64,000 nucleotides of DNA from an uncultured bacterium (lineage in GTDB: Bacteria > Myxococcota_A > Bradymonadia > UBA7976 > VGTA01), in NCBI GenBank assembly GCA_943788935.1, contig CALSSE010000029.1, forward strand, positions 1 to 64,000. Reading direction: 5' to 3'. Position numbers and translations under genes: made by a program. Shown in pieces: positions 1 through 64,000 of the stretch; within the stretch, counting starts at the first letter, position 1; the number at the start of each line of letters is the position of its first letter. The notes below the pieces were generated by a model. The model saw only the letters and a list, made by a program, of their open reading frames with translations. It did no database searches and had not been told where the DNA came from.

Positions 1-537
1 TACCCCCTCTTGGAGCAGCCCATCGCCACAAATAGCCCGTTTGCAAGTGCGAGTACATCCATCACTGTCGTCCTGATTTCCATCGTCACACTCTTCAAAA
101 TCAGTGTGAAAAAGAGGGAGGTCAGTTCGCATTACTCCATCACCACAGGTGGCGAACTCACACGTATTGCAAGCGTCGCTAGTGATATCATTACCATCAT
201 CACACACCTCGACCCCTTGATGAAGATAACCATCTCCGCATCTCGACTCTTGGCACTGCTGAGTGCAATCGTCGCCATCCTCACGATTACCATCATCACA
301 GGCTTCGGTCGGTTGATTAATCACCCCATCTCCGCAGCGTGGAGGCGGAGGAGCTATATCGAATTCTTGATCTAGAGCTCGACTCTGATCAATCGGAGTG
401 GCCATATCAACGACGGGGCCACTAGGTTCATCACAAGCGGAGAATCCCATCGAAAGACTGATAGACATCAGTGAGATTAAATGATTTGAGAGAGGGGAGA
501 TCAGACACTTAAGAGCTGTCTTTTTTTGAGAAAACAT
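1..537 (-). CDS. Lipoprotein with DUF4215-type Cys-rich repeats (3' end outside window)
   Basis: The minus strand is open from an ATG at 537 to the window edge (179 codons, no stop), so the C-terminus is missing. The first 30 or so residues form a signal peptide ending in a lipobox-like FSAC, followed by an acidic linker containing a proline run. Then come at least four repeats of the type CGDGxxx...CDDGNxxxxDxCxxxC, the pattern of the DUF4215 (Myxococcus Cys-rich) family. The start lies 8 bp after the upstream stop, and an AGAGG ribosome-binding site overlaps that stop region, so it is probably translated as the last gene visible here of the long minus-strand operon. It is probably a surface or periplasmic lipoprotein with disulfide-stabilised repeats. 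No enzymatic motif is visible and its partner is unknown. Confidence 0.85.
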   Translation of the reverse strand, partial: MFSQKKTALKCLISPLSNHLISLMSISLSMGFSACDEPSGPVVDMATPIDQSRALDQEFDIAPPPPRCGDGVINQPTEACDDGNREDGDDCTQQCQESRCGDGYLHQGVEVCDDGNDITSDACNTCEFATCGDGVMRTDLPLFHTDFEECDDGNQDDSDGCTRTCKRAICGDGLLQEGV

Positions 538-545
538 CTAAACCT

Positions 546-3500
546 CTACTTTGATTGTACTGAAGGCAGTGCGGTGTCCCGTAAACGATAGGTTACTGTG
601 ACTCGGCGATTTTGTATTCTCTGGGTGTACAAGGAGTCGTAAACGATGGGCTCATTTTCACCGAAAGCGCTGATCTCAATCTGTGCTGGATCAACACCTT
701 TAGCGATCAGACCTTTTTTTATGTGATAAACTCGCATTCTAGAGATCTTCTTATTATAAGATCGCTTACCCCTGTAATCGGTATGACCTGAGAGATGGAT
801 CGAGATCTCAGGGTGATCTGCAAGAAAATGGGCGATCTTTACCAGCTTTTTTTGTTCTTTAGCTTGTGACTTAAGGAGTCGCGTCGCGCCAAATGTGAAA
901 ACGAAGTGTTTCCGAATCTTAAAGGGGATGGCTAACTCCCCGAGTGGGCACCCTAAGTTGGAGCGATCTCCTCTAGTCCATAAGCACGCATCTCCTTTAT
1001 TAGTGATCCCATCACCATCCATGTCATGACTTGGGCAACCTTCGGTGATCAAGCTCCCCTTTTGAGCCGGACAAACATCGACGTCATTGAGCAGCCCATC
1101 ATTATCGATGTCTGCTCTGTTCATCGCTTCGTCGATCACTGCCTGCCGATCTATGGTGGGCTCAACAGGAGGAGGAGGAGGAGGAGGAGGCTCTTCAATA
1201 TTCTCTTCTCTTTGCCATGGGAGACGATTGAAACTTACCTTGATATTAAGTCCTGCTCTCCACTCGGCGTTTGTTAAACCTAACCATAAGGCGCGAGCTC
1301 CCCAAAGCTGTAGAGCATACCCATGATCTTCATAGTCAACATGTAGTAGTGAGGACAAACTTCGATGATGACCGCCTAGAAGCATAGCCCTAGAGAGCTG
1401 GTCACTCTGCCCAATCAAGCTAAGCCCAGACCAGAGTTGAGCGCTCTGATCTCTCCTAAAAGCAGCTATTCGCCACGCGCTCCCGACCCCTAGTTGACTC
1501 AGGTCTTGGCGTTGGTGACCCACAACGTTGATCAGTGATCTAAAGCGATGTTTGGCGCTTAGGTTAACTCTCGCTCTGGAAGAGTGATAAGCGATCGCAG
1601 CGTCTAGCCCTCCCTGCACATTTGGGTCACCCGCATAGGCATCGCTGTTACCTGTAGGTGCGCTCAATGAAGTGTTGATCGCCAAGTTAAGTTGAGCGGT
1701 TAAGGGGAAGAAATATCGAAGTGACAGGGTGAGATCACCGAGGGCTCGTCGTTTCAGATCGCTGAGTGGTTCACTGATCGCAGGCGCTGGTAAGTCTCCC
1801 GCTAAGTTGTCACGGTCTTGAGAGAGGATCATCGGTAAGCTGAGCGCTAATAACCACCTCTCGCCAAGTCTTGACCACAGCGAGAGTAGAGAGTCAACTC
1901 GATACTCAATCAAAGGGGCGATCTCTGAAGACTGACCGTTATCCTCAAGAGATAAGACTAATGGGCGACCGCTCCAAGAGTTATTAATACTGACGCCCCA
2001 CCACTCCAATGGAGCTTTTGCAGAGAGCAGACCAGGTGAGACACCTGATCGAAAGTCGGTCTCATAGAGATCGAGAGTAAAGCCTTTTTGTTCATCTAGG
2101 GGCAGCGCTTTTGCAGGAGTACTCAGCATAGCTGTAAAGCCGTTCAGAATCAGAACAATATAGAGAGCTCGTCTATACCTAAATAAGAGCATCATACATA
2201 ATAAGATCACGACTCCGGATGACTGAGAAGACCCTTGGTCACAGCTCTGTGATCTTTGAGGGCTTAAGCCATCGAAGACTCCGTTCTCATCACCATCATC
2301 ATCGCAGAGGTCTCCTAGTCCATCATCATCACGGTCTTCTTGGTCAGGATTTATGAGCTGTGGGCAGTTATCCAAGCTGTTAGGAATCAAGTCTCCATCT
2401 TGGTCAGGTTGATCATCGCTGCCAAGGAGTGGGTCAGTCTCTAGGCGGTCTACACGACCGTTCAAATTTCGGTCTTCATCTCCATCGCTGATTCCCCCTC
2501 CATCGCTATCTGCATTCAATGGGTCAGTCGTCGTTGACGGATCAAGATCAGGAGTAAATAGATTTAAGCTGAGGTCTGTATCACTGTGAATGTCGCCGCT
2601 GACCCCTAGCTCTAAGCCATCACTGAGGCCATCATTATCGCTATCGGCATCATTGATTGTCGACAGCCCATCACCATCGATATCGACGTCAGGGGAAGGC
2701 TCATCACCATCGATGACCCCATCATCATCAGTATCGGCATCATTCTCATCACTCCCTAGAGAGCGCTCTCGGACGTTGTAAAGTCCATCTTGATCATTAT
2801 CCTGATCATCATCAGCATCGCTTATATCGCTCTCGTCATCATCGAATCTACCGTTGAAATTAGGGTCCTCTTCTGAATCTAAGCAACCTCCGCCATCGCT
2901 ATCATTGCTCAAGTGGTCACTGGTCGTATCGGGATCGAGGTCAGGACGGAAGTGACCTTGGCTGAGGTCTGTGTCAGGTCCTGTCTCCGTGACCCCACGC
3001 TCTGTACCATCAAATATCCCATCGCCATCCGTATCATGATTTAAGATCGCCAATAGCGAACCTTCTCTGCCATCTAATAAGCCGTCATCATCTGCATCTG
3101 CATCAGTTGGAGGGCTACCTAATTCAAACTCTTCGAGGTCAGTTAGTCCATCAGCGTCGCTGTCGATAGAGAAGACGTTGGTGCCTAAAGTGAACTCTTC
3201 GCTATCGCTCAGCCCATCTCCATCGGAATCATTAGGGGTAATAAAAGGAATAAATATCTGTGACCGAACGCTACTCAATCGGCGTCGATTTGCGGTATCT
3301 GCAGGGCCAAGCTCGGTTGTTAATCGCGTCGTTTGCTGTAGAATAATCTGTTCAGAGATCACCTCTACTTGAGTCGCTTGGAGGGCATCAACCTCTCGCA
3401 GTATTTCAAGATCGGGGCCATTGACTCTCGACAATACAAGGTTGCTGGTGTTCACATTGCCTTGGTTGAGCATATAATGACACAAGGTCATCTGTGTCTC

Positions 3501-4337
3501 TTCGCTCAATGGGTCTAACACCACGGGAGCTTGGCGAATATCCTCCAAACTTGGGCAGGGCTGCTCATCAAGCTGAGCGATGCTATGGAGGGTGAGCGAG
3601 GGCTCACCTAAGCCATTTAACCCTTCAATCGCCTTTATTTTTACTGTCGAGTTAGAGGATAACCTAAGCGTCTCACCCACACTGTTTTTGACGCTCTTTA
3701 GATAAATATTCAGCTCGCCTTTCGGTCTAGCTAGAGTGTCACAGCTCACTTTTATATTCAGGCGGATCACCAGCTGTTCATGACCATCTACATCGCTGAC
3801 CAGGAGAGAGAGCTCTTCTTCAATCGCATCAAAGGGTCTCACCGCCGTGGTGGGTAATAACCGGCGATCGATCAACTGAACATCGCTCAGGTCATCGGCT
3901 TGGTGGGCAGGGTCATTCACTGTCTCTAGTCGCCCATCGCCTAAGAAGCGATTGCTCACTAGATTAAACGTAGGCGAAGAGCTGAGAGTTAAACTCGCCC
4001 CCGCTGATAATGATGGCCTCGTCTCCAATCCTACTCGAATAGAGAGGTCTTGATCGTCAACACCTTCCTCGCCATTGACGACCACAAGAGCGGTTAAATA
4101 ATCTTCACAATGGAAATGAGAGCCGAGGACTTCATGACGAGACTGGCTGAATACTCCATCTGCATCCCTCTCTCCAAGGATTCCCCCACCGTACCAATGA
4201 GAGTAGCTGCTTGGAGAGACAGTGTAGAGCTCGGCGGCTCCATCTTGAGCATCAGCGAGAGCTGGAGTCGCGAGTAAAAGTAAACCGAGGCATAGTGAGC
4301 ACCACTGAGAGTGAGATCGTTGGCGATCATGTATCAT
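546..4337 (-). CDS. Thrombospondin type-3 repeat protein fused to OmpA-like peptidoglycan-binding barrel protein
   Basis: 1263 residues. An N-terminal signal peptide ends near ADA. About 340 residues without a recognised domain follow, then roughly a dozen DxDxDGLxD calcium loops (about 366-690) of thrombospondin type-3 type. At about 703-745 there is a hydrophobic stretch followed by RYRR and then a second hydrophobic stretch ending STPAKA, which looks like a sorting tail fused in frame to a second signal peptide. Beta-strand-rich sequence follows (about 745-1040), probably a barrel, then an eight-proline run (about 1046-1055), two more type-3 loops and a C-terminal OmpA domain (about 1146-1250) with GHTD and NRRV motifs typical of peptidoglycan binding. 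The start is supported by an AGGGG site 8 bp upstream, 10 bp after the previous stop. It is the best candidate for anchoring the operon's products to the cell wall. Confidence 0.85.
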   Translation of the reverse strand: MIHDRQRSHSQWCSLCLGLLLLATPALADAQDGAAELYTVSPSSYSHWYGGGILGERDADGVFSQSRHEVLGSHFHCEDYLTALVVVNGEEGVDDQDLSIRVGLETRPSLSAGASLTLSSSPTFNLVSNRFLGDGRLETVNDPAHQADDLSDVQLIDRRLLPTTAVRPFDAIEEELSLLVSDVDGHEQLVIRLNIKVSCDTLARPKGELNIYLKSVKNSVGETLRLSSNSTVKIKAIEGLNGLGEPSLTLHSIAQLDEQPCPSLEDIRQAPVVLDPLSEETQMTLCHYMLNQGNVNTSNLVLSRVNGPDLEILREVDALQATQVEVISEQIILQQTTRLTTELGPADTANRRRLSSVRSQIFIPFITPNDSDGDGLSDSEEFTLGTNVFSIDSDADGLTDLEEFELGSPPTDADADDDGLLDGREGSLLAILNHDTDGDGIFDGTERGVTETGPDTDLSQGHFRPDLDPDTTSDHLSNDSDGGGCLDSEEDPNFNGRFDDDESDISDADDDQDNDQDGLYNVRERSLGSDENDADTDDDGVIDGDEPSPDVDIDGDGLSTINDADSDNDGLSDGLELGVSGDIHSDTDLSLNLFTPDLDPSTTTDPLNADSDGGGISDGDEDRNLNGRVDRLETDPLLGSDDQPDQDGDLIPNSLDNCPQLINPDQEDRDDDGLGDLCDDDGDENGVFDGLSPQRSQSCDQGSSQSSGVVILLCMMLLFRYRRALYIVLILNGFTAMLSTPAKALPLDEQKGFTLDLYETDFRSGVSPGLLSAKAPLEWWGVSINNSWSGRPLVLSLEDNGQSSEIAPLIEYRVDSLLSLWSRLGERWLLALSLPMILSQDRDNLAGDLPAPAISEPLSDLKRRALGDLTLSLRYFFPLTAQLNLAINTSLSAPTGNSDAYAGDPNVQGGLDAAIAYHSSRARVNLSAKHRFRSLINVVGHQRQDLSQLGVGSAWRIAAFRRDQSAQLWSGLSLIGQSDQLSRAMLLGGHHRSLSSLLHVDYEDHGYALQLWGARALWLGLTNAEWRAGLNIKVSFNRLPWQREENIEEPPPPPPPPVEPTIDRQAVIDEAMNRADIDNDGLLNDVDVCPAQKGSLITEGCPSHDMDGDGITNKGDACLWTRGDRSNLGCPLGELAIPFKIRKHFVFTFGATRLLKSQAKEQKKLVKIAHFLADHPEISIHLSGHTDYRGKRSYNKKISRMRVYHIKKGLIAKGVDPAQIEISAFGENEPIVYDSLYTQRIQNRRVTVTYRLRDTALPSVQSK

Positions 4338-4347
4338 ATTTAAACCC

Positions 4348-7300
4348 CTACGGAAGGACTACAATAGTTCGATTTACACTCACCGAGAATTGATAAGAGC
4401 CGATTGTATTCTGGAGGCTGACCTCTAGAACATGATCTCCTGACCTAGTGATCAGCGCCTCATAATATGGTCCATCTTCATCCTCGGCTTCGGTGAGAAC
4501 CTGCGTCACATAATCTAGCTCAGACTCTGCTCGAGCTTTTAGAGAGAGGAAGGTCTCTAACTGAGGGGCCTCACAGAAACTTTGTGCCCTTATTCTGATA
4601 CTCGCAGTCTGTGTAGGCTCGAGCTCAAGTCTCGGCAAGAGCCAAAAGTCACTCTCATCGAGAGTTAGCTCATCGATCGCCCCCTCCCCTTGAGTTAACC
4701 CTCCGAGGTGACCTGAGATGATCATGTCTCTCTGTAGACCTAACGATGAGACATCGACGGCTTCAGTCGCATGTTCCACTTGGTTATTAGGCTCTCCCTC
4801 ACCATAATCAGCACGACACTCGCTCTCTTGGCAAGAGACCGTCTCGCAGAGACAATCTTCATCGACAGCACAGCTGACCGGTGAAATATCAAGAATATAT
4901 TCACCGCTCACCGGACTCTCTACACCGTCAAGTGGTGATAAGTTGACATCGATCATCAAGGGTAAGTCACCTTCAGCGCGGATTATACCACCCCCGATTG
5001 GGCTTCTGTCTGCATCGCTACGGGATTCACCATTTGCATCTTCTGAGAGGAGAGTCTCCTCTGTTAAAGGACGAAAAGCGGTTAAAGCGAGGGGGAGCTC
5101 ACTTTGTTGGCAAAAGGGTAAAAGATCAACCTTGAAGAGTCCGCCCCTCTGTCCTTCACTGAAAGACAGCGAATAAAAGTCTCGGTCACCAAGATCATCA
5201 ACTCGTCCGTATACTCTTGACCCTGAGTAGTCTTGACCTGAAACGGAGAGCCTCTGAGGAAAGGAAGGGAGACTATTTGGCTCAATCTCAGGTGAGAGAC
5301 AGCCATCGATATCTCTGTCATCGCAGAGCAGGTCTTCACAAAGACAAAAGGCCTCGGGGTCTTGATCACTCGCTTCCGAGGGATCTTCACAACCAAGCTC
5401 AGGGCTAAGCTCTAGGCGATATGTTTTATGGTCGCCCTCAATCGCCCCCTCTGCATATTGGACGACGATAAGGTAGCGACCCATAGCGCTGATAGTGGCG
5501 CGCTCAAGGACCGGAGGAGAGTTGGCTGTGCCCTCCCTGTCAAAGAGTAAAACACCCTGAGGGTTGAAGACTTGGAAGCGAACTTGTGGTGGAGTGGGCT
5601 GTTCACAAACGTTACTCACGGTGATCGAGAAACGCCGCCATAGATCCTCAGGACCAAAATCAACCGTAAAGTGATCAACATCTAGCGCGGAGCTTAAAGA
5701 ACCGGTCAGGCTACCCATCATTGACTCATCAATGTTTATGACTCGCGCTTGATCTGCTGTATCGTTAGGCTCTAGCTCTCGGGCTCCGATCGCCAAACAC
5801 TGACCTTGGGTGTTGACTGCGGCGTTACAGCGTAAGGTTGGACACTGACATTGATCGTCATTGAAACAGGTTCGTTGATCCAGAGGGATATAGTCTTCGT
5901 CAATGACCGTCCCACTGGTGATCACATAACTACCTCTTGAAGCGATAGAGCTGCTCACTTCCAAATAGACCACACCGGTCTGGTTCACCTCATAAGGAGT
6001 CGTCGCGACGAGATATCCATCTCGCCATGGATTCCCTACCATGAGCTCTACACCATTCCCATCTAATAAACGGAGTTGGGCCTCCACGCCTAAACCGTCA
6101 CAAGCGGTATCGATGGCGAAGACCACTGATTCACCGAGTAAGTCTTGGGATATATTAATACGGTAGAGGTCAAGATCAGTGATCGTGTTAAGCTGACCCG
6201 TCATCCGCTCACCGAAGGAGAGAGGGGTCGCATCAAAGCGTTGCTCATTAGGCTCAGCCTCTATGACTCTTGGCTCACAAGCGCGAGCGCCATCTTCTTG
6301 CACCCGACATGCGAAGTCAGGGCATTGACAATCAGAGTCCACTACACAGAGACCGCTCATCTCTCCTGTGCCATCATCTAGGGAGAGCGTGATCACTTCT
6401 AGTTGATAGGCGCCAACGCTCCCTCCCGCTCCGCTCACCTCGATGAGATAATCTTGTGCGGTCAAGACCGCTAGCTCCTCAATGGCAGCGAGCCGCCCCT
6501 CACCGCTATCCTGATCTTCAGCTAAGGTGAGCCCTGCAAGGTTCATCACTCGCAAAGATGTGTTAATTGCGAGCACATCACAATAGGCTGAGGTCTTGAT
6601 CTTGAACCGACCGGCCGGGAGGGAGATGAGGTAGGTGTCTCGATCTCCAACCCGATCGATATGCCCGATGAAGGAGGAATCTAAGACTAAACGGTTATCA
6701 TTCTCTCGAGCCGTTGCTTCATTTTGATTTGGCTCTCTCTCCGAGTAACGAGGGAGACATTGCCCCACCTGAGTATTCTCTGAAATCGCCACACAGTGTT
6801 GGGCTGCACACAGACACTCAGATCGCTCTGCGCTTGGGTTACAGCTGACGTCTTCGGCGATTATGGTGTATGATCCATAGGGGTCATTCGACTGAGGCCC
6901 CCCCTCGACTTTAAGATAATAATCGGTGGTTTGCTCGGAGACCACACCTCTAATCTTTGAGCTCCCGACCCATAGACTCTCCGCTAGTCCGTTATGGTTA
7001 TCATTCACCATGATCGGAGGTTGTGTTGGGTCTGAATAGAGGTTCAGGAAGGTATCTATTGGTTTACTGCAGTAGCCTTGAACGGTAAAATCATAGACGT
7101 GGTTAGCTTGGAGTCTCACCTTATACCAATCCTCTTCAAAGCGATCACTCAAGGCCCCCACACGCTTTGCTTGCTTGATATCACCGATAAAGAGGAGGCG
7201 ATTAGCAGCGCTAGGTCGATCATTCATCCCATCCTCTCTTGTGGTGAGGGACTGGCAGAAGAGAGCTTCAGATTCGCCCTCCTCTAGTGGATCACATCGT

Positions 7301-9816
7301 TCTTCAATGCAGCAGTCATTCGCTCCCAGACACGAGAGGTGTTCTACGCTGCTGATATGAAGTACATAAGGCACCTCAACCTCTTCAAGAGAGAGTGAGC
7401 GAGCGAGGTCGACCTTCACCAAATACTCCGCTGATTCGGTGATATCGAGATCAAGTCTCGTGGATGAGAGCATGGTGCTGACTCGTTGTGCTCCACTGAG
7501 GTCCCTCGTGCCAGTAGCGTTCAGAATAGATAAGACGACCGGGAGAGGGGCACCACAACGATCAGTCACCTTAAGACTCAAGTGCTCTGGGGCGTTAAGC
7601 TGCAGAGAGAACCACTCTTCAGTGCGGTCTCGGTCGAGGTTGGATAATATCTTACCTTCGGGGTCATTTGGTGACAGGAGCTCACTGACCTGATGAGAGG
7701 TCTCTGCGCTTTGCCCATGAGCGCGATCAGCGCATTGGTCCACTAACCCGAGATCCTCAGAAGATTGATCAAGGTCGCTAGGATTAAGGAGAGACGTCCC
7801 TTCTGGACAAGTGACGGTATCTGCTTGTTGATCAATCCCCGTACAGGTGAGGACATCACCACTGATTGTACATCGGTCTTGACGAGTACAGAGCAATCCA
7901 TCATTGCATCGAGAGCCAACAGGCATATCTTGAGCGATCGAACATTCACCGGTCAAGGGGTCGCACATCGCTCGCTGACAGCGGTTCAGCTCTCCCTCAA
8001 AACTGTCACGTTCACAAGATCTTTGAGCGCCTAAGCAGACCAGAAGACTACCCCGACGAACACAGCTACTCTCCTCAGTACACGCATTCCCGTCATCACA
8101 TGCGTCCCCTTCATTCATTCCAACACAGACATCGCAGAGGTCTTCATCATCGACAGCGTCGATGACTTGGTCTTGGCAGGTGAGCTCTCCTCCTGAGAGG
8201 TTACATCGACCTGCTGCGGTGCATAGATCCCCATCTTCGCAAGGCGTTCCCTCGGGGAATGCTCGGAGGGTACACGCCCCGGTGGTGGGGTCACATATGC
8301 CCTCGCCACACTCTTGATTAAGGCTTGAGCAGTCTCTTGTTGAAGTGACACAAAGACCCGCTTGACATATACCCTCTTCATCACAGAGGTCCTCGGTTGA
8401 ACAGCTTATGCCATTGTCGATCGCTACGATGCTACAAGCCCCGCTCTCAGGTAAGCAGCGAGCGGCTTGACATTGCCCGATCTCATCTTCACGAAAAATA
8501 TCGCTGCAATCGAGGGGCTCAGACTCACGACATACTCCCTCACCATCACACTGACCTACAGTGCATTGGTTACCATCTAGATCACAAGCGACCCCCACCT
8601 CGGCAAAGCCAAGTTCAACACATTCACCTTCGGCGTTACAACGAGACTCGATGGTACATTCGTTACCATCATCACATAGAGCGCCCTCTTCGAGGTTATC
8701 ACAAGCACAGAGGAGGTCAGTGATGAAGCAAACGCCTCCTCTACATTCACTATTTTCAGTACAGGCGTCTTGATCATCACAAGCTGTCCCATTGGGCAAT
8801 GCTTGACCGGTACACTGACCGGTATTGGGATCACAGAGCCCATCATTACATAGCTCTTCGCATTGAACAGTATATTGGGTAATACACTCGCCGTCTTGGC
8901 ATTGCTCCTGAGTGCATGCGTTATCGTCACTATCGCAATAGAGTCCGTCAGCGCGATCCGTGAGGAGACATGCGCCTGATAGGGGATCACAAGTCGAGCT
9001 TAAGCACGCGGTCTCAACTCCACTACAATCCACCCGTTCGGTAGCGACACAAGAGCCCGACTCACATTGATCATTGAGTGTACAATAATTGCCATCATCA
9101 CATATCTCGCCTATGGGCTTGGGTTGGGAGAAACAGGATCCAGTTTGTGGATCACAAATCCCTAAATTACATTGATTCGAAGCAGAGCTACACTCGACCG
9201 TATCCCCTAAGCATTGGCCTGATGAGCAGCGGTCGGTCTCCGTGCATAGCGACCCATCATCACATCGCTCTCCATCCGCTTTATCGCTCCCTTGGCAGAC
9301 CGCTCCAGCGCATATGTCTCCACTAGTGCAGCTATTACCGTCATCACACGCAGCGGGATAGGGAGTGGGAGAGCCTAGACACCGACCTTGAGCGCATTGA
9401 TCATCGATCGTACAGGGGTTAAGATCATTACAAGGCGCCCCCTCTGTCTCTGCATTGCAGCGATCTACAAAGCTCAATGCTTGTGGGGTATCCCCCTCAC
9501 AAGCACACCCTTGAAATGCTCCTCGGTAAGGCTGACAACGGCTCTCGTCACAGAAGAGACCACAACCACACGAGGTGGTGTCTGAACACTGCTCGCCGAG
9601 AATACCGGTACCATAGGTACATGCGTTCGGGCAGTCGTCTTCTTTGACTTCGCACTCTACTCCACGATCAGCGAGATCACCGATACTAGATGTAGACTTC
9701 GGCTCATCATCGTCACAAGCGCTCAAGACAGCGACAGAGGTTAAAGAAGTCAGAACCATCACCATGAGAAGCGGTTGATGTGAATCGCGCGCTCCAAAAA
9801 ATTCGAAACTAGACAT
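4348..9816 (-). CDS. Giant lipoprotein: Dictyostelium-type Cys repeats plus seven PPC-like domains
   Basis: About 1822 residues from the ATG at 9816, chosen because a GATGGTG-like site lies just upstream. An ATG at 9825 is possible, and longer readings run into the previous gene. The signal peptide ends in the lipobox LSAC, followed by an Asp-rich linker. The N-terminal third is a run of repeats with CDDGxxCTxxDxCxxGxC and CDPxTGxC patterns, resembling the Dicty_CTDC family. The rest is seven beta-sandwich modules resembling bacterial pre-peptidase C-terminal (PPC) domains. Five begin with an EPN signature, and they are separated by small DxDCxC...C linkers. No catalytic domain is seen. It is probably an extracellular, disulfide-rich adhesin or structural protein. 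It is tightly packed between its neighbours. Confidence 0.85.
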   Translation of the reverse strand: MSSFEFFGARDSHQPLLMVMVLTSLTSVAVLSACDDDEPKSTSSIGDLADRGVECEVKEDDCPNACTYGTGILGEQCSDTTSCGCGLFCDESRCQPYRGAFQGCACEGDTPQALSFVDRCNAETEGAPCNDLNPCTIDDQCAQGRCLGSPTPYPAACDDGNSCTSGDICAGAVCQGSDKADGERCDDGSLCTETDRCSSGQCLGDTVECSSASNQCNLGICDPQTGSCFSQPKPIGEICDDGNYCTLNDQCESGSCVATERVDCSGVETACLSSTCDPLSGACLLTDRADGLYCDSDDNACTQEQCQDGECITQYTVQCEELCNDGLCDPNTGQCTGQALPNGTACDDQDACTENSECRGGVCFITDLLCACDNLEEGALCDDGNECTIESRCNAEGECVELGFAEVGVACDLDGNQCTVGQCDGEGVCRESEPLDCSDIFREDEIGQCQAARCLPESGACSIVAIDNGISCSTEDLCDEEGICQAGLCVTSTRDCSSLNQECGEGICDPTTGACTLRAFPEGTPCEDGDLCTAAGRCNLSGGELTCQDQVIDAVDDEDLCDVCVGMNEGDACDDGNACTEESSCVRRGSLLVCLGAQRSCERDSFEGELNRCQRAMCDPLTGECSIAQDMPVGSRCNDGLLCTRQDRCTISGDVLTCTGIDQQADTVTCPEGTSLLNPSDLDQSSEDLGLVDQCADRAHGQSAETSHQVSELLSPNDPEGKILSNLDRDRTEEWFSLQLNAPEHLSLKVTDRCGAPLPVVLSILNATGTRDLSGAQRVSTMLSSTRLDLDITESAEYLVKVDLARSLSLEEVEVPYVLHISSVEHLSCLGANDCCIEERCDPLEEGESEALFCQSLTTREDGMNDRPSAANRLLFIGDIKQAKRVGALSDRFEEDWYKVRLQANHVYDFTVQGYCSKPIDTFLNLYSDPTQPPIMVNDNHNGLAESLWVGSSKIRGVVSEQTTDYYLKVEGGPQSNDPYGSYTIIAEDVSCNPSAERSECLCAAQHCVAISENTQVGQCLPRYSEREPNQNEATARENDNRLVLDSSFIGHIDRVGDRDTYLISLPAGRFKIKTSAYCDVLAINTSLRVMNLAGLTLAEDQDSGEGRLAAIEELAVLTAQDYLIEVSGAGGSVGAYQLEVITLSLDDGTGEMSGLCVVDSDCQCPDFACRVQEDGARACEPRVIEAEPNEQRFDATPLSFGERMTGQLNTITDLDLYRINISQDLLGESVVFAIDTACDGLGVEAQLRLLDGNGVELMVGNPWRDGYLVATTPYEVNQTGVVYLEVSSSIASRGSYVITSGTVIDEDYIPLDQRTCFNDDQCQCPTLRCNAAVNTQGQCLAIGARELEPNDTADQARVINIDESMMGSLTGSLSSALDVDHFTVDFGPEDLWRRFSITVSNVCEQPTPPQVRFQVFNPQGVLLFDREGTANSPPVLERATISAMGRYLIVVQYAEGAIEGDHKTYRLELSPELGCEDPSEASDQDPEAFCLCEDLLCDDRDIDGCLSPEIEPNSLPSFPQRLSVSGQDYSGSRVYGRVDDLGDRDFYSLSFSEGQRGGLFKVDLLPFCQQSELPLALTAFRPLTEETLLSEDANGESRSDADRSPIGGGIIRAEGDLPLMIDVNLSPLDGVESPVSGEYILDISPVSCAVDEDCLCETVSCQESECRADYGEGEPNNQVEHATEAVDVSSLGLQRDMIISGHLGGLTQGEGAIDELTLDESDFWLLPRLELEPTQTASIRIRAQSFCEAPQLETFLSLKARAESELDYVTQVLTEAEDEDGPYYEALITRSGDHVLEVSLQNTIGSYQFSVSVNRTIVVLP

Positions 9817-9826
9817 ATTCACCATC

Positions 9827-12800
9827 TCAATTGTCGCTCGTAGGTCGTGAGTGATAGCGGAGATACACCACAATATCTTCAATGATCGGTCTCTGGTCAC
9901 GAGGCAAGTTGCGACCGGTGATCCAAGCGCTGTCAGTATTAGCGTCATCGATCAATATCGGGATACGCAGCTGCCAACCATTAGCGGAGAGGCTTCGTCC
10001 TCGAGCGAAGAAGCGCCAACATTCAGCTCCTGACGCGAGAGAGCCTGCTGTCTCCGACGCGTTAATACAGCTCCTCATTTGACCAGATCTGGTCGCAAAG
10101 GTGGCAGGCGTAGATCGTTGAGCCTCATTGGACTGCGGGGCATAGCCTATGGTGAATGGACGAACCGTGTACTGCGAAACGGGAGGTAGGCCAACCTCTT
10201 CTACCACTGATTCAGCGTGGCATGAGCGAATTAAATCGGTGCCACCACGTCTCAACTCATAGCGGATCGGCAGAGCATCATCACCTAAATTCTGTCCAAT
10301 AATATTGACTGCGATATTGCCTGGATGAGGGTCATTGACATCTTCAGCGGTCGCCAACAGATGATTACACTCTAGAGGATTAATCATCCAATTTGGCCCA
10401 TCGGGGCCAAATTCTTGCATGGTCAGAGGAGTCGAGAAGAGGACCTCAATCATCTCTACCGGTCTCTGATTCAGAACTGCTTGCCTGTAGTAGGGAGGGC
10501 TCGTGATGATATTGTTAAACTGCTCTCCGACGGTGACGACTCGGCCGGTTCTAGCATCGACGATGTCCTTGAGCCCGGGGAAGAGTCGGTCGCGTACAGA
10601 GAATTTCAACACCTCAATGTTATTGAGAGTGTCACAGTCAATTCCTTCTCGACCGCAGTACTCTAATTCATATTGAGTCAGCTCATTTATAAAACGCTCT
10701 AAATCATCTAGAGTACTAGAGTTGACGAGACGACTCCTCAACCCAGCGGCGTCATCAGGCGAAATATTGTATTGATGGATAAAGGCCATGTACATTCGAT
10801 AGGCATACTGTAACACCTCTCTAAACTTAGCATCGCTCTCTATGGCGAGTCGTCGACCTCTGAGGAGATTTCCCTTTTGTCGACCGACAAGATGATCGAC
10901 GATAAAGCGTACATCATCTTGGTAGGTGGCATAGTTGGCACCAATTTGATACCTAAGGTCATCGATCTCCATATTAGCGTTAAAGATCTGCATCGTTAGG
11001 GTTTGGAACTCGGTGATAAGGTCATCAACCTCACGAACCATCTCCATGATTTCATGACGTATCTCAGCCTGATCACCTCGAGCTTCGAGGACCCCACTTC
11101 GCACATCTAAAGAAAAGTCAGCAAGTTCTTTTGCTGCGTAAGCTACGAGCTTAGCAATACCCATCCCTGTTGCTCCACCTGCCACAATAGAACTACCAAG
11201 TATGCCCTGTGGACAATCAGTACCGACGGCTAAACCTGCTACGATCTCACATTCGATCCCTTCAAAAACACCGTCCAAAATCTTTTTGGGAATTTCAAGT
11301 CCCATGATGACGCCATCAGCAATACTCTTGGTTGCAGCAACCACTTTTTGAGCGATAAAGAGATTATGTCTAGGGGAGTAACAACTACCAAAGTCACCCT
11401 CTTCACCCTCACGACATTTGCGATGTAACTCAGCCCCTATACCGTATTTCTGGGTGAATCGCTTCAAGAGCGTTTCCACAGAACCGATGACTTGTTCCCT
11501 TTGAAATTCGAGCAGTCGCTTCTCTTGTATCTTTGAGCCCATTTGGCCTCCGACACACATCCTTGTTCTTCCCGCAAGGTTAACCGCATAGTCTCCAAAG
11601 CGATTTAAGTCACATCTAGGTGGGGCTGTAAGTGGATCGTCTCCAGTTCCATCTAAAATTGCGTTTGTGGCGTTCACAAAAGTCGTGACAACGTCTTTGC
11701 ATTGAGTGCCTGCAGTACCATAGTCATCATTGGCTGTGGTGTAACTTGCTCCGCTAGGAGCCTCTTTATCACAAGTATAGGTAAATGAGTCAGTAACATC
11801 AGTCCCGACAGCATTCAACCGAGTACAAGCAGCGTCGCGCACTGTTTCATCACTATTATAAAGTTTACAGTCTCGTATATCTTTGATCAGCTGATCATTG
11901 GTATATCGATTGAGTAGATAATCACAATAGTCGACTTTTCCATCAGCATTCTGATCCGTAAAAGTACTCTCTCCCATAGTTGCCTGTAGTTCACTCGCTG
12001 TAGGTCCACATTGTTCGGCGATGTATCCGGAGATCTCTCGTCGTGCGGCAAACACTTTCTCCTCAAGTGCATCAAGATCACTGAGAGAGGTCTTCATCTC
12101 TCGGACAGCTTCTGTGACCATGGTTCGCGCTTCAGCGAGTAAGCCACCATCGCCAGATTGACCGGTTAAAATGTCGAGATAATGGTGCCAGTTAGAGCGC
12201 TCGCTCTCTCTTGTTCTTGCGCTCTCAAAGTAAACCTGATGATCAAAGAGTCCAAGCTCATTTCGAGCAATATTGACCTGATTAATGATCTGCTGTCCTT
12301 CTCGGAAGAGCTGCTCTGAACGACCTTCATAGTTGACTAAAAAGCCCGGTTGATCTTGCCATTCTATTTGTAAGTGAAGCAAGTACGCTTGGAAGAGGTA
12401 TTCTTGCTGTAAAATATTCTGCAAGATGTTGAATTTAGGTGACAAGTTCCTCTTTAAGAAGACCCGGCGATCAAGGTCTACCATCGTCGCCAAGGTCTCC
12501 ATTCGGTCAGAGGCCACGGTCTGCATGAGTCCCAACCAGTCATTGCCTCTTTGCAAGTAAGCGTTAATAGGCCAATCGTAGAAGATCTTCATCATCGGTG
12601 AACTTGTAAGTATACTGATGATTTGACCATATTTGGAGAGAGCGATCGTCTGCTGCTCTCGTTTATAAACTGTGGCTGCTCCCTCTGTAAAGGGGTTCTC
12701 TTGGTTACGGTAGAGAGTCATGAAAGCGTCTGAGAGATGGCTATCGCCCTGAAACTTAAGACCTTGTATGAGATGAAGCCAAAAGCGGTTATGCTCTTTG

Positions 12801-15800
12801 AGAGTGAAGTGTACTTTCTCTACATCCTCTCTGTCTTCATCTGCATCTAAATCGATCTCACACCCTGATATGTTTATTGTGTCATCACAAAAGAGAGGAA
12901 GATTAGGGTCTGCCCTGCGTCGACACACTCCGCTAGCATCGGTGCTGTTTGCTCTTTTACATTCGAATTCTACAGGACAGTCTTCATCGGCTTGACAAGG
13001 GTCGCTATCTACTGAGTTCATACCGAAGATTGAAGCGACGTTTGTCGCAAACTCTGAGGTTTGTACCCATGGGGTCGACTCAGTTTCCGTACCCAGAAGC
13101 GCCTGCTGATACAGAGCCAGCCCGCAACGAGCGTTGTTTTCAGAGATACATAGCGCGCTGTCTCCTCCCTCGTAGTTTACATAACCTTGGAACTCGCTCG
13201 GGACATCTGTATTGACACAGAGTTTAGTCGCAGAGCTCACGCTAGAGGGTAACATGCTTAACAGCTCTGCATACGTGATTTGGGTGCGAGATAAAAAGGG
13301 GCTGATCTGGTTAGAGACGACAGCATCACTGTTCAATTGGGTGAGGAATTCCTCGTTTGGAATATCCAAACAGCTATAGTTGCTTAAATCTTGGATACAT
13401 TTTTGCCCAAATGAACCCGATAAATCACCAATCTGCTGACAGAGCTCACCTGTCTCGCAATCACTGACTGAGTTACAGGCAGTTGAAGTGCTTAAGCATA
13501 CGGAATGAACTTGGTCACAATATTCACCTGCACCACATTCTAAGTCACTTCTAGAGCAGGCTTCATCAACAATATAAAAATTTCTTCTCGCAGTATTATT
13601 AATGTCTTCTGAGCGTCTGACGCAGAGATTTCGCTCGGTATTACACTCATAGCCTGTAGCACAGTTACTATTTGTGGTACACTCCTCATCTTCAGGACAG
13701 AGCTGAACTCGATCTCTGAGGAAATCATAAACCGATAAATAGCTGGCCTCTGTATCTGCTCCTAAGCTCCCTAATGCTTCACCAATTAAATCCGAAAAAG
13801 TGATCAGATTAGAAAAGATTGGCTCTTCACAGGTTCGACGAGTCTCCGCGTCGAGACCGCATGAGTCTTGAACATTATTCAAATAGGCAGCATAATCACT
13901 CTTTTGAGTAAAAGTTTGCCTCTCCCCCCCATGACAATAACGATCTATTTGATCCTCAATCGTGTCTCTAATCGTATCAATGCTATCAAACACAGCAGAG
14001 CGAGTCTCTAAGCTAGAGAGCGCAAAGGTTGACCGCTCTGCTTGACTAAGACCTGAAGAGTCGGCGATGACCTGCCCAAGACTAAAGGTGCCACGTAGGG
14101 TGATGTCTTTGGGGGTCATCCCTTTGATTAACTCGCTATACATACCATAGAAATTGCCCGTCTTGTCGTCGAAAGGACCAAAGAGCTCAACGGTACGCTC
14201 AATATCTCTTTTAAAGAGATTTGTAGCGACAATGCCATCTGTGTCTGCTGAGGACTCACTCTCGGTGTAGTCGCTCTTAATCACACTTCTACCTATGAGA
14301 CGCATTAACCCACGATTAGGATAGTAAACACCCATAAAGGGGAGTTTATGATCGCTTCTAGTAGAACTTGAATTGGCGAAAGAGATGCTCTCAGCTCCAT
14401 CAAGATAGGCATAGACCTTTTGACCCCGAGCGATATCTCTTATATCGGGATCAATCCCTTGACTGATTAAAAGAGCGTTCCAAGAGGTGGTCTCTGTAGA
14501 GAGGTCTATTTTGAACTTGAGATTGATGGGAGTGAGGCCCGAGAGAGAATAACGAGCGTTTTGGTAATGTACTTTATATGAACCCGCATATTCACCTGAA
14601 GGGCTTCGTTTATTGTAATAAACAGTCAGCTCATCACTGTCTCCATTGTCGTATATAGCCTTAATTTTTGCTCGGTATTTGCCAGGTGACAGACGATCTG
14701 CGATCTCCTCTTCAAGCTCGACCTTAAGGCTTGGGTCACCGGCTGCGCTGACTGTGCCAAAAGGAGAGACGAGCCTGATCCAGGATTCGGTTTCAGAGTC
14801 AACAATACAGTCATCAACCCTCTCGTAGCAGTCTTCAGCAGTAGGATCAATCAAGGGGTCTCTGCCTGCTTCGCAGTCTTCGGGGAATGGAGCGATACAG
14901 CGGAGGTCTTCTTTCACGGCATAGTCAACCAAGAGACGATAACCAAAACTTATCGATGGATTAGAGATCACCTGTTGGCGAGTAATGAGGTCCATAATCG
15001 CGAGAGGTGACTCATCTCTAGTCTGGATGCCATCAAGATCTAGGCGTTTGCGGGCGAAGCGAATCGCGTACAGAGATGGGTCAAAGCTGAATGATTGTTG
15101 ATCAGTGGCAGGGTCGGGTAACACCCTACACTTGTTAACGTCGGTGCAGTACCATTCGCTGCTAGGGCAATCGATCGCTCGATAGCAGTGAGGTGCGCAC
15201 TGACCAAGAAAGCAATAGGCGCCTGAAGGACAATTGCGATCGATCTCGCAGGTAAGATTACTCACCTCTTCCACCGTTAAAGACTCACAGCGTCCACGTT
15301 CATAGTTACAGGTTTTCAGAGCACCCACACATTGACGATCTAGGTCACTAATACTCTCTTCACGAGATGGAATAAGACCACACTCTCGAGTACAACCATT
15401 GGTCTCTAGATCACAGTATAGACCGAGACCACAGTCTTGATCAGCAGTACAATAAAGCTCTATAGGTGGGTCGGGGCGATCTAAAAAGGCGAGAACACAA
15501 AGATCTAAGTCAAAAATATCAAACTGGTAATCTTGATTTTGATCGAGGAGTCGATTGAGGTTCGCCTCAAGCGAGCAGCGGTTTTGGCTCCAAGCAGGCT
15601 CTCCACCCTCTAGCCAGTAAGCGATACATTGATCAAGGAGGTTGAGATCCATCTGAAAGGGGACAGGTCGGCAATAGTAGCCATCTGTATGACTCACACA
15701 TTGCTCACCAAAGGAGCAGAGGTTAGGTTCACCGCTAACCCCCTCGCCTTCACAGCCAACGAAGCATTGACCGATCATCGCTCCCTCTTCGATCACGCAC

Positions 15801-16018
15801 CTCTTGGCAAACTGATGATCCTGGCACTCCATCCCTCCTAAAGTACATTCAGCGCCTATTCCACCTGCCTCGGTACACTCATTACTGACAGAGACCACTG
15901 GATTAGATTGAGCAAAACTCACAGATAGCGCGCTGACAAATATAACTAGGGTGCAGGTTAATATAGACTTGATGGAAGGAAGAGGAGTGACTGAATCCCT
16001 TAAATAATGACCGAACAT
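9827..16018 (-). CDS. Giant secreted Cys-rich protein with two dockerin-like calcium loops
   Basis: 2063 residues. The signal peptide ends SFAQ near residue 37. The N-terminal region has several small knots of the form DxDCGxGxYCDxxxxxC, and more occur near residues 780-880. Two segments fit a dockerin/EF-hand loop (D1-x-N3-x-D5-...-D9-x-x-D12): DQNQDYQFDIFD at about 156-167, and DQNADGKVDYCD at about 1354-1365 followed by LLNRY. The middle and C-terminal parts are largely helical and charged, with heptad-like stretches, and I recognise no family there. It starts 3 bp after the preceding stop, with an AAGGTAAG site upstream, and its own stop lies 1 bp before the alternative start of the next gene. 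The function is unknown. The calcium loops and operon position suggest a structural component of an extracellular complex. Confidence 0.8.
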   Translation of the reverse strand: MFGHYLRDSVTPLPSIKSILTCTLVIFVSALSVSFAQSNPVVSVSNECTEAGGIGAECTLGGMECQDHQFAKRCVIEEGAMIGQCFVGCEGEGVSGEPNLCSFGEQCVSHTDGYYCRPVPFQMDLNLLDQCIAYWLEGGEPAWSQNRCSLEANLNRLLDQNQDYQFDIFDLDLCVLAFLDRPDPPIELYCTADQDCGLGLYCDLETNGCTRECGLIPSREESISDLDRQCVGALKTCNYERGRCESLTVEEVSNLTCEIDRNCPSGAYCFLGQCAPHCYRAIDCPSSEWYCTDVNKCRVLPDPATDQQSFSFDPSLYAIRFARKRLDLDGIQTRDESPLAIMDLITRQQVISNPSISFGYRLLVDYAVKEDLRCIAPFPEDCEAGRDPLIDPTAEDCYERVDDCIVDSETESWIRLVSPFGTVSAAGDPSLKVELEEEIADRLSPGKYRAKIKAIYDNGDSDELTVYYNKRSPSGEYAGSYKVHYQNARYSLSGLTPINLKFKIDLSTETTSWNALLISQGIDPDIRDIARGQKVYAYLDGAESISFANSSSTRSDHKLPFMGVYYPNRGLMRLIGRSVIKSDYTESESSADTDGIVATNLFKRDIERTVELFGPFDDKTGNFYGMYSELIKGMTPKDITLRGTFSLGQVIADSSGLSQAERSTFALSSLETRSAVFDSIDTIRDTIEDQIDRYCHGGERQTFTQKSDYAAYLNNVQDSCGLDAETRRTCEEPIFSNLITFSDLIGEALGSLGADTEASYLSVYDFLRDRVQLCPEDEECTTNSNCATGYECNTERNLCVRRSEDINNTARRNFYIVDEACSRSDLECGAGEYCDQVHSVCLSTSTACNSVSDCETGELCQQIGDLSGSFGQKCIQDLSNYSCLDIPNEEFLTQLNSDAVVSNQISPFLSRTQITYAELLSMLPSSVSSATKLCVNTDVPSEFQGYVNYEGGDSALCISENNARCGLALYQQALLGTETESTPWVQTSEFATNVASIFGMNSVDSDPCQADEDCPVEFECKRANSTDASGVCRRRADPNLPLFCDDTINISGCEIDLDADEDREDVEKVHFTLKEHNRFWLHLIQGLKFQGDSHLSDAFMTLYRNQENPFTEGAATVYKREQQTIALSKYGQIISILTSSPMMKIFYDWPINAYLQRGNDWLGLMQTVASDRMETLATMVDLDRRVFLKRNLSPKFNILQNILQQEYLFQAYLLHLQIEWQDQPGFLVNYEGRSEQLFREGQQIINQVNIARNELGLFDHQVYFESARTRESERSNWHHYLDILTGQSGDGGLLAEARTMVTEAVREMKTSLSDLDALEEKVFAARREISGYIAEQCGPTASELQATMGESTFTDQNADGKVDYCDYLLNRYTNDQLIKDIRDCKLYNSDETVRDAACTRLNAVGTDVTDSFTYTCDKEAPSGASYTTANDDYGTAGTQCKDVVTTFVNATNAILDGTGDDPLTAPPRCDLNRFGDYAVNLAGRTRMCVGGQMGSKIQEKRLLEFQREQVIGSVETLLKRFTQKYGIGAELHRKCREGEEGDFGSCYSPRHNLFIAQKVVAATKSIADGVIMGLEIPKKILDGVFEGIECEIVAGLAVGTDCPQGILGSSIVAGGATGMGIAKLVAYAAKELADFSLDVRSGVLEARGDQAEIRHEIMEMVREVDDLITEFQTLTMQIFNANMEIDDLRYQIGANYATYQDDVRFIVDHLVGRQKGNLLRGRRLAIESDAKFREVLQYAYRMYMAFIHQYNISPDDAAGLRSRLVNSSTLDDLERFINELTQYELEYCGREGIDCDTLNNIEVLKFSVRDRLFPGLKDIVDARTGRVVTVGEQFNNIITSPPYYRQAVLNQRPVEMIEVLFSTPLTMQEFGPDGPNWMINPLECNHLLATAEDVNDPHPGNIAVNIIGQNLGDDALPIRYELRRGGTDLIRSCHAESVVEEVGLPPVSQYTVRPFTIGYAPQSNEAQRSTPATFATRSGQMRSCINASETAGSLASGAECWRFFARGRSLSANGWQLRIPILIDDANTDSAWITGRNLPRDQRPIIEDIVVYLRYHSRPTSDN

Positions 16019-16021
16019 AAT

Positions 16022-16597
16022 TTACTTACCTTCTCTCAGGTTTTGAGGGTGATCACTGCTCTCGAGAGTGACGCCAATATTAGCATTCGCGGGCGCAAAG
16101 TATTGTCGTCGTTCTTGAATGAACAGCTCGTCATCAGCGCTCAGATTACCTTGAAGAGTGAGGTGAGCGAGGACTCCACTCTCAAGTGTGTTAAGGTTTC
16201 CTGTCCCCATGATGATGACTCTAAGCACACCGCTGTTGGGCTCTTGAACGATCAGATCTTTCATCGCGCTCTGCAGCACATCTCCCTTTTCTGAATTTAA
16301 GAGCACTAATCCTTCGGGATGAGAAATGAAGATCTCTGCTGTCCTTGGGGCTACTTGTCCCTCGCGTTTATGATAATGGAGCGCTACCTTTGTGAGACCA
16401 TCTATCTCTGTAGATCTTTTCAAAAGGAGTGTAGGCGGAGTGTCACCGATCGCAGTCCCCCTCTCGGTCACATCCTCATCGATCGCACCGGTCAGAACAG
16501 AGACTGATGAATGATTTATATCCTTTGTGTTGCACGCTGAGAGGCACACACTACAGATGAGACATAATATCATCAAAACGCTATGAAAAAAGCTCAT
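16022..16597 (-). CDS. Small lipoprotein with a cohesin-like domain
   Basis: 191 residues. A hydrophobic signal ends in the lipobox LSAC, so the mature protein should be lipidated. After a linker of about 40 residues, the remainder alternates short beta strands in the order seen in cohesin-like modules: an exposed early strand, a hydrophobic strand ending HPEGLVLL, a glycine turn with an LQSAMKDL segment, then GVLRVIIMG and a late GVLAHLTLQG strand. It ends with a YFAPANANIGV motif that is echoed in the next two upstream genes. The ATG overlaps the preceding stop as TAATG, which implies strict translational coupling. The cohesin assignment is by eye and needs a profile or structure search. 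It could instead be another immunoglobulin-like sandwich. Confidence 0.75.
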   Translation of the reverse strand: MSFFHSVLMILCLICSVCLSACNTKDINHSSVSVLTGAIDEDVTERGTAIGDTPPTLLLKRSTEIDGLTKVALHYHKREGQVAPRTAEIFISHPEGLVLLNSEKGDVLQSAMKDLIVQEPNSGVLRVIIMGTGNLNTLESGVLAHLTLQGNLSADDELFIQERRQYFAPANANIGVTLESSDHPQNLREGK

Positions 16598-19500
16598 TAG
16601 CGACTCCTTTGCAGCGATAACGGAATAGGGAACGTTAGAGTTGATTGACTGGTCCCAACAAAGTCACCCAAGTCTCCGACATCATTGTTATTTACGTCAA
16701 CGAAACAGCTCAGGTCATAGGCGCCATATATTAAGAATATATTGTTATTTGTCGCATAGACAAAGCTGTCTAAAGAGCAGCCCTCTGTACATGTCCTGCT
16801 TACTGTTCCCACGATGGGGCTGTTGGTTTGATTAGGGCTTGGGATCGGTATGCCCTGAAGATTGAAAAAAGTATTTGGAGGTGAGAAGATGCACACCATT
16901 GAGTCATCGGATTGCTCATCGCTTGGAGAACCACTTATGCCTGTAACGGTGCCTAACACTGATACTGCCTGCAAAGGTAACAAGTCAGCTGCGGTGAGAG
17001 ACACTGACCTCACAGTCCCCTCGTCATCACTTGTAATGATAAGTGGACTGTATCGACCGATATCACCTCCACTGTAAGTGGGTTGGTTAGAGCTGCTATC
17101 ATAAGAGTTATTGGCATTAACATAGGTGTAGAGGTGATAGGTGCCCGGTGAGAGGTAAACGGGATCGGAGGAAGAGCCCTCAGTGTTCTCTAAGTGTTTA
17201 ACGAGTATAGTGTTGTCAGTTGGAAGCTCTCCTTGCATCTGACCGATGAGTCTCCCGCTCAGATTACCAACGGTTGAAGAATAGAGCTCAGCTTTAACCG
17301 ATCTTCCGGGTAATTGATTAACATCTAAACTTAGCTGTACTTTTGTACCTAGCTGACATCGGATCTCTAAGTTATTTATATTACTTGTGACTCGACCCTC
17401 ATTATTAGCCACATAACAAGTAGAGAATTCGGGACTGCGCTCCACAGAGACCACATAAGGGCTGTCCATAGGCAAGCGATCGGGTAGAGTAAACTCTGTG
17501 GCTCCAGCAGGGATTTCATATAGGTTAGGAGAGGTGTTTACGCTCACTTTAATGCCACTCAAGTTTTCGCCATTAATCACTGTACCTGAAAGCGTAAATA
17601 TCTGGTCTACTTGATTGGCGTCTTCACACTGAATGATATAAGGGACACCACTAATGTTATTATAGACCTCATAATAACTAGGATCATTCACGCTCTCTGC
17701 ATCTAAGAGGTTTCTGACCTCACAGGTGACGGCTTCATTAGCGTTCTCTTCTTCTACTTCGATACGGTATCTCTGACTATTGAATAGACGGCTCGTAAAG
17801 ACAATGGTAGCAGGCTGAGGGGAGCCTTGGACTTGGCTAGGCATGGTGTAACTGCCATTTGACCTCGTCTCAGTTTGATTGATGAGCGAGACAAGCGTGG
17901 CGTTCACGGTAGCGCCAACCGGTAGCCCGAGGATAGGCATTGAGACCTCAAAGGTTTCAATGTCACTGCAGTCGATTTGCACCCCTTGTTCGATATCTAA
18001 GCCATTATTGGGCATAACGCCCACTCCCTGAGTAATGCTACAGTTCTGGCTTTGAGGTTGTCCAATAATGGAGAGATCATAAGCTTCATTTTCTCTTAAC
18101 TCAAAATCGAACTGACCTACCCCTTCTGTATTGATCTCGCTCGTGGTGAGAGTGATCGTATCTCCTGAGACACTCTCAATGAGAGTCAGTCGTTCAATAT
18201 CGCTCAATCCGCTCAAAGTATAACTCAGTGGATGATCAGGAAGCTCGTTACATTGAATGAATACTAGAGGAGGATCTACAGCTTCGACAGTCCCTATGCC
18301 GCCTTCTGTAACCTGGCAGCTTAAGCCGGAAGGTGAGCTAAGGACACTCACCGTATAGTTGTCACCGTCTTTAAGCCCACGGGCAAAAGAGAATAGAGCA
18401 TCTGCATAAGCGGTCGCTTCTTGAATCAGAGTGCTCTGTCCAACAGACTCTAGACGAAGTGAGAGCGCTGGTCCGCCGACCAAGGTTGGGTCACAAGCAT
18501 TAGTGGCGTAATTAACACAGCCTTTAATCGGTCGACTCTGCTCACAGAGTATCTCAAATTGGCCTGTATTGAAGTCATTACTGACGGTACCGCTTAAGGG
18601 GAGCCCTGTAGGGTTGAAGAAGCAAGCTAGCCCCTCTGTTAGAGGTTGCTGAGCCACTGTCATATCATATCTCCAGCCTTCAATCATCGGGTCAAAAGCG
18701 ATGACCCCATTCTCCGATACAGTGATAAACTGTCCAACCCCATTGCTGAGGACAAGACCGACCCCTGTCGAATATCCCCTCACATTGACTATCGGTATAT
18801 AGCTGGGAGGTGGTACGGGATCAAAGCCTCGATCATGACCAAAACTTCTGCTGACCGAGAGCTCTAGACTTTGATATTCAGTGATTGGGTGCGTGTAGGG
18901 ATCAAATGATACCGCATTCCCTGACCATTCATAACATACGTCAACATCCTCGCCGATTTGTACCAAGCAGCTGTCACCAGTATCTTGGGCGATCACACCA
19001 CTCTCAGTTTGAGGACCGAGATGAATAATTCCTGTATATTCTGCGAAGGTACTCTCCGAGGTGTTCTCGGCATTGGTATAGGTACAGTTGAGTAAAGCAA
19101 AACTTCCATCGAAGTTAAGCGTTGCGCTGTCATTGGCCCCAACTAGACATCTGCTTGGTTCACGTTCACAAAAGTCATCTTTTTGATTCGATTGCTCAAG
19201 ATCAATCCGTCCAAAGAATACTTTTTGTGGGCGTCCTTGCAGATCAAATGGGACCTGACCTCCACCGTAAGAGCAGATGGGGTTACGAATGAGGCTATTA
19301 CTAATACTGCCACCGGCAGATTTGATATCGAGGACTGCTACAGCCGCCGCTCCTCCGTATAAAAAGTCATTTTCGCTTCGACCTCGACTTGGACATCTAG
19401 CGTGTCCCCGGTCTCTACAGGATTGAATCGCTTCATACTCTGGTATATCCAACCGGTAGCCAAGCTGATAGCGGCTCCCCTGAGCCCTTCTCTCGCACAT

Positions 19501-22500
19501 CGTTTGAGCTAAGGGTTTGCTCAAGTCAGCATCACTTTGCATGACATCGCTGATACAGAACTCCTTATCAAAGTGTCGTAGTCCGGAAGCGCTCCCTGTA
19601 ACATTTTGATATGGCGAGGAAATCAGACTCAGCCGCACATCCTCATAAGGGTGTACTGAATCAAGTAGGAGAGGAGTACGGTTGGCTTCCTCTTGGGTAC
19701 GATGTGGAATCGTCAGTCGACCAAGAACTTGATACTGATTCCCATAATATGGACCCCCTCTCACTTCAACTAATACCTCTGGGTTCGCTCCATAATCACC
19801 AACGCCATATGCGTTGATCTCTAAGGGGTAACTCTCTCCGATCGCTATGGTATAGTGTGTCCAAGCGTTGGGGTCTAATTCGAACTGAGCATCAGCGGCT
19901 CCCATCAAAGTGAGCGGGCTGAGGTCCTCCCACTGCCAATCACGTAAGACACAGCGTCCTTGCTCACAGAATTGGGTGACAGGGTCGCAGAGATAAAGGC
20001 TCTGCTCATCTTCAAAGGAATAGCACTCTGTCCGACAGGCGCCAACATCACAATAGAAGGCACGTTCGTCGGGACATCCTTCTGTACGGGCAGCGGTGGC
20101 TCCATTGATATTGACTTCGACTTGACGACATTCATTACAGGCCGATGTGTTCACATCACAGAATAGACAAGGGCCATTGAGACAGGTCTGCGTGTAGCAC
20201 TCTTGGTCACTTGAGCAGTCTGCCACACAGACATATTCAGCCCCTCCCGAGAGCCCAACCCCACCCTCCTCGCTCTCGATGGTGACCGGCCTGAGCCGAC
20301 ACTGAGCGCCATAAGCGGCACATGAATCGGCCATATCAGCGGTTGAGTCTGGATCACAGGCAGTGACCACACACTCGGACTCTATGCATAGATGAAAGGG
20401 AGGGCACTCGAGGTGACTCACTCCGCAGCGTGGTCGCTGAGAGCTGATGGGCTCTGACCGATCAAGCCACTCTCTACCTCTCTCAGCTTCTGATCGAATA
20501 GAGTGTATATTACGAACACCTAAGTGCATCTTCAACTCATCAAGACCCCCGCGAAGCGCTGTCATCATCTTCTTTTGAGTTGGATGTTTAACGGCTCCTA
20601 CCCAATTGCACGGGAAATAGCGCTCTTCAAAGCGCCAACTGAAGCCCTTATATTGCCTGCTCTGTTCACTGAGATTAACGAGATTCTCAGTGTTGAACAA
20701 GTTGGCGGTGAGGAGAAGCTGTGGTCGGCTTAAACTCACTGCATGAAGAAGTAGTCGGTCGAGGTCTGGAGAGAGTCGAGCCTCTTTGATAAGCTCAAAT
20801 TTCCCCTGAGCGTTGAAGACTTGATCAATACAGTCAAGAGTATTGGACTCTCCATCACCATTTCTATCTTCGAAAGGTTCAGGGATTCGGTTCTGGTTTA
20901 AGTCCCAACACTCTTCTCCAGGGTTTAGATCACGAATCACCAAAAACTCTTCAGCAGTTCTTTGAACGATCCCTAAATGATTTAAGATCTCGGAGTCGCT
21001 CCATGTGTCGATCTCCCCAAAGACTCCCCCCCGTGATTTAATCTTAAATCGAGCGATAGTGAGACCTAAAGGAGGGTCATTCGCTCCTAGGCTATTATTC
21101 GCGCTGTTATAGAGTGGATATACTCCTCTTGGAGCGGTGACTTGGATACTAAGTAAGGCACGACCCGCCACGTTTTGCTCAGAGATCTGCACCGACTTAT
21201 TATAGGGTGTACGAGATATGTTTGGGGAAGGGGGGTTGACCATAGAAGGCTGAATAGAGACTAAACCATTGGTTTCGATTTGAACCCGGTCCCCATCAAG
21301 CTCTACGAAGACCTGAGATACCTCTTGCAGGAAGCAGTCTCTGTTATCCCATTGGTTATCCTTAGTGACATCCTCATCCGCGTCTCTGAGGTTGTTGTTA
21401 TTTTTATCCCAACACATCGAATCAAATGATGTTTGGTTTGGTCGGTAGATCAAATCTATGGTGGCAGAGTGGGCGACCTCGTCCCTCCCGACCACGTTAA
21501 GCTCAAACTTATGTTCGGTGTCTTCACGTTGAGATACTTCTCGAGTTGATCCTTCGGGCAATATCGATCTCATCGAGCCGAGCATATATCCGTTTTCAAG
21601 CTCATTAAATTCTGTGTAGGTTCTCTTGAAGAGCAGACGCTCGACCGCTTGTTCGCCAGTCGCGGTGATCCTCATGTAGCGTTTAGCATCGAGGAGGGAT
21701 ACCTCCTCAGAGAGCTGATCACTGTTGAGCGCGTTAATTTGATTAGCGCTAGAGAGAGGGATCACCTCATCGATGATTAACTCATCGATCCCTTTGCCTT
21801 GGTACAGAGGGTCAGAGCTCTCATAGAGTAAGCGACCTCGTTGTTGTCGGATAGAGTCGTCTGTACCTTGGCTTTTCCCCTCTAACCATCGCACCTTTCT
21901 ATGATGACGTATATCATCACCCTCAGTCAGCCGATAAAAGATGAGACTCTGATCCGCTAGACGGTCTTGATAATTAAGTTGTTCAACGGTTTCACCATTT
22001 GGCAGCTCAATGGCTGGTCTGTTATCGAGAGGATCATAGGCGATATAATATAAATGATATACGAGGTTAGCGATGTTATCTCGGGCGATCATATCAAAAG
22101 CGCTGCTCTCGAAAACAATCCCTGTACCATCGGGCGACCATTTAGGAGCCCGAGCGCTAAAGCCTAGATCACTGTTCCCAAATTCCACGGTGAGCTGTTG
22201 ACGGTCGGTGCCATCGCCATTAGCAATCCAAATTTCATTGTGGCCACTCGCATTGGAGAGATAGAGGAGTTTATCAAGTATCGGCGAGTAGTCTGGCTCT
22301 GAGTAGGAGAATTCTCCATCGCCGAGAATGAGCTGATCCGTTGTACCATAGAGGTCACGTCTCCTCACTTTGAAGAGCCCTGACTCTTTCACTCCGTAAT
22401 AAATAGTTTGAGGAGGGGTCCCCCCTAGAAATGATCCCTCTCGCTGAAGAATGATCTCTCGGTTACGACTAAATTGCGGACATGCGAACGGAGAGGGTCC

Positions 22501-25056
22501 AGCGGCGTCAAAGAGGTGAGAGTTTGTGAGCTGTTGTCCATTGAAATAAAAACGCATCAGTCGCTGGGTGGCGTCATAGGTAAAGCTAACATGTTGCCAA
22601 GCATAAAGGGGAAGCTCGGCTAAGGGATAGGTGTCTAAGCCGCTCGAGAGATCTCGAGCGAGTATGTCTCCATCGAAGAATTCTAGCTGATAAGCCTCTC
22701 GTTGCTCATCATATCTCAACCAGAGGCCAAATCGAGTTCGTTCGCTCCGGTCATGATGAGCGAAAATGATCTGTGGGGTTGATAGAGGTTCATGATCGCT
22801 CAAGCCTTCGGTGTAAACCCACGATGAGAAACTGAAACTTTGAGCTTCTCTATTAAGTTGGTCGTTAATGACGAGCGGAAGACGAATATGGCTTTGGTTA
22901 CCATCAAAATAACCGGCACGATTCAATACACCATCGATGGAGAGGTCTAATAGAGACCGTCCGCTTTGGAGACGATCGAGCTGGGAGATGATCCGCTCTT
23001 TGAACGACTCTTGAGACTCTAATGCACAGCCCGATATCAGCTCGCATAGCTCTTCTCCGCTGTGAACTTGACCATAGCTGAGGGGCGCTTCAATCGTCTC
23101 AAAATCGTACCATAATTTTAGCTGTACCCCTGATTGTCCCCGAGGGGCAACGTTGATCGCTGAGCCCCAAACTTGGTCCTCTCGTAATGAAGCGATCGCC
23201 GCGTTATGATTGGGAGCCATACTGTTTTCACGGAGGTCAGGATCATCGGTAAATTCTATGGTGATCGGTCTATCTCCCACTCGTTTGAAGACCAATTCGA
23301 CTAGGGGACCATATGGAATAGGAGCGCTGCTTGTAGCGTCAAACACCGACAGCCTTAAGGTGCCATCGGGGAGATGTTGAGTCGCCAGCTGCTTCCCCTC
23401 TAGCCCCCCGGAATAAAGGAGCGCAGGGAGGCGACGAGAGTCGGCGAGAACTAGCTGATCTTGTGGATAGGTAAAGTGTAGATCTAAAGCTCTCACCGGA
23501 GCATCTGAATGATCAAAATATACCCAAGCGATGACCTCTTGATCAGTCTCAGATTTCAACTCGAGGTGAGCGACGGTACAAGCGGCACCGCTGAGACATC
23601 TCCTCTGGCAGACTCCCCGACCGAATTGATCATCGTAGACACAGCGTTCATCAAGCGCACAGGTTGCTCCACCATAAGCGCTTAAATCACATAGAGTCTT
23701 ACCTTGATCATCGAGTATACTTTGTAGCCAAACAGGGACATGAGGGTCGGTCTCACTAGGTCTACAGGCTTCGATATCATCTCCTCGCCAAGATTCATCT
23801 GTGACTAGATCACAGACGACATCTGGACAAATGAAAGGGCGATAATTGCTCTGCCAGTAGCTCCCTTGATCATCGGGCGCATTCAAAGGTCGATCAAACT
23901 CGAATTCATCTAGTCGGCAAGTCTCAGGGTCACAGAAGGGGTAGAACGGCCCATTGGGAGTATCTAATTCACTCCCGCTGAGGTGCGGACACCCATATTT
24001 AGCGCTCTCACTGCTCTCATCATAGGGACAGAGTGTGCCCACGATGACCATCGAGCCATCTAGTTGGGCTCGCTGAACGTCACCAGTCTCTTCCGCACAC
24101 TCTGGATTCGGTAGTGGGGTTACCTCAACATTAAGATTAGCTTGACCGCTAGCGCCGTTAAAGCCCTCCACAAATACAAAGTATTGACCTCTGTCGAGAC
24201 TTTCAAAGACCAGCCGCTCTTCTCCTCCCTCATCGGGATTATAAGCGCAGGCCTCTTGAGCCTCTTCTTCTTCGCAGTTTGATCGGAGATAAATGATGGC
24301 GTCAAAATTGGGGTCTTCAAGGGTGACAGTTACTCTAGAGGGAGTGAGGAGTCTCAATTCAATCATCTGCTCAGAGCCGCTAGGCGTCTCTGGGTGATTG
24401 CATGAACCCGTATAGTGATCGCTTGCCTCTTGAGTATCGACTCGTAGCTGTCCACCGCTCTGCTCAAGAACTAAAATGGGGCTAGTCCATTCACAGCGAT
24501 CAGTGATGGTGAGCGCCTCAAGGTCATCACAGGAGGCCTCTGTCATCTGATCACCCTCATCGGGCTGATCGGTGTTATTAGAAGCCTCATCTAAGAGAAT
24601 ATCGCCGTAGCAGATTAGTTGTGACGGATCGAAGTTTGCGAAAGTGTTAAACTGTGAATTCACTTCGCTGCCGACGGTATTAGGACGAACGCTCGATTGA
24701 AACTCAAGGATGGCTAATTTCAAATCATGGCGATCTATGGGGTAGACATTAAGTACACCATCAGCTCCTCGACGAGCGCCATCTTTCTCCCAAGTATATG
24801 CGGGTGTTCCACACCCTTGCAGACAGATAAAACGCTCACTTTGTTCTTCATAACTTGGTGAGGTCGAGATCGCAAAAATGTGTCGATCAGCGCATGATTC
24901 AGTGCATTGAATCCATTCATTGAAACGATTTATCTCTTGTAAGCTCAGAGGGTCAGCATACACCGTCTGTAGGGAGAGGAGCATAGCACTTAATACATAC
25001 ACTGTAATGTAGAGTGGCCGAATCAAGCTAGGGGACATCATCATATTGACTTTCAC
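16597..25056 (-). CDS. 2819-residue secreted multidomain protein (cohesin-like, LamG-like, TolB-like propeller, repeats)
   Basis: I chose the GTG at 25056. An AAGGAG site lies 6 bp upstream and the previous stop 1 bp before it, whereas the nearest ATG is too far from that site. Order of parts: signal peptide ending VYA; a PPC-like sandwich (about 230-340); small Cys clusters; a cohesin-like region (about 490-620); a LamG/concanavalin-like region (about 640-860) with WQHVSFTYD; TolB/PD40-like propeller blades (about 890-1060) with KWSPDG; two CWDxN...ED...D...DC calcium-loop motifs (about 1219-1242 and 1379-1405); a Cys-rich segment (about 1500-1650); then from about 2130 a series of Ig-like repeats with a GLSGT/GLP start and a Cys-containing end. 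Its stop overlaps the next start. I infer a scaffold-like extracellular protein. No active site is visible. Confidence 0.85.
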   Translation of the reverse strand: MKVNMMMSPSLIRPLYITVYVLSAMLLSLQTVYADPLSLQEINRFNEWIQCTESCADRHIFAISTSPSYEEQSERFICLQGCGTPAYTWEKDGARRGADGVLNVYPIDRHDLKLAILEFQSSVRPNTVGSEVNSQFNTFANFDPSQLICYGDILLDEASNNTDQPDEGDQMTEASCDDLEALTITDRCEWTSPILVLEQSGGQLRVDTQEASDHYTGSCNHPETPSGSEQMIELRLLTPSRVTVTLEDPNFDAIIYLRSNCEEEEAQEACAYNPDEGGEERLVFESLDRGQYFVFVEGFNGASGQANLNVEVTPLPNPECAEETGDVQRAQLDGSMVIVGTLCPYDESSESAKYGCPHLSGSELDTPNGPFYPFCDPETCRLDEFEFDRPLNAPDDQGSYWQSNYRPFICPDVVCDLVTDESWRGDDIEACRPSETDPHVPVWLQSILDDQGKTLCDLSAYGGATCALDERCVYDDQFGRGVCQRRCLSGAACTVAHLELKSETDQEVIAWVYFDHSDAPVRALDLHFTYPQDQLVLADSRRLPALLYSGGLEGKQLATQHLPDGTLRLSVFDATSSAPIPYGPLVELVFKRVGDRPITIEFTDDPDLRENSMAPNHNAAIASLREDQVWGSAINVAPRGQSGVQLKLWYDFETIEAPLSYGQVHSGEELCELISGCALESQESFKERIISQLDRLQSGRSLLDLSIDGVLNRAGYFDGNQSHIRLPLVINDQLNREAQSFSFSSWVYTEGLSDHEPLSTPQIIFAHHDRSERTRFGLWLRYDEQREAYQLEFFDGDILARDLSSGLDTYPLAELPLYAWQHVSFTYDATQRLMRFYFNGQQLTNSHLFDAAGPSPFACPQFSRNREIILQREGSFLGGTPPQTIYYGVKESGLFKVRRRDLYGTTDQLILGDGEFSYSEPDYSPILDKLLYLSNASGHNEIWIANGDGTDRQQLTVEFGNSDLGFSARAPKWSPDGTGIVFESSAFDMIARDNIANLVYHLYYIAYDPLDNRPAIELPNGETVEQLNYQDRLADQSLIFYRLTEGDDIRHHRKVRWLEGKSQGTDDSIRQQRGRLLYESSDPLYQGKGIDELIIDEVIPLSSANQINALNSDQLSEEVSLLDAKRYMRITATGEQAVERLLFKRTYTEFNELENGYMLGSMRSILPEGSTREVSQREDTEHKFELNVVGRDEVAHSATIDLIYRPNQTSFDSMCWDKNNNNLRDADEDVTKDNQWDNRDCFLQEVSQVFVELDGDRVQIETNGLVSIQPSMVNPPSPNISRTPYNKSVQISEQNVAGRALLSIQVTAPRGVYPLYNSANNSLGANDPPLGLTIARFKIKSRGGVFGEIDTWSDSEILNHLGIVQRTAEEFLVIRDLNPGEECWDLNQNRIPEPFEDRNGDGESNTLDCIDQVFNAQGKFELIKEARLSPDLDRLLLHAVSLSRPQLLLTANLFNTENLVNLSEQSRQYKGFSWRFEERYFPCNWVGAVKHPTQKKMMTALRGGLDELKMHLGVRNIHSIRSEAERGREWLDRSEPISSQRPRCGVSHLECPPFHLCIESECVVTACDPDSTADMADSCAAYGAQCRLRPVTIESEEGGVGLSGGAEYVCVADCSSDQECYTQTCLNGPCLFCDVNTSACNECRQVEVNINGATAARTEGCPDERAFYCDVGACRTECYSFEDEQSLYLCDPVTQFCEQGRCVLRDWQWEDLSPLTLMGAADAQFELDPNAWTHYTIAIGESYPLEINAYGVGDYGANPEVLVEVRGGPYYGNQYQVLGRLTIPHRTQEEANRTPLLLDSVHPYEDVRLSLISSPYQNVTGSASGLRHFDKEFCISDVMQSDADLSKPLAQTMCERRAQGSRYQLGYRLDIPEYEAIQSCRDRGHARCPSRGRSENDFLYGGAAAVAVLDIKSAGGSISNSLIRNPICSYGGGQVPFDLQGRPQKVFFGRIDLEQSNQKDDFCEREPSRCLVGANDSATLNFDGSFALLNCTYTNAENTSESTFAEYTGIIHLGPQTESGVIAQDTGDSCLVQIGEDVDVCYEWSGNAVSFDPYTHPITEYQSLELSVSRSFGHDRGFDPVPPPSYIPIVNVRGYSTGVGLVLSNGVGQFITVSENGVIAFDPMIEGWRYDMTVAQQPLTEGLACFFNPTGLPLSGTVSNDFNTGQFEILCEQSRPIKGCVNYATNACDPTLVGGPALSLRLESVGQSTLIQEATAYADALFSFARGLKDGDNYTVSVLSSPSGLSCQVTEGGIGTVEAVDPPLVFIQCNELPDHPLSYTLSGLSDIERLTLIESVSGDTITLTTSEINTEGVGQFDFELRENEAYDLSIIGQPQSQNCSITQGVGVMPNNGLDIEQGVQIDCSDIETFEVSMPILGLPVGATVNATLVSLINQTETRSNGSYTMPSQVQGSPQPATIVFTSRLFNSQRYRIEVEEENANEAVTCEVRNLLDAESVNDPSYYEVYNNISGVPYIIQCEDANQVDQIFTLSGTVINGENLSGIKVSVNTSPNLYEIPAGATEFTLPDRLPMDSPYVVSVERSPEFSTCYVANNEGRVTSNINNLEIRCQLGTKVQLSLDVNQLPGRSVKAELYSSTVGNLSGRLIGQMQGELPTDNTILVKHLENTEGSSSDPVYLSPGTYHLYTYVNANNSYDSSSNQPTYSGGDIGRYSPLIITSDDEGTVRSVSLTAADLLPLQAVSVLGTVTGISGSPSDEQSDDSMVCIFSPPNTFFNLQGIPIPSPNQTNSPIVGTVSRTCTEGCSLDSFVYATNNNIFLIYGAYDLSCFVDVNNNDVGDLGDFVGTSQSTLTFPIPLSLQRSR

Positions 25057-25057
25057 A

Positions 25058-26134
25058 TCACTCTCCTTGACTGAGGGCAGGCCAAATGACAAGACCCTCG
25101 CCGAGTGAAGAGCCCCATAGCTGTAAATCAGCCGCTGGGGGGGCAAAGGTTTGCTCGCGTTCAATCACCTTTAACTGTACGGGCTCGGCGTCGGTACTCC
25201 CAAGCTGAATATCTAGCACTAACCAGTCTCCAGTAGCGATCTCGTTGGTGTTTTGAGTAGAGAGGACCATAAAGCTGTAGACCGATCCATTAACCCGGTA
25301 TGGCATACCTGTCGCCGGGTCAGGAATCAGTTGTTTGTTGGCGTTGATCAATGACTCACCTAGCCCTACTCGTCCTAGAATCGCTGGGCCAGTCATCATC
25401 AAGTGTATATCGGCTATTTGAGGATGCGGGGCCTCTTCGGGGAGCTGTAACGAGAGAGCGATTTGAGCCGAACTCACCTGACCACCGATCTCGCTAGTGC
25501 TTAATACTCTGAGACGAAGCGCGCAGCCTTCGCAGCTCTCTGATCGAGGGCAAGGAGAGCATTGACCGCCACAACCATCATCATCACCACAGCTCTTGTC
25601 AGCGCATTGAGGGATACACACACATCGGTTATCTTCGCAGCGTTGACTGTCACCACATGATCCACAGCTCTCTCCGCAGAGCTCGCCACATTCTGCTGAA
25701 GCGCTCTCACAACTTGGTGAGCAGTCATTCGGATTATCGTCGCCGCCTTGAGAGCCCTGCCCTCCTCCCATCTCAGCTCCACCCTCTACTTGCCTTCCAC
25801 TCTCATCATTAGAGACACACATCGCCGATTCGCAGACCTGATCATCGGCGCACTCTCCACAAGAGAAGCCACAGCGAGGGTCTACCCCACACTCTCTCCC
25901 CTGACAATTGGGTTCACAGATCTCCGTTACACCTCGGTCTGATGGCATCTCGGTCACCGTCGCGTCTAGGGAGGGCGCTGTATTCACAGGTTTATTGCAA
26001 GCGACCGCTCCCATAAATATGGAGAGGCTTATCAGAGCGAAACAGTAGGATCGAGTCTTAGAGCATGAGCCACCAGAAGGAGTCATGAACCAAGCGTTGA
26101 TATAGGCTAAAATCTTAACGCATGTGTTTTTCAT
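25058..26134 (-). CDS. Lipoprotein with Cys-rich knots and a C-terminal cohesin-like domain
   Basis: About 358 residues from the ATG at 26134, which has a GAGGGAG site just upstream. The alternative ATG at 26146 overlaps the preceding stop as ATGA but lacks such a site. The signal ends GAVAC, a lipobox. The N-terminal half has three or four knots of the form CxPxCxxxxCGxDxxCGxxCGxC, seen in many myxobacterial surface proteins, with a Gly-rich linker between. The C-terminal 150 residues (about 212-355) are strand-rich, with IADIHLMM, a GxGESLI turn, VYSFMVLS and GDWLVLDIQL, ending TFAPPAADLQLWG. This layout parallels the cohesin-like parts of the two genes downstream. I infer a membrane-anchored member of the same assembly. 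Confidence 0.8.
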   Translation of the reverse strand: MKNTCVKILAYINAWFMTPSGGSCSKTRSYCFALISLSIFMGAVACNKPVNTAPSLDATVTEMPSDRGVTEICEPNCQGRECGVDPRCGFSCGECADDQVCESAMCVSNDESGRQVEGGAEMGGGQGSQGGDDNPNDCSPSCESASAECGELCGESCGSCGDSQRCEDNRCVCIPQCADKSCGDDDGCGGQCSPCPRSESCEGCALRLRVLSTSEIGGQVSSAQIALSLQLPEEAPHPQIADIHLMMTGPAILGRVGLGESLINANKQLIPDPATGMPYRVNGSVYSFMVLSTQNTNEIATGDWLVLDIQLGSTDAEPVQLKVIEREQTFAPPAADLQLWGSSLGEGLVIWPALSQGE

Positions 26135-26142
26135 CGTCTCCC

Positions 26143-29100
26143 TCATCGCATCTCGTATTCTACGGTCATTTCGCCTGATCGCTTGTTATAGCCATCGACA
26201 ATCAAATAGTATGTGCCCGCTGGCAAAGTCGTCGAAATCTTTGAATTAAGCCCGCGACCACCATCATCGTCACAGATAAGGTCACTTGGATTGTAACAGT
26301 CTAAGCGGTCTCGGATATGCAGTACAGGATCTGAGCCGCTAGTGGTTTCAAACCGTACATTGGTCGTCCAAGGTAAGACAAACTCTATCGCTTTCTGTGG
26401 ACCATCGCCTCCACAGTGCCTACGAGTGACGTTAACACCCCCTTGATTATTGATCCTGATGGTATTCCTGAAGGGACGGAAGCCAAAGAATCTGAAGAGT
26501 CTATTATGCAGGGCATTGATAATGGTGTTCACCCCAATCCTCTGAACAACAGGAACCGATTGACACTCTGCTAAGCTCACCTTGACCGTTGAGGTACCTG
26601 ATTTTCTACGATAGCCATCGACGATCAGATAATAGGTGCCCGGATTAAGGAACTTCTCTATTTTAGGCAAATAATTACCGTTTCCATCGTCATTATAGGC
26701 GAGATGTTGTGGTCCATCACATGAGTCTCTTAGATGAAAATAGGAGTCATAAGAGTGTGAGATGCCTTCAAAGACTACGTATTTACCAGTCGTTAGAGTC
26801 AAACCGATCGCCGCTTGCGGACCACCACCACCTGCTTGAGTATTAGATGAGCGCCTCCCTCGGGTATCAATATTAATCTGTCCGCCGCGGTCGACTAAGT
26901 GGGAGACCTTATCAATGTGGGCGCAATGTAAAGTGCAGTTATTTCTACAAGTGTCATATTCATTTTGGTTTTGGTCATCACATTGTTCAACACTCTCAAA
27001 CACTCGACCATCACCGCATCGGGCATTTTGACAGTTAATACAGCTGTCATTATCCGACTGGTTCCCGTCGTCGCACTGCTCCCGACCACGCCAAACCTGA
27101 CCATCACCGCATAATGCTGGTCTACATTGGACGCAGCTATCTCCAGAGTCATTATTACCATCATCACAGAGCTCATTAGCCTGTAAAAAACCATTTCCAC
27201 AGATCTCTAGCCGGCAGAGGTGATCACAGCCATCGCCTTCATTGAGATTATTATCATCACATTGCTCTGCATTTGGAGCCCCTTCAGAGAGATCGGTTCG
27301 CCTGTATCCGTCTCCACACTTAGCGACCGAACATTCATTTGTGCAGAGATCCGCATTAGAGGTGTTTCCGTCATCACACTCTTCATAATCATTATCGGCG
27401 GGCGTTAGATCAACCCGCTGAAAGCCATCGCCACATGTAGCGCTCAGGCAGTCAGTTCGGCAAGCATCATAATCATCTGTATTACCATCATCACACTCTT
27501 CATATCCCTCAGCGCTAGGGTCGTTGAGATCAGTACGGGTCAGTCGGTCTCCACAGAACGCTAGGGAGCAGCTCCTGAGACAACGATTAGCGTTATCATT
27601 ATTATCCCCATCATCACACTCCTCTCCGGTGTCTACGTTCCCATCACCACAAGAGCAACGAAAGCGCCGCCCATTTCCGCACTGATCCTTGGCAAATGAG
27701 AAGCTCTGATCACCGCATCTCAGAGAGAGCTTCTCACCCACAGGTACCAATTTACATGAGGCGCTTAAGCCATCGATGGGTAATTCTAGCTTTTCATTAA
27801 AGTTAATCTCTTCTGCCTTGATAACGATCTCTTGAATCTTACTCTCACTTTGTGACCTAGGCTTATTGAGCTCTATAGTACCGCTTTGGCTCAATGATAA
27901 AACCCGTTTTATTTGCCCATCTGCTCTCCTCATCAAGAGACCTTGATTAGCGCTTCTTTGAGGTTCTTCTGGGTCTAAGTCTCTGATAAGCGCGGTCTCT
28001 CCATCTAGTTTTACGGAGGATCCATTCGCTGTCACCGACTTAGAGACGGTCAGTCCACTCGGCTCCGAATTATTATCAGGATCAGGATCAGAGACCCCTC
28101 CTCTTACAATAAGTCCCCCGGTCACTCGAGCTTGGGTATCGATATTGATTGAGACTGCTTCAGCAGCATAGGTAGGGCCTAAATCAATCTCTTGTTGATT
28201 AATATATGCCCCCTGTTGCGCTACCAAAGTCTCTGCGGAGACTCGCGCTCTGAGCTTCGCATCTCCTTGAACAGTGAGGCTGCCCCCCACCCTTAGGTCT
28301 TTCACGACGATGCTATCGCCTGTGACAGAGAGTTGACCTTCGGTGTTCACTTTATTGAGGGATTGTAGCTGATGATTAATATCAGCTCTCCCCTTAACCT
28401 CTGTCCTACCAGAGACCAACATGTGACCCTGTAAGATGCGCGAGTGACCCGTCAGCTTCATGTTGTCGGCGTACAGCTCTATCCGCTTGAACTGTTTAAT
28501 GACCCCTCGTTGATCTTCACTGACAAATAATATTTGATTCGCGTCAAAAGAGTCTCCCTCCTCTGCGCCTCGAACAGGTGTCCAAGAGATAAAGCCGTCA
28601 TTGTTAGTCGCTTGCAACCCTAAGGTTTGATTGAATAGTGTGAATTGCGCCTCACTCGGGGTAAAGAAATCAAAATAACCATAGCCGATCGTTGAGGGGT
28701 GTAATACATCGGCGTCAGCGGTGGCTCGGTGGGCGAAATCAGACCTAGCGACCATGGTCGCCGTCTTCGCTTTTTTCACCTCTGTGGCAGAGTGTGCGCT
28801 CATCGCAAAAGGGACGGCGGTGAGATCAATTTTTCTCAAGCACCCCTCTCGTCCACCTCCGATACAGAGCTCTAACTGGACACGTTGGTTCTCCATAAGC
28901 ACTTCATCGAGAGCGCAATTCATCCCACGGCCAATCTCTACATTGAGGATACCTTTTCTTATCTTTACCGGATGTGGAAATGACTCAGCGCACACTTCTC
29001 TATCATCTCCATAAAGCACCACCATCAATTTTATTTCACCTCTGCCCGAGGGTAGCTTGGCTGGTGAGACTCTCGCTTGAAGGTTAAAAACACTGGGTGA

Positions 29101-29301
29101 TTTGTGCAGATGGTCTATTAAGTTTGGTCGACAAGGTCCACTATCCGAACCAGAGCAAGGAGAACCCAGGTTAAGAGTTTGAGCATTCGATATAGCCACC
29201 ATGTTTAGTGAGAGCAGCATAAGGGCCACAGAAATGAGCCCATGTACTCGATAACACCTAAAGACATGCGCTGTGGTCTGAAGAAAGGAGCGATTTATCA
29301 T
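26143..29301 (-). CDS. Secreted protein: tail-fibre-like N-domain, seven DUF4215 repeats, two PPC-like domains
   Basis: About 1052 residues from the ATG at 29301. An AGGA site lies 9 bp upstream, while longer readings run into the previous gene. After a signal peptide ending SNAQ comes a domain (about 67-190) ending LTAVPFAMSAHSA, the VPxAxxA signature of a domain common in tail-fibre-like bacterial surface proteins. Residues about 270-470 have short repeated turns such as LTVQGDAKL, suggesting a beta-solenoid. Seven DUF4215-type CGDG...CDDGN repeats follow (about 550-787), then two PPC-like sandwiches that both end in GTYYLIVDGY. It is a close architectural relative of the gene starting at 37364 and shares its N-terminal domain with the one starting at 33991. 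It is probably a surface fibre or adhesin. The stop overlaps the next gene's alternative ATG. Confidence 0.85.
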   Translation of the reverse strand: MINRSFLQTTAHVFRCYRVHGLISVALMLLSLNMVAISNAQTLNLGSPCSGSDSGPCRPNLIDHLHKSPSVFNLQARVSPAKLPSGRGEIKLMVVLYGDDREVCAESFPHPVKIRKGILNVEIGRGMNCALDEVLMENQRVQLELCIGGGREGCLRKIDLTAVPFAMSAHSATEVKKAKTATMVARSDFAHRATADADVLHPSTIGYGYFDFFTPSEAQFTLFNQTLGLQATNNDGFISWTPVRGAEEGDSFDANQILFVSEDQRGVIKQFKRIELYADNMKLTGHSRILQGHMLVSGRTEVKGRADINHQLQSLNKVNTEGQLSVTGDSIVVKDLRVGGSLTVQGDAKLRARVSAETLVAQQGAYINQQEIDLGPTYAAEAVSINIDTQARVTGGLIVRGGVSDPDPDNNSEPSGLTVSKSVTANGSSVKLDGETALIRDLDPEEPQRSANQGLLMRRADGQIKRVLSLSQSGTIELNKPRSQSESKIQEIVIKAEEINFNEKLELPIDGLSASCKLVPVGEKLSLRCGDQSFSFAKDQCGNGRRFRCSCGDGNVDTGEECDDGDNNDNANRCLRSCSLAFCGDRLTRTDLNDPSAEGYEECDDGNTDDYDACRTDCLSATCGDGFQRVDLTPADNDYEECDDGNTSNADLCTNECSVAKCGDGYRRTDLSEGAPNAEQCDDNNLNEGDGCDHLCRLEICGNGFLQANELCDDGNNDSGDSCVQCRPALCGDGQVWRGREQCDDGNQSDNDSCINCQNARCGDGRVFESVEQCDDQNQNEYDTCRNNCTLHCAHIDKVSHLVDRGGQINIDTRGRRSSNTQAGGGGPQAAIGLTLTTGKYVVFEGISHSYDSYFHLRDSCDGPQHLAYNDDGNGNYLPKIEKFLNPGTYYLIVDGYRRKSGTSTVKVSLAECQSVPVVQRIGVNTIINALHNRLFRFFGFRPFRNTIRINNQGGVNVTRRHCGGDGPQKAIEFVLPWTTNVRFETTSGSDPVLHIRDRLDCYNPSDLICDDDGGRGLNSKISTTLPAGTYYLIVDGYNKRSGEMTVEYEMR

Positions 29302-29320
29302 TGATCTATTTCCTGGCTGC

Positions 29321-32300
29321 TCATTGAGTGACTGTAATGGTGACCGTAACCACATTGGACTCGGCGTCCTGATCATCCGTGAGTTTGTATGTAAAGAGAT
29401 CTTCACCACCAAAGCCGCTATTCGAGATGTATGTGAATGTGCCATCATCATTGAGCTCTAGAGTCCCATTATCTACATTATCGACGAGCACCACCGTGAG
29501 GTCTGTAGTGAGGTCATCGACATCTGAATCATTCGCTCTCACTCCTTCAAAACCAATGGTCCCATCTCGATCAAGTTCGAACTCCGATTCAATCGTATAT
29601 GTATCCTCGACTGCGACCGGAGCATCATTAGTTCCACTGATAATGATATTAAAAGATCCATCCATGTTGGCACCATCTGGATCAGTCACTCGGTAAGTGA
29701 CCTGCTTGGTCTGTGTTTCATCTTGTGCCAACGCATTGTAATCGGCGTGGTTAGTATCAAAGGTAAAGTTGCCTGTAGCATTAATGGTTAAGCCTGCGAC
29801 CGCCGGGTTCGAAACATTAGAGAAGATGAGGTTTGCTTCGTGCCCGATATCAACATCAGTCGCGGTCAGTTGACCATTAAGAGCCACATCACCTTCATTG
29901 ACCTCTTGTTGAGCAGTAAAGGTCGTCACCGGAGCATCATTAGTTCCACTGATAATGATATTAAAAGATCCATCCATGTTGGCACCATCTGGATCAGTCA
30001 CTCGGTAAGTGACCTGCTTGGTCTGTGTTTCATCTTGTGCCAACGCATTGTAATCGGCGTGGTTAGTATCAAAGGTAAAGTTGCCTGTATCATTAATGGT
30101 TAAGCCTGCGACCGCCGGGTTCGAAACATTAGAGAAGATGAGGTTTGCTTCGTGCCCGATATCAACATCAGTCGCGGTCAGTTGACCATTAAGAGCCACA
30201 TCACCTTCATTGACCTCTTGTTGAGCAGTAAAGGTCGTCACCGGAGCATCATTATCAGATACGATATTAATGGTGACTGTCGCTATCTCTGACCATTGAG
30301 GAGGGTTCGAGTCATCACGAACTTTATAGGTAAAAGAATCGGATCCATTTTCATTCTCATTAGGGCGATAAGTAAAGTGCCCATTAGGATCGAAGTCTAA
30401 TGCCCCCTTGGTCACATCAGTATCGACTCTGGCGGTCAAAACACCTATCTCATCATCGACGTCTCTATCATTTTGAATCACGCTCAGATGATCAGCATCT
30501 GAGTTATCGACGACGAGAGTGACGTCCTCGACCGTACTATACGTGTTATCTTCGGCGATCGGAGTATCATTTACTGCGGTCACGTTGATCGTGACTGTCA
30601 CGGTCGCTTCAGACTCTAAAGGAGGAGCGCCGTCATCGGTGATTTTGTAGGTGAAGGTAGCCACTCCAAAGAAGTCGTCGGCAGGCTGATATGTGAAGCT
30701 ACCATTAGGGTCGAGTGTGACGGTTCCATTGGCGTTAGAGTCATCAACCACTATCGCGGAGAGGTTATCACCTTCAGTGTCGGTGTCGTTAGAGGTAACG
30801 CCCTCAGCGACGGGCACAGTTAACAGAGTCTCTTCACTGGTTGAATAGGGGCCGTCATCAACAGCGACCGGCGGATCATTGATCGGCCTTACGGTAATGG
30901 AGACAGTGATATCATCTGACCATGTCGGTGAGTTTTCATCATCGCTGACCTGATATGTAAAGCTATCATTCCCTACATCGTTCTCGGTCGGCGTATAAGT
31001 AAATGTACCGTCAATATTAAAGTTTAGTGTGCCAGACGCCACATTACCTGTGCGACGGCACTTTAAGTTGACTAGATCATCGTCGATGTCAGTGTCATTG
31101 GCGAGCACTGAGGGGTGATTACCTCCATTGACATTAAGTACTTCATCTTCATTAAGCGTGTACGCATCATCCACACCCACCGCAGGATCATTCAGCGCGC
31201 TGACGGTGATGGTGACAATCGCTTCATTCGAGACCAAGTTATCACTGTCCCTTACGATATATCTAAAGGTGTCGACCCCATTGAAATCTTCCTCGGGTTC
31301 ATAAGTAAACTGACCATTAGCGAGTAAGCTAAAGTTAGAAGAAGAGCTCGGGCCGCTGTTCTGCACCAGCTCTACAGTCACATCCTCGGGAATTCTACTA
31401 TCAAAGTCAGTGTCATTATTAAGTACACTTTCCAAGTGGGTGTCCACCGTTAGAGTGTCATCTTCATTCAGGTTATAGGAGTCATTCAAGGCCACAGGAG
31501 CTTCATTATCGCAAACATCTCCAAGCCCATCAGTATCTTGGTCTTCTTGGCCCGCATTAGCGATAAGCGGGCAATTGTCGTCTCTATCGGAGGCACCATC
31601 ATTATCCGAGTCGGCATCAAGAGGTTCGGTCCCTAAACTGGCTTCCGCTACATCACTTAAGCCATCATTGTCGTCGTCATCATCACAGATGTCTCCTATT
31701 TGATCGCCATCAAAGTCATTTTGGTCGCCGTTCACATGATTGGGGCAGTTATCGCGACCATCATCTACTTCGTCACCGTCTGAGTCTTCAATATGACACA
31801 AACGATCACAGCCATCGCCATCAATATTATTGCCGTCATCACATTCTTCTTCAGCACCTAAGCTATCTAAAGATTTAATGCCGTTACCACAGCCAATATT
31901 TTGACAGCTTTCACAACGACTCCCAGCGACATAGGCGTCACGATCAATCTTCGCCAAAAGAAAAGTATCATCACAATCCTCCCCTAGATCTATCTCCAAA
32001 TTACCGCATAAGTCACCCGCGCATGCTTTCAGCTCGTTGGAGCCCTCCTTCGGTTTAAAGTAGATTCGATCGATAAGATTCTCAGGTTCACACAAGCAAT
32101 GACTACTGCACCCATCACCATCGATTAAATTGGCATCATCACACTGCTCACCGGGGTCGATGTCATCATTGCCGCAACGGAAAGGTCTGAGCAGTACATC
32201 CCGCTCCCCACAGACTAGAGAGAAACGCTCTACCTTATTTACGGGTTTACCTGTTTGGTCTTCAGGGATGACAATTCGACACCCCCCTCTGGTTTCAACT

Positions 32301-33991
32301 CCACCATTGAAGCTGACCCTACCAAGAATCCGGGTTCGGCCTCTGACTACCAGCTTCTTCTCTGATTCACCAAAAGTAAGAGTCCGACCATTAGCGATGA
32401 TGGCTGATGATCTCAAGGCGATCGGATCCCCTTGATTGATATCTCCTTTTAGTAAGAGGGCTAAACTTCTCGTCGCAAAGCCAGAGCCCCCCTCCTCAGC
32501 TAAGTATAGACCGTTGTTGAAGACACTGTATCCATTGACATCTACACCGCCCGAGCCTTCTACCCTCATGTCACCTCTAGTGATCTCTAGAGGTGATGAG
32601 ATCCCTGCGCTAGGTAGATTCTCTGTCCCAATCAGTAAGTCATTCAGTTTAATGGTTGGAGGTGAGTCTGGTCGGGCGCTGTTGGAGAGCTCATTATAGT
32701 AAGCGCTTTGGGTAGCGCTGACTTGGAGGCTATCAGATCGATTGGGGTCGCTACCGTTGATCAACCATTGATCGGTGACAGCCAATTGACCTAGTACCTC
32801 TCCACTGCCTCCTATATCTACCCGATTCATCCCCATGATAGACTCCCCCACTTGGGCTGTCCCTGTGAGCAATATATCACCCATCACCTCTAAGAGTGTT
32901 GTGTTGGGGGGCTCTATGAGCTCTTGATCTTGTCTCTTAGCGATGAATAGCCCAAAGCCTAGCCCTTGATCAAGATTAGGGCTGTTAGACTGAGAGACCT
33001 GCCTATCCTCGATAAAGTTAAGCCGATGCAGATTGTTTAGGTCAGCTCCCATCACGTGTAAGTCGCCAGTCACGTTTAGTGGATTTTGAAGTCTTAAATC
33101 ACCATTAACCAATTGTAAGCCTAAACGTCGTGTCTCTTGACCACTTATGGGAGTACCATCAATCTCCAAGTCCCCCTTGATTAGAGAGAAGCGGCTGACC
33201 CATGACAGTCTATTTAATCTCCGAAGTTGATCTAGGGCATGATCTTTGGACGCTAAGTATAGGTTCGCTTGGCCTGATCGAGGTCTCCATAGTAGAGTCC
33301 CTCCACCTGCGCCATTGCTCACCTCAGAGCCTCTAACTAAGAATTCTCCAGTGATATTTTGAGTGAGGTTGTGTCGTACGCTATTTGATAAGTCACGATC
33401 GGCGGTCATTCTTTGCGCATAATGACTGATAGAGGCTCGCGCGACGTTATTTGCTTTTAAGGCCCAATAGGCGAATTCTGACTTTAGGGCATAAGGTACA
33501 GTGCTCAGCTTAATCGGGCGCAGGCAGTTTTGATTGTCTAGACAGACTTTAACTTTTAGCTGATTGTGCCGAGACAATGTTTGAGCGAGCTGGCAGCCGT
33601 TGAGATCGATCTCATTAATATTTAGGTCAAGAACGCTGTTATTAATGACGACGTTGGCTTTCTCCATTCCACATAAAAGCTGATCTTTTAGATCATAAAT
33701 ATTAACCTGCAGGCGACTGATCTCTCGGTCACCGAGCAACAACTTAGCCTGCGCCAGTCGAGCTTGGAAATTAAAAGAGGTCGGGACGTTGGTTGAGTCG
33801 GGATATAGCGCCGAAACTAGAGGGTCAACCTGATGAAGTTGGCAACGTAAAGAGGGTTCATTGAGGGCGTTGACATTAAATTCACATGACCTCGCTCTCA
33901 CCTCGATATTACTCATTATGACGAACACTAATGTCAAAGAGAGGCAAGAGACAACTCGCCCCAATGTCCATGTATCTTTGATGCTTCTCAT
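29321..33991 (-). CDS. Secreted protein: tail-fibre-like N-domain, DUF4215, type-3 repeats, seven cadherin/VCBS-like modules
   Basis: 1556 residues. The signal peptide ends VRARS. The N-terminal domain (about 70-190) ends LSTVPYALKSEFA and matches those of both flanking genes. Short beta-solenoid-like turns follow, then DUF4215-type repeats (about 600-737), thrombospondin type-3 calcium loops (about 740-827), and seven Ig-like modules, most opening NDxPVAxxD and containing NDxDxD and GxFTYxP motifs, as in VCBS/cadherin-like repeats. The fifth and sixth modules are almost identical at DNA level. A GAGG site lies 7 bp before the ATG. The gap to the upstream gene is 106 bp, the longest in the operon, so an internal promoter is possible but none is clear. 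It is probably a long calcium-stiffened adhesin. Confidence 0.87.
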   Translation of the reverse strand: MRSIKDTWTLGRVVSCLSLTLVFVIMSNIEVRARSCEFNVNALNEPSLRCQLHQVDPLVSALYPDSTNVPTSFNFQARLAQAKLLLGDREISRLQVNIYDLKDQLLCGMEKANVVINNSVLDLNINEIDLNGCQLAQTLSRHNQLKVKVCLDNQNCLRPIKLSTVPYALKSEFAYWALKANNVARASISHYAQRMTADRDLSNSVRHNLTQNITGEFLVRGSEVSNGAGGGTLLWRPRSGQANLYLASKDHALDQLRRLNRLSWVSRFSLIKGDLEIDGTPISGQETRRLGLQLVNGDLRLQNPLNVTGDLHVMGADLNNLHRLNFIEDRQVSQSNSPNLDQGLGFGLFIAKRQDQELIEPPNTTLLEVMGDILLTGTAQVGESIMGMNRVDIGGSGEVLGQLAVTDQWLINGSDPNRSDSLQVSATQSAYYNELSNSARPDSPPTIKLNDLLIGTENLPSAGISSPLEITRGDMRVEGSGGVDVNGYSVFNNGLYLAEEGGSGFATRSLALLLKGDINQGDPIALRSSAIIANGRTLTFGESEKKLVVRGRTRILGRVSFNGGVETRGGCRIVIPEDQTGKPVNKVERFSLVCGERDVLLRPFRCGNDDIDPGEQCDDANLIDGDGCSSHCLCEPENLIDRIYFKPKEGSNELKACAGDLCGNLEIDLGEDCDDTFLLAKIDRDAYVAGSRCESCQNIGCGNGIKSLDSLGAEEECDDGNNIDGDGCDRLCHIEDSDGDEVDDGRDNCPNHVNGDQNDFDGDQIGDICDDDDDNDGLSDVAEASLGTEPLDADSDNDGASDRDDNCPLIANAGQEDQDTDGLGDVCDNEAPVALNDSYNLNEDDTLTVDTHLESVLNNDTDFDSRIPEDVTVELVQNSGPSSSSNFSLLANGQFTYEPEEDFNGVDTFRYIVRDSDNLVSNEAIVTITVSALNDPAVGVDDAYTLNEDEVLNVNGGNHPSVLANDTDIDDDLVNLKCRRTGNVASGTLNFNIDGTFTYTPTENDVGNDSFTYQVSDDENSPTWSDDITVSITVRPINDPPVAVDDGPYSTSEETLLTVPVAEGVTSNDTDTEGDNLSAIVVDDSNANGTVTLDPNGSFTYQPADDFFGVATFTYKITDDGAPPLESEATVTVTINVTAVNDTPIAEDNTYSTVEDVTLVVDNSDADHLSVIQNDRDVDDEIGVLTARVDTDVTKGALDFDPNGHFTYRPNENENGSDSFTYKVRDDSNPPQWSEIATVTINIVSDNDAPVTTFTAQQEVNEGDVALNGQLTATDVDIGHEANLIFSNVSNPAVAGLTINDTGNFTFDTNHADYNALAQDETQTKQVTYRVTDPDGANMDGSFNIIISGTNDAPVTTFTAQQEVNEGDVALNGQLTATDVDIGHEANLIFSNVSNPAVAGLTINATGNFTFDTNHADYNALAQDETQTKQVTYRVTDPDGANMDGSFNIIISGTNDAPVAVEDTYTIESEFELDRDGTIGFEGVRANDSDVDDLTTDLTVVLVDNVDNGTLELNDDGTFTYISNSGFGGEDLFTYKLTDDQDAESNVVTVTITVTQ
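29616..30239. repeat. 312-bp tandem duplication of one adhesin module
   Basis: Two consecutive 312-bp copies (29616-29927 and 29928-30239) encode the fifth and sixth Ig-like modules. Reading both copies by eye I find one difference, a G/T change near 29776 and 30088, which alters Ala to Asp. The unit is exactly 104 codons, so the frame is kept. The near-identity points to a recent duplication or ongoing gene conversion. Confidence 0.95.
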
Positions 33992-34097
33992 GGGCGATCC
34001 TCATCGGGTTTTATGACAGTCTTTAAGTCAGCATTGAGGAGACAGATGCTCCGCCTTAAAACAGAGAAATAGATGGCTATATTAATCATTATCACCT

Positions 34098-37000
34098 CTA
34101 CTGGACATCGAGAGCGATGTTAATTAAGCCACCGTTTATAGTGTAGTTATCGACAATGATGTAGTAGACCCCTCTCGGCAGAGTATGCTCTAGTCGAGCA
34201 TTTGCAGAGTTCTCAGTCACGTTGTCATTACACAACAAGATACTTGAGTTATTGGGAGATCTCAGAGTGGTGTTCTCTTCACATCCAGATTTAATGTAAA
34301 TCACCGAATCAATACTATTAGATGAAGTCGTCACTGTCACTTCACTCTCGGTCTCTAAGATCAGCTCAATTGCTACTTGAGACATCCCTAATCCTGTGGT
34401 GGCTTGATCCGCATTAAACTCAGTATTTGTGGGCTGAACAAAGCCAGGAGGGACTTCATTCAAACATGTCGTTTGTACGTAGCCTGGTCGTCCCAGACTC
34501 GCTAGATTAGGTTGAAATATGAGTGATTTGTCAGGGTCTGTACTCTTATGATAGATCGACGCCAAGAGTTTCTCCTGCTCTGCGCAAGTAAACTTAACAC
34601 CGAGGTACGTCTTACCTTGAACACTAGAGTCGTTGATCCCACCTCCAACAACGATATAGTGCCTACCAGGTGCATAAAATTGTGGAGCGATCAAAGCCAT
34701 TGTGTTGCCCCCAGAGCTATCATCACACACCGAGCTTACTACTTGATCACACCTTTCCCGATAAACAAGGAAAGGATCACTATGTGCTTGACCTTCTAGA
34801 GAATATTGATAGGTCTGAAAAGCGATCATCGATGGTTCGGTGACATCGATTTCAACCACTCTCTGTGGAGCGTTAGAAGTATCGCCAAACAGTTGGATAT
34901 CATTCTCATCAACGCATTGAGTCTCCGAATAGTATTTTGCATTTTCTGCGGGGGATAAGGAGCTGACGACCTCTGACTGAGTTGTATCGATCTCAACAAA
35001 GGCAGAGGTTCCCCGAATGCGGTCGGCGACTTCTAGCTTACAGCTGGTCACAAACTGACAGAGGTTATCACAATCATCGTTATCAACTAAATTCCCATCA
35101 TCACACTCCTCTTTAAGGAGCCCAGTTTCACTCACATCGACTTGAATAGGGTCTATGATCCCATCACCACATCGAGCATAGGTGCAGTCTGCCCGACAGT
35201 TCGCCCTTGGGTAAGTGACTCTAACGATTGAACAATCTGGATCGGCATCGCATGAGTTAGTAGTGAGGCTCTCAGCGATGAGGTTAATGACCAAGTCTTC
35301 TCGGTCATCGTCACTTTGGAGAGTACATACACCGTCTGGTGTCTCTTCTGTGATCAGCCAATGAGTAGCGAACTGAATTGTGCGATTATCGAGGACAAGA
35401 TTAGAGTCATTGAGAGTATCGCAGGCTGTTTGCTCTACATTCTCAATGCGCCTAAAGAATCGACAGTTGTTAAATGCGGTGCTGCTTAAGTCACAATATT
35501 TAGTGACGGGGTTGACTAAGTTATTGGGTCCATCATCACACAGCTCATCCCCTTCTCTGAGGGCATTACCACAGTCACTCTCTAACAGGGCGCTCACCCT
35601 TACCGTGACTCCACCACAAGTAATATCAAAGACATTGGGGATTAACTTTCTAAAATTCTCAGCAGTAGGATCATCAACTATCGCCGGTAGGATTTGACAC
35701 TCTGGCTCGATATCGAAGCTAGGTTCAGGCTCAAAGATCACTTCCTCTGAAAACTGCACTTGGCTATCAAAGTCGACGACGGTGAAGTGAGCAGGCGAGG
35801 TGGCCTCGTCACTTGAAGGATCGAAATTAATAATGAGCTTATCGCTTCCTTGATCATCAACTAGATACATAATCGGCTGACTCTGACCCCCTCTAAGCAA
35901 TGAAAACACCTGACCAATTTGAAGCTCTTTATGAACCTCAACATCACCAATGACCCGAAGATCATTATCGATGTCGAGCTGACCATTGGTGAGAACTGCC
36001 GTTCCATTTACATCTACGTCACCATCGATCACCATTTGCCCCATGGAAGAAGCGCTATCAATCGCAGAGAGCGATATTGAGCCTCGATTGATTCTTGTAG
36101 ACCCCACCCTGAGCGATGAGCGCCCATGATTATATAGTGGGTTTAGAGTGAGGGGACCTGTAAGGTGAATCGGTCCTGATACCGTGAAGAGGTAATGCGG
36201 ACCATTGATCATTAGGTTAGGGTCTCGCCACCCTTGATTAAGGTCTGCGGTAACCGTGACTTCACTCCTCGTGACAACCTCTCCGCTCACTAACATACCA
36301 CCTGCATCGATCGTCGTATTACCTTGAACCGTGATTGGTTGCTCTGTATATGCTAAGCCTTGATCCAACATAAGATCACCGTCTACATTGAGTCGACCTT
36401 GGACGGAGAGCGCCGTTTGAGGTGCGCTGTCTTGAATGTCCATTTCGGGTCTGAAGGAACGGCTGATCTCAATATTAGGCCCATACCAATCGACTAACTT
36501 CGAGGCGATGGTTAATTGGTCTAAATTGGTAATGCCACGCTCAGATACGTTTGATAACCGCGCAATATGCAGATGGTCTGCTTCTTCTGGGCGTGAATTA
36601 GACCTGTATTCACGATGCCAACGGATATATCCGGCCTCAGAGATCTCATCTAACTTTGCCTGATCATCAGAGTTTAACCTCAATGCGCTTGGCCCTAGCC
36701 CTAAAGGTCTTTGAGTTCTAAAAGAGAAGTGACTAGGGATTACGAGACTCGACCAATCGGTATCTTGGTCTACTAGGCGGTAGACATAGGAACTGCTGTG
36801 CGCATAATTGGCTTGGTACACATTCTCTGCTTCACGAGCGATATTCACTCTAATCGCATAAGGAACAGACGAGATATTTACGTCTCTATTAAAGCATCGC
36901 TCAATGCCGCTCGATTGATTATCATTACTGCTTACAAAGTCAGTCTCTCGCGTCTCGCTAAAACATAATCTCATACTGAGTGTCTGTTTTTTGGCGAGCT

Positions 37001-37364
37001 CACGACCAAAGTCGCAACCAGCGTTTAAGCCTAGTTCCAGATTGAGAACGCTGTCTAATATCCTAACATTTTGGAAGGTCTCTTCACAGTCTCCGCCTGA
37101 ACTCAAGTCGCTATATTTGACCTTGAGCTCGTAGACAAGGCCTTCCAAAATTGGGAGCTCGGTTTGGCTAATACGGGTTTGATAACTCAACTTGGGACGT
37201 ATCGGTGATGGTGGAAGAGCCTCTACCTGATTTTGAGAGGGCCTCCCGTTCACCCAAGAGACTGAGCGTTCTGCTCGCGCGATGTGTACCGATCCGATGG
37301 AGACAATGACCAAGACTAATAGTGAGTAAGAAGTGTATTTACATGCAGATGGGCCATTGAGCAT
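34098..37364 (-). CDS. First operon gene: tail-fibre-like N-domain, DUF4215 and PPC-like secreted protein
   Basis: 1088 residues. The signal peptide ends HIARAE. A domain (about 55-185) ends ISSVPYAIRVNIA, the same signature as the next two genes. A stretch of short turns with repeated VxGDVDVNG-like units (about 330-500) suggests a beta-solenoid. Scattered DUF4215-type Cys motifs follow (about 595-760), then two PPC-like sandwiches, the last ending GVYYIIVDNY. An AAGG site precedes the ATG. This is the promoter-proximal gene of the ten-gene minus-strand set. It is probably a cell-surface fibre or adhesin, and its exact ligand is unknown. Confidence 0.85.
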   Translation of the reverse strand: MLNGPSACKYTSYSLLVLVIVSIGSVHIARAERSVSWVNGRPSQNQVEALPPSPIRPKLSYQTRISQTELPILEGLVYELKVKYSDLSSGGDCEETFQNVRILDSVLNLELGLNAGCDFGRELAKKQTLSMRLCFSETRETDFVSSNDNQSSGIERCFNRDVNISSVPYAIRVNIAREAENVYQANYAHSSSYVYRLVDQDTDWSSLVIPSHFSFRTQRPLGLGPSALRLNSDDQAKLDEISEAGYIRWHREYRSNSRPEEADHLHIARLSNVSERGITNLDQLTIASKLVDWYGPNIEISRSFRPEMDIQDSAPQTALSVQGRLNVDGDLMLDQGLAYTEQPITVQGNTTIDAGGMLVSGEVVTRSEVTVTADLNQGWRDPNLMINGPHYLFTVSGPIHLTGPLTLNPLYNHGRSSLRVGSTRINRGSISLSAIDSASSMGQMVIDGDVDVNGTAVLTNGQLDIDNDLRVIGDVEVHKELQIGQVFSLLRGGQSQPIMYLVDDQGSDKLIINFDPSSDEATSPAHFTVVDFDSQVQFSEEVIFEPEPSFDIEPECQILPAIVDDPTAENFRKLIPNVFDITCGGVTVRVSALLESDCGNALREGDELCDDGPNNLVNPVTKYCDLSSTAFNNCRFFRRIENVEQTACDTLNDSNLVLDNRTIQFATHWLITEETPDGVCTLQSDDDREDLVINLIAESLTTNSCDADPDCSIVRVTYPRANCRADCTYARCGDGIIDPIQVDVSETGLLKEECDDGNLVDNDDCDNLCQFVTSCKLEVADRIRGTSAFVEIDTTQSEVVSSLSPAENAKYYSETQCVDENDIQLFGDTSNAPQRVVEIDVTEPSMIAFQTYQYSLEGQAHSDPFLVYRERCDQVVSSVCDDSSGGNTMALIAPQFYAPGRHYIVVGGGINDSSVQGKTYLGVKFTCAEQEKLLASIYHKSTDPDKSLIFQPNLASLGRPGYVQTTCLNEVPPGFVQPTNTEFNADQATTGLGMSQVAIELILETESEVTVTTSSNSIDSVIYIKSGCEENTTLRSPNNSSILLCNDNVTENSANARLEHTLPRGVYYIIVDNYTINGGLINIALDVQ

Positions 37365-37535
37365 AATCTACCTTTAAGTCCTGTAAACTCTACGTAAGAT
37401 AAAGACTTCAGCTGAGCACTTATAAGAACAAGACTAGTGCATAAAGCACATTTCCCTCCTACAATATAAGTGCTTGGCTTCAGTTGTTTGAATGAATCGC
37501 TATAAACTATCACAGTTTTAGTCCTTAAAAGTCAA
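37365..37535 (-). promoter_or_regulatory. Leader and candidate promoter of the giant minus-strand operon
   Basis: The minus strand has TTGACT (37530-37535) and, 18 bp on, GATAGT (37506-37511), a plausible but imperfect sigma-70 pair. The leader of about 140 bases has a 10-bp perfect inverted repeat (37415-37424 and 37465-37474, AGCACTTATA/TATAAGTGCT). Inside it are a small GTGC/GCAC hairpin and a strong AGGAGG site followed by ATG and five codons. The structure could regulate translation or elongation, but no known riboswitch class is recognised. Confidence 0.35.
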
Positions 37536-37538
37536 TGA

Positions 37539-38045
37539 TTTAGATTAAGTGGGGGAGTCTCTCTAGATTTTGGCGTAGATATCGTCGACTGGGCGACTGA
37601 CGAGGGGGCTCGTATCAGTGATGAAGGTTTAGCGGGAAATGAAGATGTCGAAGGTGGTGATCAGGGCTTGACAGTAGAAGCCGACGCGACCTTAGAAGAT
37701 TATATGGGAGGAGGAGAGGGCCCTACGTTGAACGGTGATCTACCGCCTATGGACGACCTCCCTTTCTCTGACCTCCTTCTCTCATTTCCTCAATACGAGA
37801 TCCCTACTGAAGAAGATTGTGATTGGACACTGGAATCAGGACGTGCACAGAGTCATCGTGGGCTAGAGCAGATTGAAGATGAATTTATTATCGGGATCGC
37901 CTATCGAGCCTCGATCGCAGCTGGTCACGATTTACCGGTCACGTTTTGCGTTGTTGATAATGCAGTCTCTGGGCGCATTACATTAGATAACCAATGGGTT
38001 GCCAATCAACATGGGATAAGGATTGGAGAGATCAAGCTATATTAA
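37539..38045 (+). pseudogene. 5'-truncated lipoprotein-like gene remnant
   Basis: The frame is open from just after a TGA at 37536 to the stop at 38045 (about 168 codons), with no ATG or GTG. The only usual start is a TTG at 37668, which has no good ribosome-binding site. The upstream in-frame part reads as an acidic, Gly-rich linker like those that follow the lipid-anchor Cys in other lipoproteins here, but the signal peptide and lipobox are missing. The C-terminal part (from about 37795) contains two Cys and looks folded. I infer that the 5' end was lost, perhaps when the divergent operon promoter came to sit at 37506-37535. A functional TTG-started protein of 125 residues cannot be excluded. 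Confidence 0.55.
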
Positions 38046-38408
38046 GAACAATTGATTGAGCGAGAACTCTTCACTTATGACGCTGCGACCAAACAAAATC
38101 GTTTAATGACCGAGAGCGAGAAGCAGGCATGCTTAGTTGAATAAGTCTGGTCTGTTTTTCTGATTAGACCTCTTTATTTTCTGAGATGATACTCTCCCCC
38201 CTACTCGGGGTTCATGTGGCCAAAGTACTTCGCCAATGAATAGATCCTAGAGAGAGAGACTGAGGCCATAGCTAAAGTCAGTAACCAATAAAAAGGGCTG
38301 TTACTTTGTTTATGACTTTGTTTGATGAACGAGTTATTTTTCGCATAGTCTGCTTAGATCACCATTAAATACTTAGCTCCCAAACCTACTCATGAAAAAA
38401 GGATAAAT
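38046..38408. other. Intergenic region, no gene seen
   Basis: Short frames here lack start sites and coding character, and no tRNA or other structured RNA is evident. A weak stem GGTCT/AGACC (38149-38153 and 38166-38170) followed by a T-rich stretch could terminate transcription from the left. An AAGGA site at the right edge belongs to the next gene. Confidence 0.5.
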
Positions 38409-39281
38409 ATGCAGATCCATCGGTTGTTCACGGTACGTTTGCCGAATCTTTCTTTGTCGACGACGCTCATCTTTCTCTCATCAGTTTATCTGTTGAGCTC
38501 TCCAAGCGTAGCTCAAACTACATCGGGAGAGATCTCCCTAGCCGATCTGCAAAAGATGCCTAACCTTACAAGGGCTCAAGCTGAGATTAAAGCTCTGTTA
38601 GATCATACCGATGATCTCAACCGAGGGCGCTCTTCGCACAGTGAGATCACGCTCAAGGTCCATAACCCACGTTATCAAAGAGCTCTCAAAATGAAGGTGT
38701 GGACAAAAGGGACAACGCACTCGTTAATTCGAATCACTTCGCCTAAACGAGAAGCGGGTATGGCGACGCTTAAAGTGAATGATGAGGCCTGGAACTACAT
38801 GCCCAATCTCGACCGGACGTTAAAAATCTCAACCTCGGCGATGGGAGGTTCTTGGATGGGGAGTCACTTCACGAATGATGACCTCGTTCGAGGTGTTCGC
38901 TTGAGTGAGGCCTATACTTGGGAGCTTAAAGCTCAGCCTGATATGAAGACATCACCAGAGGCGCGAGGTCATTACATCATTTATCTTGAGGCAAAGCCGA
39001 ACGCCCCCGTAGTGTGGGGATCACTGATTCTTGAAATCAACGCTCAAAAGGTTCCGCTTCGAATGCGTTATTTCAATGAGCGTGGCCGACTGGTGAGGAC
39101 TTTAAGTTTTCACGATATCCGAGAGGTGAGTGGAGAGCTCATCCCCTTTAAGATTCGGATTGAACCTAAGTCTAAGCGAGGCAAAGTCGCTCAAGAGTGG
39201 ACTGAGCTGACCTATGATTCACTGGTATTTAATGTCGACCTCTCACGCTCTCTCTTTAGTATGAGAGCCTTAAAACAATGA
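38409..39281 (+). CDS. LolA-like outer-membrane lipoprotein-sorting family protein
   Basis: 290 residues with a signal peptide ending near SVAQ. The body resembles the LolA-like family (outer membrane lipoprotein-sorting protein, PF17131 type). It has a half-open barrel pattern, with RITSPKREAGMATLK, WNYMPNLDRTLKI and a SWMGSHFTNDDL segment, the last a hallmark of this family. An AAGGA site lies 6 bp before the ATG. It overlaps the following permease gene, and all the downstream neighbours are FtsX/LolD-type components. The expected role is a periplasmic carrier of lipoproteins or lipids between an inner-membrane ABC transporter and the outer membrane. It is distinct from classical LolA, so the substrate may differ. 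Confidence 0.85.
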   Translation: MQIHRLFTVRLPNLSLSTTLIFLSSVYLLSSPSVAQTTSGEISLADLQKMPNLTRAQAEIKALLDHTDDLNRGRSSHSEITLKVHNPRYQRALKMKVWTKGTTHSLIRITSPKREAGMATLKVNDEAWNYMPNLDRTLKISTSAMGGSWMGSHFTNDDLVRGVRLSEAYTWELKAQPDMKTSPEARGHYIIYLEAKPNAPVVWGSLILEINAQKVPLRMRYFNERGRLVRTLSFHDIREVSGELIPFKIRIEPKSKRGKVAQEWTELTYDSLVFNVDLSRSLFSMRALKQ

Positions 39282-40666
39282 TGTTGTTAAAGGTCGGATG
39301 GCGTAATATCGGACGTCGAAAAGGTCGCACTCTCCTAACAACTTTAGCGATGGGGGTTGGTGTGGGGCTCACTCTAGGAGCGATCACCCTACAGACCGGG
39401 CTCACTGAAGAGCTCTTTGATGAAATGGTGACTGATACTTTGGGTCACGTTCAGCTCCATCATCCTCAATACTCTGAGACGAAGAGACCGCATTACACGC
39501 TCACTCAAGTGACGCAGACGCTCACCGCCCTAGAGAGCAAACCTGAGGTCGCTTTAGCTGTGCCGCGGGTCTTTGCTTTCGCGCTCGCAGGAGGAGAGCG
39601 TGAGTCTACAGGTGCTTTGGTGATGGGGGTAGACCCAGAGAGAGAAAAAGAGCTCAGCGAGATCCATCTCGAGGTTAAATATGGGCGCTGGTTAAAGGAG
39701 CATAATACTGAGAGTAAGAGTGAGTCTGATCTAGATTCGCAAAACAAGACAGCTCCTGAGACTGCCACCCAAGCAGCCACCCAAGCAGCTGACCCTAGAC
39801 CTCATGGACCTAAAGAGGCCGTGATCGGGGTGGGGCTCGCCCGTGAGCTCAAGCTCGAGATTGGTCAACAGGTAGCGCTCATTGGACAAGATGGTTACGG
39901 GAGTGTCGCTAATGATCTCTTTATGATTGTTGGGTTGGTAGAGTCTGGGTCGGTAGAGCTCGATCGAGGAGGAGTCTGGGTCCCGATGCAAACCTTGCAG
40001 TCTTTCTTAGCTCTCGAAGATCAGGTTCATGAGATCGTCGTGCTCGGTCAAACAAGCGCAGTGAGAGAGTTCAACCCCAGTAAGACTCAAGATCTAGCTC
40101 AGCTCAAGATGTTAATCACGGCGACACTCGCGCAAGAATCTATTCTGCGACCAGAGCGCTCTCTCTTAATCGAGACGTGGAAAGAAGCGAATCCCTCTGC
40201 TGCTCAGCTCATCGAGAGCCAATCTGTTGGAGCTTATGTGATGTTGATGATCGTCTTCTTAGTGTCAGCTTTAGGTATCCTCAACACGCTCTTGATGGCT
40301 GTTTTTGAGAGAACTCGTGAGCTAGGAGTCCTGCTCGCGATCGGGACTTCACCAAGCCAAGTCTTCGCTATGGTGGTGAGTGAGGCTTGGATGTTAGCGA
40401 TCTTAGCTTCTGGCGTCGGGCTGATGATCGGGGGGGTCTTTTCGTTTTGGCTAGTAGAGTATGGTATCGACTTCTCTGTTCAAAATGGCGAGGGGCTCAG
40501 TTACGGCGGAGTGAGACTCTCCCCAATCATCCGAGGGACATTTGATTGGGGGTGGGTGAGCATTACCCTGATCTCTCTGTTTGTGGTCACTACGATTACT
40601 TCTCTATGGCCCGCTTGGAGAGCGGCTAGAGTCTCTCCGTTAGAAGCGATGAAGGTTGATACTTAA
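39278..40666 (+). CDS. ABC transporter permease, FtsX/MacB (LolE-like) family, first copy
   Basis: 462 residues. One N-terminal membrane segment follows an RNIGRRKGRT basic motif (about 20-42). A large periplasmic MacB-type domain comes next, then three membrane segments (about 310-450) and the typical WPAWRAARVSPLEAM end. The periplasmic part has a low-complexity, Glu/Gln/Ala-rich insertion near residues 145-175. The start overlaps the previous stop as ATGATG. It should pair with the second permease and the ATPase downstream to form a mechanotransmitting transporter that extracts a substrate from the inner membrane and hands it to the LolA-like protein. Confidence 0.88.
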   Translation: MMLLKVGWRNIGRRKGRTLLTTLAMGVGVGLTLGAITLQTGLTEELFDEMVTDTLGHVQLHHPQYSETKRPHYTLTQVTQTLTALESKPEVALAVPRVFAFALAGGERESTGALVMGVDPEREKELSEIHLEVKYGRWLKEHNTESKSESDLDSQNKTAPETATQAATQAADPRPHGPKEAVIGVGLARELKLEIGQQVALIGQDGYGSVANDLFMIVGLVESGSVELDRGGVWVPMQTLQSFLALEDQVHEIVVLGQTSAVREFNPSKTQDLAQLKMLITATLAQESILRPERSLLIETWKEANPSAAQLIESQSVGAYVMLMIVFLVSALGILNTLLMAVFERTRELGVLLAIGTSPSQVFAMVVSEAWMLAILASGVGLMIGGVFSFWLVEYGIDFSVQNGEGLSYGGVRLSPIIRGTFDWGWVSITLISLFVVTTITSLWPAWRAARVSPLEAMKVDT

Positions 40667-40667
40667 C

Positions 40668-42023
40668 ATGCACTACACAACTCTGCTTAAAGTGGCGTGG
40701 CGAGGTTTAATCCGTGAACGTCGAAGAAGTTTAATCACCGGACTCGCGATCGTGTTTGGGCTTGGCCTCTTGATCTTTACTCATCATCTCTCCGATAGCT
40801 CTTATCGTCACCTCCTTAAACAAGGGATCGCCGTCCAAGCGGGTCACTTAGTCTTACAGCGACCAGATGACCCTCAAGTGAAACAATCAACGCGTTGGCT
40901 CACTCAAGGACAGAGCGTACTTGAGGCCTTAAAACAGGGACTAGAGTCCTCATTTAGGCTCTCTGAATCAGACGACTCGACGGCTGATCAGCGCCCTGAG
41001 CTTCATCTAGTGGCGAGGATGCGGATGAGCGGTATGCTACAGTCGCCCACCGCGACCGCTCGAGTGATGGCGTTGGGGATCGACCCTATCTCAGAACCTA
41101 AGGTGAGCCAATGGCATACTCAGCTCGTAGAGGCTCCTCTCCCCTCGGGTGAAGAGGGTGAACCACTCAAGAGCGCTTGGTTAGCGTCCGATGATACTCA
41201 AGGGATCTTGCTCGGTCTCCCTCTAGCGAGGCAGCTTGATGTTACTGTGGGGGATAAAGTCGTAATGACTTATCAGGGAAAACTAGAGGTGCAGAGCTTC
41301 CTGTTCAGAGTCAGAGGGGTCGTGAGCACAGGGGCGATCGGTCCAGATTCTATGTTGGCGATCGGGACCATTAAAGGATTTCAGACCGCGCTCAATGAAG
41401 CTCAAGCATTGCATGACATCACCTTTCACCTCTCCCAACTCAAAGCGCTCCCCGACCTACAAACTGAGGTCACTCAGCTCCTCACTAGCGCCCAGATCAG
41501 TCCTCTACTTGAGGATGACCCGTATGTCCTCAAAGATTGGAAAGAGGCGCTCCCCGCTCTCTATCAATTCACTCTCAAAGACCGCCAATCCGCCATGGCG
41601 GTGTTCATCGTGATCGCGATCATTATCATGATCGGGATCCTCAACACCATCACCATGAGCGTATTGGAGCGTACTCGCTCTTTTGGGGTGATGCTCGCGA
41701 TTGGGATCTCTCCTCCCTCGGTGGCGGGACTCATCCTCATTGAATCATGTCTCTTAGGCCTCTTCGCCTCGATCGTAGGGATCGGCGTGGGAGCTCTCTT
41801 TACTTGGCCTCTCATCACCTATGGTATCGACTTTGCAGCTCTCGTAGGCGATCAGGTTCAGCTCGAAGGTGTCTCATTTGCGGTTCGCCTCTTCGCACAG
41901 TGGGATTGGAACACCTCCCTCACTTTCGCTCTCTACGCTTGGATCCTCACTTGCTGCTCCGGATTATGGCCAGCGTGGCGAGCGAGTCGAATCGCTCCTA
42001 CTGTTGCGCTTCAGCAACATTAG
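40668..42023 (+). CDS. ABC transporter permease, FtsX/MacB family, second copy
   Basis: 451 residues from the ATG at 40668, one base after the previous stop. The layout matches the upstream gene: basic N-terminus, one membrane segment (about 23-40), a periplasmic domain, three C-terminal membrane segments and a WPAWRASRIAPTVAL end. Two non-identical permeases suggest a heterodimer, as in LolCE. Known family members work with a LolD-like ATPase, which lies 127 bp downstream. No promoter is evident between these genes, so they are probably co-transcribed. Confidence 0.88.
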   Translation: MHYTTLLKVAWRGLIRERRRSLITGLAIVFGLGLLIFTHHLSDSSYRHLLKQGIAVQAGHLVLQRPDDPQVKQSTRWLTQGQSVLEALKQGLESSFRLSESDDSTADQRPELHLVARMRMSGMLQSPTATARVMALGIDPISEPKVSQWHTQLVEAPLPSGEEGEPLKSAWLASDDTQGILLGLPLARQLDVTVGDKVVMTYQGKLEVQSFLFRVRGVVSTGAIGPDSMLAIGTIKGFQTALNEAQALHDITFHLSQLKALPDLQTEVTQLLTSAQISPLLEDDPYVLKDWKEALPALYQFTLKDRQSAMAVFIVIAIIIMIGILNTITMSVLERTRSFGVMLAIGISPPSVAGLILIESCLLGLFASIVGIGVGALFTWPLITYGIDFAALVGDQVQLEGVSFAVRLFAQWDWNTSLTFALYAWILTCCSGLWPAWRASRIAPTVALQQH

Positions 42024-42150
42024 TCTCCCGCTCTACTCTCGAAAAATCACCTGCCTCGCTACTCCAACAGTGCTCATCCTTAGAGGTGATGCGAGAATGA
42101 AATAAGAGATCTTCAAACACTACCTAGCGCTCCTGAAGAAAGTTTTAGCT

Positions 42151-42909
42151 ATGACTCATCCGCTCATTACACCGACATCAGACCCTCTCCCCTCCGACAG
42201 CTCAGATCAAGAGCCGATGATTCGAGTAGAGGACGTCAATCGCATTTACCCTCAAAAGGGAGGGGATGTGTATGCGCTTAATCAAGTAAGTTTATCAATT
42301 CAACCAGGTGAATTCACTGTATTAATGGGACCCTCGGGCTCAGGGAAGACAACGCTCCTCAACCTCATCGGCGCGCTTGATTTACCCACTCAAGGCGAGG
42401 TGTATTTAGGGCAACAGGCGCTGACTCAACTCTCGCATAAGCAACGAGCTCGCTTGAGACGTGATCAAATAGGATTTATCTTTCAAGCCTATAACTTACT
42501 GCCCGTTTTATCCGCCTATGAAAACGCAGAGTTTGTACTGCTCGCCCAAGGAGTAAACGCTCAAAAACGTAAAGAAGAGGTCTATGGGGTATTGAAGGCG
42601 GTGGGATTGCAGGGCTTAGAGGAGCGACGACCCGCCGAGCTCTCCGGAGGACAACAGCAACGCGTCGCGATCGCTCGGGCCATCGCGGGAGCCCCTGCCT
42701 TAATTCTCGCTGATGAGCCAACCGCTAACTTGGATAGTAAGACCGGACAAGATTTGATCAATTTGATGAAACAACTTAACCAAGAACGCGGGCTCACGTT
42801 TGTCTTCGCGACTCATGACCCCCAAGTGATGGCAGCGGCCCATCGAGTGATTCGTTTAGTGGATGGTCAGATCATTGAGGATCGCCGACAAACACCCCAT
42901 CAAAGCTAA
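42151..42909 (+). CDS. ABC transporter ATP-binding protein, LolD/MacB type
   Basis: 252 residues. Motifs are complete: Walker [10 protein letters not shown] (60-68), Q-loop FQAYNLLP (111-118), signature LSGGQQQR (164-171), Walker B LILADEPT (184-191) and H-loop His222. The length and sequence fit the LolD/MacB/FtsE branch. The N-terminal 22 residues are an unconserved Pro/Ser-rich extension, and a start at Met23 is possible. It is expected to energise the two FtsX-type permeases just upstream. Confidence 0.93.
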
Positions 42910-42923
42910 ACTTGAGATCTGTC

Positions 42924-44204
42924 ATGTTCAAAGTTTTAATGATCCTCTCGATCGGCGTGATCCATCTATCTGGCGTCTTGCTCGGTTTTTCACAGCCTTC
43001 ATCTCCTCTATTTAAGATGAAGCCGATCGGTGGAGATGTCCGCTTATTTTATTCAGCATTGGGTGATCTCCGCGCTGATGAGTTATTTGACTCAGAGGTT
43101 TATAAACGGCTCCTCAACCAGCCCAGCACTAGCGGGATGCTCACCGCTCGCTTCAAGCTCAGAGGTCAGGTCAGCCGATTTAAGTGGGAAGTTCACCCTC
43201 TGCTATCATCACGTCCTCAAAGCGCCACCGGTATCACTCTCAACGCCAATCCTAATCAATTCGCCCAAGCGATCCCGTTAAGCGTCAACCTCGTCGACTC
43301 TTCTGATCATTTAGCGCAACTGAGAGCAGATCGCTTATTAATCTCTAGAGAGTTTGATCTCTTTAAGATCACCCTCGGTCGGCAAGCGATTACGCTTGGT
43401 CAGGGACGAGCCTTTACTCCTCTCGACAGGCTCGCGCCCTTCTCGCCGACGTCCATAGATCAACAATATAAGCCTGGCTTAGACGCGCTCCGTGTCGACG
43501 TCTGGTGGGGGATTGCCGGGCAACTCTCATTGATATCAGCGTATCGACAAGAGTGGAGTCGAAGTGGGATGGCCTATGTAATGACAGCTCAGGAGCACTT
43601 CGGTGGATGGGATCTTCATGTATTAGTAGGAGAGTTTCAGAGAGACTGGGTGACCGGTGTGAGCACCGCCGGCTCTATCGGTCCACTCTCGGTGTATGGA
43701 GACTTCGCTTGGACTTGGTCAAGCCCTGAGCTCGTGCGAGCGGGTGACCTTGAAGACTTTGGGAGAGCGAGCTTAGGAGTGAGCTGGAGCTGGGCCCAAG
43801 GGGGAGGCGGTCAAGTGAGCGGTGAGCTCTATTGGCAAGAGGATGGGGCTCGCAGCGCTGAGCTCTATAATCTCGAGAGTCTTGATCCGCGCCTTAATCG
43901 AGGGGAGAGGATGTTTTTGGGGACATATTATAGTATGTTGAGCCTCCAGCAAGCGCTGAGTCCCATCTTTCAGAGCACCCTCTCTGTGTTATCTAACCTA
44001 GGAGATACAAGCGGTCTCGTCGGGAGCACTTTGATCTGGTCAGTTCGCCAAGATGTCGATCTCGTCCTTGGAGGATACGCTGGATATGGCTCAGGGATCG
44101 GTGTCCCTCCTGTGACTGATCTAAACGCGATCCCGTATGAGCTACAAAGCGAATTTGGAGCGCTCAAATGGATGGGGTTTGCGATGATGGCCACTTACTT
44201 TTAA
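42924..44204 (+). CDS. Probable outer-membrane beta-barrel protein of the ABC cassette
   Basis: About 426 residues from the ATG at 42924. A TTG 12 bases earlier is possible. A hydrophobic signal of about 25 residues precedes strand-rich sequence with alternating hydrophobic residues, many Trp/Tyr/Gly, and a final aromatic residue (ends MATYF), typical of an outer-membrane barrel. The sequence FKITLGRQAITLGQGRAF resembles motifs in porin-like families that accompany LolA-like/FtsX cassettes. It begins 14 bp after the ATPase gene. I infer the outer-membrane partner of the export system. The exact family is not certain. Confidence 0.7.
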   Translation: MFKVLMILSIGVIHLSGVLLGFSQPSSPLFKMKPIGGDVRLFYSALGDLRADELFDSEVYKRLLNQPSTSGMLTARFKLRGQVSRFKWEVHPLLSSRPQSATGITLNANPNQFAQAIPLSVNLVDSSDHLAQLRADRLLISREFDLFKITLGRQAITLGQGRAFTPLDRLAPFSPTSIDQQYKPGLDALRVDVWWGIAGQLSLISAYRQEWSRSGMAYVMTAQEHFGGWDLHVLVGEFQRDWVTGVSTAGSIGPLSVYGDFAWTWSSPELVRAGDLEDFGRASLGVSWSWAQGGGGQVSGELYWQEDGARSAELYNLESLDPRLNRGERMFLGTYYSMLSLQQALSPIFQSTLSVLSNLGDTSGLVGSTLIWSVRQDVDLVLGGYAGYGSGIGVPPVTDLNAIPYELQSEFGALKWMGFAMMATYF

Positions 44205-44254
44205 AACGTGCTCTCATCTAAAACCCCGGTTTAGTTCATCATGGATGACGATCA

Positions 44255-47200
44255 TCATGTGTGATCTAAAGATGAGTGATCTAAAGATGAGTGATCTAAA
44301 GATGAGTGATCTAAAGATGTGTGATCTGAAGATGAGCGCGCCACCATTATTCTTTGTCGCTTGTATGCTAGAGAACCGAGCATCGTGAGTAATAGGAAAA
44401 GGAGAGAATGACCGTGAGATGATTGATCACAATGCGATGCTTGGAAACTCCCTCCGGCAAAGTTACGAGTAGAGAGATCACGACAGATGCTTGGTTCTCC
44501 TTCACACACATAGGCGTCTTCTACGTCACACCGTAGGTTGCAGCCATCTCCGGCGATGAGGTTACCATCGTCACAGGCTTCTTCTCTGACATATCCATCG
44601 CCACACACGGATTCACACACCATGGGCCTTTGCTCCATAGATGTAAATGCACAGCGATAGCCAATGTCTACCTCACAATTGTCAGAGCAGCCATCTCCGG
44701 GCATGACATTGCCATCATCACAGGTCTCAGCGCCATGCAGGAGACCATCTCCACAGATGGAGATACATAGAGAAGGGCTACCATCACACCGCCATCCCTC
44801 TTCTATACCGCATGATCTAGAGCAACCATCATTGGCCAATAAGTTGCCATCATCACACTCTTCACTGTCTATTTTTATCCCATCACCACACTCGGGACGA
44901 CATCTGCCTCCACTCTCATCGCATTCCCAGCCCGGTTCTACTGAACAGTTAGCGTTACAGCCATCATTGGAATCAAGATTTCCATCATCACATAACTCCG
45001 TTGACGCTCTAAGACCATCTCCACAAGTCGCTTGACACTCTGATGGTGATCCCTCACATCGCCAACCGGACTCAAGTTGACACAATGAGTTACAACCATC
45101 GAAATTTAGTCTGTTGCCATCATCGCAGACTTCATCGCCCATCAATAAGCCGTCACCACAGATTGAATCACAGACCGTCGGTTCATTATCACAACGCCAG
45201 CCGTCTTCAAGTTCACATTGTTCTGAACAGCCGTCTCCTCCGTTTAATGCCCCATCATCACATTCTTCTGTTCCTCTGACTAAACCATCTCCACAGAGAG
45301 ATTCACAGGCCATCAAGATCGCATCACATTGCCACCCGCTCTCCACTCGACAAGTGGGGGAGCAGCCATCCCCTCCTTCGAGATTACCGTCGTCACATGT
45401 CTCGTCTCCATAAACTTGACGATCACCACAAATCGGTTGACAGCTTATCAAGTTGGAACATCCCCAACCCTCTTCTATCTGACACATCGATGAACATCCA
45501 TCATCATCCTCTAGTCCACCATCATCGCAAGTCTCTAATCCTCGTACACGTCGATCGCCACAGATACCATCACATAGAGAAGGAGCGCCCTGACAAAGCC
45601 AAGCGTCTTCAACAAAACATTGTTCATCACAGCCATCGTTTGATCTTAGATTTCCATCATCACAGCTCTCATCTCCAAAGATAAGCCCATCTCCGCAAAT
45701 GGCTCTACAGTTTGCCCCGTCTAGACAGCCCCAACCGGTCTCGACTTGACACGTCTCATTACATCCATCTCCTGCGAACAGCCCCCCATCGTCACACTCT
45801 TCTTGATCTCTGAGTAAACCATCACCACAGAGGCCGTCACAGCGAGATGGCTCGCCCTGGCATCCCCATCCGTCTTCTATCGCGCAATCCTCATCACACC
45901 CATCATCGCCCAAGAGATTTCCATCATCACAGCTCTCAGTCGCTCTCAACAATCCATCTCCGCACACGGGGGTGCAGCTCAAGCCTCCACTCCCTTCGCA
46001 TGTCCACCCTAACTCTTCTTGGCAAGTGGCATCACACCCATCGCCTGCTACTAGGTTTCCATCATCACAGCGCTCTGATGCTAATAAGATCTCATCACCA
46101 CAAATAGGAGAGCAAGCAGATAGATCTCCTTCACATCTCCATCCTTGCTCGATAAGACAAGCATCGGAACAGCCATCTCCATTGTTTGTATTCCCATCGT
46201 CACACCCTTCATCACCGATGCTCACCCCATCACCACACACACCAATACAGCTTGAGGGTTCACCCAAACAGAGCCATCTATTCTCCGTCGTACAAATGGC
46301 TGAACAGCCATCATTATTGATCAGGTTACCATCATCACAGCTCTCATCGCCGATGATGATTCCATCACCACAAACCACGTCACATAGAGAGGGTTCACCT
46401 TCGCAGCGCCACCCCAGCTCTAACTCACAAAGAGCGCTACACCCATCGCCCCCGACTTCATCACCATCATCACAGGTCTCAGGAGCGGTCAACCGGCTGT
46501 CAGCGCAACGCTCTAGAACATCGGAGACGCCATCGCCATCTGAATCAGGTAAAAGTAAGCTAATGCCTCCTTCATTAGGATCTACCGAGCTCCATAAACC
46601 GTTATCATCTGTATCTTGATCCTCTCCTCCCGTTGGATCTACTTGACCATTGTTATCTGTATCTATCCCCCCACCCTCAACGAGGTCGAAGTGTCCATCT
46701 CCATCGGAGTCTAGATCATAGGGATTAAGTATGCCGTCATCGTCGGTATCACAAGCCGCGGGAAGAAGAGCCCTCACCTCTGCGTCTTGGTCATCGACAT
46801 CAACCAGTACAGAGATCCCATCGTCATCTTCATCGATGAATACGTCCATCGCCCCATCGAGATTAGCGTCGACCTCTTGACCTAGGCACTCAGCCAGATC
46901 AGTGATGCCATCATTGTCACTATCGATATCTAGATGGTTAGCGATCCCATCGCCATCGATATCAAAGAGAGGATCAAGAACGTCACAAAACCCATCGAGG
47001 GGTGATAAGTCATCACAGTCTCTCAAAAAAGCGTCCTCATAATCAGCGACCCCATTCTGATTTTGATCTGTTGAGAGATCCACCCCTCCGAGCTCTTGGA
47101 TATCAGAGATCCCGTCATTATCACTGTCAGGATCATTCACATCTGCGATGTCATCATCATCAAAATCAGCGACGAGCTCAGTAAACGCTGAAATCGCAGT

Positions 47201-48307
47201 TGGGAGTCCATAATGAACGGTGCAGCCCGACATCGTGACACCTTGTGGATTAAACCCCGCGGCGACTCCCACCTCATTGGGCGACTCGATCACACCCACA
47301 TAAGGTTGCGGTGCCCCATCACCATAACACCCCATATAGATCTTCCCATCTACGGCCAAGGAGAGCCCTCCCCCGTAGCCACAACTGGTAGAATACCCTA
47401 ATTCAACCCTCGAAAAGTTCTGTTCTAGATCGTATTGATAGATCGTCGGTGATGGACGATATAGCTGAACATACAGCTTAGAGTCATCAGATGATAAAGC
47501 GACTCCATAAGGATTGATCCCTCCACCTACGGTGCTCACTGAAGGAGAGGGCACGGGGATTGTGTTTTGTGCGCTCGGCTCACCCGTGGCGTTATTGAAA
47601 TCCCACATATTAAGCCCACGACCAGCGATCAATAGAGATCTTGAGTCGGAGCTGAAGACGATCTGTCCCAAGTTAAGGGGGAGACTGCCAATATTATTTT
47701 GTTGATACACATTAGCGCTCGAGAGACCATCGGGGCTCAGTAAAAACACGATCAAGGTGTTAGCTCCCCCATCCGTGGTTATGATCCAGAAATCTCTGCC
47801 ATTTCTATGAGGTGTCGCCCCCACTGTTTCGCTTGAACTAACAGTATTGGGGGCCGTTGAAGGAGAGCCTATTTGAACACCGCCGGCGCTCATATCAAAT
47901 AAGGTATATTGTAGGCTTCCTTGCCTCGCCGGTTGAGTGAATATGTAATAATGATCGACTAGACCAGGGGCCGGCACAATAATGGCTGATTGAGCGGCCG
48001 AGGGATCTCCGCCCAAAGCCTGTGATGAGATGACTTGATCCTGGCGATTCCACGCTGTTCGTCCATCACTATATAGCAGTAGATCTCCGCTCACTGGATC
48101 GCTAAAGGTGGCGACCCCCTCAAAGGTATCTATTTGAGCATTTGTTCCTGTAGTTATTTGGTTTTGGAGATCCCAAGAGAGCGAACACCGTGTACCAAAG
48201 ATCCAATTGCTGTGGCTTCGTGATTGAGCATAAGAGGGACTTGAAATATGATTGACGCTGATGATCAGTATCAAAGTGATGACCTTGGATAAAAGTTTGA
48301 TTTTCAT
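44255..48307 (-). CDS. 1350-residue secreted protein: propeller-like N-domain, type-3 repeats, 14 DUF4215 repeats, membrane tail
   Basis: The signal peptide ends YAQS. Residues about 30-375 start [13 protein letters not shown] and contain [13 protein letters not shown], a beta-propeller-like domain known from large surface proteins, often in Bacteroidetes. Thrombospondin type-3 calcium loops follow (about 380-590). Then come one partial and 14 full DUF4215 repeats (about 606-1275), each about 45 residues with CGDG, CDDGN, DGC and GWxC motifs. A C-terminal hydrophobic segment plus KRQR (about 1300-1318) resembles a MYXO-CTERM-like sorting tail. Unusually, about 30 residues follow, made by a 15-bp minisatellite. 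A GAGGGG site precedes the ATG. It is transcribed toward the ABC cassette. It is probably a surface-anchored, disulfide-rich protein. Confidence 0.88.
44261..44335. repeat. 15-bp minisatellite, five units, at the 3' end of a CDS
   Basis: Five units of GTGATCTAAAGATGA (the last two with one change each) lie at 44261-44335. On the minus strand they encode repeated Leu-Asp-His-Ser-Ser at the extreme C-terminus, ending 4 bases before the stop codon. Copy-number change would lengthen or shorten the tail without a frameshift. Confidence 0.95.
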
Positions 48308-48482
48308 TCAGCCCCTCTGAATTTTATAATATTTTTGGGTGGATAGTGAACAATGCCCAATGAGAAGAGATAGAAGTACCGTCACTAAAAATACTAAAAG
48401 TACTAAGAGTACTAAAGAGTAAACTTGATGATACATCATCCGCGCATTCAGCTCCAAATCGGAACTTGAAGTGCTGCTGCCC

Positions 48483-48508
48483 AGAGCTACTTTTTTTGGA
48501 GTAGCTCT
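48483..48508 (-). terminator. Perfect 9-bp hairpin after acnB
   Basis: AGAGCTACT (48483-48491) and AGTAGCTCT (48500-48508) form a 9-bp stem with an 8-base loop, about 20 bases after the acnB stop. On the minus strand the loop is A-rich and no U-run follows, so intrinsic termination is uncertain. It could instead stabilise the transcript's 3' end. Confidence 0.4.
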
Positions 48509-48528
48509 AGACGACACTTAGCGTCAGC

Positions 48529-51339
48529 TTATTGAATAATATTTAAGCCCGATGGATCAGGTGTGACCGCTGGCGCCACCGGTGGCTTATAGCTGGTGAG
48601 TTTGATCCCCTCTACAGCCTCAATATACTCATTGATGTTAGGCGTACGACCAAGGATCGTCGACAACACAACTACTGGCGTCGAGGCTAGCAGTGACTCG
48701 CCTTTCTTCTCATCGCTATCGGCGACGACTCGACCCTGAAAGAGACGCGTAGACGTCGCCATGACGGTGTCGCCTTTTTCTGCTTTCTCTTGATTACCCA
48801 TGCACAAGTTACAGCCTGGTCGCTCAAGATACATCATGTTTCTATATGTAGTGCGCGCTGTATTTTTGGGGTCGCTGTCATCAAACTCAAAACCAGAGTA
48901 CTTTTGCAAGACCGCCCAATCGCCTTCTGCCTTGAGCTCATCGACGATGTTATAGGTGGGAGGGGCGACAACCAAAGGCGCCTTGAACTCCACTGTGCCG
49001 TGATACTTTTCAATATTTCGGAGCATTTGGGAGATGATCTTCATATCTCCCTTGTGCACCATACATGACCCAACGAAGCCAAGGTCGACTCGTTTAGTTC
49101 CACCATAATATGAAATAGGTCTAATCGTATCGTGAGTATATCGCTTGGAGACGTCATCATTATTGACATCAGGATCGGCGATCATAGGCTCTATGATCTG
49201 ATCCAAGTCGACAACAAACTCAGCGGAATACTTGGCGTTGGCGTCGGGAGATAACACAGGCTTTTCACCCGATCGAATCTCTGAGATTCGGGTGTTCGCT
49301 TTATCCACGAGGCCCTGCAGCAGCTGCTTTGTGTTATCCATCCCTTTGTCGATCATAATCTGAATGCGACTCTTTGAGATCTCGAGAGACTCAATCAGGG
49401 TGTCTGGCTCAGAGATACAGATAGACGCCTTCGCTTTCATCTCAGCGGTCCAGTCCGTAAACGTAAACGCTTGGTCGGCCAAGAGAGTGCCAATATGAAC
49501 CTCAATGACTTTACCTTGAAAGACATTGTCTCCAAATTGCTTGAGCATCTGGGCTTGGGTCGCGTGTACTACATCACGAAAGTCCATATGATCTTTCAAG
49601 GTCCCTTTAAACATTACTTTGACAGATTGCGGTATCGGCATGGTCGCCTCACCCGTCGCCAAAGCGAGCGCGACTGTCCCCGAATCAGCGCCGAAGGCCA
49701 CACCTTTGGACATTCGCGTATGAGAGTCCCCCCCAATAATGACATCCCAATCATCGACAGTGATGTCATTGAGTACCTTGTGAATCACGTCTGTCATCGG
49801 CAGATATTGGTTTTGTGGATCACGGGCAGTGATTAAACCAAACTTGTTCATAAAGCTCATAAGTTTTGGAATATTCTTTTGCGCTTTGTTATCCCACACT
49901 GATGCCGTATGACAGCCCGATTGATACGATCCATCAACGGTAGGAGAGATCACGGTAGCGGCCATCATCTCTAATTCCTGTGAGGTCATTAGCCCTGTGG
50001 TGTCTTGTGATCCAACAATATTAGCTTTAACGCGCACGTCCGAACCCGCATGAAGCAGCTTACCGGGTGTGACGCCGACCGCATTTTTATTAAAGATCTT
50101 CTCTACTGCGGTCAGCCCTTGATCCTCATGGGAGATCTCTTTTGAGGTCGCATACACCGCGGGCACTTCAATCTCGAGTATAGCGGCTGCAGTGCTTTGA
50201 AGTTTCTTGCCAAAAACGACCGCATATGAGCCCTTGGCGCGAATAAACTCGAGCTTTTGTGGGGTCAGCGCTGATGCAATATCGCACAGCTCGAGGCTGC
50301 TATCCTCGTTGTAGAGTTTTTTAGTCTTGGTGTTAATGGTCAACACAGTCCCTGTATCGACAGAGAAGAGCTGTTTAAGCACTGGCTCACCCTCTTCATC
50401 GACCACTGTTTCACCATGATCATCAGTCTGCTTTACCCAGTTCTTCAGATCGACCCCGATGCCACCTGTTACACCCACGGTGGTCAAAAAGATCGGTGAG
50501 ATCCCATTTGTTCCGCCAACAATCGGCGCGATGTTGATGAATGGCACATAGGGGCTCGCTTGAACACCTGTCCATAAGGCCACGTTATTCACACCCGACA
50601 TACGCGAGGACCCTACGCCCATAGTGCCTTTGTCAGACACCAACATAACCCGCTTATTTGGGTGTTGGGCTTTTAGATCTAAGAGGACCTGCTGAGCGTC
50701 TTTATTGTGCTCAAAGAGGCACTGACCATGAAGCTCTCGATCAGATCGTGAGTGCGCGTCGCTACCGGGGGAGAGCAAGTCCGTTGAGACGTCACCGATC
50801 GCCGTCACATAGGTGACGACTTGAATAGTCTCATCAACCGGTGGTAATTTAGTAAAAAACTCAGCTTTTGCATAACTGTTCAGTAGCTCTGTGGCGAGGG
50901 TCTGTCCTGCTTTATGAGCAGATTCGAGACGATCCGTATCTGCCTCGTACAAGAAGACCTGTGTTTTAAGGACCTCGGCAGCGGCTTGCGCCGTTTCTTG
51001 GTCATCGCCAAGCACTAAATCGATCAGCACCTCGACGGAGGGACCGCCCTTCATGTGAGATAAAAGCTCTAGCGCAAAGGCTGGAGAGATCTCCTCAACC
51101 ACAGACTGACCTAAGATGACCGCTTTTAAATATCGTGCTTTTGCACCTGCAGCGCTCGTGGTACCAGGCAGGGTGTTGTAGATAAAGAAGTGTAGAGCAT
51201 CACTCCTCTGTGGATCTCCTGCATCATTAATCTTTTCGATTAATGCATCGACGAGCGCAGCATCCTCAATCGGGAGTGGTTGAAGCCCTTGCTCTTTTCG
51301 TGATTCAATGTCTTTTAGGTAGTCTGTGTATAAGCTCAT
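48529..51339 (-). CDS. acnB: Aconitate hydratase B
   Basis: 936 residues, longer than the roughly 865 of the Escherichia coli enzyme. It interconverts citrate and isocitrate in the TCA cycle, and family members also hydrate 2-methyl-cis-aconitate. The N-terminal HEAT-like domain is recognisable (SHMKGGPSVEVLIDL). The catalytic part has GGDSHTR (about 530), GSCMVHKGD with Cys759, and CNLCMGNQ with Cys843 and Cys846, the expected three ligands of the [4Fe-4S] cluster. The Cys759-to-Cys843 gap is about 25 residues longer than in E. coli, part of the extra length. It is monocistronic as far as can be seen, with an AGAGAGA-type site before the ATG. Confidence 0.97.
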   Translation of the reverse strand: MSLYTDYLKDIESRKEQGLQPLPIEDAALVDALIEKINDAGDPQRSDALHFFIYNTLPGTTSAAGAKARYLKAVILGQSVVEEISPAFALELLSHMKGGPSVEVLIDLVLGDDQETAQAAAEVLKTQVFLYEADTDRLESAHKAGQTLATELLNSYAKAEFFTKLPPVDETIQVVTYVTAIGDVSTDLLSPGSDAHSRSDRELHGQCLFEHNKDAQQVLLDLKAQHPNKRVMLVSDKGTMGVGSSRMSGVNNVALWTGVQASPYVPFINIAPIVGGTNGISPIFLTTVGVTGGIGVDLKNWVKQTDDHGETVVDEEGEPVLKQLFSVDTGTVLTINTKTKKLYNEDSSLELCDIASALTPQKLEFIRAKGSYAVVFGKKLQSTAAAILEIEVPAVYATSKEISHEDQGLTAVEKIFNKNAVGVTPGKLLHAGSDVRVKANIVGSQDTTGLMTSQELEMMAATVISPTVDGSYQSGCHTASVWDNKAQKNIPKLMSFMNKFGLITARDPQNQYLPMTDVIHKVLNDITVDDWDVIIGGDSHTRMSKGVAFGADSGTVALALATGEATMPIPQSVKVMFKGTLKDHMDFRDVVHATQAQMLKQFGDNVFQGKVIEVHIGTLLADQAFTFTDWTAEMKAKASICISEPDTLIESLEISKSRIQIMIDKGMDNTKQLLQGLVDKANTRISEIRSGEKPVLSPDANAKYSAEFVVDLDQIIEPMIADPDVNNDDVSKRYTHDTIRPISYYGGTKRVDLGFVGSCMVHKGDMKIISQMLRNIEKYHGTVEFKAPLVVAPPTYNIVDELKAEGDWAVLQKYSGFEFDDSDPKNTARTTYRNMMYLERPGCNLCMGNQEKAEKGDTVMATSTRLFQGRVVADSDEKKGESLLASTPVVVLSTILGRTPNINEYIEAVEGIKLTSYKPPVAPAVTPDPSGLNIIQ

Positions 51340-51909
51340 AGTTCTCTCTGCGACGATTTCGTTAGAATTAAAAACTCAAGGCGGTGTTGGCTAATGCCTA
51401 CCGCATGTCTCTGAGTTTGGTCATCAATCATGTCTCTAAATATCATGTAAATGTGGTGGCGTATTGTATGCAACTCCCCCCATAAGTGCTACATAATTCT
51501 GTATGAAAGACCGGTGATGATCGCTGTTGACTCGCTGCTGACTCGCTGCTGTCTTGTTGCTAGCCCGCTGTTGTCTCATTCGTCTATCCCTGTCTACCGA
51601 TCAAATGATCGAGCTTTCCTCTTTGCGATCCATGCTGAAGTCACCGGGGCGATCTTCTCCTTAAGGAGAGTTGGCAATCTCGCTAAATGAGAGACCAACA
51701 ACAAGTATGTTGAGCGCCCTATAACCCGCACATTATTCAGACATCCCAGCCTGGTATTCAGTCATCTCATCAAGTCACATGACGCTGTACAATTTTCTTT
51801 TTAGATTAAATTTGACATGAAAGAGCGAACTGATTAATCCGCACGCAAATATTCAGTGTTTAAAAGATTATTTACGCTCGCTGTAAATCCTATTATAGGA
51901 GAAAATCAT
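51340..51909. other. Divergent intergenic region with two palindromes
   Basis: No convincing gene is present between acnB and the plus-strand lipoprotein-like gene. Two palindromes stand out: CGATCA-AA-TGATCG (51598-51611) and the perfect 14-mer TCTCCTTAAGGAGA (51656-51669). There is a short direct repeat of GACTCGCTGCT near 51528-51549. A TTGACA at 51812-51817 could be a -35 box for the rightward gene, but its -10 is weak. An AGGAG site lies just before the ATG at 51910. Confidence 0.5.
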
Positions 51910-52953
51910 ATGAATTACCGAGGAATCGTCACTGTTTCTCTTGTTCTCTCAACTCTACTTTGCCCATTCGGCTGTAACGATTCTTATCGAATAGATGAGA
52001 CGACCATTGGTGATCAGTTTGCGGATGACACCAACCGTCAACGTGGTGCTGAGGACAACTCGAACAACGGAAAATTTGACATTACAGTGGCGAGAGAAGG
52101 CTCGGTATATGCGACTTGTAATGAGGGCGCTATGATCATAAACCGTCTTGACGAAGAATACATCGTCGTCGTATCGGACGCTGATGCAGTGGACTACTTC
52201 CTTAGTCAGAGTAACAGCACCTTTCAAACCACTGTCGAATACTCTGGCCAGACCAATGAGGTCACCATTCCCAAAACACTTCCCTGGATGGTATCAGTGG
52301 TGAACAATGAAGACGGTTCTCATCAGCTTGTCATCCGCGACTTTCGTGTCAATGAGACGACAGGGTCACTGATCACCTCAGGTTCTCCCGGTAACTCAAT
52401 CTCAGCGATCGATGGAGGTCTCAAATTGGTCATTAACGGTTCAGAGATGACAAACAGCCACAGCGTTACTTATTACGAAGTAGGCAGTTGGTTCTTCGAG
52501 GGCTGTGACATAGAAGACTCAAACCCTACCATTGAAGCCTCACCTGATGTAGTCGCTGACTGTAATGATGGTGCCTTGGTTCTTGAGCGTAGCGCTAACA
52601 ATGATGGTCACATCATGGCCACTGTGACCGACGAGAATGCTGTAGAGTATTTCATAACACAGAGCGAGAGTGTTCAGTGCGAGGAGATCTCTTATTCAAA
52701 TGAGACTCGCGACGTCTGTGTTCAGAAGAGTTTTCATTATTCCACCACTGTCACCGAAGAAGGGACACTCGTATTAGATCAACTTCATGCCAATGGAGAT
52801 GACTACACCATGTCGATGAGAGATGGCGCGAGTCTTATTCATGAAGGAGGTGGTTTTCGTCTGACCTTACGTGGCTCTGAGATGACAAGCAGTCATACTG
52901 TGAGTTACTATGAAGTAGGCAATTGGCTATTTGACGCCTGCGTGTGGTATTAA
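51910..52953 (+). CDS. Probable lipoprotein with a duplicated unknown domain
   Basis: 347 residues from the ATG at 51910, which has an AGGAG site 8 bp upstream. A hydrophobic signal ends LCPFGC, an imperfect lipobox, so lipidation is probable but not certain. The mature protein is two copies of a domain of about 140 residues. Each copy opens with a CN(E/D)GA segment and closes with GSEMT(N/S)SH, YYEVG(S/N)W and a final Cys within a few residues. I do not recognise the family. The conserved Cys pair in each copy may form a disulfide. The gene stands alone between acnB and a minisatellite, transcribed rightward. Confidence 0.75.
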   Translation: MNYRGIVTVSLVLSTLLCPFGCNDSYRIDETTIGDQFADDTNRQRGAEDNSNNGKFDITVAREGSVYATCNEGAMIINRLDEEYIVVVSDADAVDYFLSQSNSTFQTTVEYSGQTNEVTIPKTLPWMVSVVNNEDGSHQLVIRDFRVNETTGSLITSGSPGNSISAIDGGLKLVINGSEMTNSHSVTYYEVGSWFFEGCDIEDSNPTIEASPDVVADCNDGALVLERSANNDGHIMATVTDENAVEYFITQSESVQCEEISYSNETRDVCVQKSFHYSTTVTEEGTLVLDQLHANGDDYTMSMRDGASLIHEGGGFRLTLRGSEMTSSHTVSYYEVGNWLFDACVWY

Positions 52954-53004
52954 AACATTTAGCCTGCAACGGTACTATTTAGCGAGGTCATAATAGTTAA
53001 GAGC

Positions 53005-53074
53005 AGAGTCAGTAAATCAGAGTCAGTAAATCAGAGTCAGTAGAACAGAGTCAGTAGAACAGAGTCAGTAGATC
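53005..53074. repeat. 14-bp minisatellite, five units
   Basis: Five units of AGAGTCAGTA(A/G)A(T/A)C run head to tail from 53005 to 53074. They fill the gap between two convergent genes and end 3 bases before the stop of the minus-strand membrane protein. No coding role is seen. Confidence 0.93.
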
Positions 53075-53077
53075 ACT

Positions 53078-53899
53078 CTAGGCCTGACTCTCTGAATCTA
53101 ATGGACTTGATCGGTAGCCAAGAACATTTAGCTCAATAAAGACAAAGGCGATCAGCCACAACAAGGCGTCCCAACATGAGAGAAGAGAGCCTTCGACTCC
53201 CCAATAAATCACGTTGATCACAAGAATACTGTAGAGGAGGGTCTTGATCATAGCGCTGACCTGAGTCCATCCATGAGTCAAGAAACCTCTCACTTGTAGA
53301 TGAACCTCCACATCTAGGATGAGGACGATAAGCAGCCAATTCGCCGAGGTGAGCACATCAACACATACTTGACGTTGCGCTGACATCAACGACGAATATG
53401 AACCGATCACCTGAGTGTTATTGATCTGATATAACGTTGATTGAGCGAGGCGTTGGCACTGCTCAATCGTGATGGGGACGTACTGGTCTAAGGTCACAAT
53501 GTATGTGTAGCTCGTCTTGATTAAACGACAAGGGTCGCTGCTGAATGGGACAGTGTCATGAACGAGTGTATATTTTATAATGTATCCATAAAATGAATAT
53601 ATAATGAACAGATAAGACAGCACCTTAACTGACTTTAACGATCTCTTTAGCCCATGTCTGATCTGATATTTTGGAAATATATCTGTCTCTAGTTCAAAAA
53701 TAACTAACAGGAAAATCCATGAGATCGTATCAATACTGGCCGAGTAGCCCTGTATGAGGCTCGACCATCCCAAACCGTCACTAAAGAGCCTGCTGCTCGC
53801 GATATGATCTTCTCTGAAGAAAAGATAAGCGTTGTAAACAAGCAAACCATAAACAATATATTTAAATATGTGAAAGTAGCCGACTCGCCTGTTTGGCAT
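53078..53899 (-). CDS. Six-helix membrane protein of unknown function
   Basis: 273 residues with six probable membrane segments (about 12-27, 52-70, 92-112, 187-203, 217-236 and 241-260). A loop between segments three and four contains several Cys. No catalytic motif or transporter signature is recognised. No clear ribosome-binding site precedes the ATG. It lies 17 bp after the stop of the MopE-like lipoprotein gene, so the two are probably co-transcribed and possibly translationally coupled. Confidence 0.7.
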   Translation of the reverse strand: MPNRRVGYFHIFKYIVYGLLVYNAYLFFREDHIASSRLFSDGLGWSSLIQGYSASIDTISWIFLLVIFELETDIFPKYQIRHGLKRSLKSVKVLSYLFIIYSFYGYIIKYTLVHDTVPFSSDPCRLIKTSYTYIVTLDQYVPITIEQCQRLAQSTLYQINNTQVIGSYSSLMSAQRQVCVDVLTSANWLLIVLILDVEVHLQVRGFLTHGWTQVSAMIKTLLYSILVINVIYWGVEGSLLSCWDALLWLIAFVFIELNVLGYRSSPLDSESQA

Positions 53900-53916
53900 A
53901 GGTTATGGTTCTGAAC

Positions 53917-54912
53917 TTACTGACATATTGTAACGTTAGGCGATCGACTGCAGTCATAATCATCACAGTCAGTAAAGTCATCTCCATCATTGTCTATCCC
54001 ATCAGAGCAGAGCGCATCGGTGTCTTCGGGGTCGCCCGTTGGAGTCATGCCTCCCCCTCCACACACTGTCACTGCAGGCGATCGACTGCAGTCATAGTCA
54101 TCACAGTCAGTGAAGTCATCTCCGTCGTTGTCTATCCCATCAGAGCAGAGCGCATCAGTGTCTTCGGGATCACCCGTTGGAGTCATGCCACCCCCTCCAC
54201 AGACTGTCACCGAAGACGATCGACTGCAGTCATAGTCATCACAGTCAGTGAAGTCATCTCCGTCGTTGTCTATCCCATCGGAACAGAGCGCATCGGTGTC
54301 CTCGGGATCGCCCGTTGGAGTCATGCCTCCCCCTCCACACACTGTCACCGCAGGCGATCGACTGCAGTCATAGTCATCACAGTCAGTAAAGTCATCTCCG
54401 TCGTTGTCTATCCCATCAGAGCAGAGCGCATCGGTGTCCTCGGGGTCACCCGTTGGAGTCATGCCTCCTCCTCCACAGACTGTCACCGCAGGCGATCGAC
54501 TACAATCAAAGTCATCACAGTCAGTAAAGTCATCTCCGTCATTGTCTATCCCATCGGAGCAGAGCGCATCGGTGTCTTCAAATTCACTTGAGGAGCTACC
54601 TGCGTTCATAGTGCCTGCGTTCATAGTGCCTGCGTTCATGGTGCCTGCGTTCATGGTGCCTGCGTTCATAGTGCCTGCGTTCATAGTGCCAGCGTTCATA
54701 GTGCCAGCGTTCATGGTGCCAGCGTTCATAGTGCCTGCATTCATAGTGCCTGCGTTCATGCCTGACATATCGCCGGCAGAGTCCATCATCGCGCCTGCGC
54801 TCTCTCCTGCCGTGGTCTCGGTCGTCTCATCAGAGTCTTCAGCACAGGCGTATATTCCTAACACGAGTGAGAAGGGTAAGCACAGCTGTAGAAGGGGTCT
54901 ATGATTAATCAT
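53917..54912 (-). CDS. MopE-like Cys/Asp repeat lipoprotein
   Basis: 331 residues. The signal ends GIYAC, a lipobox. An acidic stretch is followed by 11 Asn-Ala-Gly units, ten of them continued by Thr-Met, and then five copies of a 46-residue unit with CSDGIDNDGDDFTDCDDYDC and a Gly-rich linker. The unit matches the putative metal-binding MopE-type motif (Cu-binding_MopE family). The Cys and Asp residues could bind a metal such as copper or calcium, though no experiment is implied here. The NAGTM region probably acts as a flexible spacer from the membrane. The repeats also make long open frames on the other strand, which are artefacts. Confidence 0.85.
   Translation of the reverse strand: MINHRPLLQLCLPFSLVLGIYACAEDSDETTETTAGESAGAMMDSAGDMSGMNAGTMNAGTMNAGTMNAGTMNAGTMNAGTMNAGTMNAGTMNAGTMNAGTMNAGSSSSEFEDTDALCSDGIDNDGDDFTDCDDFDCSRSPAVTVCGGGGMTPTGDPEDTDALCSDGIDNDGDDFTDCDDYDCSRSPAVTVCGGGGMTPTGDPEDTDALCSDGIDNDGDDFTDCDDYDCSRSSSVTVCGGGGMTPTGDPEDTDALCSDGIDNDGDDFTDCDDYDCSRSPAVTVCGGGGMTPTGDPEDTDALCSDGIDNDGDDFTDCDDYDCSRSPNVTICQ
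53938..54583. repeat. 138-bp tandem repeat, about five units, inside the MopE-like gene
   Basis: Units begin at 53938, 54076, 54214, 54352 and 54490, exactly 138 bp apart (46 codons). The last one is incomplete. Copies differ at only a few bases, so they have recently expanded or are kept alike by recombination. Confidence 0.95.
54601..54760. repeat. 15-bp minisatellite, about 11 units, inside the MopE-like gene
   Basis: About 11 units of TGCGTTCATAGTGCC (or close variants) encode Asn-Ala-Gly-Thr-Met on the minus strand. Unit number can change without a frameshift, varying the spacer between the lipid anchor and the MopE-like repeats. Confidence 0.95.
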
Positions 54913-55047
54913 GATAACACTTAACTTTCATGGGAGTTCACGGCGACGTGAAGCTAAAGGGTCACACTCGTCTAGTACGAATAGACACGTCATTAGTCGA
55001 TTTCTCTGAGTAATACAATTTGAAACAGGATTAACGAGTCTCCGCGA

Positions 55048-55536
55048 TCATAGTAAGAACTTATTATCTATGTTCACAAATTGATCAGCAGATTCAATCA
55101 ATGCTTGCGCAGTATTTTGAGGCACACCATACACAGTCACATGGGTGCCATACTTTTGCTGAATGCGCTCAACGAGCAGCTGGAAATCGCCATCGCCTGA
55201 GACCAAAATAACCCTATCGACATGGGGAGCGATCTCGATGACATCTAAAGTGATCCCGACGTCCCAATCGCCCTTCGCGCTCCCATCTCGACGCTGAATA
55301 AATGGCTTTAACATCACCTCAAAGCCAATCCCCCTTAGGATATGATGAAACTGCCGTCGCTTTGGATCTTGGCTCGCCGTTGTATAGGCTTTGGCGCTCA
55401 CCACCTCTAGAGAGTGTGTGGCGGCGGCCCACCAATGATTATAGTCGAAATGTCGCTGATAGGCATCACGACACGTGTAATAGACATTCTGAACATCAAC
55501 GAATAAGGCGACTGTTTCTTTGTGGTCTGTAGACAT
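55048..55536 (-). CDS. NYN-domain (LabA/DUF88-like) protein
   Basis: 162 residues. It opens with a strand ending LFVDVQN (11-17), carries DVGITLDVIEIA in the middle, and has a VILVSGDGDF motif followed by a VTVYGVP strand. These are the acidic residues and order of the NYN/PIN-like nuclease fold (LabA-like, DUF88). Family members are thought to be metal-dependent RNases or RNA-binding proteins. The conserved Asp residues (Asp13, and those in SGDGDF) are present. An AGAGAGAAG site precedes the ATG. It is transcribed away from the kinase gene and seems to be alone. Confidence 0.85.
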   Translation of the reverse strand: MSTDHKETVALFVDVQNVYYTCRDAYQRHFDYNHWWAAATHSLEVVSAKAYTTASQDPKRRQFHHILRGIGFEVMLKPFIQRRDGSAKGDWDVGITLDVIEIAPHVDRVILVSGDGDFQLLVERIQQKYGTHVTVYGVPQNTAQALIESADQFVNIDNKFLL

Positions 55537-55740
55537 GGCTTCTCTCTCTATATCTGATCCTCTGAGCAGGTTGATGCTCTGAGGTCATAGGTGTGAAATC
55601 CCTTTAAAAATTATGGTATGCGGTATATGTCTCTCAAGCGCAACAGCCCGATCTCTTTTAAAGAGAGGTCTCGTCAAGACTGATCTTGAGATCGGATCAA
55701 TCCCCCTCTGTGATTGAGGCCATTCACTCAAATGGTTGAT

Positions 55741-55796
55741 ATTCTGTTGGTTACATTCTGTTGGTTACATTCTGTTGGTTACATTCTGTTGGTTAC
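55741..55796. repeat. 14-bp minisatellite, four units, upstream of the kinase gene
   Basis: ATTCTGTTGGTTAC occurs four times head to tail, ending 26 bases before the kinase ATG. It lies where a promoter or leader would be, so unit number could affect spacing or expression. Confidence 0.93.
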
Positions 55797-55822
55797 GCTC
55801 ATCACCCCTTGAGGAGTTTTTC

Positions 55823-58800
55823 ATGAGTCTTGACAGCCCTGCCGGTCCCATTAGCAACAAAGATAAGTTTAAGGCCTTGGCTAAACAGGCGGTGATCAGC
55901 GCGGCCATGAACGTGGTGCCGGGCCCCGTTGCCTTTATGATCGAGATAGGGCAAGAGGCCTATAAGCTGTGGGGCTCTTCAGACCCCGAAGAGCGAGAAG
56001 CGTACCAACGAGGCGCCCGAGCGCTCAGCGAGGCCGAGGTGGATCAGCTACAAGCAGAGCTCGCCGAAGAGACCGGTGTAGATGATCGGGCGGTGGTTGA
56101 TCTCATGGTGGAGAGCGTTCGCCAAATGCGTCACACCGGTGAAGATGAAGCGCTACGGAGCATAAACGCTAGCTTACATCAAGCCACCAATGGACACGCC
56201 ACGATCACACCTCAGTCAGGCCGATCGGGGTCTCTGCGCCTTAACCCTTCGGCGATCAACACCATGATGGGAGCGGGTCGACGTCGGGTTGAGCATAGTG
56301 GGCGGAGCGCTTGGCCACAGGTAGAGGGGTTCGAGATCAACGGCGTCTTGGGAAGTGGAGCCGCCGGTACCGTTTATTTGGCCAAGCAGCTCAGCGAAGG
56401 AGGACGAGTATGCGCGCTCAAGGTGGGTCAGCTAGAGAGCGCGACTCGTTTTGAGCGAGAGGTCAGCGCCATGCGAGCGGTGGATCATCCGCACCTTATT
56501 GATTTATGGGGCAGCGGGCAGCTCAACGAGCCCCCTCCTCGGTATTGGATCGCTATGCCTAATGTGGGTGGGTTAACCTTAGCTGATGTGTGGCGACAAA
56601 ATAGTGTTCACGCGACCTTAAGCCTCTCCGACAAGCTCAAGCTGATGGGAGAGGTGCTCTCAGGTTTGGTCGCCCTTCACCAAGCAGGCTTGGTCCATCG
56701 TGATCTCAAGCCCGCCAATGCTTTGGTGACTCCCCATCTATCGGTGCGCCTCGCCGACTTTGGTCTCAGCAAAGAGGCGGTCAAGGCCGACGAGACGACA
56801 GAGACCGCCACCAGTGTTGGGCTCGAGGGTACCCCCGCTTACATGAGCCCTGAACAAGTTCAAGAGGATCGTCAAGCGGGCGCGGAGGTCGATGTGTGGG
56901 CTTTTGGGGTGATGCTCTATGAAGCGATCAAGGGAGAGCGGCCCTTCAAGGGCAATAACTTGATGATCCTCGGCGGACAAATCCTCAATCAGGCCATCGA
57001 TGTTGAGGGAGCCTGGGTACCCAATGAGCTTCAGTCGGTCTTAAGCAAGAGTCTAGAGCGTGATCCTCGTCAACGCTATGGCAGCGCCTTAGAGATTCAA
57101 CGACCCTACCAAGAGGGCGCGGGGATCATCATCGATCGACACAGCCATAATGAGCTGCGTGGGGCATGGACAGAGCTCGAGACAGCCCAGCTCTTGTACA
57201 GCATACACTCGGTGGATGAGCTCGGTGATCAAGGGTGGCGAGGTCAGCTGACATCCCAAGCGGCTGAGCGTGTCGCGGAGGCTTTGGTCAAGGTCAGCGA
57301 ATGGCGAGCTCAGCTCGCTGAGGCAGCTGATGAACTAGAGATGAGCCAACGTCGCTTAAGCGAGGAGGAGGTTCAGCACATTCAAGCCTCGATCAGCATC
57401 GCCCATGAAGCCTTAGCCAGCCATCAAGGTCTAGTCGATCAATGGCGAGCGTGGCATAGTGGCTTGTGTCATCTAGAGCGCAAACGACTGATCACTCAAG
57501 CCCAGCTTGAGGCCACACAGCTTCGTGTACGTGTGTTAGACTCAGCCAACCCCACCTTTCATCAAAGCCTCACCGCTTATGGTCGAGCAGATTATGACCA
57601 ACGAGAGCGAACTCAGCGTCAAGCGTTGAGTCAACTTGGTGATCTAAAGAGCGAGCTCAACCGTCGAGCAGAGGAGCTAACCCAACGAGCCCGACAAGCG
57701 AGTGTCGGTCAAGAGCGTCAGCAGGCTTATGATCAAGGAGTAATTCAAGGCGAGCCTCAAGGTAAGCGAGCCGCTCGCCAATGGATCGATCGTCTAGTCG
57801 GTGAAGCGCAGGCTAATGAGGAGAGCCGAGAGCAGCTCGCTCTGGTCGCTCAAGCTCGTTTGGCAGAGATGATTCAGGCGTGGACTCACCTCACGACCTA
57901 TGCTGTAGATCATGATCGAGCAGGTCAGGCGTGGCGCCAAGCGCTCGACAGCGGCGAGCTCGCTCGTTTTTGTTTAGATCAGGCCTTAAGCCCCCCTGCT
58001 CAGCCCCAACACTCACTTACACAGCTTGAGCCGGTGAGTCCCCAAAGATTAGGCGAGGTGTTAGCCAAAGGCATGACAGCGGCGGTCCCCTTGGCGATAG
58101 AGCGGGCACATCAACAGAGTCTGAGCGCGGTCGCCGGTTGGGCATCGGCAGGGGTCGCTAGCCAGATCAGCGCACACACAGAGGGGGCAGATGGCGTGAC
58201 TCGGCTTCAACGCAGCGGCCATCTCGTGGGCTTCAGCGAGGCCTTTAGGGATCAAGTTCAAGATTTCGTTGATCAGCAAAGTCGTAGAGCCCCGATCTCT
58301 TTGAGACCGATCGAACAAGCCTTACGCAGTGAGCTCACTCATGATTTACGAGCGCAAGAAGAGCTACAGGCTATAAGGCGACAAGCTCAGATAAAAAGAC
58401 GTAATCGACTAGCGGTAATAGCAGTCGTTCTTTTATTACTTGGCGCCGGCTGGTTGGCTGTGGAGAGGGCAGAGCGTGAGCGAGTGGAAGCGATCGCTCG
58501 GGCAGAGCGTGAGCGAGTGGAAGCGATCGCTCGGGGAGATCAAATTGGTCCAAAATTCATTAACATTCCCGCCGGTAGCTTTCAAATGGGCTCGAATGAT
58601 GGTGATTCAGATGAAAAGCCGATGCACAGCGTCAACGTCAAAGCCTTTCTGATGAGTGAGAGCGAGGTGACGGTAGGGTCAGTACCGGAAGTGCGTGGAG
58701 GCAGGGCGGTGTACTGAGCCCGATACAGGTTCGTCCAAATGCACTTGGGATAAGCGAGGTAAAGAGGACCACCCGATCAATTGTGTAGATTGGGGACAAG

Positions 58801-59254
58801 CGAGAACCTTTGCGGTGTGGGCGGGAGGCGACTTGCCCACCGAAGCGCAATGGGAGTATGCTGCGCGGGGCGGAGAGCGATATAAATATGCAGGATCTAA
58901 TGACCCAGATAAGATAGCTTGGTATTCATCAAACTCAGGAGGTTCAACACACTCGGTGAAGACCAAAAAGCCTAATGCCTATGGCTTATATGATATGAGC
59001 GGCAATGTATGGGAGTGGACACTTGACGAGTACCACAGTGACTATGATGGCGCCCCTAATAAGGCTGAAGAGCCATGGGGCTTAATACCTACATGCAGGC
59101 AAGTGTGCGACAGAGGGTCGTCGAGGCGCGTGCTTCGAGGCGGGGGTTGGGACTCACGATGCCAGGATCCTTCGGGTGGCGATTCGCGGCCACATCGACC
59201 CCGACATCGCTCCAACCGCGCCTCGGTTTCCGTATTCGCAGGACGCTCCCTTGA
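55823..59254 (+). pseudogene. Hanks-type Ser/Thr kinase fused to an FGE/SUMF1 domain, broken by three frameshifts
   Basis: The ATG at 55823 has a GAGGAG site 6 bp upstream. The first frame runs to a stop at 58717. The kinase domain (about 170-430) has a GxGxxG loop, HRDLKPAN (about 292), a DFG and an SPEQ activation segment, and looks active. A long, Gln/Ala/Glu-rich, largely helical region and a membrane helix (about 862-880) follow, then an FGE-type domain beginning IPAGSFQMGS. The FGE reading continues in the next frame after an extra base in GGG at 58676-58678 (giving GQYRKCVEAG), again after one extra base near 59157 (giving WDSDARILRVAIRG), and again near 59212 (giving PRLGFRIRRTLP and a stop at 59254). 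If repaired it would encode about 1140 residues. The truncated kinase with its membrane anchor may still function. Confidence 0.8.
58468..58533. repeat. 33-bp direct duplication after the kinase membrane helix
   Basis: Two exact 33-bp copies (58468-58500 and 58501-58533) encode repeated Arg-Ala-Glu-Arg-Glu-Arg-Val-Glu-Ala-Ile-Ala, a charged helical linker between the membrane segment and the FGE domain. Each copy contains the palindrome GCGATCGC. Confidence 0.95.
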
Positions 59255-59925
59255 ATTCCTTGAACACTTGAACACTTGATCAGTAGTATGAGTCTATGAT
59301 GAGAGCTAACAGTCAAGAGCGCGGAGCTCAGCACGACGGGGCCTCGGTCGGCGGAAGGGCGGCGAGGAGGCAGCGCGTAGCGGCAGCCCCAAGAGTAAGG
59401 TCTCAGAGGAGTTTGAAACCCTCGTTAAACATACCAGCAAGCCAATATCTACTACGATGTACCTTCCCTATACTCACCCAATGATCACTTGGTCAGCTTT
59501 ATGTGTTTAGGAAATACAAGGTCTCAGAGGAATATAATTAATAAGGCCTCAGAGGAATCAAAGTAATATAATAAGGCCTCAGAGGATTTGAAAGTAAGGT
59601 CTCAGAGGAAGTTTGAAAGAGGAAAGAGTACAGAGAAAGATCTACAGAGGATTAATCAGGAAAAGTAAGGTCTCAGAGGAATTTGAAAGGCGTACACACC
59701 ACCAACGGTGATGAGGTCGTTTATGTTTGAAGTCGAATGAATCTCTTGGTCAGCTTTCTGTCTCTAGGCTGTAAAGTGATAAGGTCTCAGAGGAGTTTGA
59801 AACGGTCTTAACAACGCAACAAGGTCTACACGAGTACTTTAATCACCCAAGGATTTGGCAGCTTTATGTGAGGAAATGGAAAGAGTTGAGTAAGGTCTCA
59901 GAGGAGTTTGAAACCCATATCTACT
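59255..59925. repeat. Interspersed GGTCTCAGAGGA repeats and fragments of the transposase 3' flank
   Basis: No gene is seen. The core (A)AGG(T/C)CTCAGAGGA, usually extended by GTTTGAAA, occurs near 59397, 59518, 59545, 59573, 59594, 59662, 59788 and 59890. A fragment of about 95 bases (59414-59510) copies the sequence that lies 3' of the intact transposase gene (TACCTTCCCTATACTCACCC ... TTTATGTG). Decayed pieces of the same sequence recur near 59740 and 59830-59880. The first 100 bases are GC-richer than their surroundings. Confidence 0.75.
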
Positions 59926-60305
59926 ACGATGTACCTTCCCTATACTCACCCAATGATCACTTGGTCAGCTTTATGTGCTTAGGAAATGTAAAGAGTAATG
60001 TGTTCGAGCGCTAAGCCTCTTCGTGGACTCAGAGCTTTATGATTAAGCCGTCGATGATTAAGCGCAGCTCACTCAAGCTGAATAAGTGACCCCACTCCTC
60101 GAGGTCGAGCCCCGCCGGAGGGAAAGAGTCAGGTCGAGGCGAGGTATATTTGGTAACAGACCATCGCGCAAGGCACGATAGACCTCTTGAAACCGCGCCG
60201 TACACACCGACCATACTCGGATTGATGAGGTCGTTTAGTCGATCATTGACACTTCGTCCGACATAAGGGGCGCTGCCCTCGCTTCACAGGTCGAGCCTTA
60301 TCTGA
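59926..60305 (-). pseudogene. Decayed copy of the RAYT transposase 3' end and flank
   Basis: This stretch aligns by eye with the intact element at 61826-62205. The non-coding flank (59926-60050) is nearly identical. The part matching the transposase C-terminal codons (60051-60305) has indels and substitutions and no intact frame. The 5' two-thirds of the gene are absent. It is best read as a truncated, inactive remnant left by earlier insertion or recombination. Confidence 0.75.
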
Positions 60306-60325
60306 CTCTCCTCAGCTGCTGATCA

Positions 60326-60690
60326 AGGGTAATAAGGTCTCAGAGGAGTTTTAACAAGGTCTCTAACAAGGTCTTAACAAGGTCTCAGAGGAGTATAATT
60401 AATAAGGCCTCAGAGGAGTTTGAAAGAGGAAAGAGGAAAGAGGAAAGAGGAAAGAGGAAAGAGGAAAGAGGAAAGAGGAGTTTGAAGCCCTCGCTAAACA
60501 TACCAGCAAGCCAATACCTACCATGTACCTTCCCTATACTCACCCAATGATCACTTGGTCAGCTTTATGTGCTTAGGAAATGTAAAGAGTAATGTGTTCG
60601 AGCGCTAAGCCTCTTCGTGGACTCAGAGCTTTATGATTAAGCCGTCGATGATTAAGCGCAGCTCACTCAAGCTGATTAAGTGAGAGAATT
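60326..60690. repeat. Composite repeat block: GGTCTCAGAGGA array, 7-bp microsatellite and transposase flank
   Basis: The order is: four or five GG(T/C)CTCAGAGG or shortened AAGGTCT(T/C)AACA units (60326-60422), eight AAAGAGG units (60423-60478), then about 200 bases copying the sequence 3' of the transposase gene (60481-60685). The same order recurs at 61565-61970 beside the intact transposase, so this is a segmental duplication lacking the transposase itself. Two inverted CCTCTGAGACCTC-type pieces follow at 60686-60735. Confidence 0.8.
60423..60478. repeat. AAAGAGG microsatellite, eight units
   Basis: Eight perfect 7-bp units run head to tail. A sister array with six units lies at 61745-61786 in the same sequence context, showing length variation between copies of the composite repeat. 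Confidence 0.95.
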
Positions 60691-60741
60691 CCTCTGAGAC
60701 CTCTAAAAAAGCGAAGAGAGAATTCCTCTTAAATCCGAAGT

Positions 60742-61128
60742 TTATAACTCAGATAAAGACCTTAAGGTAATAGCAATTTCTTGCTTATTCACTGCACCAC
60801 AAGCAACTCTCATTGTCAGTTCATATAGTTCATTGGTGCCTCTTAGAATCTCAATACCATTAATTTCCAAGAAGACTAACGCTGACGCTAAACCTATACG
60901 CTTATTTCCGTCAATAAAGGGATGATTAGAAGTTAGGTGGTATAAATATGCGGCTGCCATTTGAAACAGATCGATATGCACAAAGACACCATCAAAACTC
61001 ATTTGTGATTGAGCGATCGCTGACTCTAATAAAGCACGATCACGAAGACCAAATGAACCACCAAATCGATTTATCTGATCTTCATGAATGATAAGCACTT
61101 CATCAACAGTTAAGAAGTCTGGATTCAT
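60742..61128 (-). CDS. doc: Doc-type (Fic family) toxin
   Basis: 128 residues. The Fic motif HPFIDGNKRIG (69-79) is complete, with the N-terminal LTVDEVLIIHEDQI and the LESAIAQ helix typical of death-on-curing (Doc) proteins. Known Doc toxins phosphorylate and inactivate elongation factor Tu, blocking translation. The ATG overlaps the stop of the upstream antitoxin gene as ATGA, the usual coupling of a toxin-antitoxin pair. No frameshift or missing catalytic residue is seen, so it should be active if expressed. Confidence 0.93.
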   Translation of the reverse strand: MNPDFLTVDEVLIIHEDQINRFGGSFGLRDRALLESAIAQSQMSFDGVFVHIDLFQMAAAYLYHLTSNHPFIDGNKRIGLASALVFLEINGIEILRGTNELYELTMRVACGAVNKQEIAITLRSLSEL

Positions 61129-61373
61129 TTAGCAAGTTTCTCAAATGCACTCTCATGATTTTCAGTGACTTTTTTAGATGCCTCTTTGATCATTTGAATC
61201 CTACTCTTTTTAGGCTCAGCTAATGACTCAGTATCAGCTGGTTTAATAATCAAGGCTTCACCATCAGTTTTGACTTCAAGAATCGTATCACGATCAATAT
61301 TGAGTAATTCCAATATGGGTTTATCAATAATCACGCCTAGGCTGTTTCCAATGACACTCAAGCGCTTATTCAT
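61125..61373 (-). CDS. AbrB/MazE-type antitoxin
   Basis: 82 residues from the ATG at 61373, chosen because a GAGGTG site lies just upstream. A longer reading to 61514 would start inside repeats. The N-terminal half (MNKRLSVIGNSLGVII) is the swapped-hairpin AbrB/SpoVT-like DNA-binding fold, with ILEVKTDGEALIIKP as the second half. A charged, probably disordered tail (about 50-82) would bind and neutralise the toxin. It therefore replaces the Phd-type antitoxin of the classical phd-doc pair. It is expected to repress its own promoter. Confidence 0.88.
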   Translation of the reverse strand: MNKRLSVIGNSLGVIIDKPILELLNIDRDTILEVKTDGEALIIKPADTESLAEPKKSRIQMIKEASKKVTENHESAFEKLAK

Positions 61374-61437
61374 ACTCACCTCAGTCTTATCCAAATGTTT
61401 TAACAATGTTATAACAAGTACGTTAACAGATAAAGAG

Positions 61438-61520
61438 GAGGTTTCCAAGGTCTTCCAAGGTAGCACCCAAATATATAAACCTTTTCCAAGGTTTCCAAGG
61501 TAGCACCCTTCCAAGGTAAT
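61438..61520 (-). promoter_or_regulatory. TTCCAAGG repeats upstream of the toxin-antitoxin pair
   Basis: TTCCAAGG(T) occurs six times between 61442 and 61519, partly as two copies of the larger unit TTCCAAGGTAGCACCC. Within it, AAACCTT-TTCC-AAGGTTT (61477-61494) is a 7-bp inverted repeat beside an AT-rich TATATA. This may be the operator bound by the AbrB-type antitoxin. That is inference from position and symmetry. The start codon of the antitoxin lies about 65 bases downstream. Confidence 0.45.
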
Positions 61521-61970
61521 CAGAGGAGTTTGAAAAAAGATAATAAGGTCTCAGAGGCTAAGTTAGGCTTAATAAGGTCTCAGAGGAGTTTTAACAAGGT
61601 CTCTAACAAGGTCTCAACAATAACAAGGTCTCAGAGGAGTATTAACAAGGTCTTAACCAAGGTCTTAACAAGGTCTCAGAGGAGTATAATTAATAAGGCC
61701 TCAGAGTAATAAAGTAATAATAATAAAGGCCTCAGAGGAGTTTGAAAGAGGAAAGAGGAAAGAGGAAAGAGGAAAGAGGAAAGAGGAGTCTGAAGCCCTC
61801 GCTAAACATACCAGCAAGCCAATATCTACGATGTACCTTCCCTATACTCACCCAATGATCACTTGGTCAGCTTTATGTGTTTAGGAAATGTAAAGAGTAA
61901 TGTGTTCGAGCGCTAAGCCTCTTCGTGGACTCAGCGCTTTATGATTAAGCCGTCGATGATTAAGCGCAGC
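61521..61970. repeat. GGTCTCAGAGGA array, 7-bp microsatellite and conserved 3' flank of the transposase gene
   Basis: The array (61521-61744) holds about ten full or shortened AAGGTCTCAGAGG, AAGGTCT(T/C)AACA and AAGGCCTCAGAGG units. Six AAAGAGG units follow (61745-61786). The remaining 185 bases up to the transposase stop match the duplicated flank at 60481-60670, 59926-60030 and 59414-59510. Two direct copies of ATGATTAAGC (61941-61950 and 61956-61965) sit next to the stop codon. Confidence 0.8.
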
Positions 61971-62918
61971 TCACTCAAGCCTAATAAGTGGCCCCACTCC
62001 TAGAGGTCGAGCCCCGCCGGAGGGAAAGAGCAGGTCGAGGCGAGGTATATTTGGTAACAGACCATCGCGCAGGGCACGATAGACCTCTTGAAACCTCGCC
62101 TTAAAACCGAAATACTCGGATTTATAGTTTTTTAGACGATCAATACACTTCGTCCGACATAAGGGGCGCTGCCCACGCTTCACAAAACGAGCCTTATCAA
62201 CTCTCTCAGCTAACACTCGAGCCATGCCCATCGGCTTGCTCTTTCGCTTCACCTTAGCGCTCTGAATCGCGTCTTGAGTGAGTTGTTTACAGAGCTGATG
62301 ATAGGACTCTGCGTTCATCTCTTCCCAGAGCGGTGGAGGGGTCAAGTTCACGCTATATAGTGTTGTAAAATCAGCTAGGGTTACCTCCGCTCGCATCAGT
62401 GAGTGTTTGCTAGCTTTATGCATCGCGCTGAGATTGATCCACGGTCCACTCACTGTCTTTTGGCTCACCAATTGGTGGTATCCATGAAGGCCCTTCCATT
62501 CGCTTGGGTGGTTCACTAAACCCTCTTTGACAGAGTTCTCAGTGATATACTTAAAGATCTCAATTAAGCCCTCTTCATCGAGGATCTCTTCGCTTGAAAA
62601 CCGGCTCTGCCACATGGGACCGGCCCACTCGTGAACCCGCGCTAATTTGCGACTGATATTGCTCTTGAGATACTTCATAAATTCAGAGAGGGCGTCGATG
62701 TCTTCGCTTGTGACCAAGAGGTGACAATGATTGCTGAGGAAGACGTAATGATGGAGCTTAATACAATGTGAGTACATATGTAGCGCGCGACCCAATACGC
62801 CTGAGATGATCGACACAACTTCAGGCGTAGGTTTGAGAAAGCTGTAGCCTCTCACGCAGCGTGAGACGACGTGATGAGTGGCCCAGGGTTTCGACTGATA
62901 GCGTAGATGATAGCCCAT
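61971..62918 (-). mobile_element. REP-associated tyrosine transposase (RAYT, IS200-like family)
   Basis: 315 residues, longer than typical IS200 TnpA because of a C-terminal extension. The N-terminal half has the Y1 HUH signature SNHCHLL (62-68, His64 and His66), preceded by HHVVSRC and followed by KYLKSNISR, with Tyr83 a candidate nucleophile. It also has GPMWQSRF and YITENSVKEGLV, matching RAYT family blocks. A GAGGT site lies 8 bp before the ATG. Such proteins nick and join single-stranded DNA and act on nearby short palindromic repeats. The gene is intact and lies between GGTCTCAGAGGA arrays of opposite orientation. It is probably the enzyme that spread these repeats. Confidence 0.88.
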
Positions 62919-63246
62919 AATCTACTACCTCAACTTCCAAGTGAGGCGATTGATGAGCGAAGGCTAGAGCAGTCGCTTGGAGAGGTGCCTTGAGAACAGA
63001 TAATAAACAAAAACAGAGGCATAAGTACTCCTCAATATTGAGAGTGGAAACAATCACCAAGTGGAAACAACCACCTACTTATGAGAGAACCATGCCAAGT
63101 TTGATTAAGGTTCCATATTAACTCCCAGGCAAGCAAAAGTGTTCCATATTAAATACTTACACGCAGCCAGACTGTTCGGAGAACACTGTCTTATTTAGTG
63201 ACAGTCTCTTAGCGATATGTCACCTTTCTGAACACTTCATTCAGAC
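62919..63246. other. Upstream region of the transposase with short direct and inverted repeats
   Basis: No gene is supported. GTGGAAACAA(T/C)CACC occurs twice (about 63044 and 63061) and GTTCCATATTAA twice (about 63110 and 63141). ACTGTC and GACAGT (around 63187-63208) could pair as a hairpin. These may mark the element's 5' end, but no boundary can be fixed by eye. Confidence 0.4.
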
Positions 63247-63392
63247 TTCCTCTGAGACCTCAGAAAGACCTCAAGTATTCCTCTGAGACCTCAGAACCTC
63301 TGAGACCGCAGAAACTCAGTATTCCTCTGAGACCTCAGAAAATTCCTCTGAGACCGCAGAAACTTCAGCAGTATTCCTCTGAGACCTCAGAA
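63247..63392. repeat. Array of six TTCCTCTGAGACCTCAGAA palindromic repeats
   Basis: Six copies of TTCCTCTGAGACC(T/G)CAGAA, about 19 bp each, occur at irregular 18-31 bp spacing. The unit contains the inverted repeat TCTGAG/CTCAGA and is the reverse complement of the core found on the other side of the transposase. The spacing and the variable gaps rule out a CRISPR array. Confidence 0.85.
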
Positions 63393-63550
63393 CTCAGAAG
63401 AACTCCATCTCCTTATTTGGGAGGCGTGTCTCCTAAAACGGGTAAACTCCAAATTTTTTCGCGACTTAATTTAACCTCGACCATCCGATACACTCAAAAG
63501 CGTCAAAGCTGTTTAATCATTTGTATTTACATTAAACAAGAGACTCCACG

Positions 63551-64000
63551 ATGTATAAATCAAAATATTATAACTCTGAGATGAGCGCGACTCATCCTGT
63601 TTTATCCTCCTCCACCATGCTGCGGGTACCTCACACCAAGCTCCTCGCGCCACTTCTCTTAGCCACCGTCGCTCTCACGGTAGGCTGTGATGATGAGGAA
63701 CAGACGTCAAGAGATGGAATTGAGAACCTCTCAGAGTGTGTAAACACTTGGGAGGCTCACTACCTAAAGCGGGTCCCTGTCGGATCGACTCGATGGCTAC
63801 CTTCATTTATTGAGAGCGAGGCGTGCCCCACTGACCTCGCCTGGTCACTCGAGAGCGCCCCTGATGCCGGCTCACCTCCGCTTTATCAAGAGACCGAGAG
63901 TGGTCTTGCTCGCTTCACCCCTAAGAGCGTTGGTGACTACACATTTAATATCACTCAAGGGGGAGAGGTCATATCAGCGGAAGCCCTCACCTTAAATGTT
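63551..64000 (+). CDS. Lipoprotein, 5' part only (runs off the window)
   Basis: The frame is open from an ATG at 63551 to the window end (150 codons). Later in-frame ATGs at 63581 and 63617 are possible. The one at 63617 gives the most compact signal peptide. The signal ends LTVGC, a lipobox, followed by an acidic DDEE linker. After two Cys-containing segments there is strand-rich sequence with ARFTPKSVGDYTFNIT, which resembles the end of a PKD/Ig-like domain. No catalytic motif is seen. The ribosome-binding site is weak for every candidate start, so the N-terminus is uncertain. Confidence 0.75.
   Translation, partial: MYKSKYYNSEMSATHPVLSSSTMLRVPHTKLLAPLLLATVALTVGCDDEEQTSRDGIENLSECVNTWEAHYLKRVPVGSTRWLPSFIESEACPTDLAWSLESAPDAGSPPLYQETESGLARFTPKSVGDYTFNITQGGEVISAEALTLNV

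Follow-up and report, generated by a model that had tools for sequence, protein, structure and literature searches.

A candidate non-cellulosomal cohesin-dockerin system in an enzyme-free operon for giant proteins

The DNA analysed here, referred to as the window, is a stretch of 64,000 nucleotides from a draft genome assembly of 5.95 Mb in 31 contigs. Its minus strand carries an apparent operon running from 37364 to 546 in the gene order P8, P7, P6, P5, P4, P3, P2, P1, P0 (Table 1), and the gene coordinates and strand given in an earlier note on this DNA proved correct on re-checking. Signal peptides and lipoboxes were judged by visual inspection of the translated genes: P3 (LSAC), P5 (AVAC) and P1 (LSAC) display lipobox-like signals that give them the look of lipoproteins, in line with the earlier description of two cohesin-like proteins as lipoproteins, and P2, P4 and P6 have the look of ordinary secreted proteins. 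The OmpA-family C-terminus of P0 makes it a possible outer membrane/peptidoglycan anchor. Pfam and NCBIfam scans of the operon returned no enzyme family, which agrees with the earlier remark that no enzyme is visible, and the operon thus lacks the dockerin-bearing carbohydrate-active enzymes that characterize a cellulosome. Outside its dockerin-like module, P2 retrieved no relative from Pfam, NCBIfam or the PDB, and a profile search gave no function; the same holds for a large conserved, mostly helical-looking region at about residues 1040-1850.

Table 1. Genes and modules of the operon (positions within the window)
Feature	Position	Strand	Description
P8	34098..37364	-	Secreted, Cys-rich, fibre-like and related to P6; probably the operon's first gene
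P7	29321..33991	-	Secreted, Cys-rich, fibre-like and related to P6; TSP3 and bacterial Ig/cadherin repeats
P6	26143..29451	-	Secreted, Cys-rich fibre-like protein, DUF4215/myxo disulphide repeats
P5	25058..26134	-	358-aa predicted lipoprotein; Cys-rich knots and predicted C-terminal cohesin domain
P5 predicted cohesin domain	25061..25528	-	HMM E 7.5e-7
P4	16597..25056	-	2819-aa secreted protein; two cohesin-type domains, LamG-like domain, TolB-type propeller stretch, Cys-rich modules
P4 first predicted cohesin domain	23131..23595	-	HMM E 7.2e-7
P4 LamG_3/concanavalin-A-like domain	22504..22905	-	Pfam E 4.7e-9
P4 second cohesin-like domain	about 20962..21480	-	hhalign E 2.2e-6 against the family
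P4 calcium-type motif CWDKNNNNLRDADEDVTKDNQWDNRDC	21334..21414	-	Insert within the second cohesin-like domain
P4 calcium-type motif CWDLNQNRIPEPFEDRNGDGESNTLDC	20830..20910	-	Behind the second cohesin-like domain
P3	16022..16597	-	191-aa predicted lipoprotein; nearly all of its length is one predicted cohesin domain
P3 predicted cohesin domain (modelled stretch)	16025..16444	-	AlphaFold2 model and PDB fold matches
P2	9827..16018	-	2063-aa secreted protein with dockerin-like module
P2 dockerin-like module, about residues 119-182	15473..15664	-	Two helices, then a complete EF-type loop DQNQDYQFDIFD and a third helix; the first loop is missing
P2 loop DQNADGKVDYCD, residues 1355-1366	11921..11956	-	Called dockerin in the earlier note; unconserved, unlike dockerin
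P1	4348..9948	-	Predicted lipoprotein, Cys-rich repeats; next after P2
P0	546..4337	-	TSP3 repeats and OmpA-family C-terminus, Pfam OmpA E 2.5e-14

The fold of the P3 domain was modelled with AlphaFold2 from an alignment of 28 family members, which gave a pLDDT of 86 (core >90) and a pTM of 0.78. In this model the domain adopts the beta-sandwich (jelly-roll) fold of cohesins, as evidenced by a Foldseek search of the PDB in which ranks 1 to 39 were cohesins (E 1.4e-5 to 1.7e-3, probability 1.00), among them 5nrm, 1ohz, 3ul4, 4dh2 and 2zf9, with TM scores of about 0.5-0.63; the 39 include 2o4e, whose title speaks only of a C. perfringens glycoside hydrolase interaction module, and the first clearly different match was an integrin at rank 40. 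The cohesin-fold reading of the earlier note is strongly supported for P3, and for P4 and P5 it is supported by homology. Profile comparison points the same way: profile A4 aligned with 20 Pfam-recognised cohesins of the same phylum at an hhalign E of 1.3e-6, and a rerun scored 38.8 against 16.5 for the best of 100 column-shuffled versions. A G002 protein consisting of TSP3 repeats and a C-terminal domain bridges the two families, matching the P3 HMM at E 2e-7 and Pfam Cohesin at E 1.8e-4 and 23.5 bits, just under the cut-off of 24.1. Pfam Cohesin PF00963 has zero matches above its curated cut-off in the window's genome, Pfam and NCBIfam called no cohesin in these modules, and comparing the P3 profile directly with PDB sequences yielded chance matches only; the missing PF00963 match is a detection limit of the Pfam model and no structural criterion. 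From the sequence profiles and the model, the P3 domain is almost certainly a divergent cohesin.

The claim that three neighbouring genes encode cohesin-like regions was borne out by an HMM built from seven P3 homologues, which recognised homologous cohesin-type domains in P4 and P5 at E values of about 7e-7 (Table 1). Searched genome-wide, the same HMM found P4 at E 4.1e-7, and the family profile, which includes this domain, found the first P4 cohesin at E 6.1e-40; the P4 and P5 domains of other loci matched the P3 HMM at E 1e-3 or better. We regard these P4 and P5 domains as predicted divergent cohesins with a confidence slightly below that for P3, because their identity rests on homology to P3. 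The shared AP-containing closing motif proposed earlier stands as a sequence feature, since at least 90% of the 28 domains keep its A-P, but confidence of the AlphaFold model is low at this point (pLDDT 54-63). Strands 3, 5 and 6 of P3 carry invariant Glu, Lys and Arg residues, which, if they point outward, would lie on what is the dockerin-binding face of known complexes; we give this little weight, and these charged residues do not single out P3 because they are largely common to the P4 domains.

A region of P4 that was absent from the earlier note appears, with weaker support, to be a further member of the cohesin-like family. This second domain aligned with the family at a score of 41.7, compared with 15.5 for the best of 60 shuffles, and its match to Pfam-type cohesins was weak (E about 1e-3). 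The two loops of P4 that had been read as dockerin-type turned out to be CWD...DC motifs, the first lying inside this second cohesin-like domain and the second behind it; among the P4 proteins scanned, the second motif occurs only in the window and in G002. Compared with dockerins, the CWD loops scored 18.1 (E 5.5e-4) over the loop part only, 16 columns in all. As they lie in or just behind a beta-domain and outside a helix-loop-helix context, we rejected them as dockerins.

The dockerin-like module of P2 has a different setting. Its loop, at residues 159-170, is flanked by conserved helices and kept in all nine loci, and residues 121-182 form the best conserved stretch of P2. The design of the module is constant in nine homologues, with an F.MDLNLLD helix, a linker, an LEANLNRLLD helix, the loop and a final helix. 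The loop follows the consensus DQ(N/D)x(D/N)xx(F/Y)(D/N)xFD, its calcium-loop positions being kept in nine of nine sequences with Asp at position 12; Asp rather than Glu at this position is a dockerin habit. The module thus combines an EF-type calcium loop, Asp at position 12 and a helix after the loop, as dockerins do. AlphaFold2 modelled the module with medium confidence (pLDDT 73, range 60-73 over five models) and placed helices at 33-45, 58-66 and 76-87; the loop separates the second helix from the third, which is the dockerin order. Against 30 recognised dockerins of the phylum, hhalign returned E 4.1e-5 and a score of 24.5, a level reached by 0 of 200 shuffles (best 16.5), in an alignment that covers 24 columns only, the loop and its helix.

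Could this loop be a thrombospondin type-3 repeat or a generic EF-hand loop, leaving the cohesin half alone as real? TSP3 repeats do occur in P0 and P7, and our controls comprised TSP3 repeats rather than a generic EF-hand family. Compared with 100 TSP3 repeats of these genomes, however, the module scored only 8.7 (E 0.12), a far poorer fit than the 24.5 obtained with dockerins, and it does not show the tandem DxDxDGxxDxxDNC loops without helices that define such repeats; the helix after the loop in the model and the Asp, not Glu, at loop position 12 in all nine homologues likewise argue for the dockerin reading. We consider the TSP3 or EF-hand explanation, the first of which the earlier note had raised against itself, very improbable.

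The dockerin reading has its own limits. The duplicated loop-helix arrangement of dockerins is incomplete here, the first repeat being a helix alone and the second having the loop, and the P2 module is not a canonical two-loop dockerin because its first repeat is without a calcium loop. Pfam Dockerin_1 did not match the module and NCBIfam likewise called no dockerin in it, a PDB sequence search with the dockerin-like profile yielded chance matches only, and a fold search with the medium-confidence model produced no significant match of any kind, dockerins included. Relative to Dockerin PF00404, the module shares the DxNxDxxxDxxD loop, Asp-12 and the helix after it, and the middle and first helices are present, whereas the first calcium loop is lost and the linker measures about 35 rather than about 21 residues. 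We conclude with good confidence that the P2 module is dockerin-like, a real, half-degenerate dockerin.

Of the two dockerin-type loops that had been assigned to P2, only the one at residue 159 (dockerin E 4e-5) survived this comparison. For the loop at residue 1355, conservation is poor: L053 retains it, L054 has an altered form, and the four other homologues compared lack it. Against dockerins it scored 9.5, which is noise level next to the 24.5 of the loop at 159. We rejected it as a dockerin on both counts, and the interface built on it in the earlier note is probably the wrong one.

We found nine P3-P2 loci in total, the window included, and in every one of them the stop of P3 and the start of P2 overlap or adjoin. 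Relative to the end of the P3 stop, a candidate P2 start codon lies at -3 in six loci (ATGA type), at +4 in two and at +5/+8 in one; the choice of start is uncertain in the G+C-rich loci. The genes for the predicted cohesin lipoprotein P3 and the dockerin-bearing giant P2 therefore look translationally coupled. A genome scan named six loci, including a G002 contig and a G054 contig, and second P3-P2 copies lie on G222 C281 and G382 C101; the P5-P4 part assigned to the second G222 copy sits on a separate contig, C14, so its linkage is assumed. The P5, P4, P3 and P2 modules co-occur, and the order P5-P4-P3-P2 is kept wherever contigs are long enough, with a P6-like fibre gene between P4 and P3 in other loci. 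In G054 this P6-like protein (L050, 2871-5717) ends, unlike P6-P8 of the window, in a Peptidase_S74 domain, an endosialidase-type intramolecular chaperone, which suggests trimeric fibres. The distribution is sparse: strong P2 and P5 relatives were present in 2 of 95 relatives. Among 379 genomes sampled from the phylum, 5 contain the P2 module, with a single copy in each locus, and the one same-genus genome examined lacks it. The named locus-carrying relatives are labelled as metagenome assemblies of Myxococcales, Deltaproteobacteria or Proteobacteria, and a search of viral contigs and plasmids found no relatives.

On balance, we favor the interpretation that the operon encodes a rare enzyme-free, non-cellulosomal cohesin-dockerin system that assembles the cell surface by holding giant proteins on the outer membrane. 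In the putative mechanism, P3, a small lipoprotein predicted to sit in the outer leaflet of the outer membrane, would be made coupled to P2, and the dockerin-like module near the P2 N-terminus, steadied by one calcium loop, would dock into P3 in a presumably calcium-dependent contact of still putative stoichiometry, thereby keeping P2 on the surface. P4, with its two cohesin-type domains, and the P5 lipoprotein would supply extra docking sites and could join further giant Cys-rich, lectin-like and fibre-like proteins, P6-P8 among them, in a surface layer, an appendage or an adhesin, so that the role of the whole would be adhesive or structural; P0, of the OmpA family, could fasten the assembly to the envelope. 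The more specific proposal, that a new, Pfam-invisible cohesin type and a one-loop dockerin serve scattered lineages related to myxobacteria as a dedicated enzyme-free mount for giant proteins at the outer membrane, has in our judgment an even chance of being right.

The pairing of P3 with P2 is predicted only indirectly, from two genes that stay together and appear translationally coupled at all nine loci. With four cohesin-type domains in the operon and a single dockerin, P3 is the presumed partner, and the modules may be genuine while P2 docks into a cohesin of P5 or P4 and P3 serves as an adaptor for another partner. All cohesin types are retained together, P5 is likewise a predicted lipoprotein, and the genome holds further cohesins (C11, C3) as well as a peptidase-like protein with a two-loop dockerin (C5), all of which would suit such an arrangement; only P3, however, directly overlaps or abuts P2, and does so in every one of the nine loci, so we regard a P5 or P4 partner as unlikely. 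We also considered that the cohesin domains may be structural beta-sandwich or adhesion domains that do not bind the P2 module, its loop being a stabilising calcium site. The animal protein TMEM132, reported to be a cohesin homologue with no detectable dockerin partner (PMC6030884), offers a precedent, and the P2 module is a half-dockerin by sequence that retrieved no dockerin in the fold search. That two module classes known to bind each other elsewhere are coupled in nine of nine loci, and that no other part of P2 is as well conserved as its module, nevertheless render a non-binding role improbable.

Cohesin-dockerin pairs are among the strongest known protein-protein contacts and are viewed mainly as enzyme scaffolds. 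Cellulosomal cohesins (types I, II and III) and the anchoring proteins OlpA, OlpC and ScaE resemble P3 in fold and in providing a small surface-anchored cohesin carrier; P3 differs in its identity of only 8-18% in structural alignments, below Pfam detection, and its operon in the lipoprotein anchor, the Gram-negative-type host and the lack of a glycoside hydrolase. Non-cellulosomal cohesins of Clostridium perfringens (2jh2/2vo8) and Archaeoglobus fulgidus (2xdh) are among the best P3 fold matches and likewise stand outside cellulosomes, although the C. perfringens modules sit on glycoside hydrolases, whereas here the carriers lack an enzyme domain and a single operon encodes the pair. Many lineages are known to possess cohesins and dockerins of the non-cellulosomal kind (Peer et al. 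2009, cited through PMC9012536), and adhesins with adjacent cohesin and dockerin domains have been described in syntrophic sulphate reducers and ANME archaea (PMC10553843, PMC9012536). The latter share with P2-P5, by description and not by sequence, Gram-negative carriers (the sulphate reducers), adjacent domains, no role in cellulose use and a proposed function in adhesion, but their modules are recognised by domain libraries. Cohesin and dockerin modules outside cellulosomes, including adjacent ones in Gram-negative bacteria, are thus already known, and this locus is a rare, well conserved variant, of which a limited open-access literature search found no published description. If the interpretation is correct, this plug-and-socket pair is also used simply for cell-surface building in Gram-negative-type bacteria, and current domain models overlook part of the family. 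The candidate pair, at about 140 and 95 residues, is short enough for direct testing.

The operon may be the hub of a small cohesin-dockerin network rather than an isolated pair, since the family profile found two more cohesins in the same genome, on C11 (E 2.7e-11) and C3 (E 5e-4), and a dockerin lies on C5. The C11 cohesin domain (G000 C11 171708-172022; L169, L172) closes a 1756-residue TSP3 protein, and the lipoprotein encoded after it (L172 12104-13969) may, judged by eye, carry another cohesin of the family. On C3 (G000 C3 486333-486692; L170, L173) the cohesin ends a Cys-rich lipoprotein that adjoins a giant PKD-type protein. The C5 module (G000 C5 93408-93569; L001, L174) is a canonical-looking two-loop dockerin that falls just short of the Pfam cut-off and forms the C-terminus of a peptidase-like protein with an HExxH-type motif.

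Three features of the window lie outside the operon. At 44255-48307 a 1350-residue protein contains many DUF4215-like Cys-rich repeats and a C-terminal transmembrane-like stretch, with a tandem SSLDH repeat at its extreme end. The lipoprotein encoded at 53917-54912 combines a long MNAGT tandem repeat with five near-identical CSDGIDNDGDDFTDCDD repeats. Finally, 55736-59279 holds a serine/threonine-kinase-like gene whose formylglycine-enzyme-like C-terminal part apparently continues in another frame, a possible frameshift.

Follow-up and report, generated by a model that had tools for sequence, protein, structure and literature searches.

Tandem fibre-like proteins with a shared base and different tips lie in an operon with putative cohesin- and dockerin-type proteins in an uncultured bacterium

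In a 64,000-nucleotide window of DNA from a probable Myxococcota bacterium (the whole stretch analysed here), three tandem genes, P1 to P3, encode proteins that share an N-terminal base and differ at their tips. On balance we lean towards reading these proteins as adhesive surface fibres of the MAT (mosaic adhesive trimer) or tail-fibre type, and the rest of their operon as a holder of the cohesin-dockerin type. Throughout, G000 denotes the window's own genome, and G001, G002, G054, SP234, G220 and G254 the genomes compared with it. The three genes are laid out as follows:

34098..37364, reverse strand: P3, 1088 aa, with N-domain, rod, Cys-rich acidic repeats and two PPC-like domains
36750..37202, reverse strand: N-domain of P3, from alignments A2 and A8
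29321..33991, reverse strand: P2, 1556 aa, with N-domain, rod, Cys-rich repeats, TSP3 and tandem-95/VCBS modules
33377..33784, reverse strand: N-domain of P2, from alignments
26143..29301, reverse strand: P1, about 1052 aa, with N-domain, rod, Cys-rich repeats and two PPC-like domains
28702..29100, reverse strand: N-domain of P1, from an alignment and an AF2 model

All three reading frames lie where the original prediction of tandem paralogues had put them, and their N-terminal regions match one another by BLASTP well above chance (E 5e-15 for P1/P2, 1e-15 for P1/P3 and 3e-11 for P2/P3). The P1 frame is open from 29451; the start is most likely 29301 instead, because P2 stops at 29321 and an AGGA stands 9 nt before the ATG. 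Signal peptides of the P proteins were judged by eye only. Orthologues in G002 exist for P3 (L018; 38% identity over 1135 columns), for P2 (L018, its 3' end cut off) and for the C-terminus of P1 (L011; 49% over 237 columns); on the two contigs concerned, the order P3-P2 is kept and P1 stands directly before the lipoprotein gene L1. A tree of the P proteins, in which two of nine inner branches are starred and P1 forms a long branch, recovers the P2 and P3 orthologue pairs at 100/100 each. The triplication is older than the split from G002's genus.

The AF2 model of the P1 N-domain predicts a β-sandwich followed by a low-confidence helix; the P2 and P3 domains are 33% and 28% identical to it. 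Four cysteines and a P-x-A motif are invariant in six aligned N-domain sequences, and the four cysteines are still invariant in twelve. The expected ending, VPxAxxA, is literal in P1 (VPFAMSA), whereas P2 reads VPYALKS and P3 VPYAIRV. At E<=0.001 the P1 model matched neither a PDB fold nor any entry in a BFVD fold search, and the N-domain profile A2 matched no PDB sequence; this agrees with a remark on the N-domain of MAT in PMC10769870, although such an absence shows little. In the rod that follows, hydrophobic periodicity exceeds the shuffle limit in two of four cases, P3 (lag 6, 0.20 against a 95% limit of 0.18) and the G054 P protein (lag 19), and stays within it in P1 and P2. The predicted β-solenoid-like stretch therefore draws support from P3 and not from its two neighbours, and we regard a β-solenoid-like rod as plausible but weakly supported.

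Between rod and tip lie Cys-rich acidic repeats (TIGR02232), with seven stretches in P1 and two each in P2 and P3, a feature that the original prediction did not mention. Whole P1 as a query matched all 38 genomes searched, and among the matches listed nearly all fell on these repeats; profiles of the N-terminal region were used to find relatives instead. The tips themselves differ much as expected. That of P2 matches tandem-95 (271.9 bits, cut-off 90) and VCBS (81.9 bits, cut-off 15.5), bearing out its VCBS-like description. As for the paired PPC-like ends ascribed to the other two, P1 scores 15.7 bits, under the Pfam cut-off of 25.9, but its C-terminal orthologue in G002 reaches 29.1, and P3, which like its own G002 orthologue has no Pfam PPC match, carries a tip related to that of P1 (BLASTP E 2.4e-11 over 373 columns). 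A shared base with different tips is thus what we find, and in relatives the same base bears yet other tips.

Such relatives occur in seven loci of six genomes (G000, G002, G054, SP234, copies a and b in G220, and G254). The operon runs L1 (a lipoprotein), Big (2.4-4 kaa), P, L2 (a second lipoprotein) and D (about 2 kaa), except that the P genes precede L1 in G000 and G002 and lie between Big and L2 elsewhere. The core recurs in G054, SP234 (where the locus is visible from within Big onward), both copies in G220 (copy b being spread over three contigs) and G254, and L1 orthologues are present in all six loci whose sequence covers that part. In the window the remaining genes of the run are these:

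25058..26146, reverse strand: L1, a lipoprotein of 362 aa whose lipobox was recognised by eye
25073..25525, reverse strand: predicted cohesin-fold domain of L1 (AF2, Foldseek, VIA)
16597..25164, reverse strand: Big, 2855 aa, including a LamG-like domain
23137..23568, reverse strand: cohesin-like domain of Big (matched to the L2 profile with HH probability 96.9 and E 1.5e-10)
16022..16597, reverse strand: L2, a lipoprotein of 191 aa whose lipobox was recognised by eye and by pattern
16043..16435, reverse strand: cohesin-like domain of L2 (matched to the L1 profile with HH probability 98.4 and E 4.9e-15)
9827..16018, reverse strand: D, 2063 aa, pieces 31-53% identical to relatives by BLASTP
15446..15670, reverse strand: dockerin-like region of D, with two similar helices and one calcium-loop motif from residue 159
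4348..9948, reverse strand: PPCm, Cys-rich, with a lipobox pattern and no Pfam match; its relatives elsewhere come after D
546..4337, reverse strand: OmpA-family protein with TSP3 repeats (OmpA 53.8 bits, cut-off 27.2), the last gene of the run

A new finding is that L1, L2 and Big have a domain in common. Its L1 copy, modelled by AF2 at a mean pLDDT of 91.8, retrieves cohesins in 13 of the 14 Foldseek matches at E<=0.001; by VIA, 47 of 50 rows name cohesin and two more are cellulosome scaffoldin entries, the top Z being 12.2 and the first other row standing at 8.5. On this model we confidently predict a cohesin fold for L1, and the L2 and Big domains would be of cohesin type by homology to it, L2 of G054 also matching Big residues 551-667 directly (BLASTP E 4e-6). 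None of the 18 rows of the joint alignment A11 matches a Pfam cohesin family at E<=10. Against PDB sequences the A11 profile finds only two matches, both chains of cohesin-dockerin entries (E 0.021 and 0.022), and the profile of Big alone finds nothing; the L2 profile A4 places cohesin entries at E 1.4. Engineered repeat proteins topped that A4 search (E 8.3e-7) with no single stretch passing, and we set them aside as a composition artefact. The cohesin assignment therefore relies on the predicted fold. Across G000 the cohesin-like profile hits these three domains of the operon and one elsewhere.

Dockerins consist of two F-hand repeats with calcium loops of the form DxNxDxxx[ND]xxD. In the region of D that resembles them, the second loop is kept in all six aligned D proteins, and the first is degenerate with its helix retained. 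By profile the region occurs once per operon, and in G000 the profile finds D alone. Pfam Dockerin_1 (PF00404) matches none of the six D rows and, in a search of six genomes, nothing at D's place; G054 and G220 do have matches to it at other places, and in these two genomes other partners may therefore exist. The loop pattern by itself is not confined to D, since the OmpA-family protein of the window and the G254 Big each contain it once; no P protein does. The D profile A12 matched no PDB sequence.

These observations suggest how the fibres might be held. Each P protein would have its conserved base near the cell, followed by a long β-rich rod, the Cys-rich repeats and an exchangeable tip. 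With L1, L2 and Big each bearing a cohesin-type domain, the dockerin-like region of D would clip onto them, and D together with L1, L2 and Big would form a scaffold, anchored in the membrane, that carries the common fibre base. Surface display and trimerisation of the P proteins are presumed here, as are the docking of D on the cohesin-type domains and the contact of the N-domain with the scaffold. In its most specific form, which we put forward only tentatively, D bridges L1/L2 and Big through cohesin-dockerin contacts, the scaffold acts as receptor for the fibre N-domain, and tips and gene number vary between lineages while the clamp stays constant. A function in gripping prey or other surfaces is guesswork, by analogy with the MAT fibres of Bdellovibrio.

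Genetic linkage of fibre and holder bears on this proposal. A P gene goes with D in all seven loci, from at least four families, the link in G220 copy b being inferred across contigs and most loci having been discovered through P. The operon-type N-domain (E<=1e-30) and D occur in the same five of 282 sampled genomes, an agreement that covers only part of the first-look candidates and is partly circular, as all five genomes contributed rows to the D profile and three of them to the N-domain profile. A pattern scan for D across a collection of 84,980 species, not exhaustive in that it missed the second D of G220 (later found by profile), added a single locus, SP234, which likewise contains a P gene. 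G001, of the same genus and 91% complete, has no P, D or cohesin-like match, and the system therefore seems dispensable. It is also conceivable, if rather unlikely, that MAT-like fibres are held by their own N-domain and an unrelated receptor, and that the cohesin- and dockerin-like proteins form a separate structure, merely co-transcribed. The P genes have indeed moved between the place before L1 and the gap between Big and L2 with the rest of the operon not lost, and they carry no dockerin-like loop; the constant company of P and D speaks against this reading.

Whether the P proteins are fibres at all turns on their relationship to MAT and on the tips of their relatives. Against Bdello_MAT_N (NF053851, curated cut-off 60 bits) the P1 N-domain reaches 17.2 bits (E 0.0033), just two of the 12 N-domains from the operons give a match when the limit is relaxed to E<=10, and none of six genomes has a match over the cut-off. 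A broader Myxococcota set, A9, bridges the distance: the operon N-domains match it with HH probability 97.9 (E 5.9e-13), and 10 of its 12 rows in turn hit Bdello_MAT_N at E<=1, the best of them at 4.1e-6. These profile comparisons make the operon N-domain distantly related to that of MAT, and a conserved base with variable tips, with or without S74, as in MAT, is found here. The tail-fibre likeness gained ground from Peptidase_S74 (PF13884), which ends the operon P protein in G054 and SP234 (29.1 and 32.7 bits, cut-off 22) and is missing from P1-P3, from G000 as far as its sequence goes, and from G002. Other ends, seen by eye, are Cys-rich repeats alone and a Gly-rich end, and G220 has its own tandem array, Pa-Pb-Pc, with different ends. 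On our proposal P1-P3 descend from a single operon gene that became duplicated and that has relatives ending in S74. An origin of the N-domain from phages or plasmids was considered and set aside, tblastn with the G054 N-domain having found no match in 50,697 phage records or in the plasmid collection; the whole protein of another relative did match a single phage, represented by two records, but the match was confined to 57 aa close to the C-terminus of the protein.

We consider it more doubtful still that P1-P3 are Myxococcota matrix proteins of the usual secreted, modular kind, built from Cys-rich repeats, PPC and VCBS, neither trimers nor fibres, with the N-domain as a folding cap. Such a reading would suit the wide spread of the Cys-rich modules, the weak rod periodicity and the lack of S74 in G000 and G002, but in two loci the same base carries S74, which PMC10769870 describes as a chaperone and protease that secures trimerisation of phage spikes. 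Least probable is a single mixed complex, in the sense of the original prediction, in which P1, P2 and P3 join through their N-domains and display three tips together, for despite the shared domain and a gene order common to two genera over the stretch that the contigs cover, four of the seven loci have a single P gene and the N-domains of P2 and P3 are only distantly similar to that of P1. Separate fibres seem likelier, and the operon context suggests that their N-domains sit on a common anchor.

If the proposed fibre holder is real, cohesin-dockerin docking would serve here to display fibres rather than enzymes. The phage-fibre-like adhesin family of Bdellovibrio is now linked to conserved candidate anchor proteins, and the question of what anchors the MAT N-domain on the cell, whose surface partner, according to PMC10769870, awaits identification in Bdellovibrio bacteriovorus, becomes testable with defined protein pairs. 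Tip diversification is visible in two tandem P arrays, that of G000/G002 and that of G220. In the titles and abstract openings of the open-licence papers listed by our searches, we found no description of this operon or of MAT-like fibres with cohesins in Myxococcota.

As described in PMC10769870, MAT shares with the P proteins a β-rich N-domain of about 130 aa after a signal peptide, a long fibre region, variable tips with S74 among them, and several copies per genome. Unlike MAT, the P proteins have four conserved cysteines in an N-domain that scores far below the MAT_N cut-off, PPC-like and tandem-95/VCBS tips, and a place in a conserved operon that also encodes giant proteins, together with lipoproteins that have cohesin-type domains. 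The S74 C-terminus in G054 and SP234 is common to phage tail fibres and tailspikes, from which the P proteins differ by bacterial signal peptides (judged by eye), by the lack of S74 in G000 and G002, and by an N-domain that the searches above did not find in phages. With cohesin-dockerin pairs outside cellulosomes, as covered in PMC9012536, the operon shares a lipoprotein with a predicted cohesin fold, homologues of that domain in L2 and Big, and a dockerin-like calcium-loop region in D. It departs from those known pairs in matching no Pfam cohesin or dockerin family, in having one dockerin-like region for three cohesin-like domains, and in being tied genetically to fibres, not enzymes.

The three genes that the original prediction places at 26143-37364 are present there as minus-strand open reading frames, and are listed with the genes that follow them.

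37364-34098, minus strand: P3, with N-domain, rod, Cys-rich repeats and tip
33991-29321, minus strand: P2, a paralogue of the same layout
29301-26143, minus strand: P1, a paralogue of the same layout
Downstream of P1, in order: L1 (lipoprotein), Big (2.4-4 kaa across the loci), L2 (lipoprotein), D (~2 kaa), PPCm (Cys-rich protein), OmpA-family protein

The P1 frame runs into P2, but translation probably begins at 29301, where an ATG follows the P2 stop and an AGGA. BLASTP bore out the predicted common N-terminal region, identifying the three genes as paralogues (E 5e-15, 1e-15 and 3e-11), and four cysteines are invariant in an alignment of operon-type N-domains (n=12). An AF2 model of the P1 N-domain (mean pLDDT 80.8) shows a beta-sandwich and, after it, a helix that is doubtful; among the nine leading ten-residue blocks, 7 score above 90. 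The model has no PDB fold match at E<=0.001. Cys-rich acidic repeats (TIGR02232; 7, 2 and 2 stretches in P1, P2 and P3) separate rod from tip. The middle paralogue, P2, carries a different tip, as proposed, with tandem-95 (271.9 bits) and VCBS (81.9 bits) matches above cut-off. Of the paired PPC-like tips, that of P1 stood, at 15.7 bits (under the 25.9 cut-off) and 29.1 bits in its orthologue from the comparison genome G002; P3 itself gave no PPC match, and a Pfam search found none in its G002 orthologue either. The P3 tip is akin to that of P1 (BLASTP E 2.4e-11). Two neighbouring 104-aa modules of P2 (29630-30253) are 103/104 identical, pointing to a recently lengthened tip.

Homologous domains are present at the C-terminus of L1, in L2 and within Big (HH prob 98.4 and 96.9; alignment A11). 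Among Foldseek matches to the L1 domain model (pLDDT 91.8) at E<=0.001, 13 of 14 are cohesins, the exception being an adhesin's CLIPPER domain. Of 50 VIA rows, 47 are titled as cohesins, a further two come from cellulosome scaffoldins and the remaining one is ClfA (Z 8.5); the top row reaches Z 12.2 (rmsd 2.9 A, 134 residues). D contains a conserved region of two similar helices and one dockerin-type calcium-loop motif, the bare pattern of which also has one occurrence in the window's OmpA-family protein and one in the Big protein of genome G254. The Pfam cohesin and dockerin families match neither these cohesin-like domains nor the D region. Within the window's genome, G000, hits of the cohesin-like profile are the three operon domains plus a single domain outside the operon, whereas D is the sole hit of the D profile. 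L093:867-6134 (G000 C11; E 1.1e-6) and L094:1756-6192 (G002 C94; E 4.0e-9) each encode a long TSP3-array protein whose end is cohesin-like (A11); its start is, by eye, rich in EF-hand-like motifs, and the gene after it in G000 C11 is, also by eye, lipoprotein-like and similar in its end. These loci may encode another surface system of cohesin type.

The core L1-Big-P-L2-D recurs in G054, G254 and two copies in G220, of which copy b spans three contigs, its gene order being inferred; a further locus, SP234, is seen from within Big onward. A PPCm relative follows D in all five further loci reaching that far (G054, SP234, G254, G220 a and b). P lies between Big and L2 in these relatives, and before L1 in G000 and G002, whose Big-L2 gap holds none. 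G220 copy b has a tandem Pa-Pb-Pc with differing ends, and altogether 13 P genes occur in 7 loci of 6 genomes, counting P1 of G002 from its C-terminus alone; the loci were mostly found via P, and SP234 via D. The window's Big bears, at residues ~194-364, a PPC-like insert resembling the P3 and P1 tips (BLASTP E 4.4e-7 to P3) and lying outside the aligned pieces of G002 Big, a module common to Big and fibre tips. The last operon gene (546-4337, minus strand) encodes a TSP3 protein whose closing tail (Cys-start, hydrophobic, RYRR) is MYXO-CTERM-like by eye, then in frame a new signal-like stretch and the OmpA protein; it looks like a fusion.

The simplest reading is a constant-base fibre on a cohesin-dockerin-type holder. 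P would form a fibre whose ends can be exchanged, and the lipoproteins and giant proteins, clipped together via cohesin-dockerin-type contacts, would fix it to the outer membrane. Because the neighbours are conserved, and the base is constant while the tips change, the sequences suggest that the fibre base contacts conserved operon partners.

The triplication, which the original prediction proposed to date by aligning the three genes, is older than the split of the G000 and G002 genera, since G002 (same family, different genus) has adjoining P3 and P2 orthologues (L018) and a P1 orthologue, seen from its C-terminus alone, immediately before L1 (L011), and the P2 and P3 pairs each have tree support of 100/100; deeper branches lack resolution. 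Identity between the two genomes is 57% (P2) and 45% (P3) in the N-domain, 38% in both rods and 46% in the P3 C-terminal part. Profile searches of G001, given as congeneric with the window's genome and 91% complete, returned no P, D or cohesin-like match.

Across 282 sampled genomes of the phylum, with first-look candidates scored in part, the N-domain profile (E<=0.001) matched at least 16 and the operon-type N-domain (E<=1e-30) at least five, the same five found by the D profile. All five contributed rows to the D profile and three to the N-domain profile; only absence elsewhere and the N-domain matches in G220 and G254 are therefore independent. A pattern scan of an 84,980-species collection gave five loci with a D relative, four apparently from genomes already in the set and the fifth being SP234 ('Myxococcales bacterium'), with P in place. 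The link to tail fibres is Peptidase_S74, in which P ends in G054 (29.1 bits, cut-off 22) and SP234 (32.7 bits), so that in two loci an S74 end sits on the same base at the same position in the operon; searches of G000, G001, G002, G220 and G254 gave no S74 match.

Elsewhere in the window, plus-strand genes at 38409-44204 point away from the operon. Pfam identifies a LolA-like protein and a MacB/FtsX permease; after these come, judged by eye, another permease, an ABC ATPase and a probable outer-membrane protein, and the set may serve lipoprotein handling. One minus-strand protein (44255-48307) combines 14 DUF4215 stretches (388 bits) with an SLDHS-repeat tail; another (53917-54912, minus strand), whose opposite strand is also open in parts, has a long TMNAG-repeat run and five near-identical Asp/Cys-rich repeats.

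Among known systems, the comparison is with the mosaic adhesive trimer (MAT) superfamily of Bdellovibrio bacteriovorus (PMC10769870), whose N-domain is modelled by Bdello_MAT_N (NCBIfam; cut-off 60 bits). The P1 N-domain matches this model weakly (17.2 bits, E 0.0033); of 12 operon N-domains, 2 match it at E<=10. A broader set, A9, comprising 12 of 13 weak matches to the N-domain profile among Myxococcota genomes, is linked to the operon N-domains (HH prob 97.9, E 5.9e-13); of the 12 A9 domains, 10 match Bdello_MAT_N at E<=1 (best 4.1e-6). None of the matches with bits shown, whether from operon N-domains, A9 or genomes, passes the cut-off. The relationship between the operon and MAT N-domains is judged to be one of remote homology, not MAT membership.
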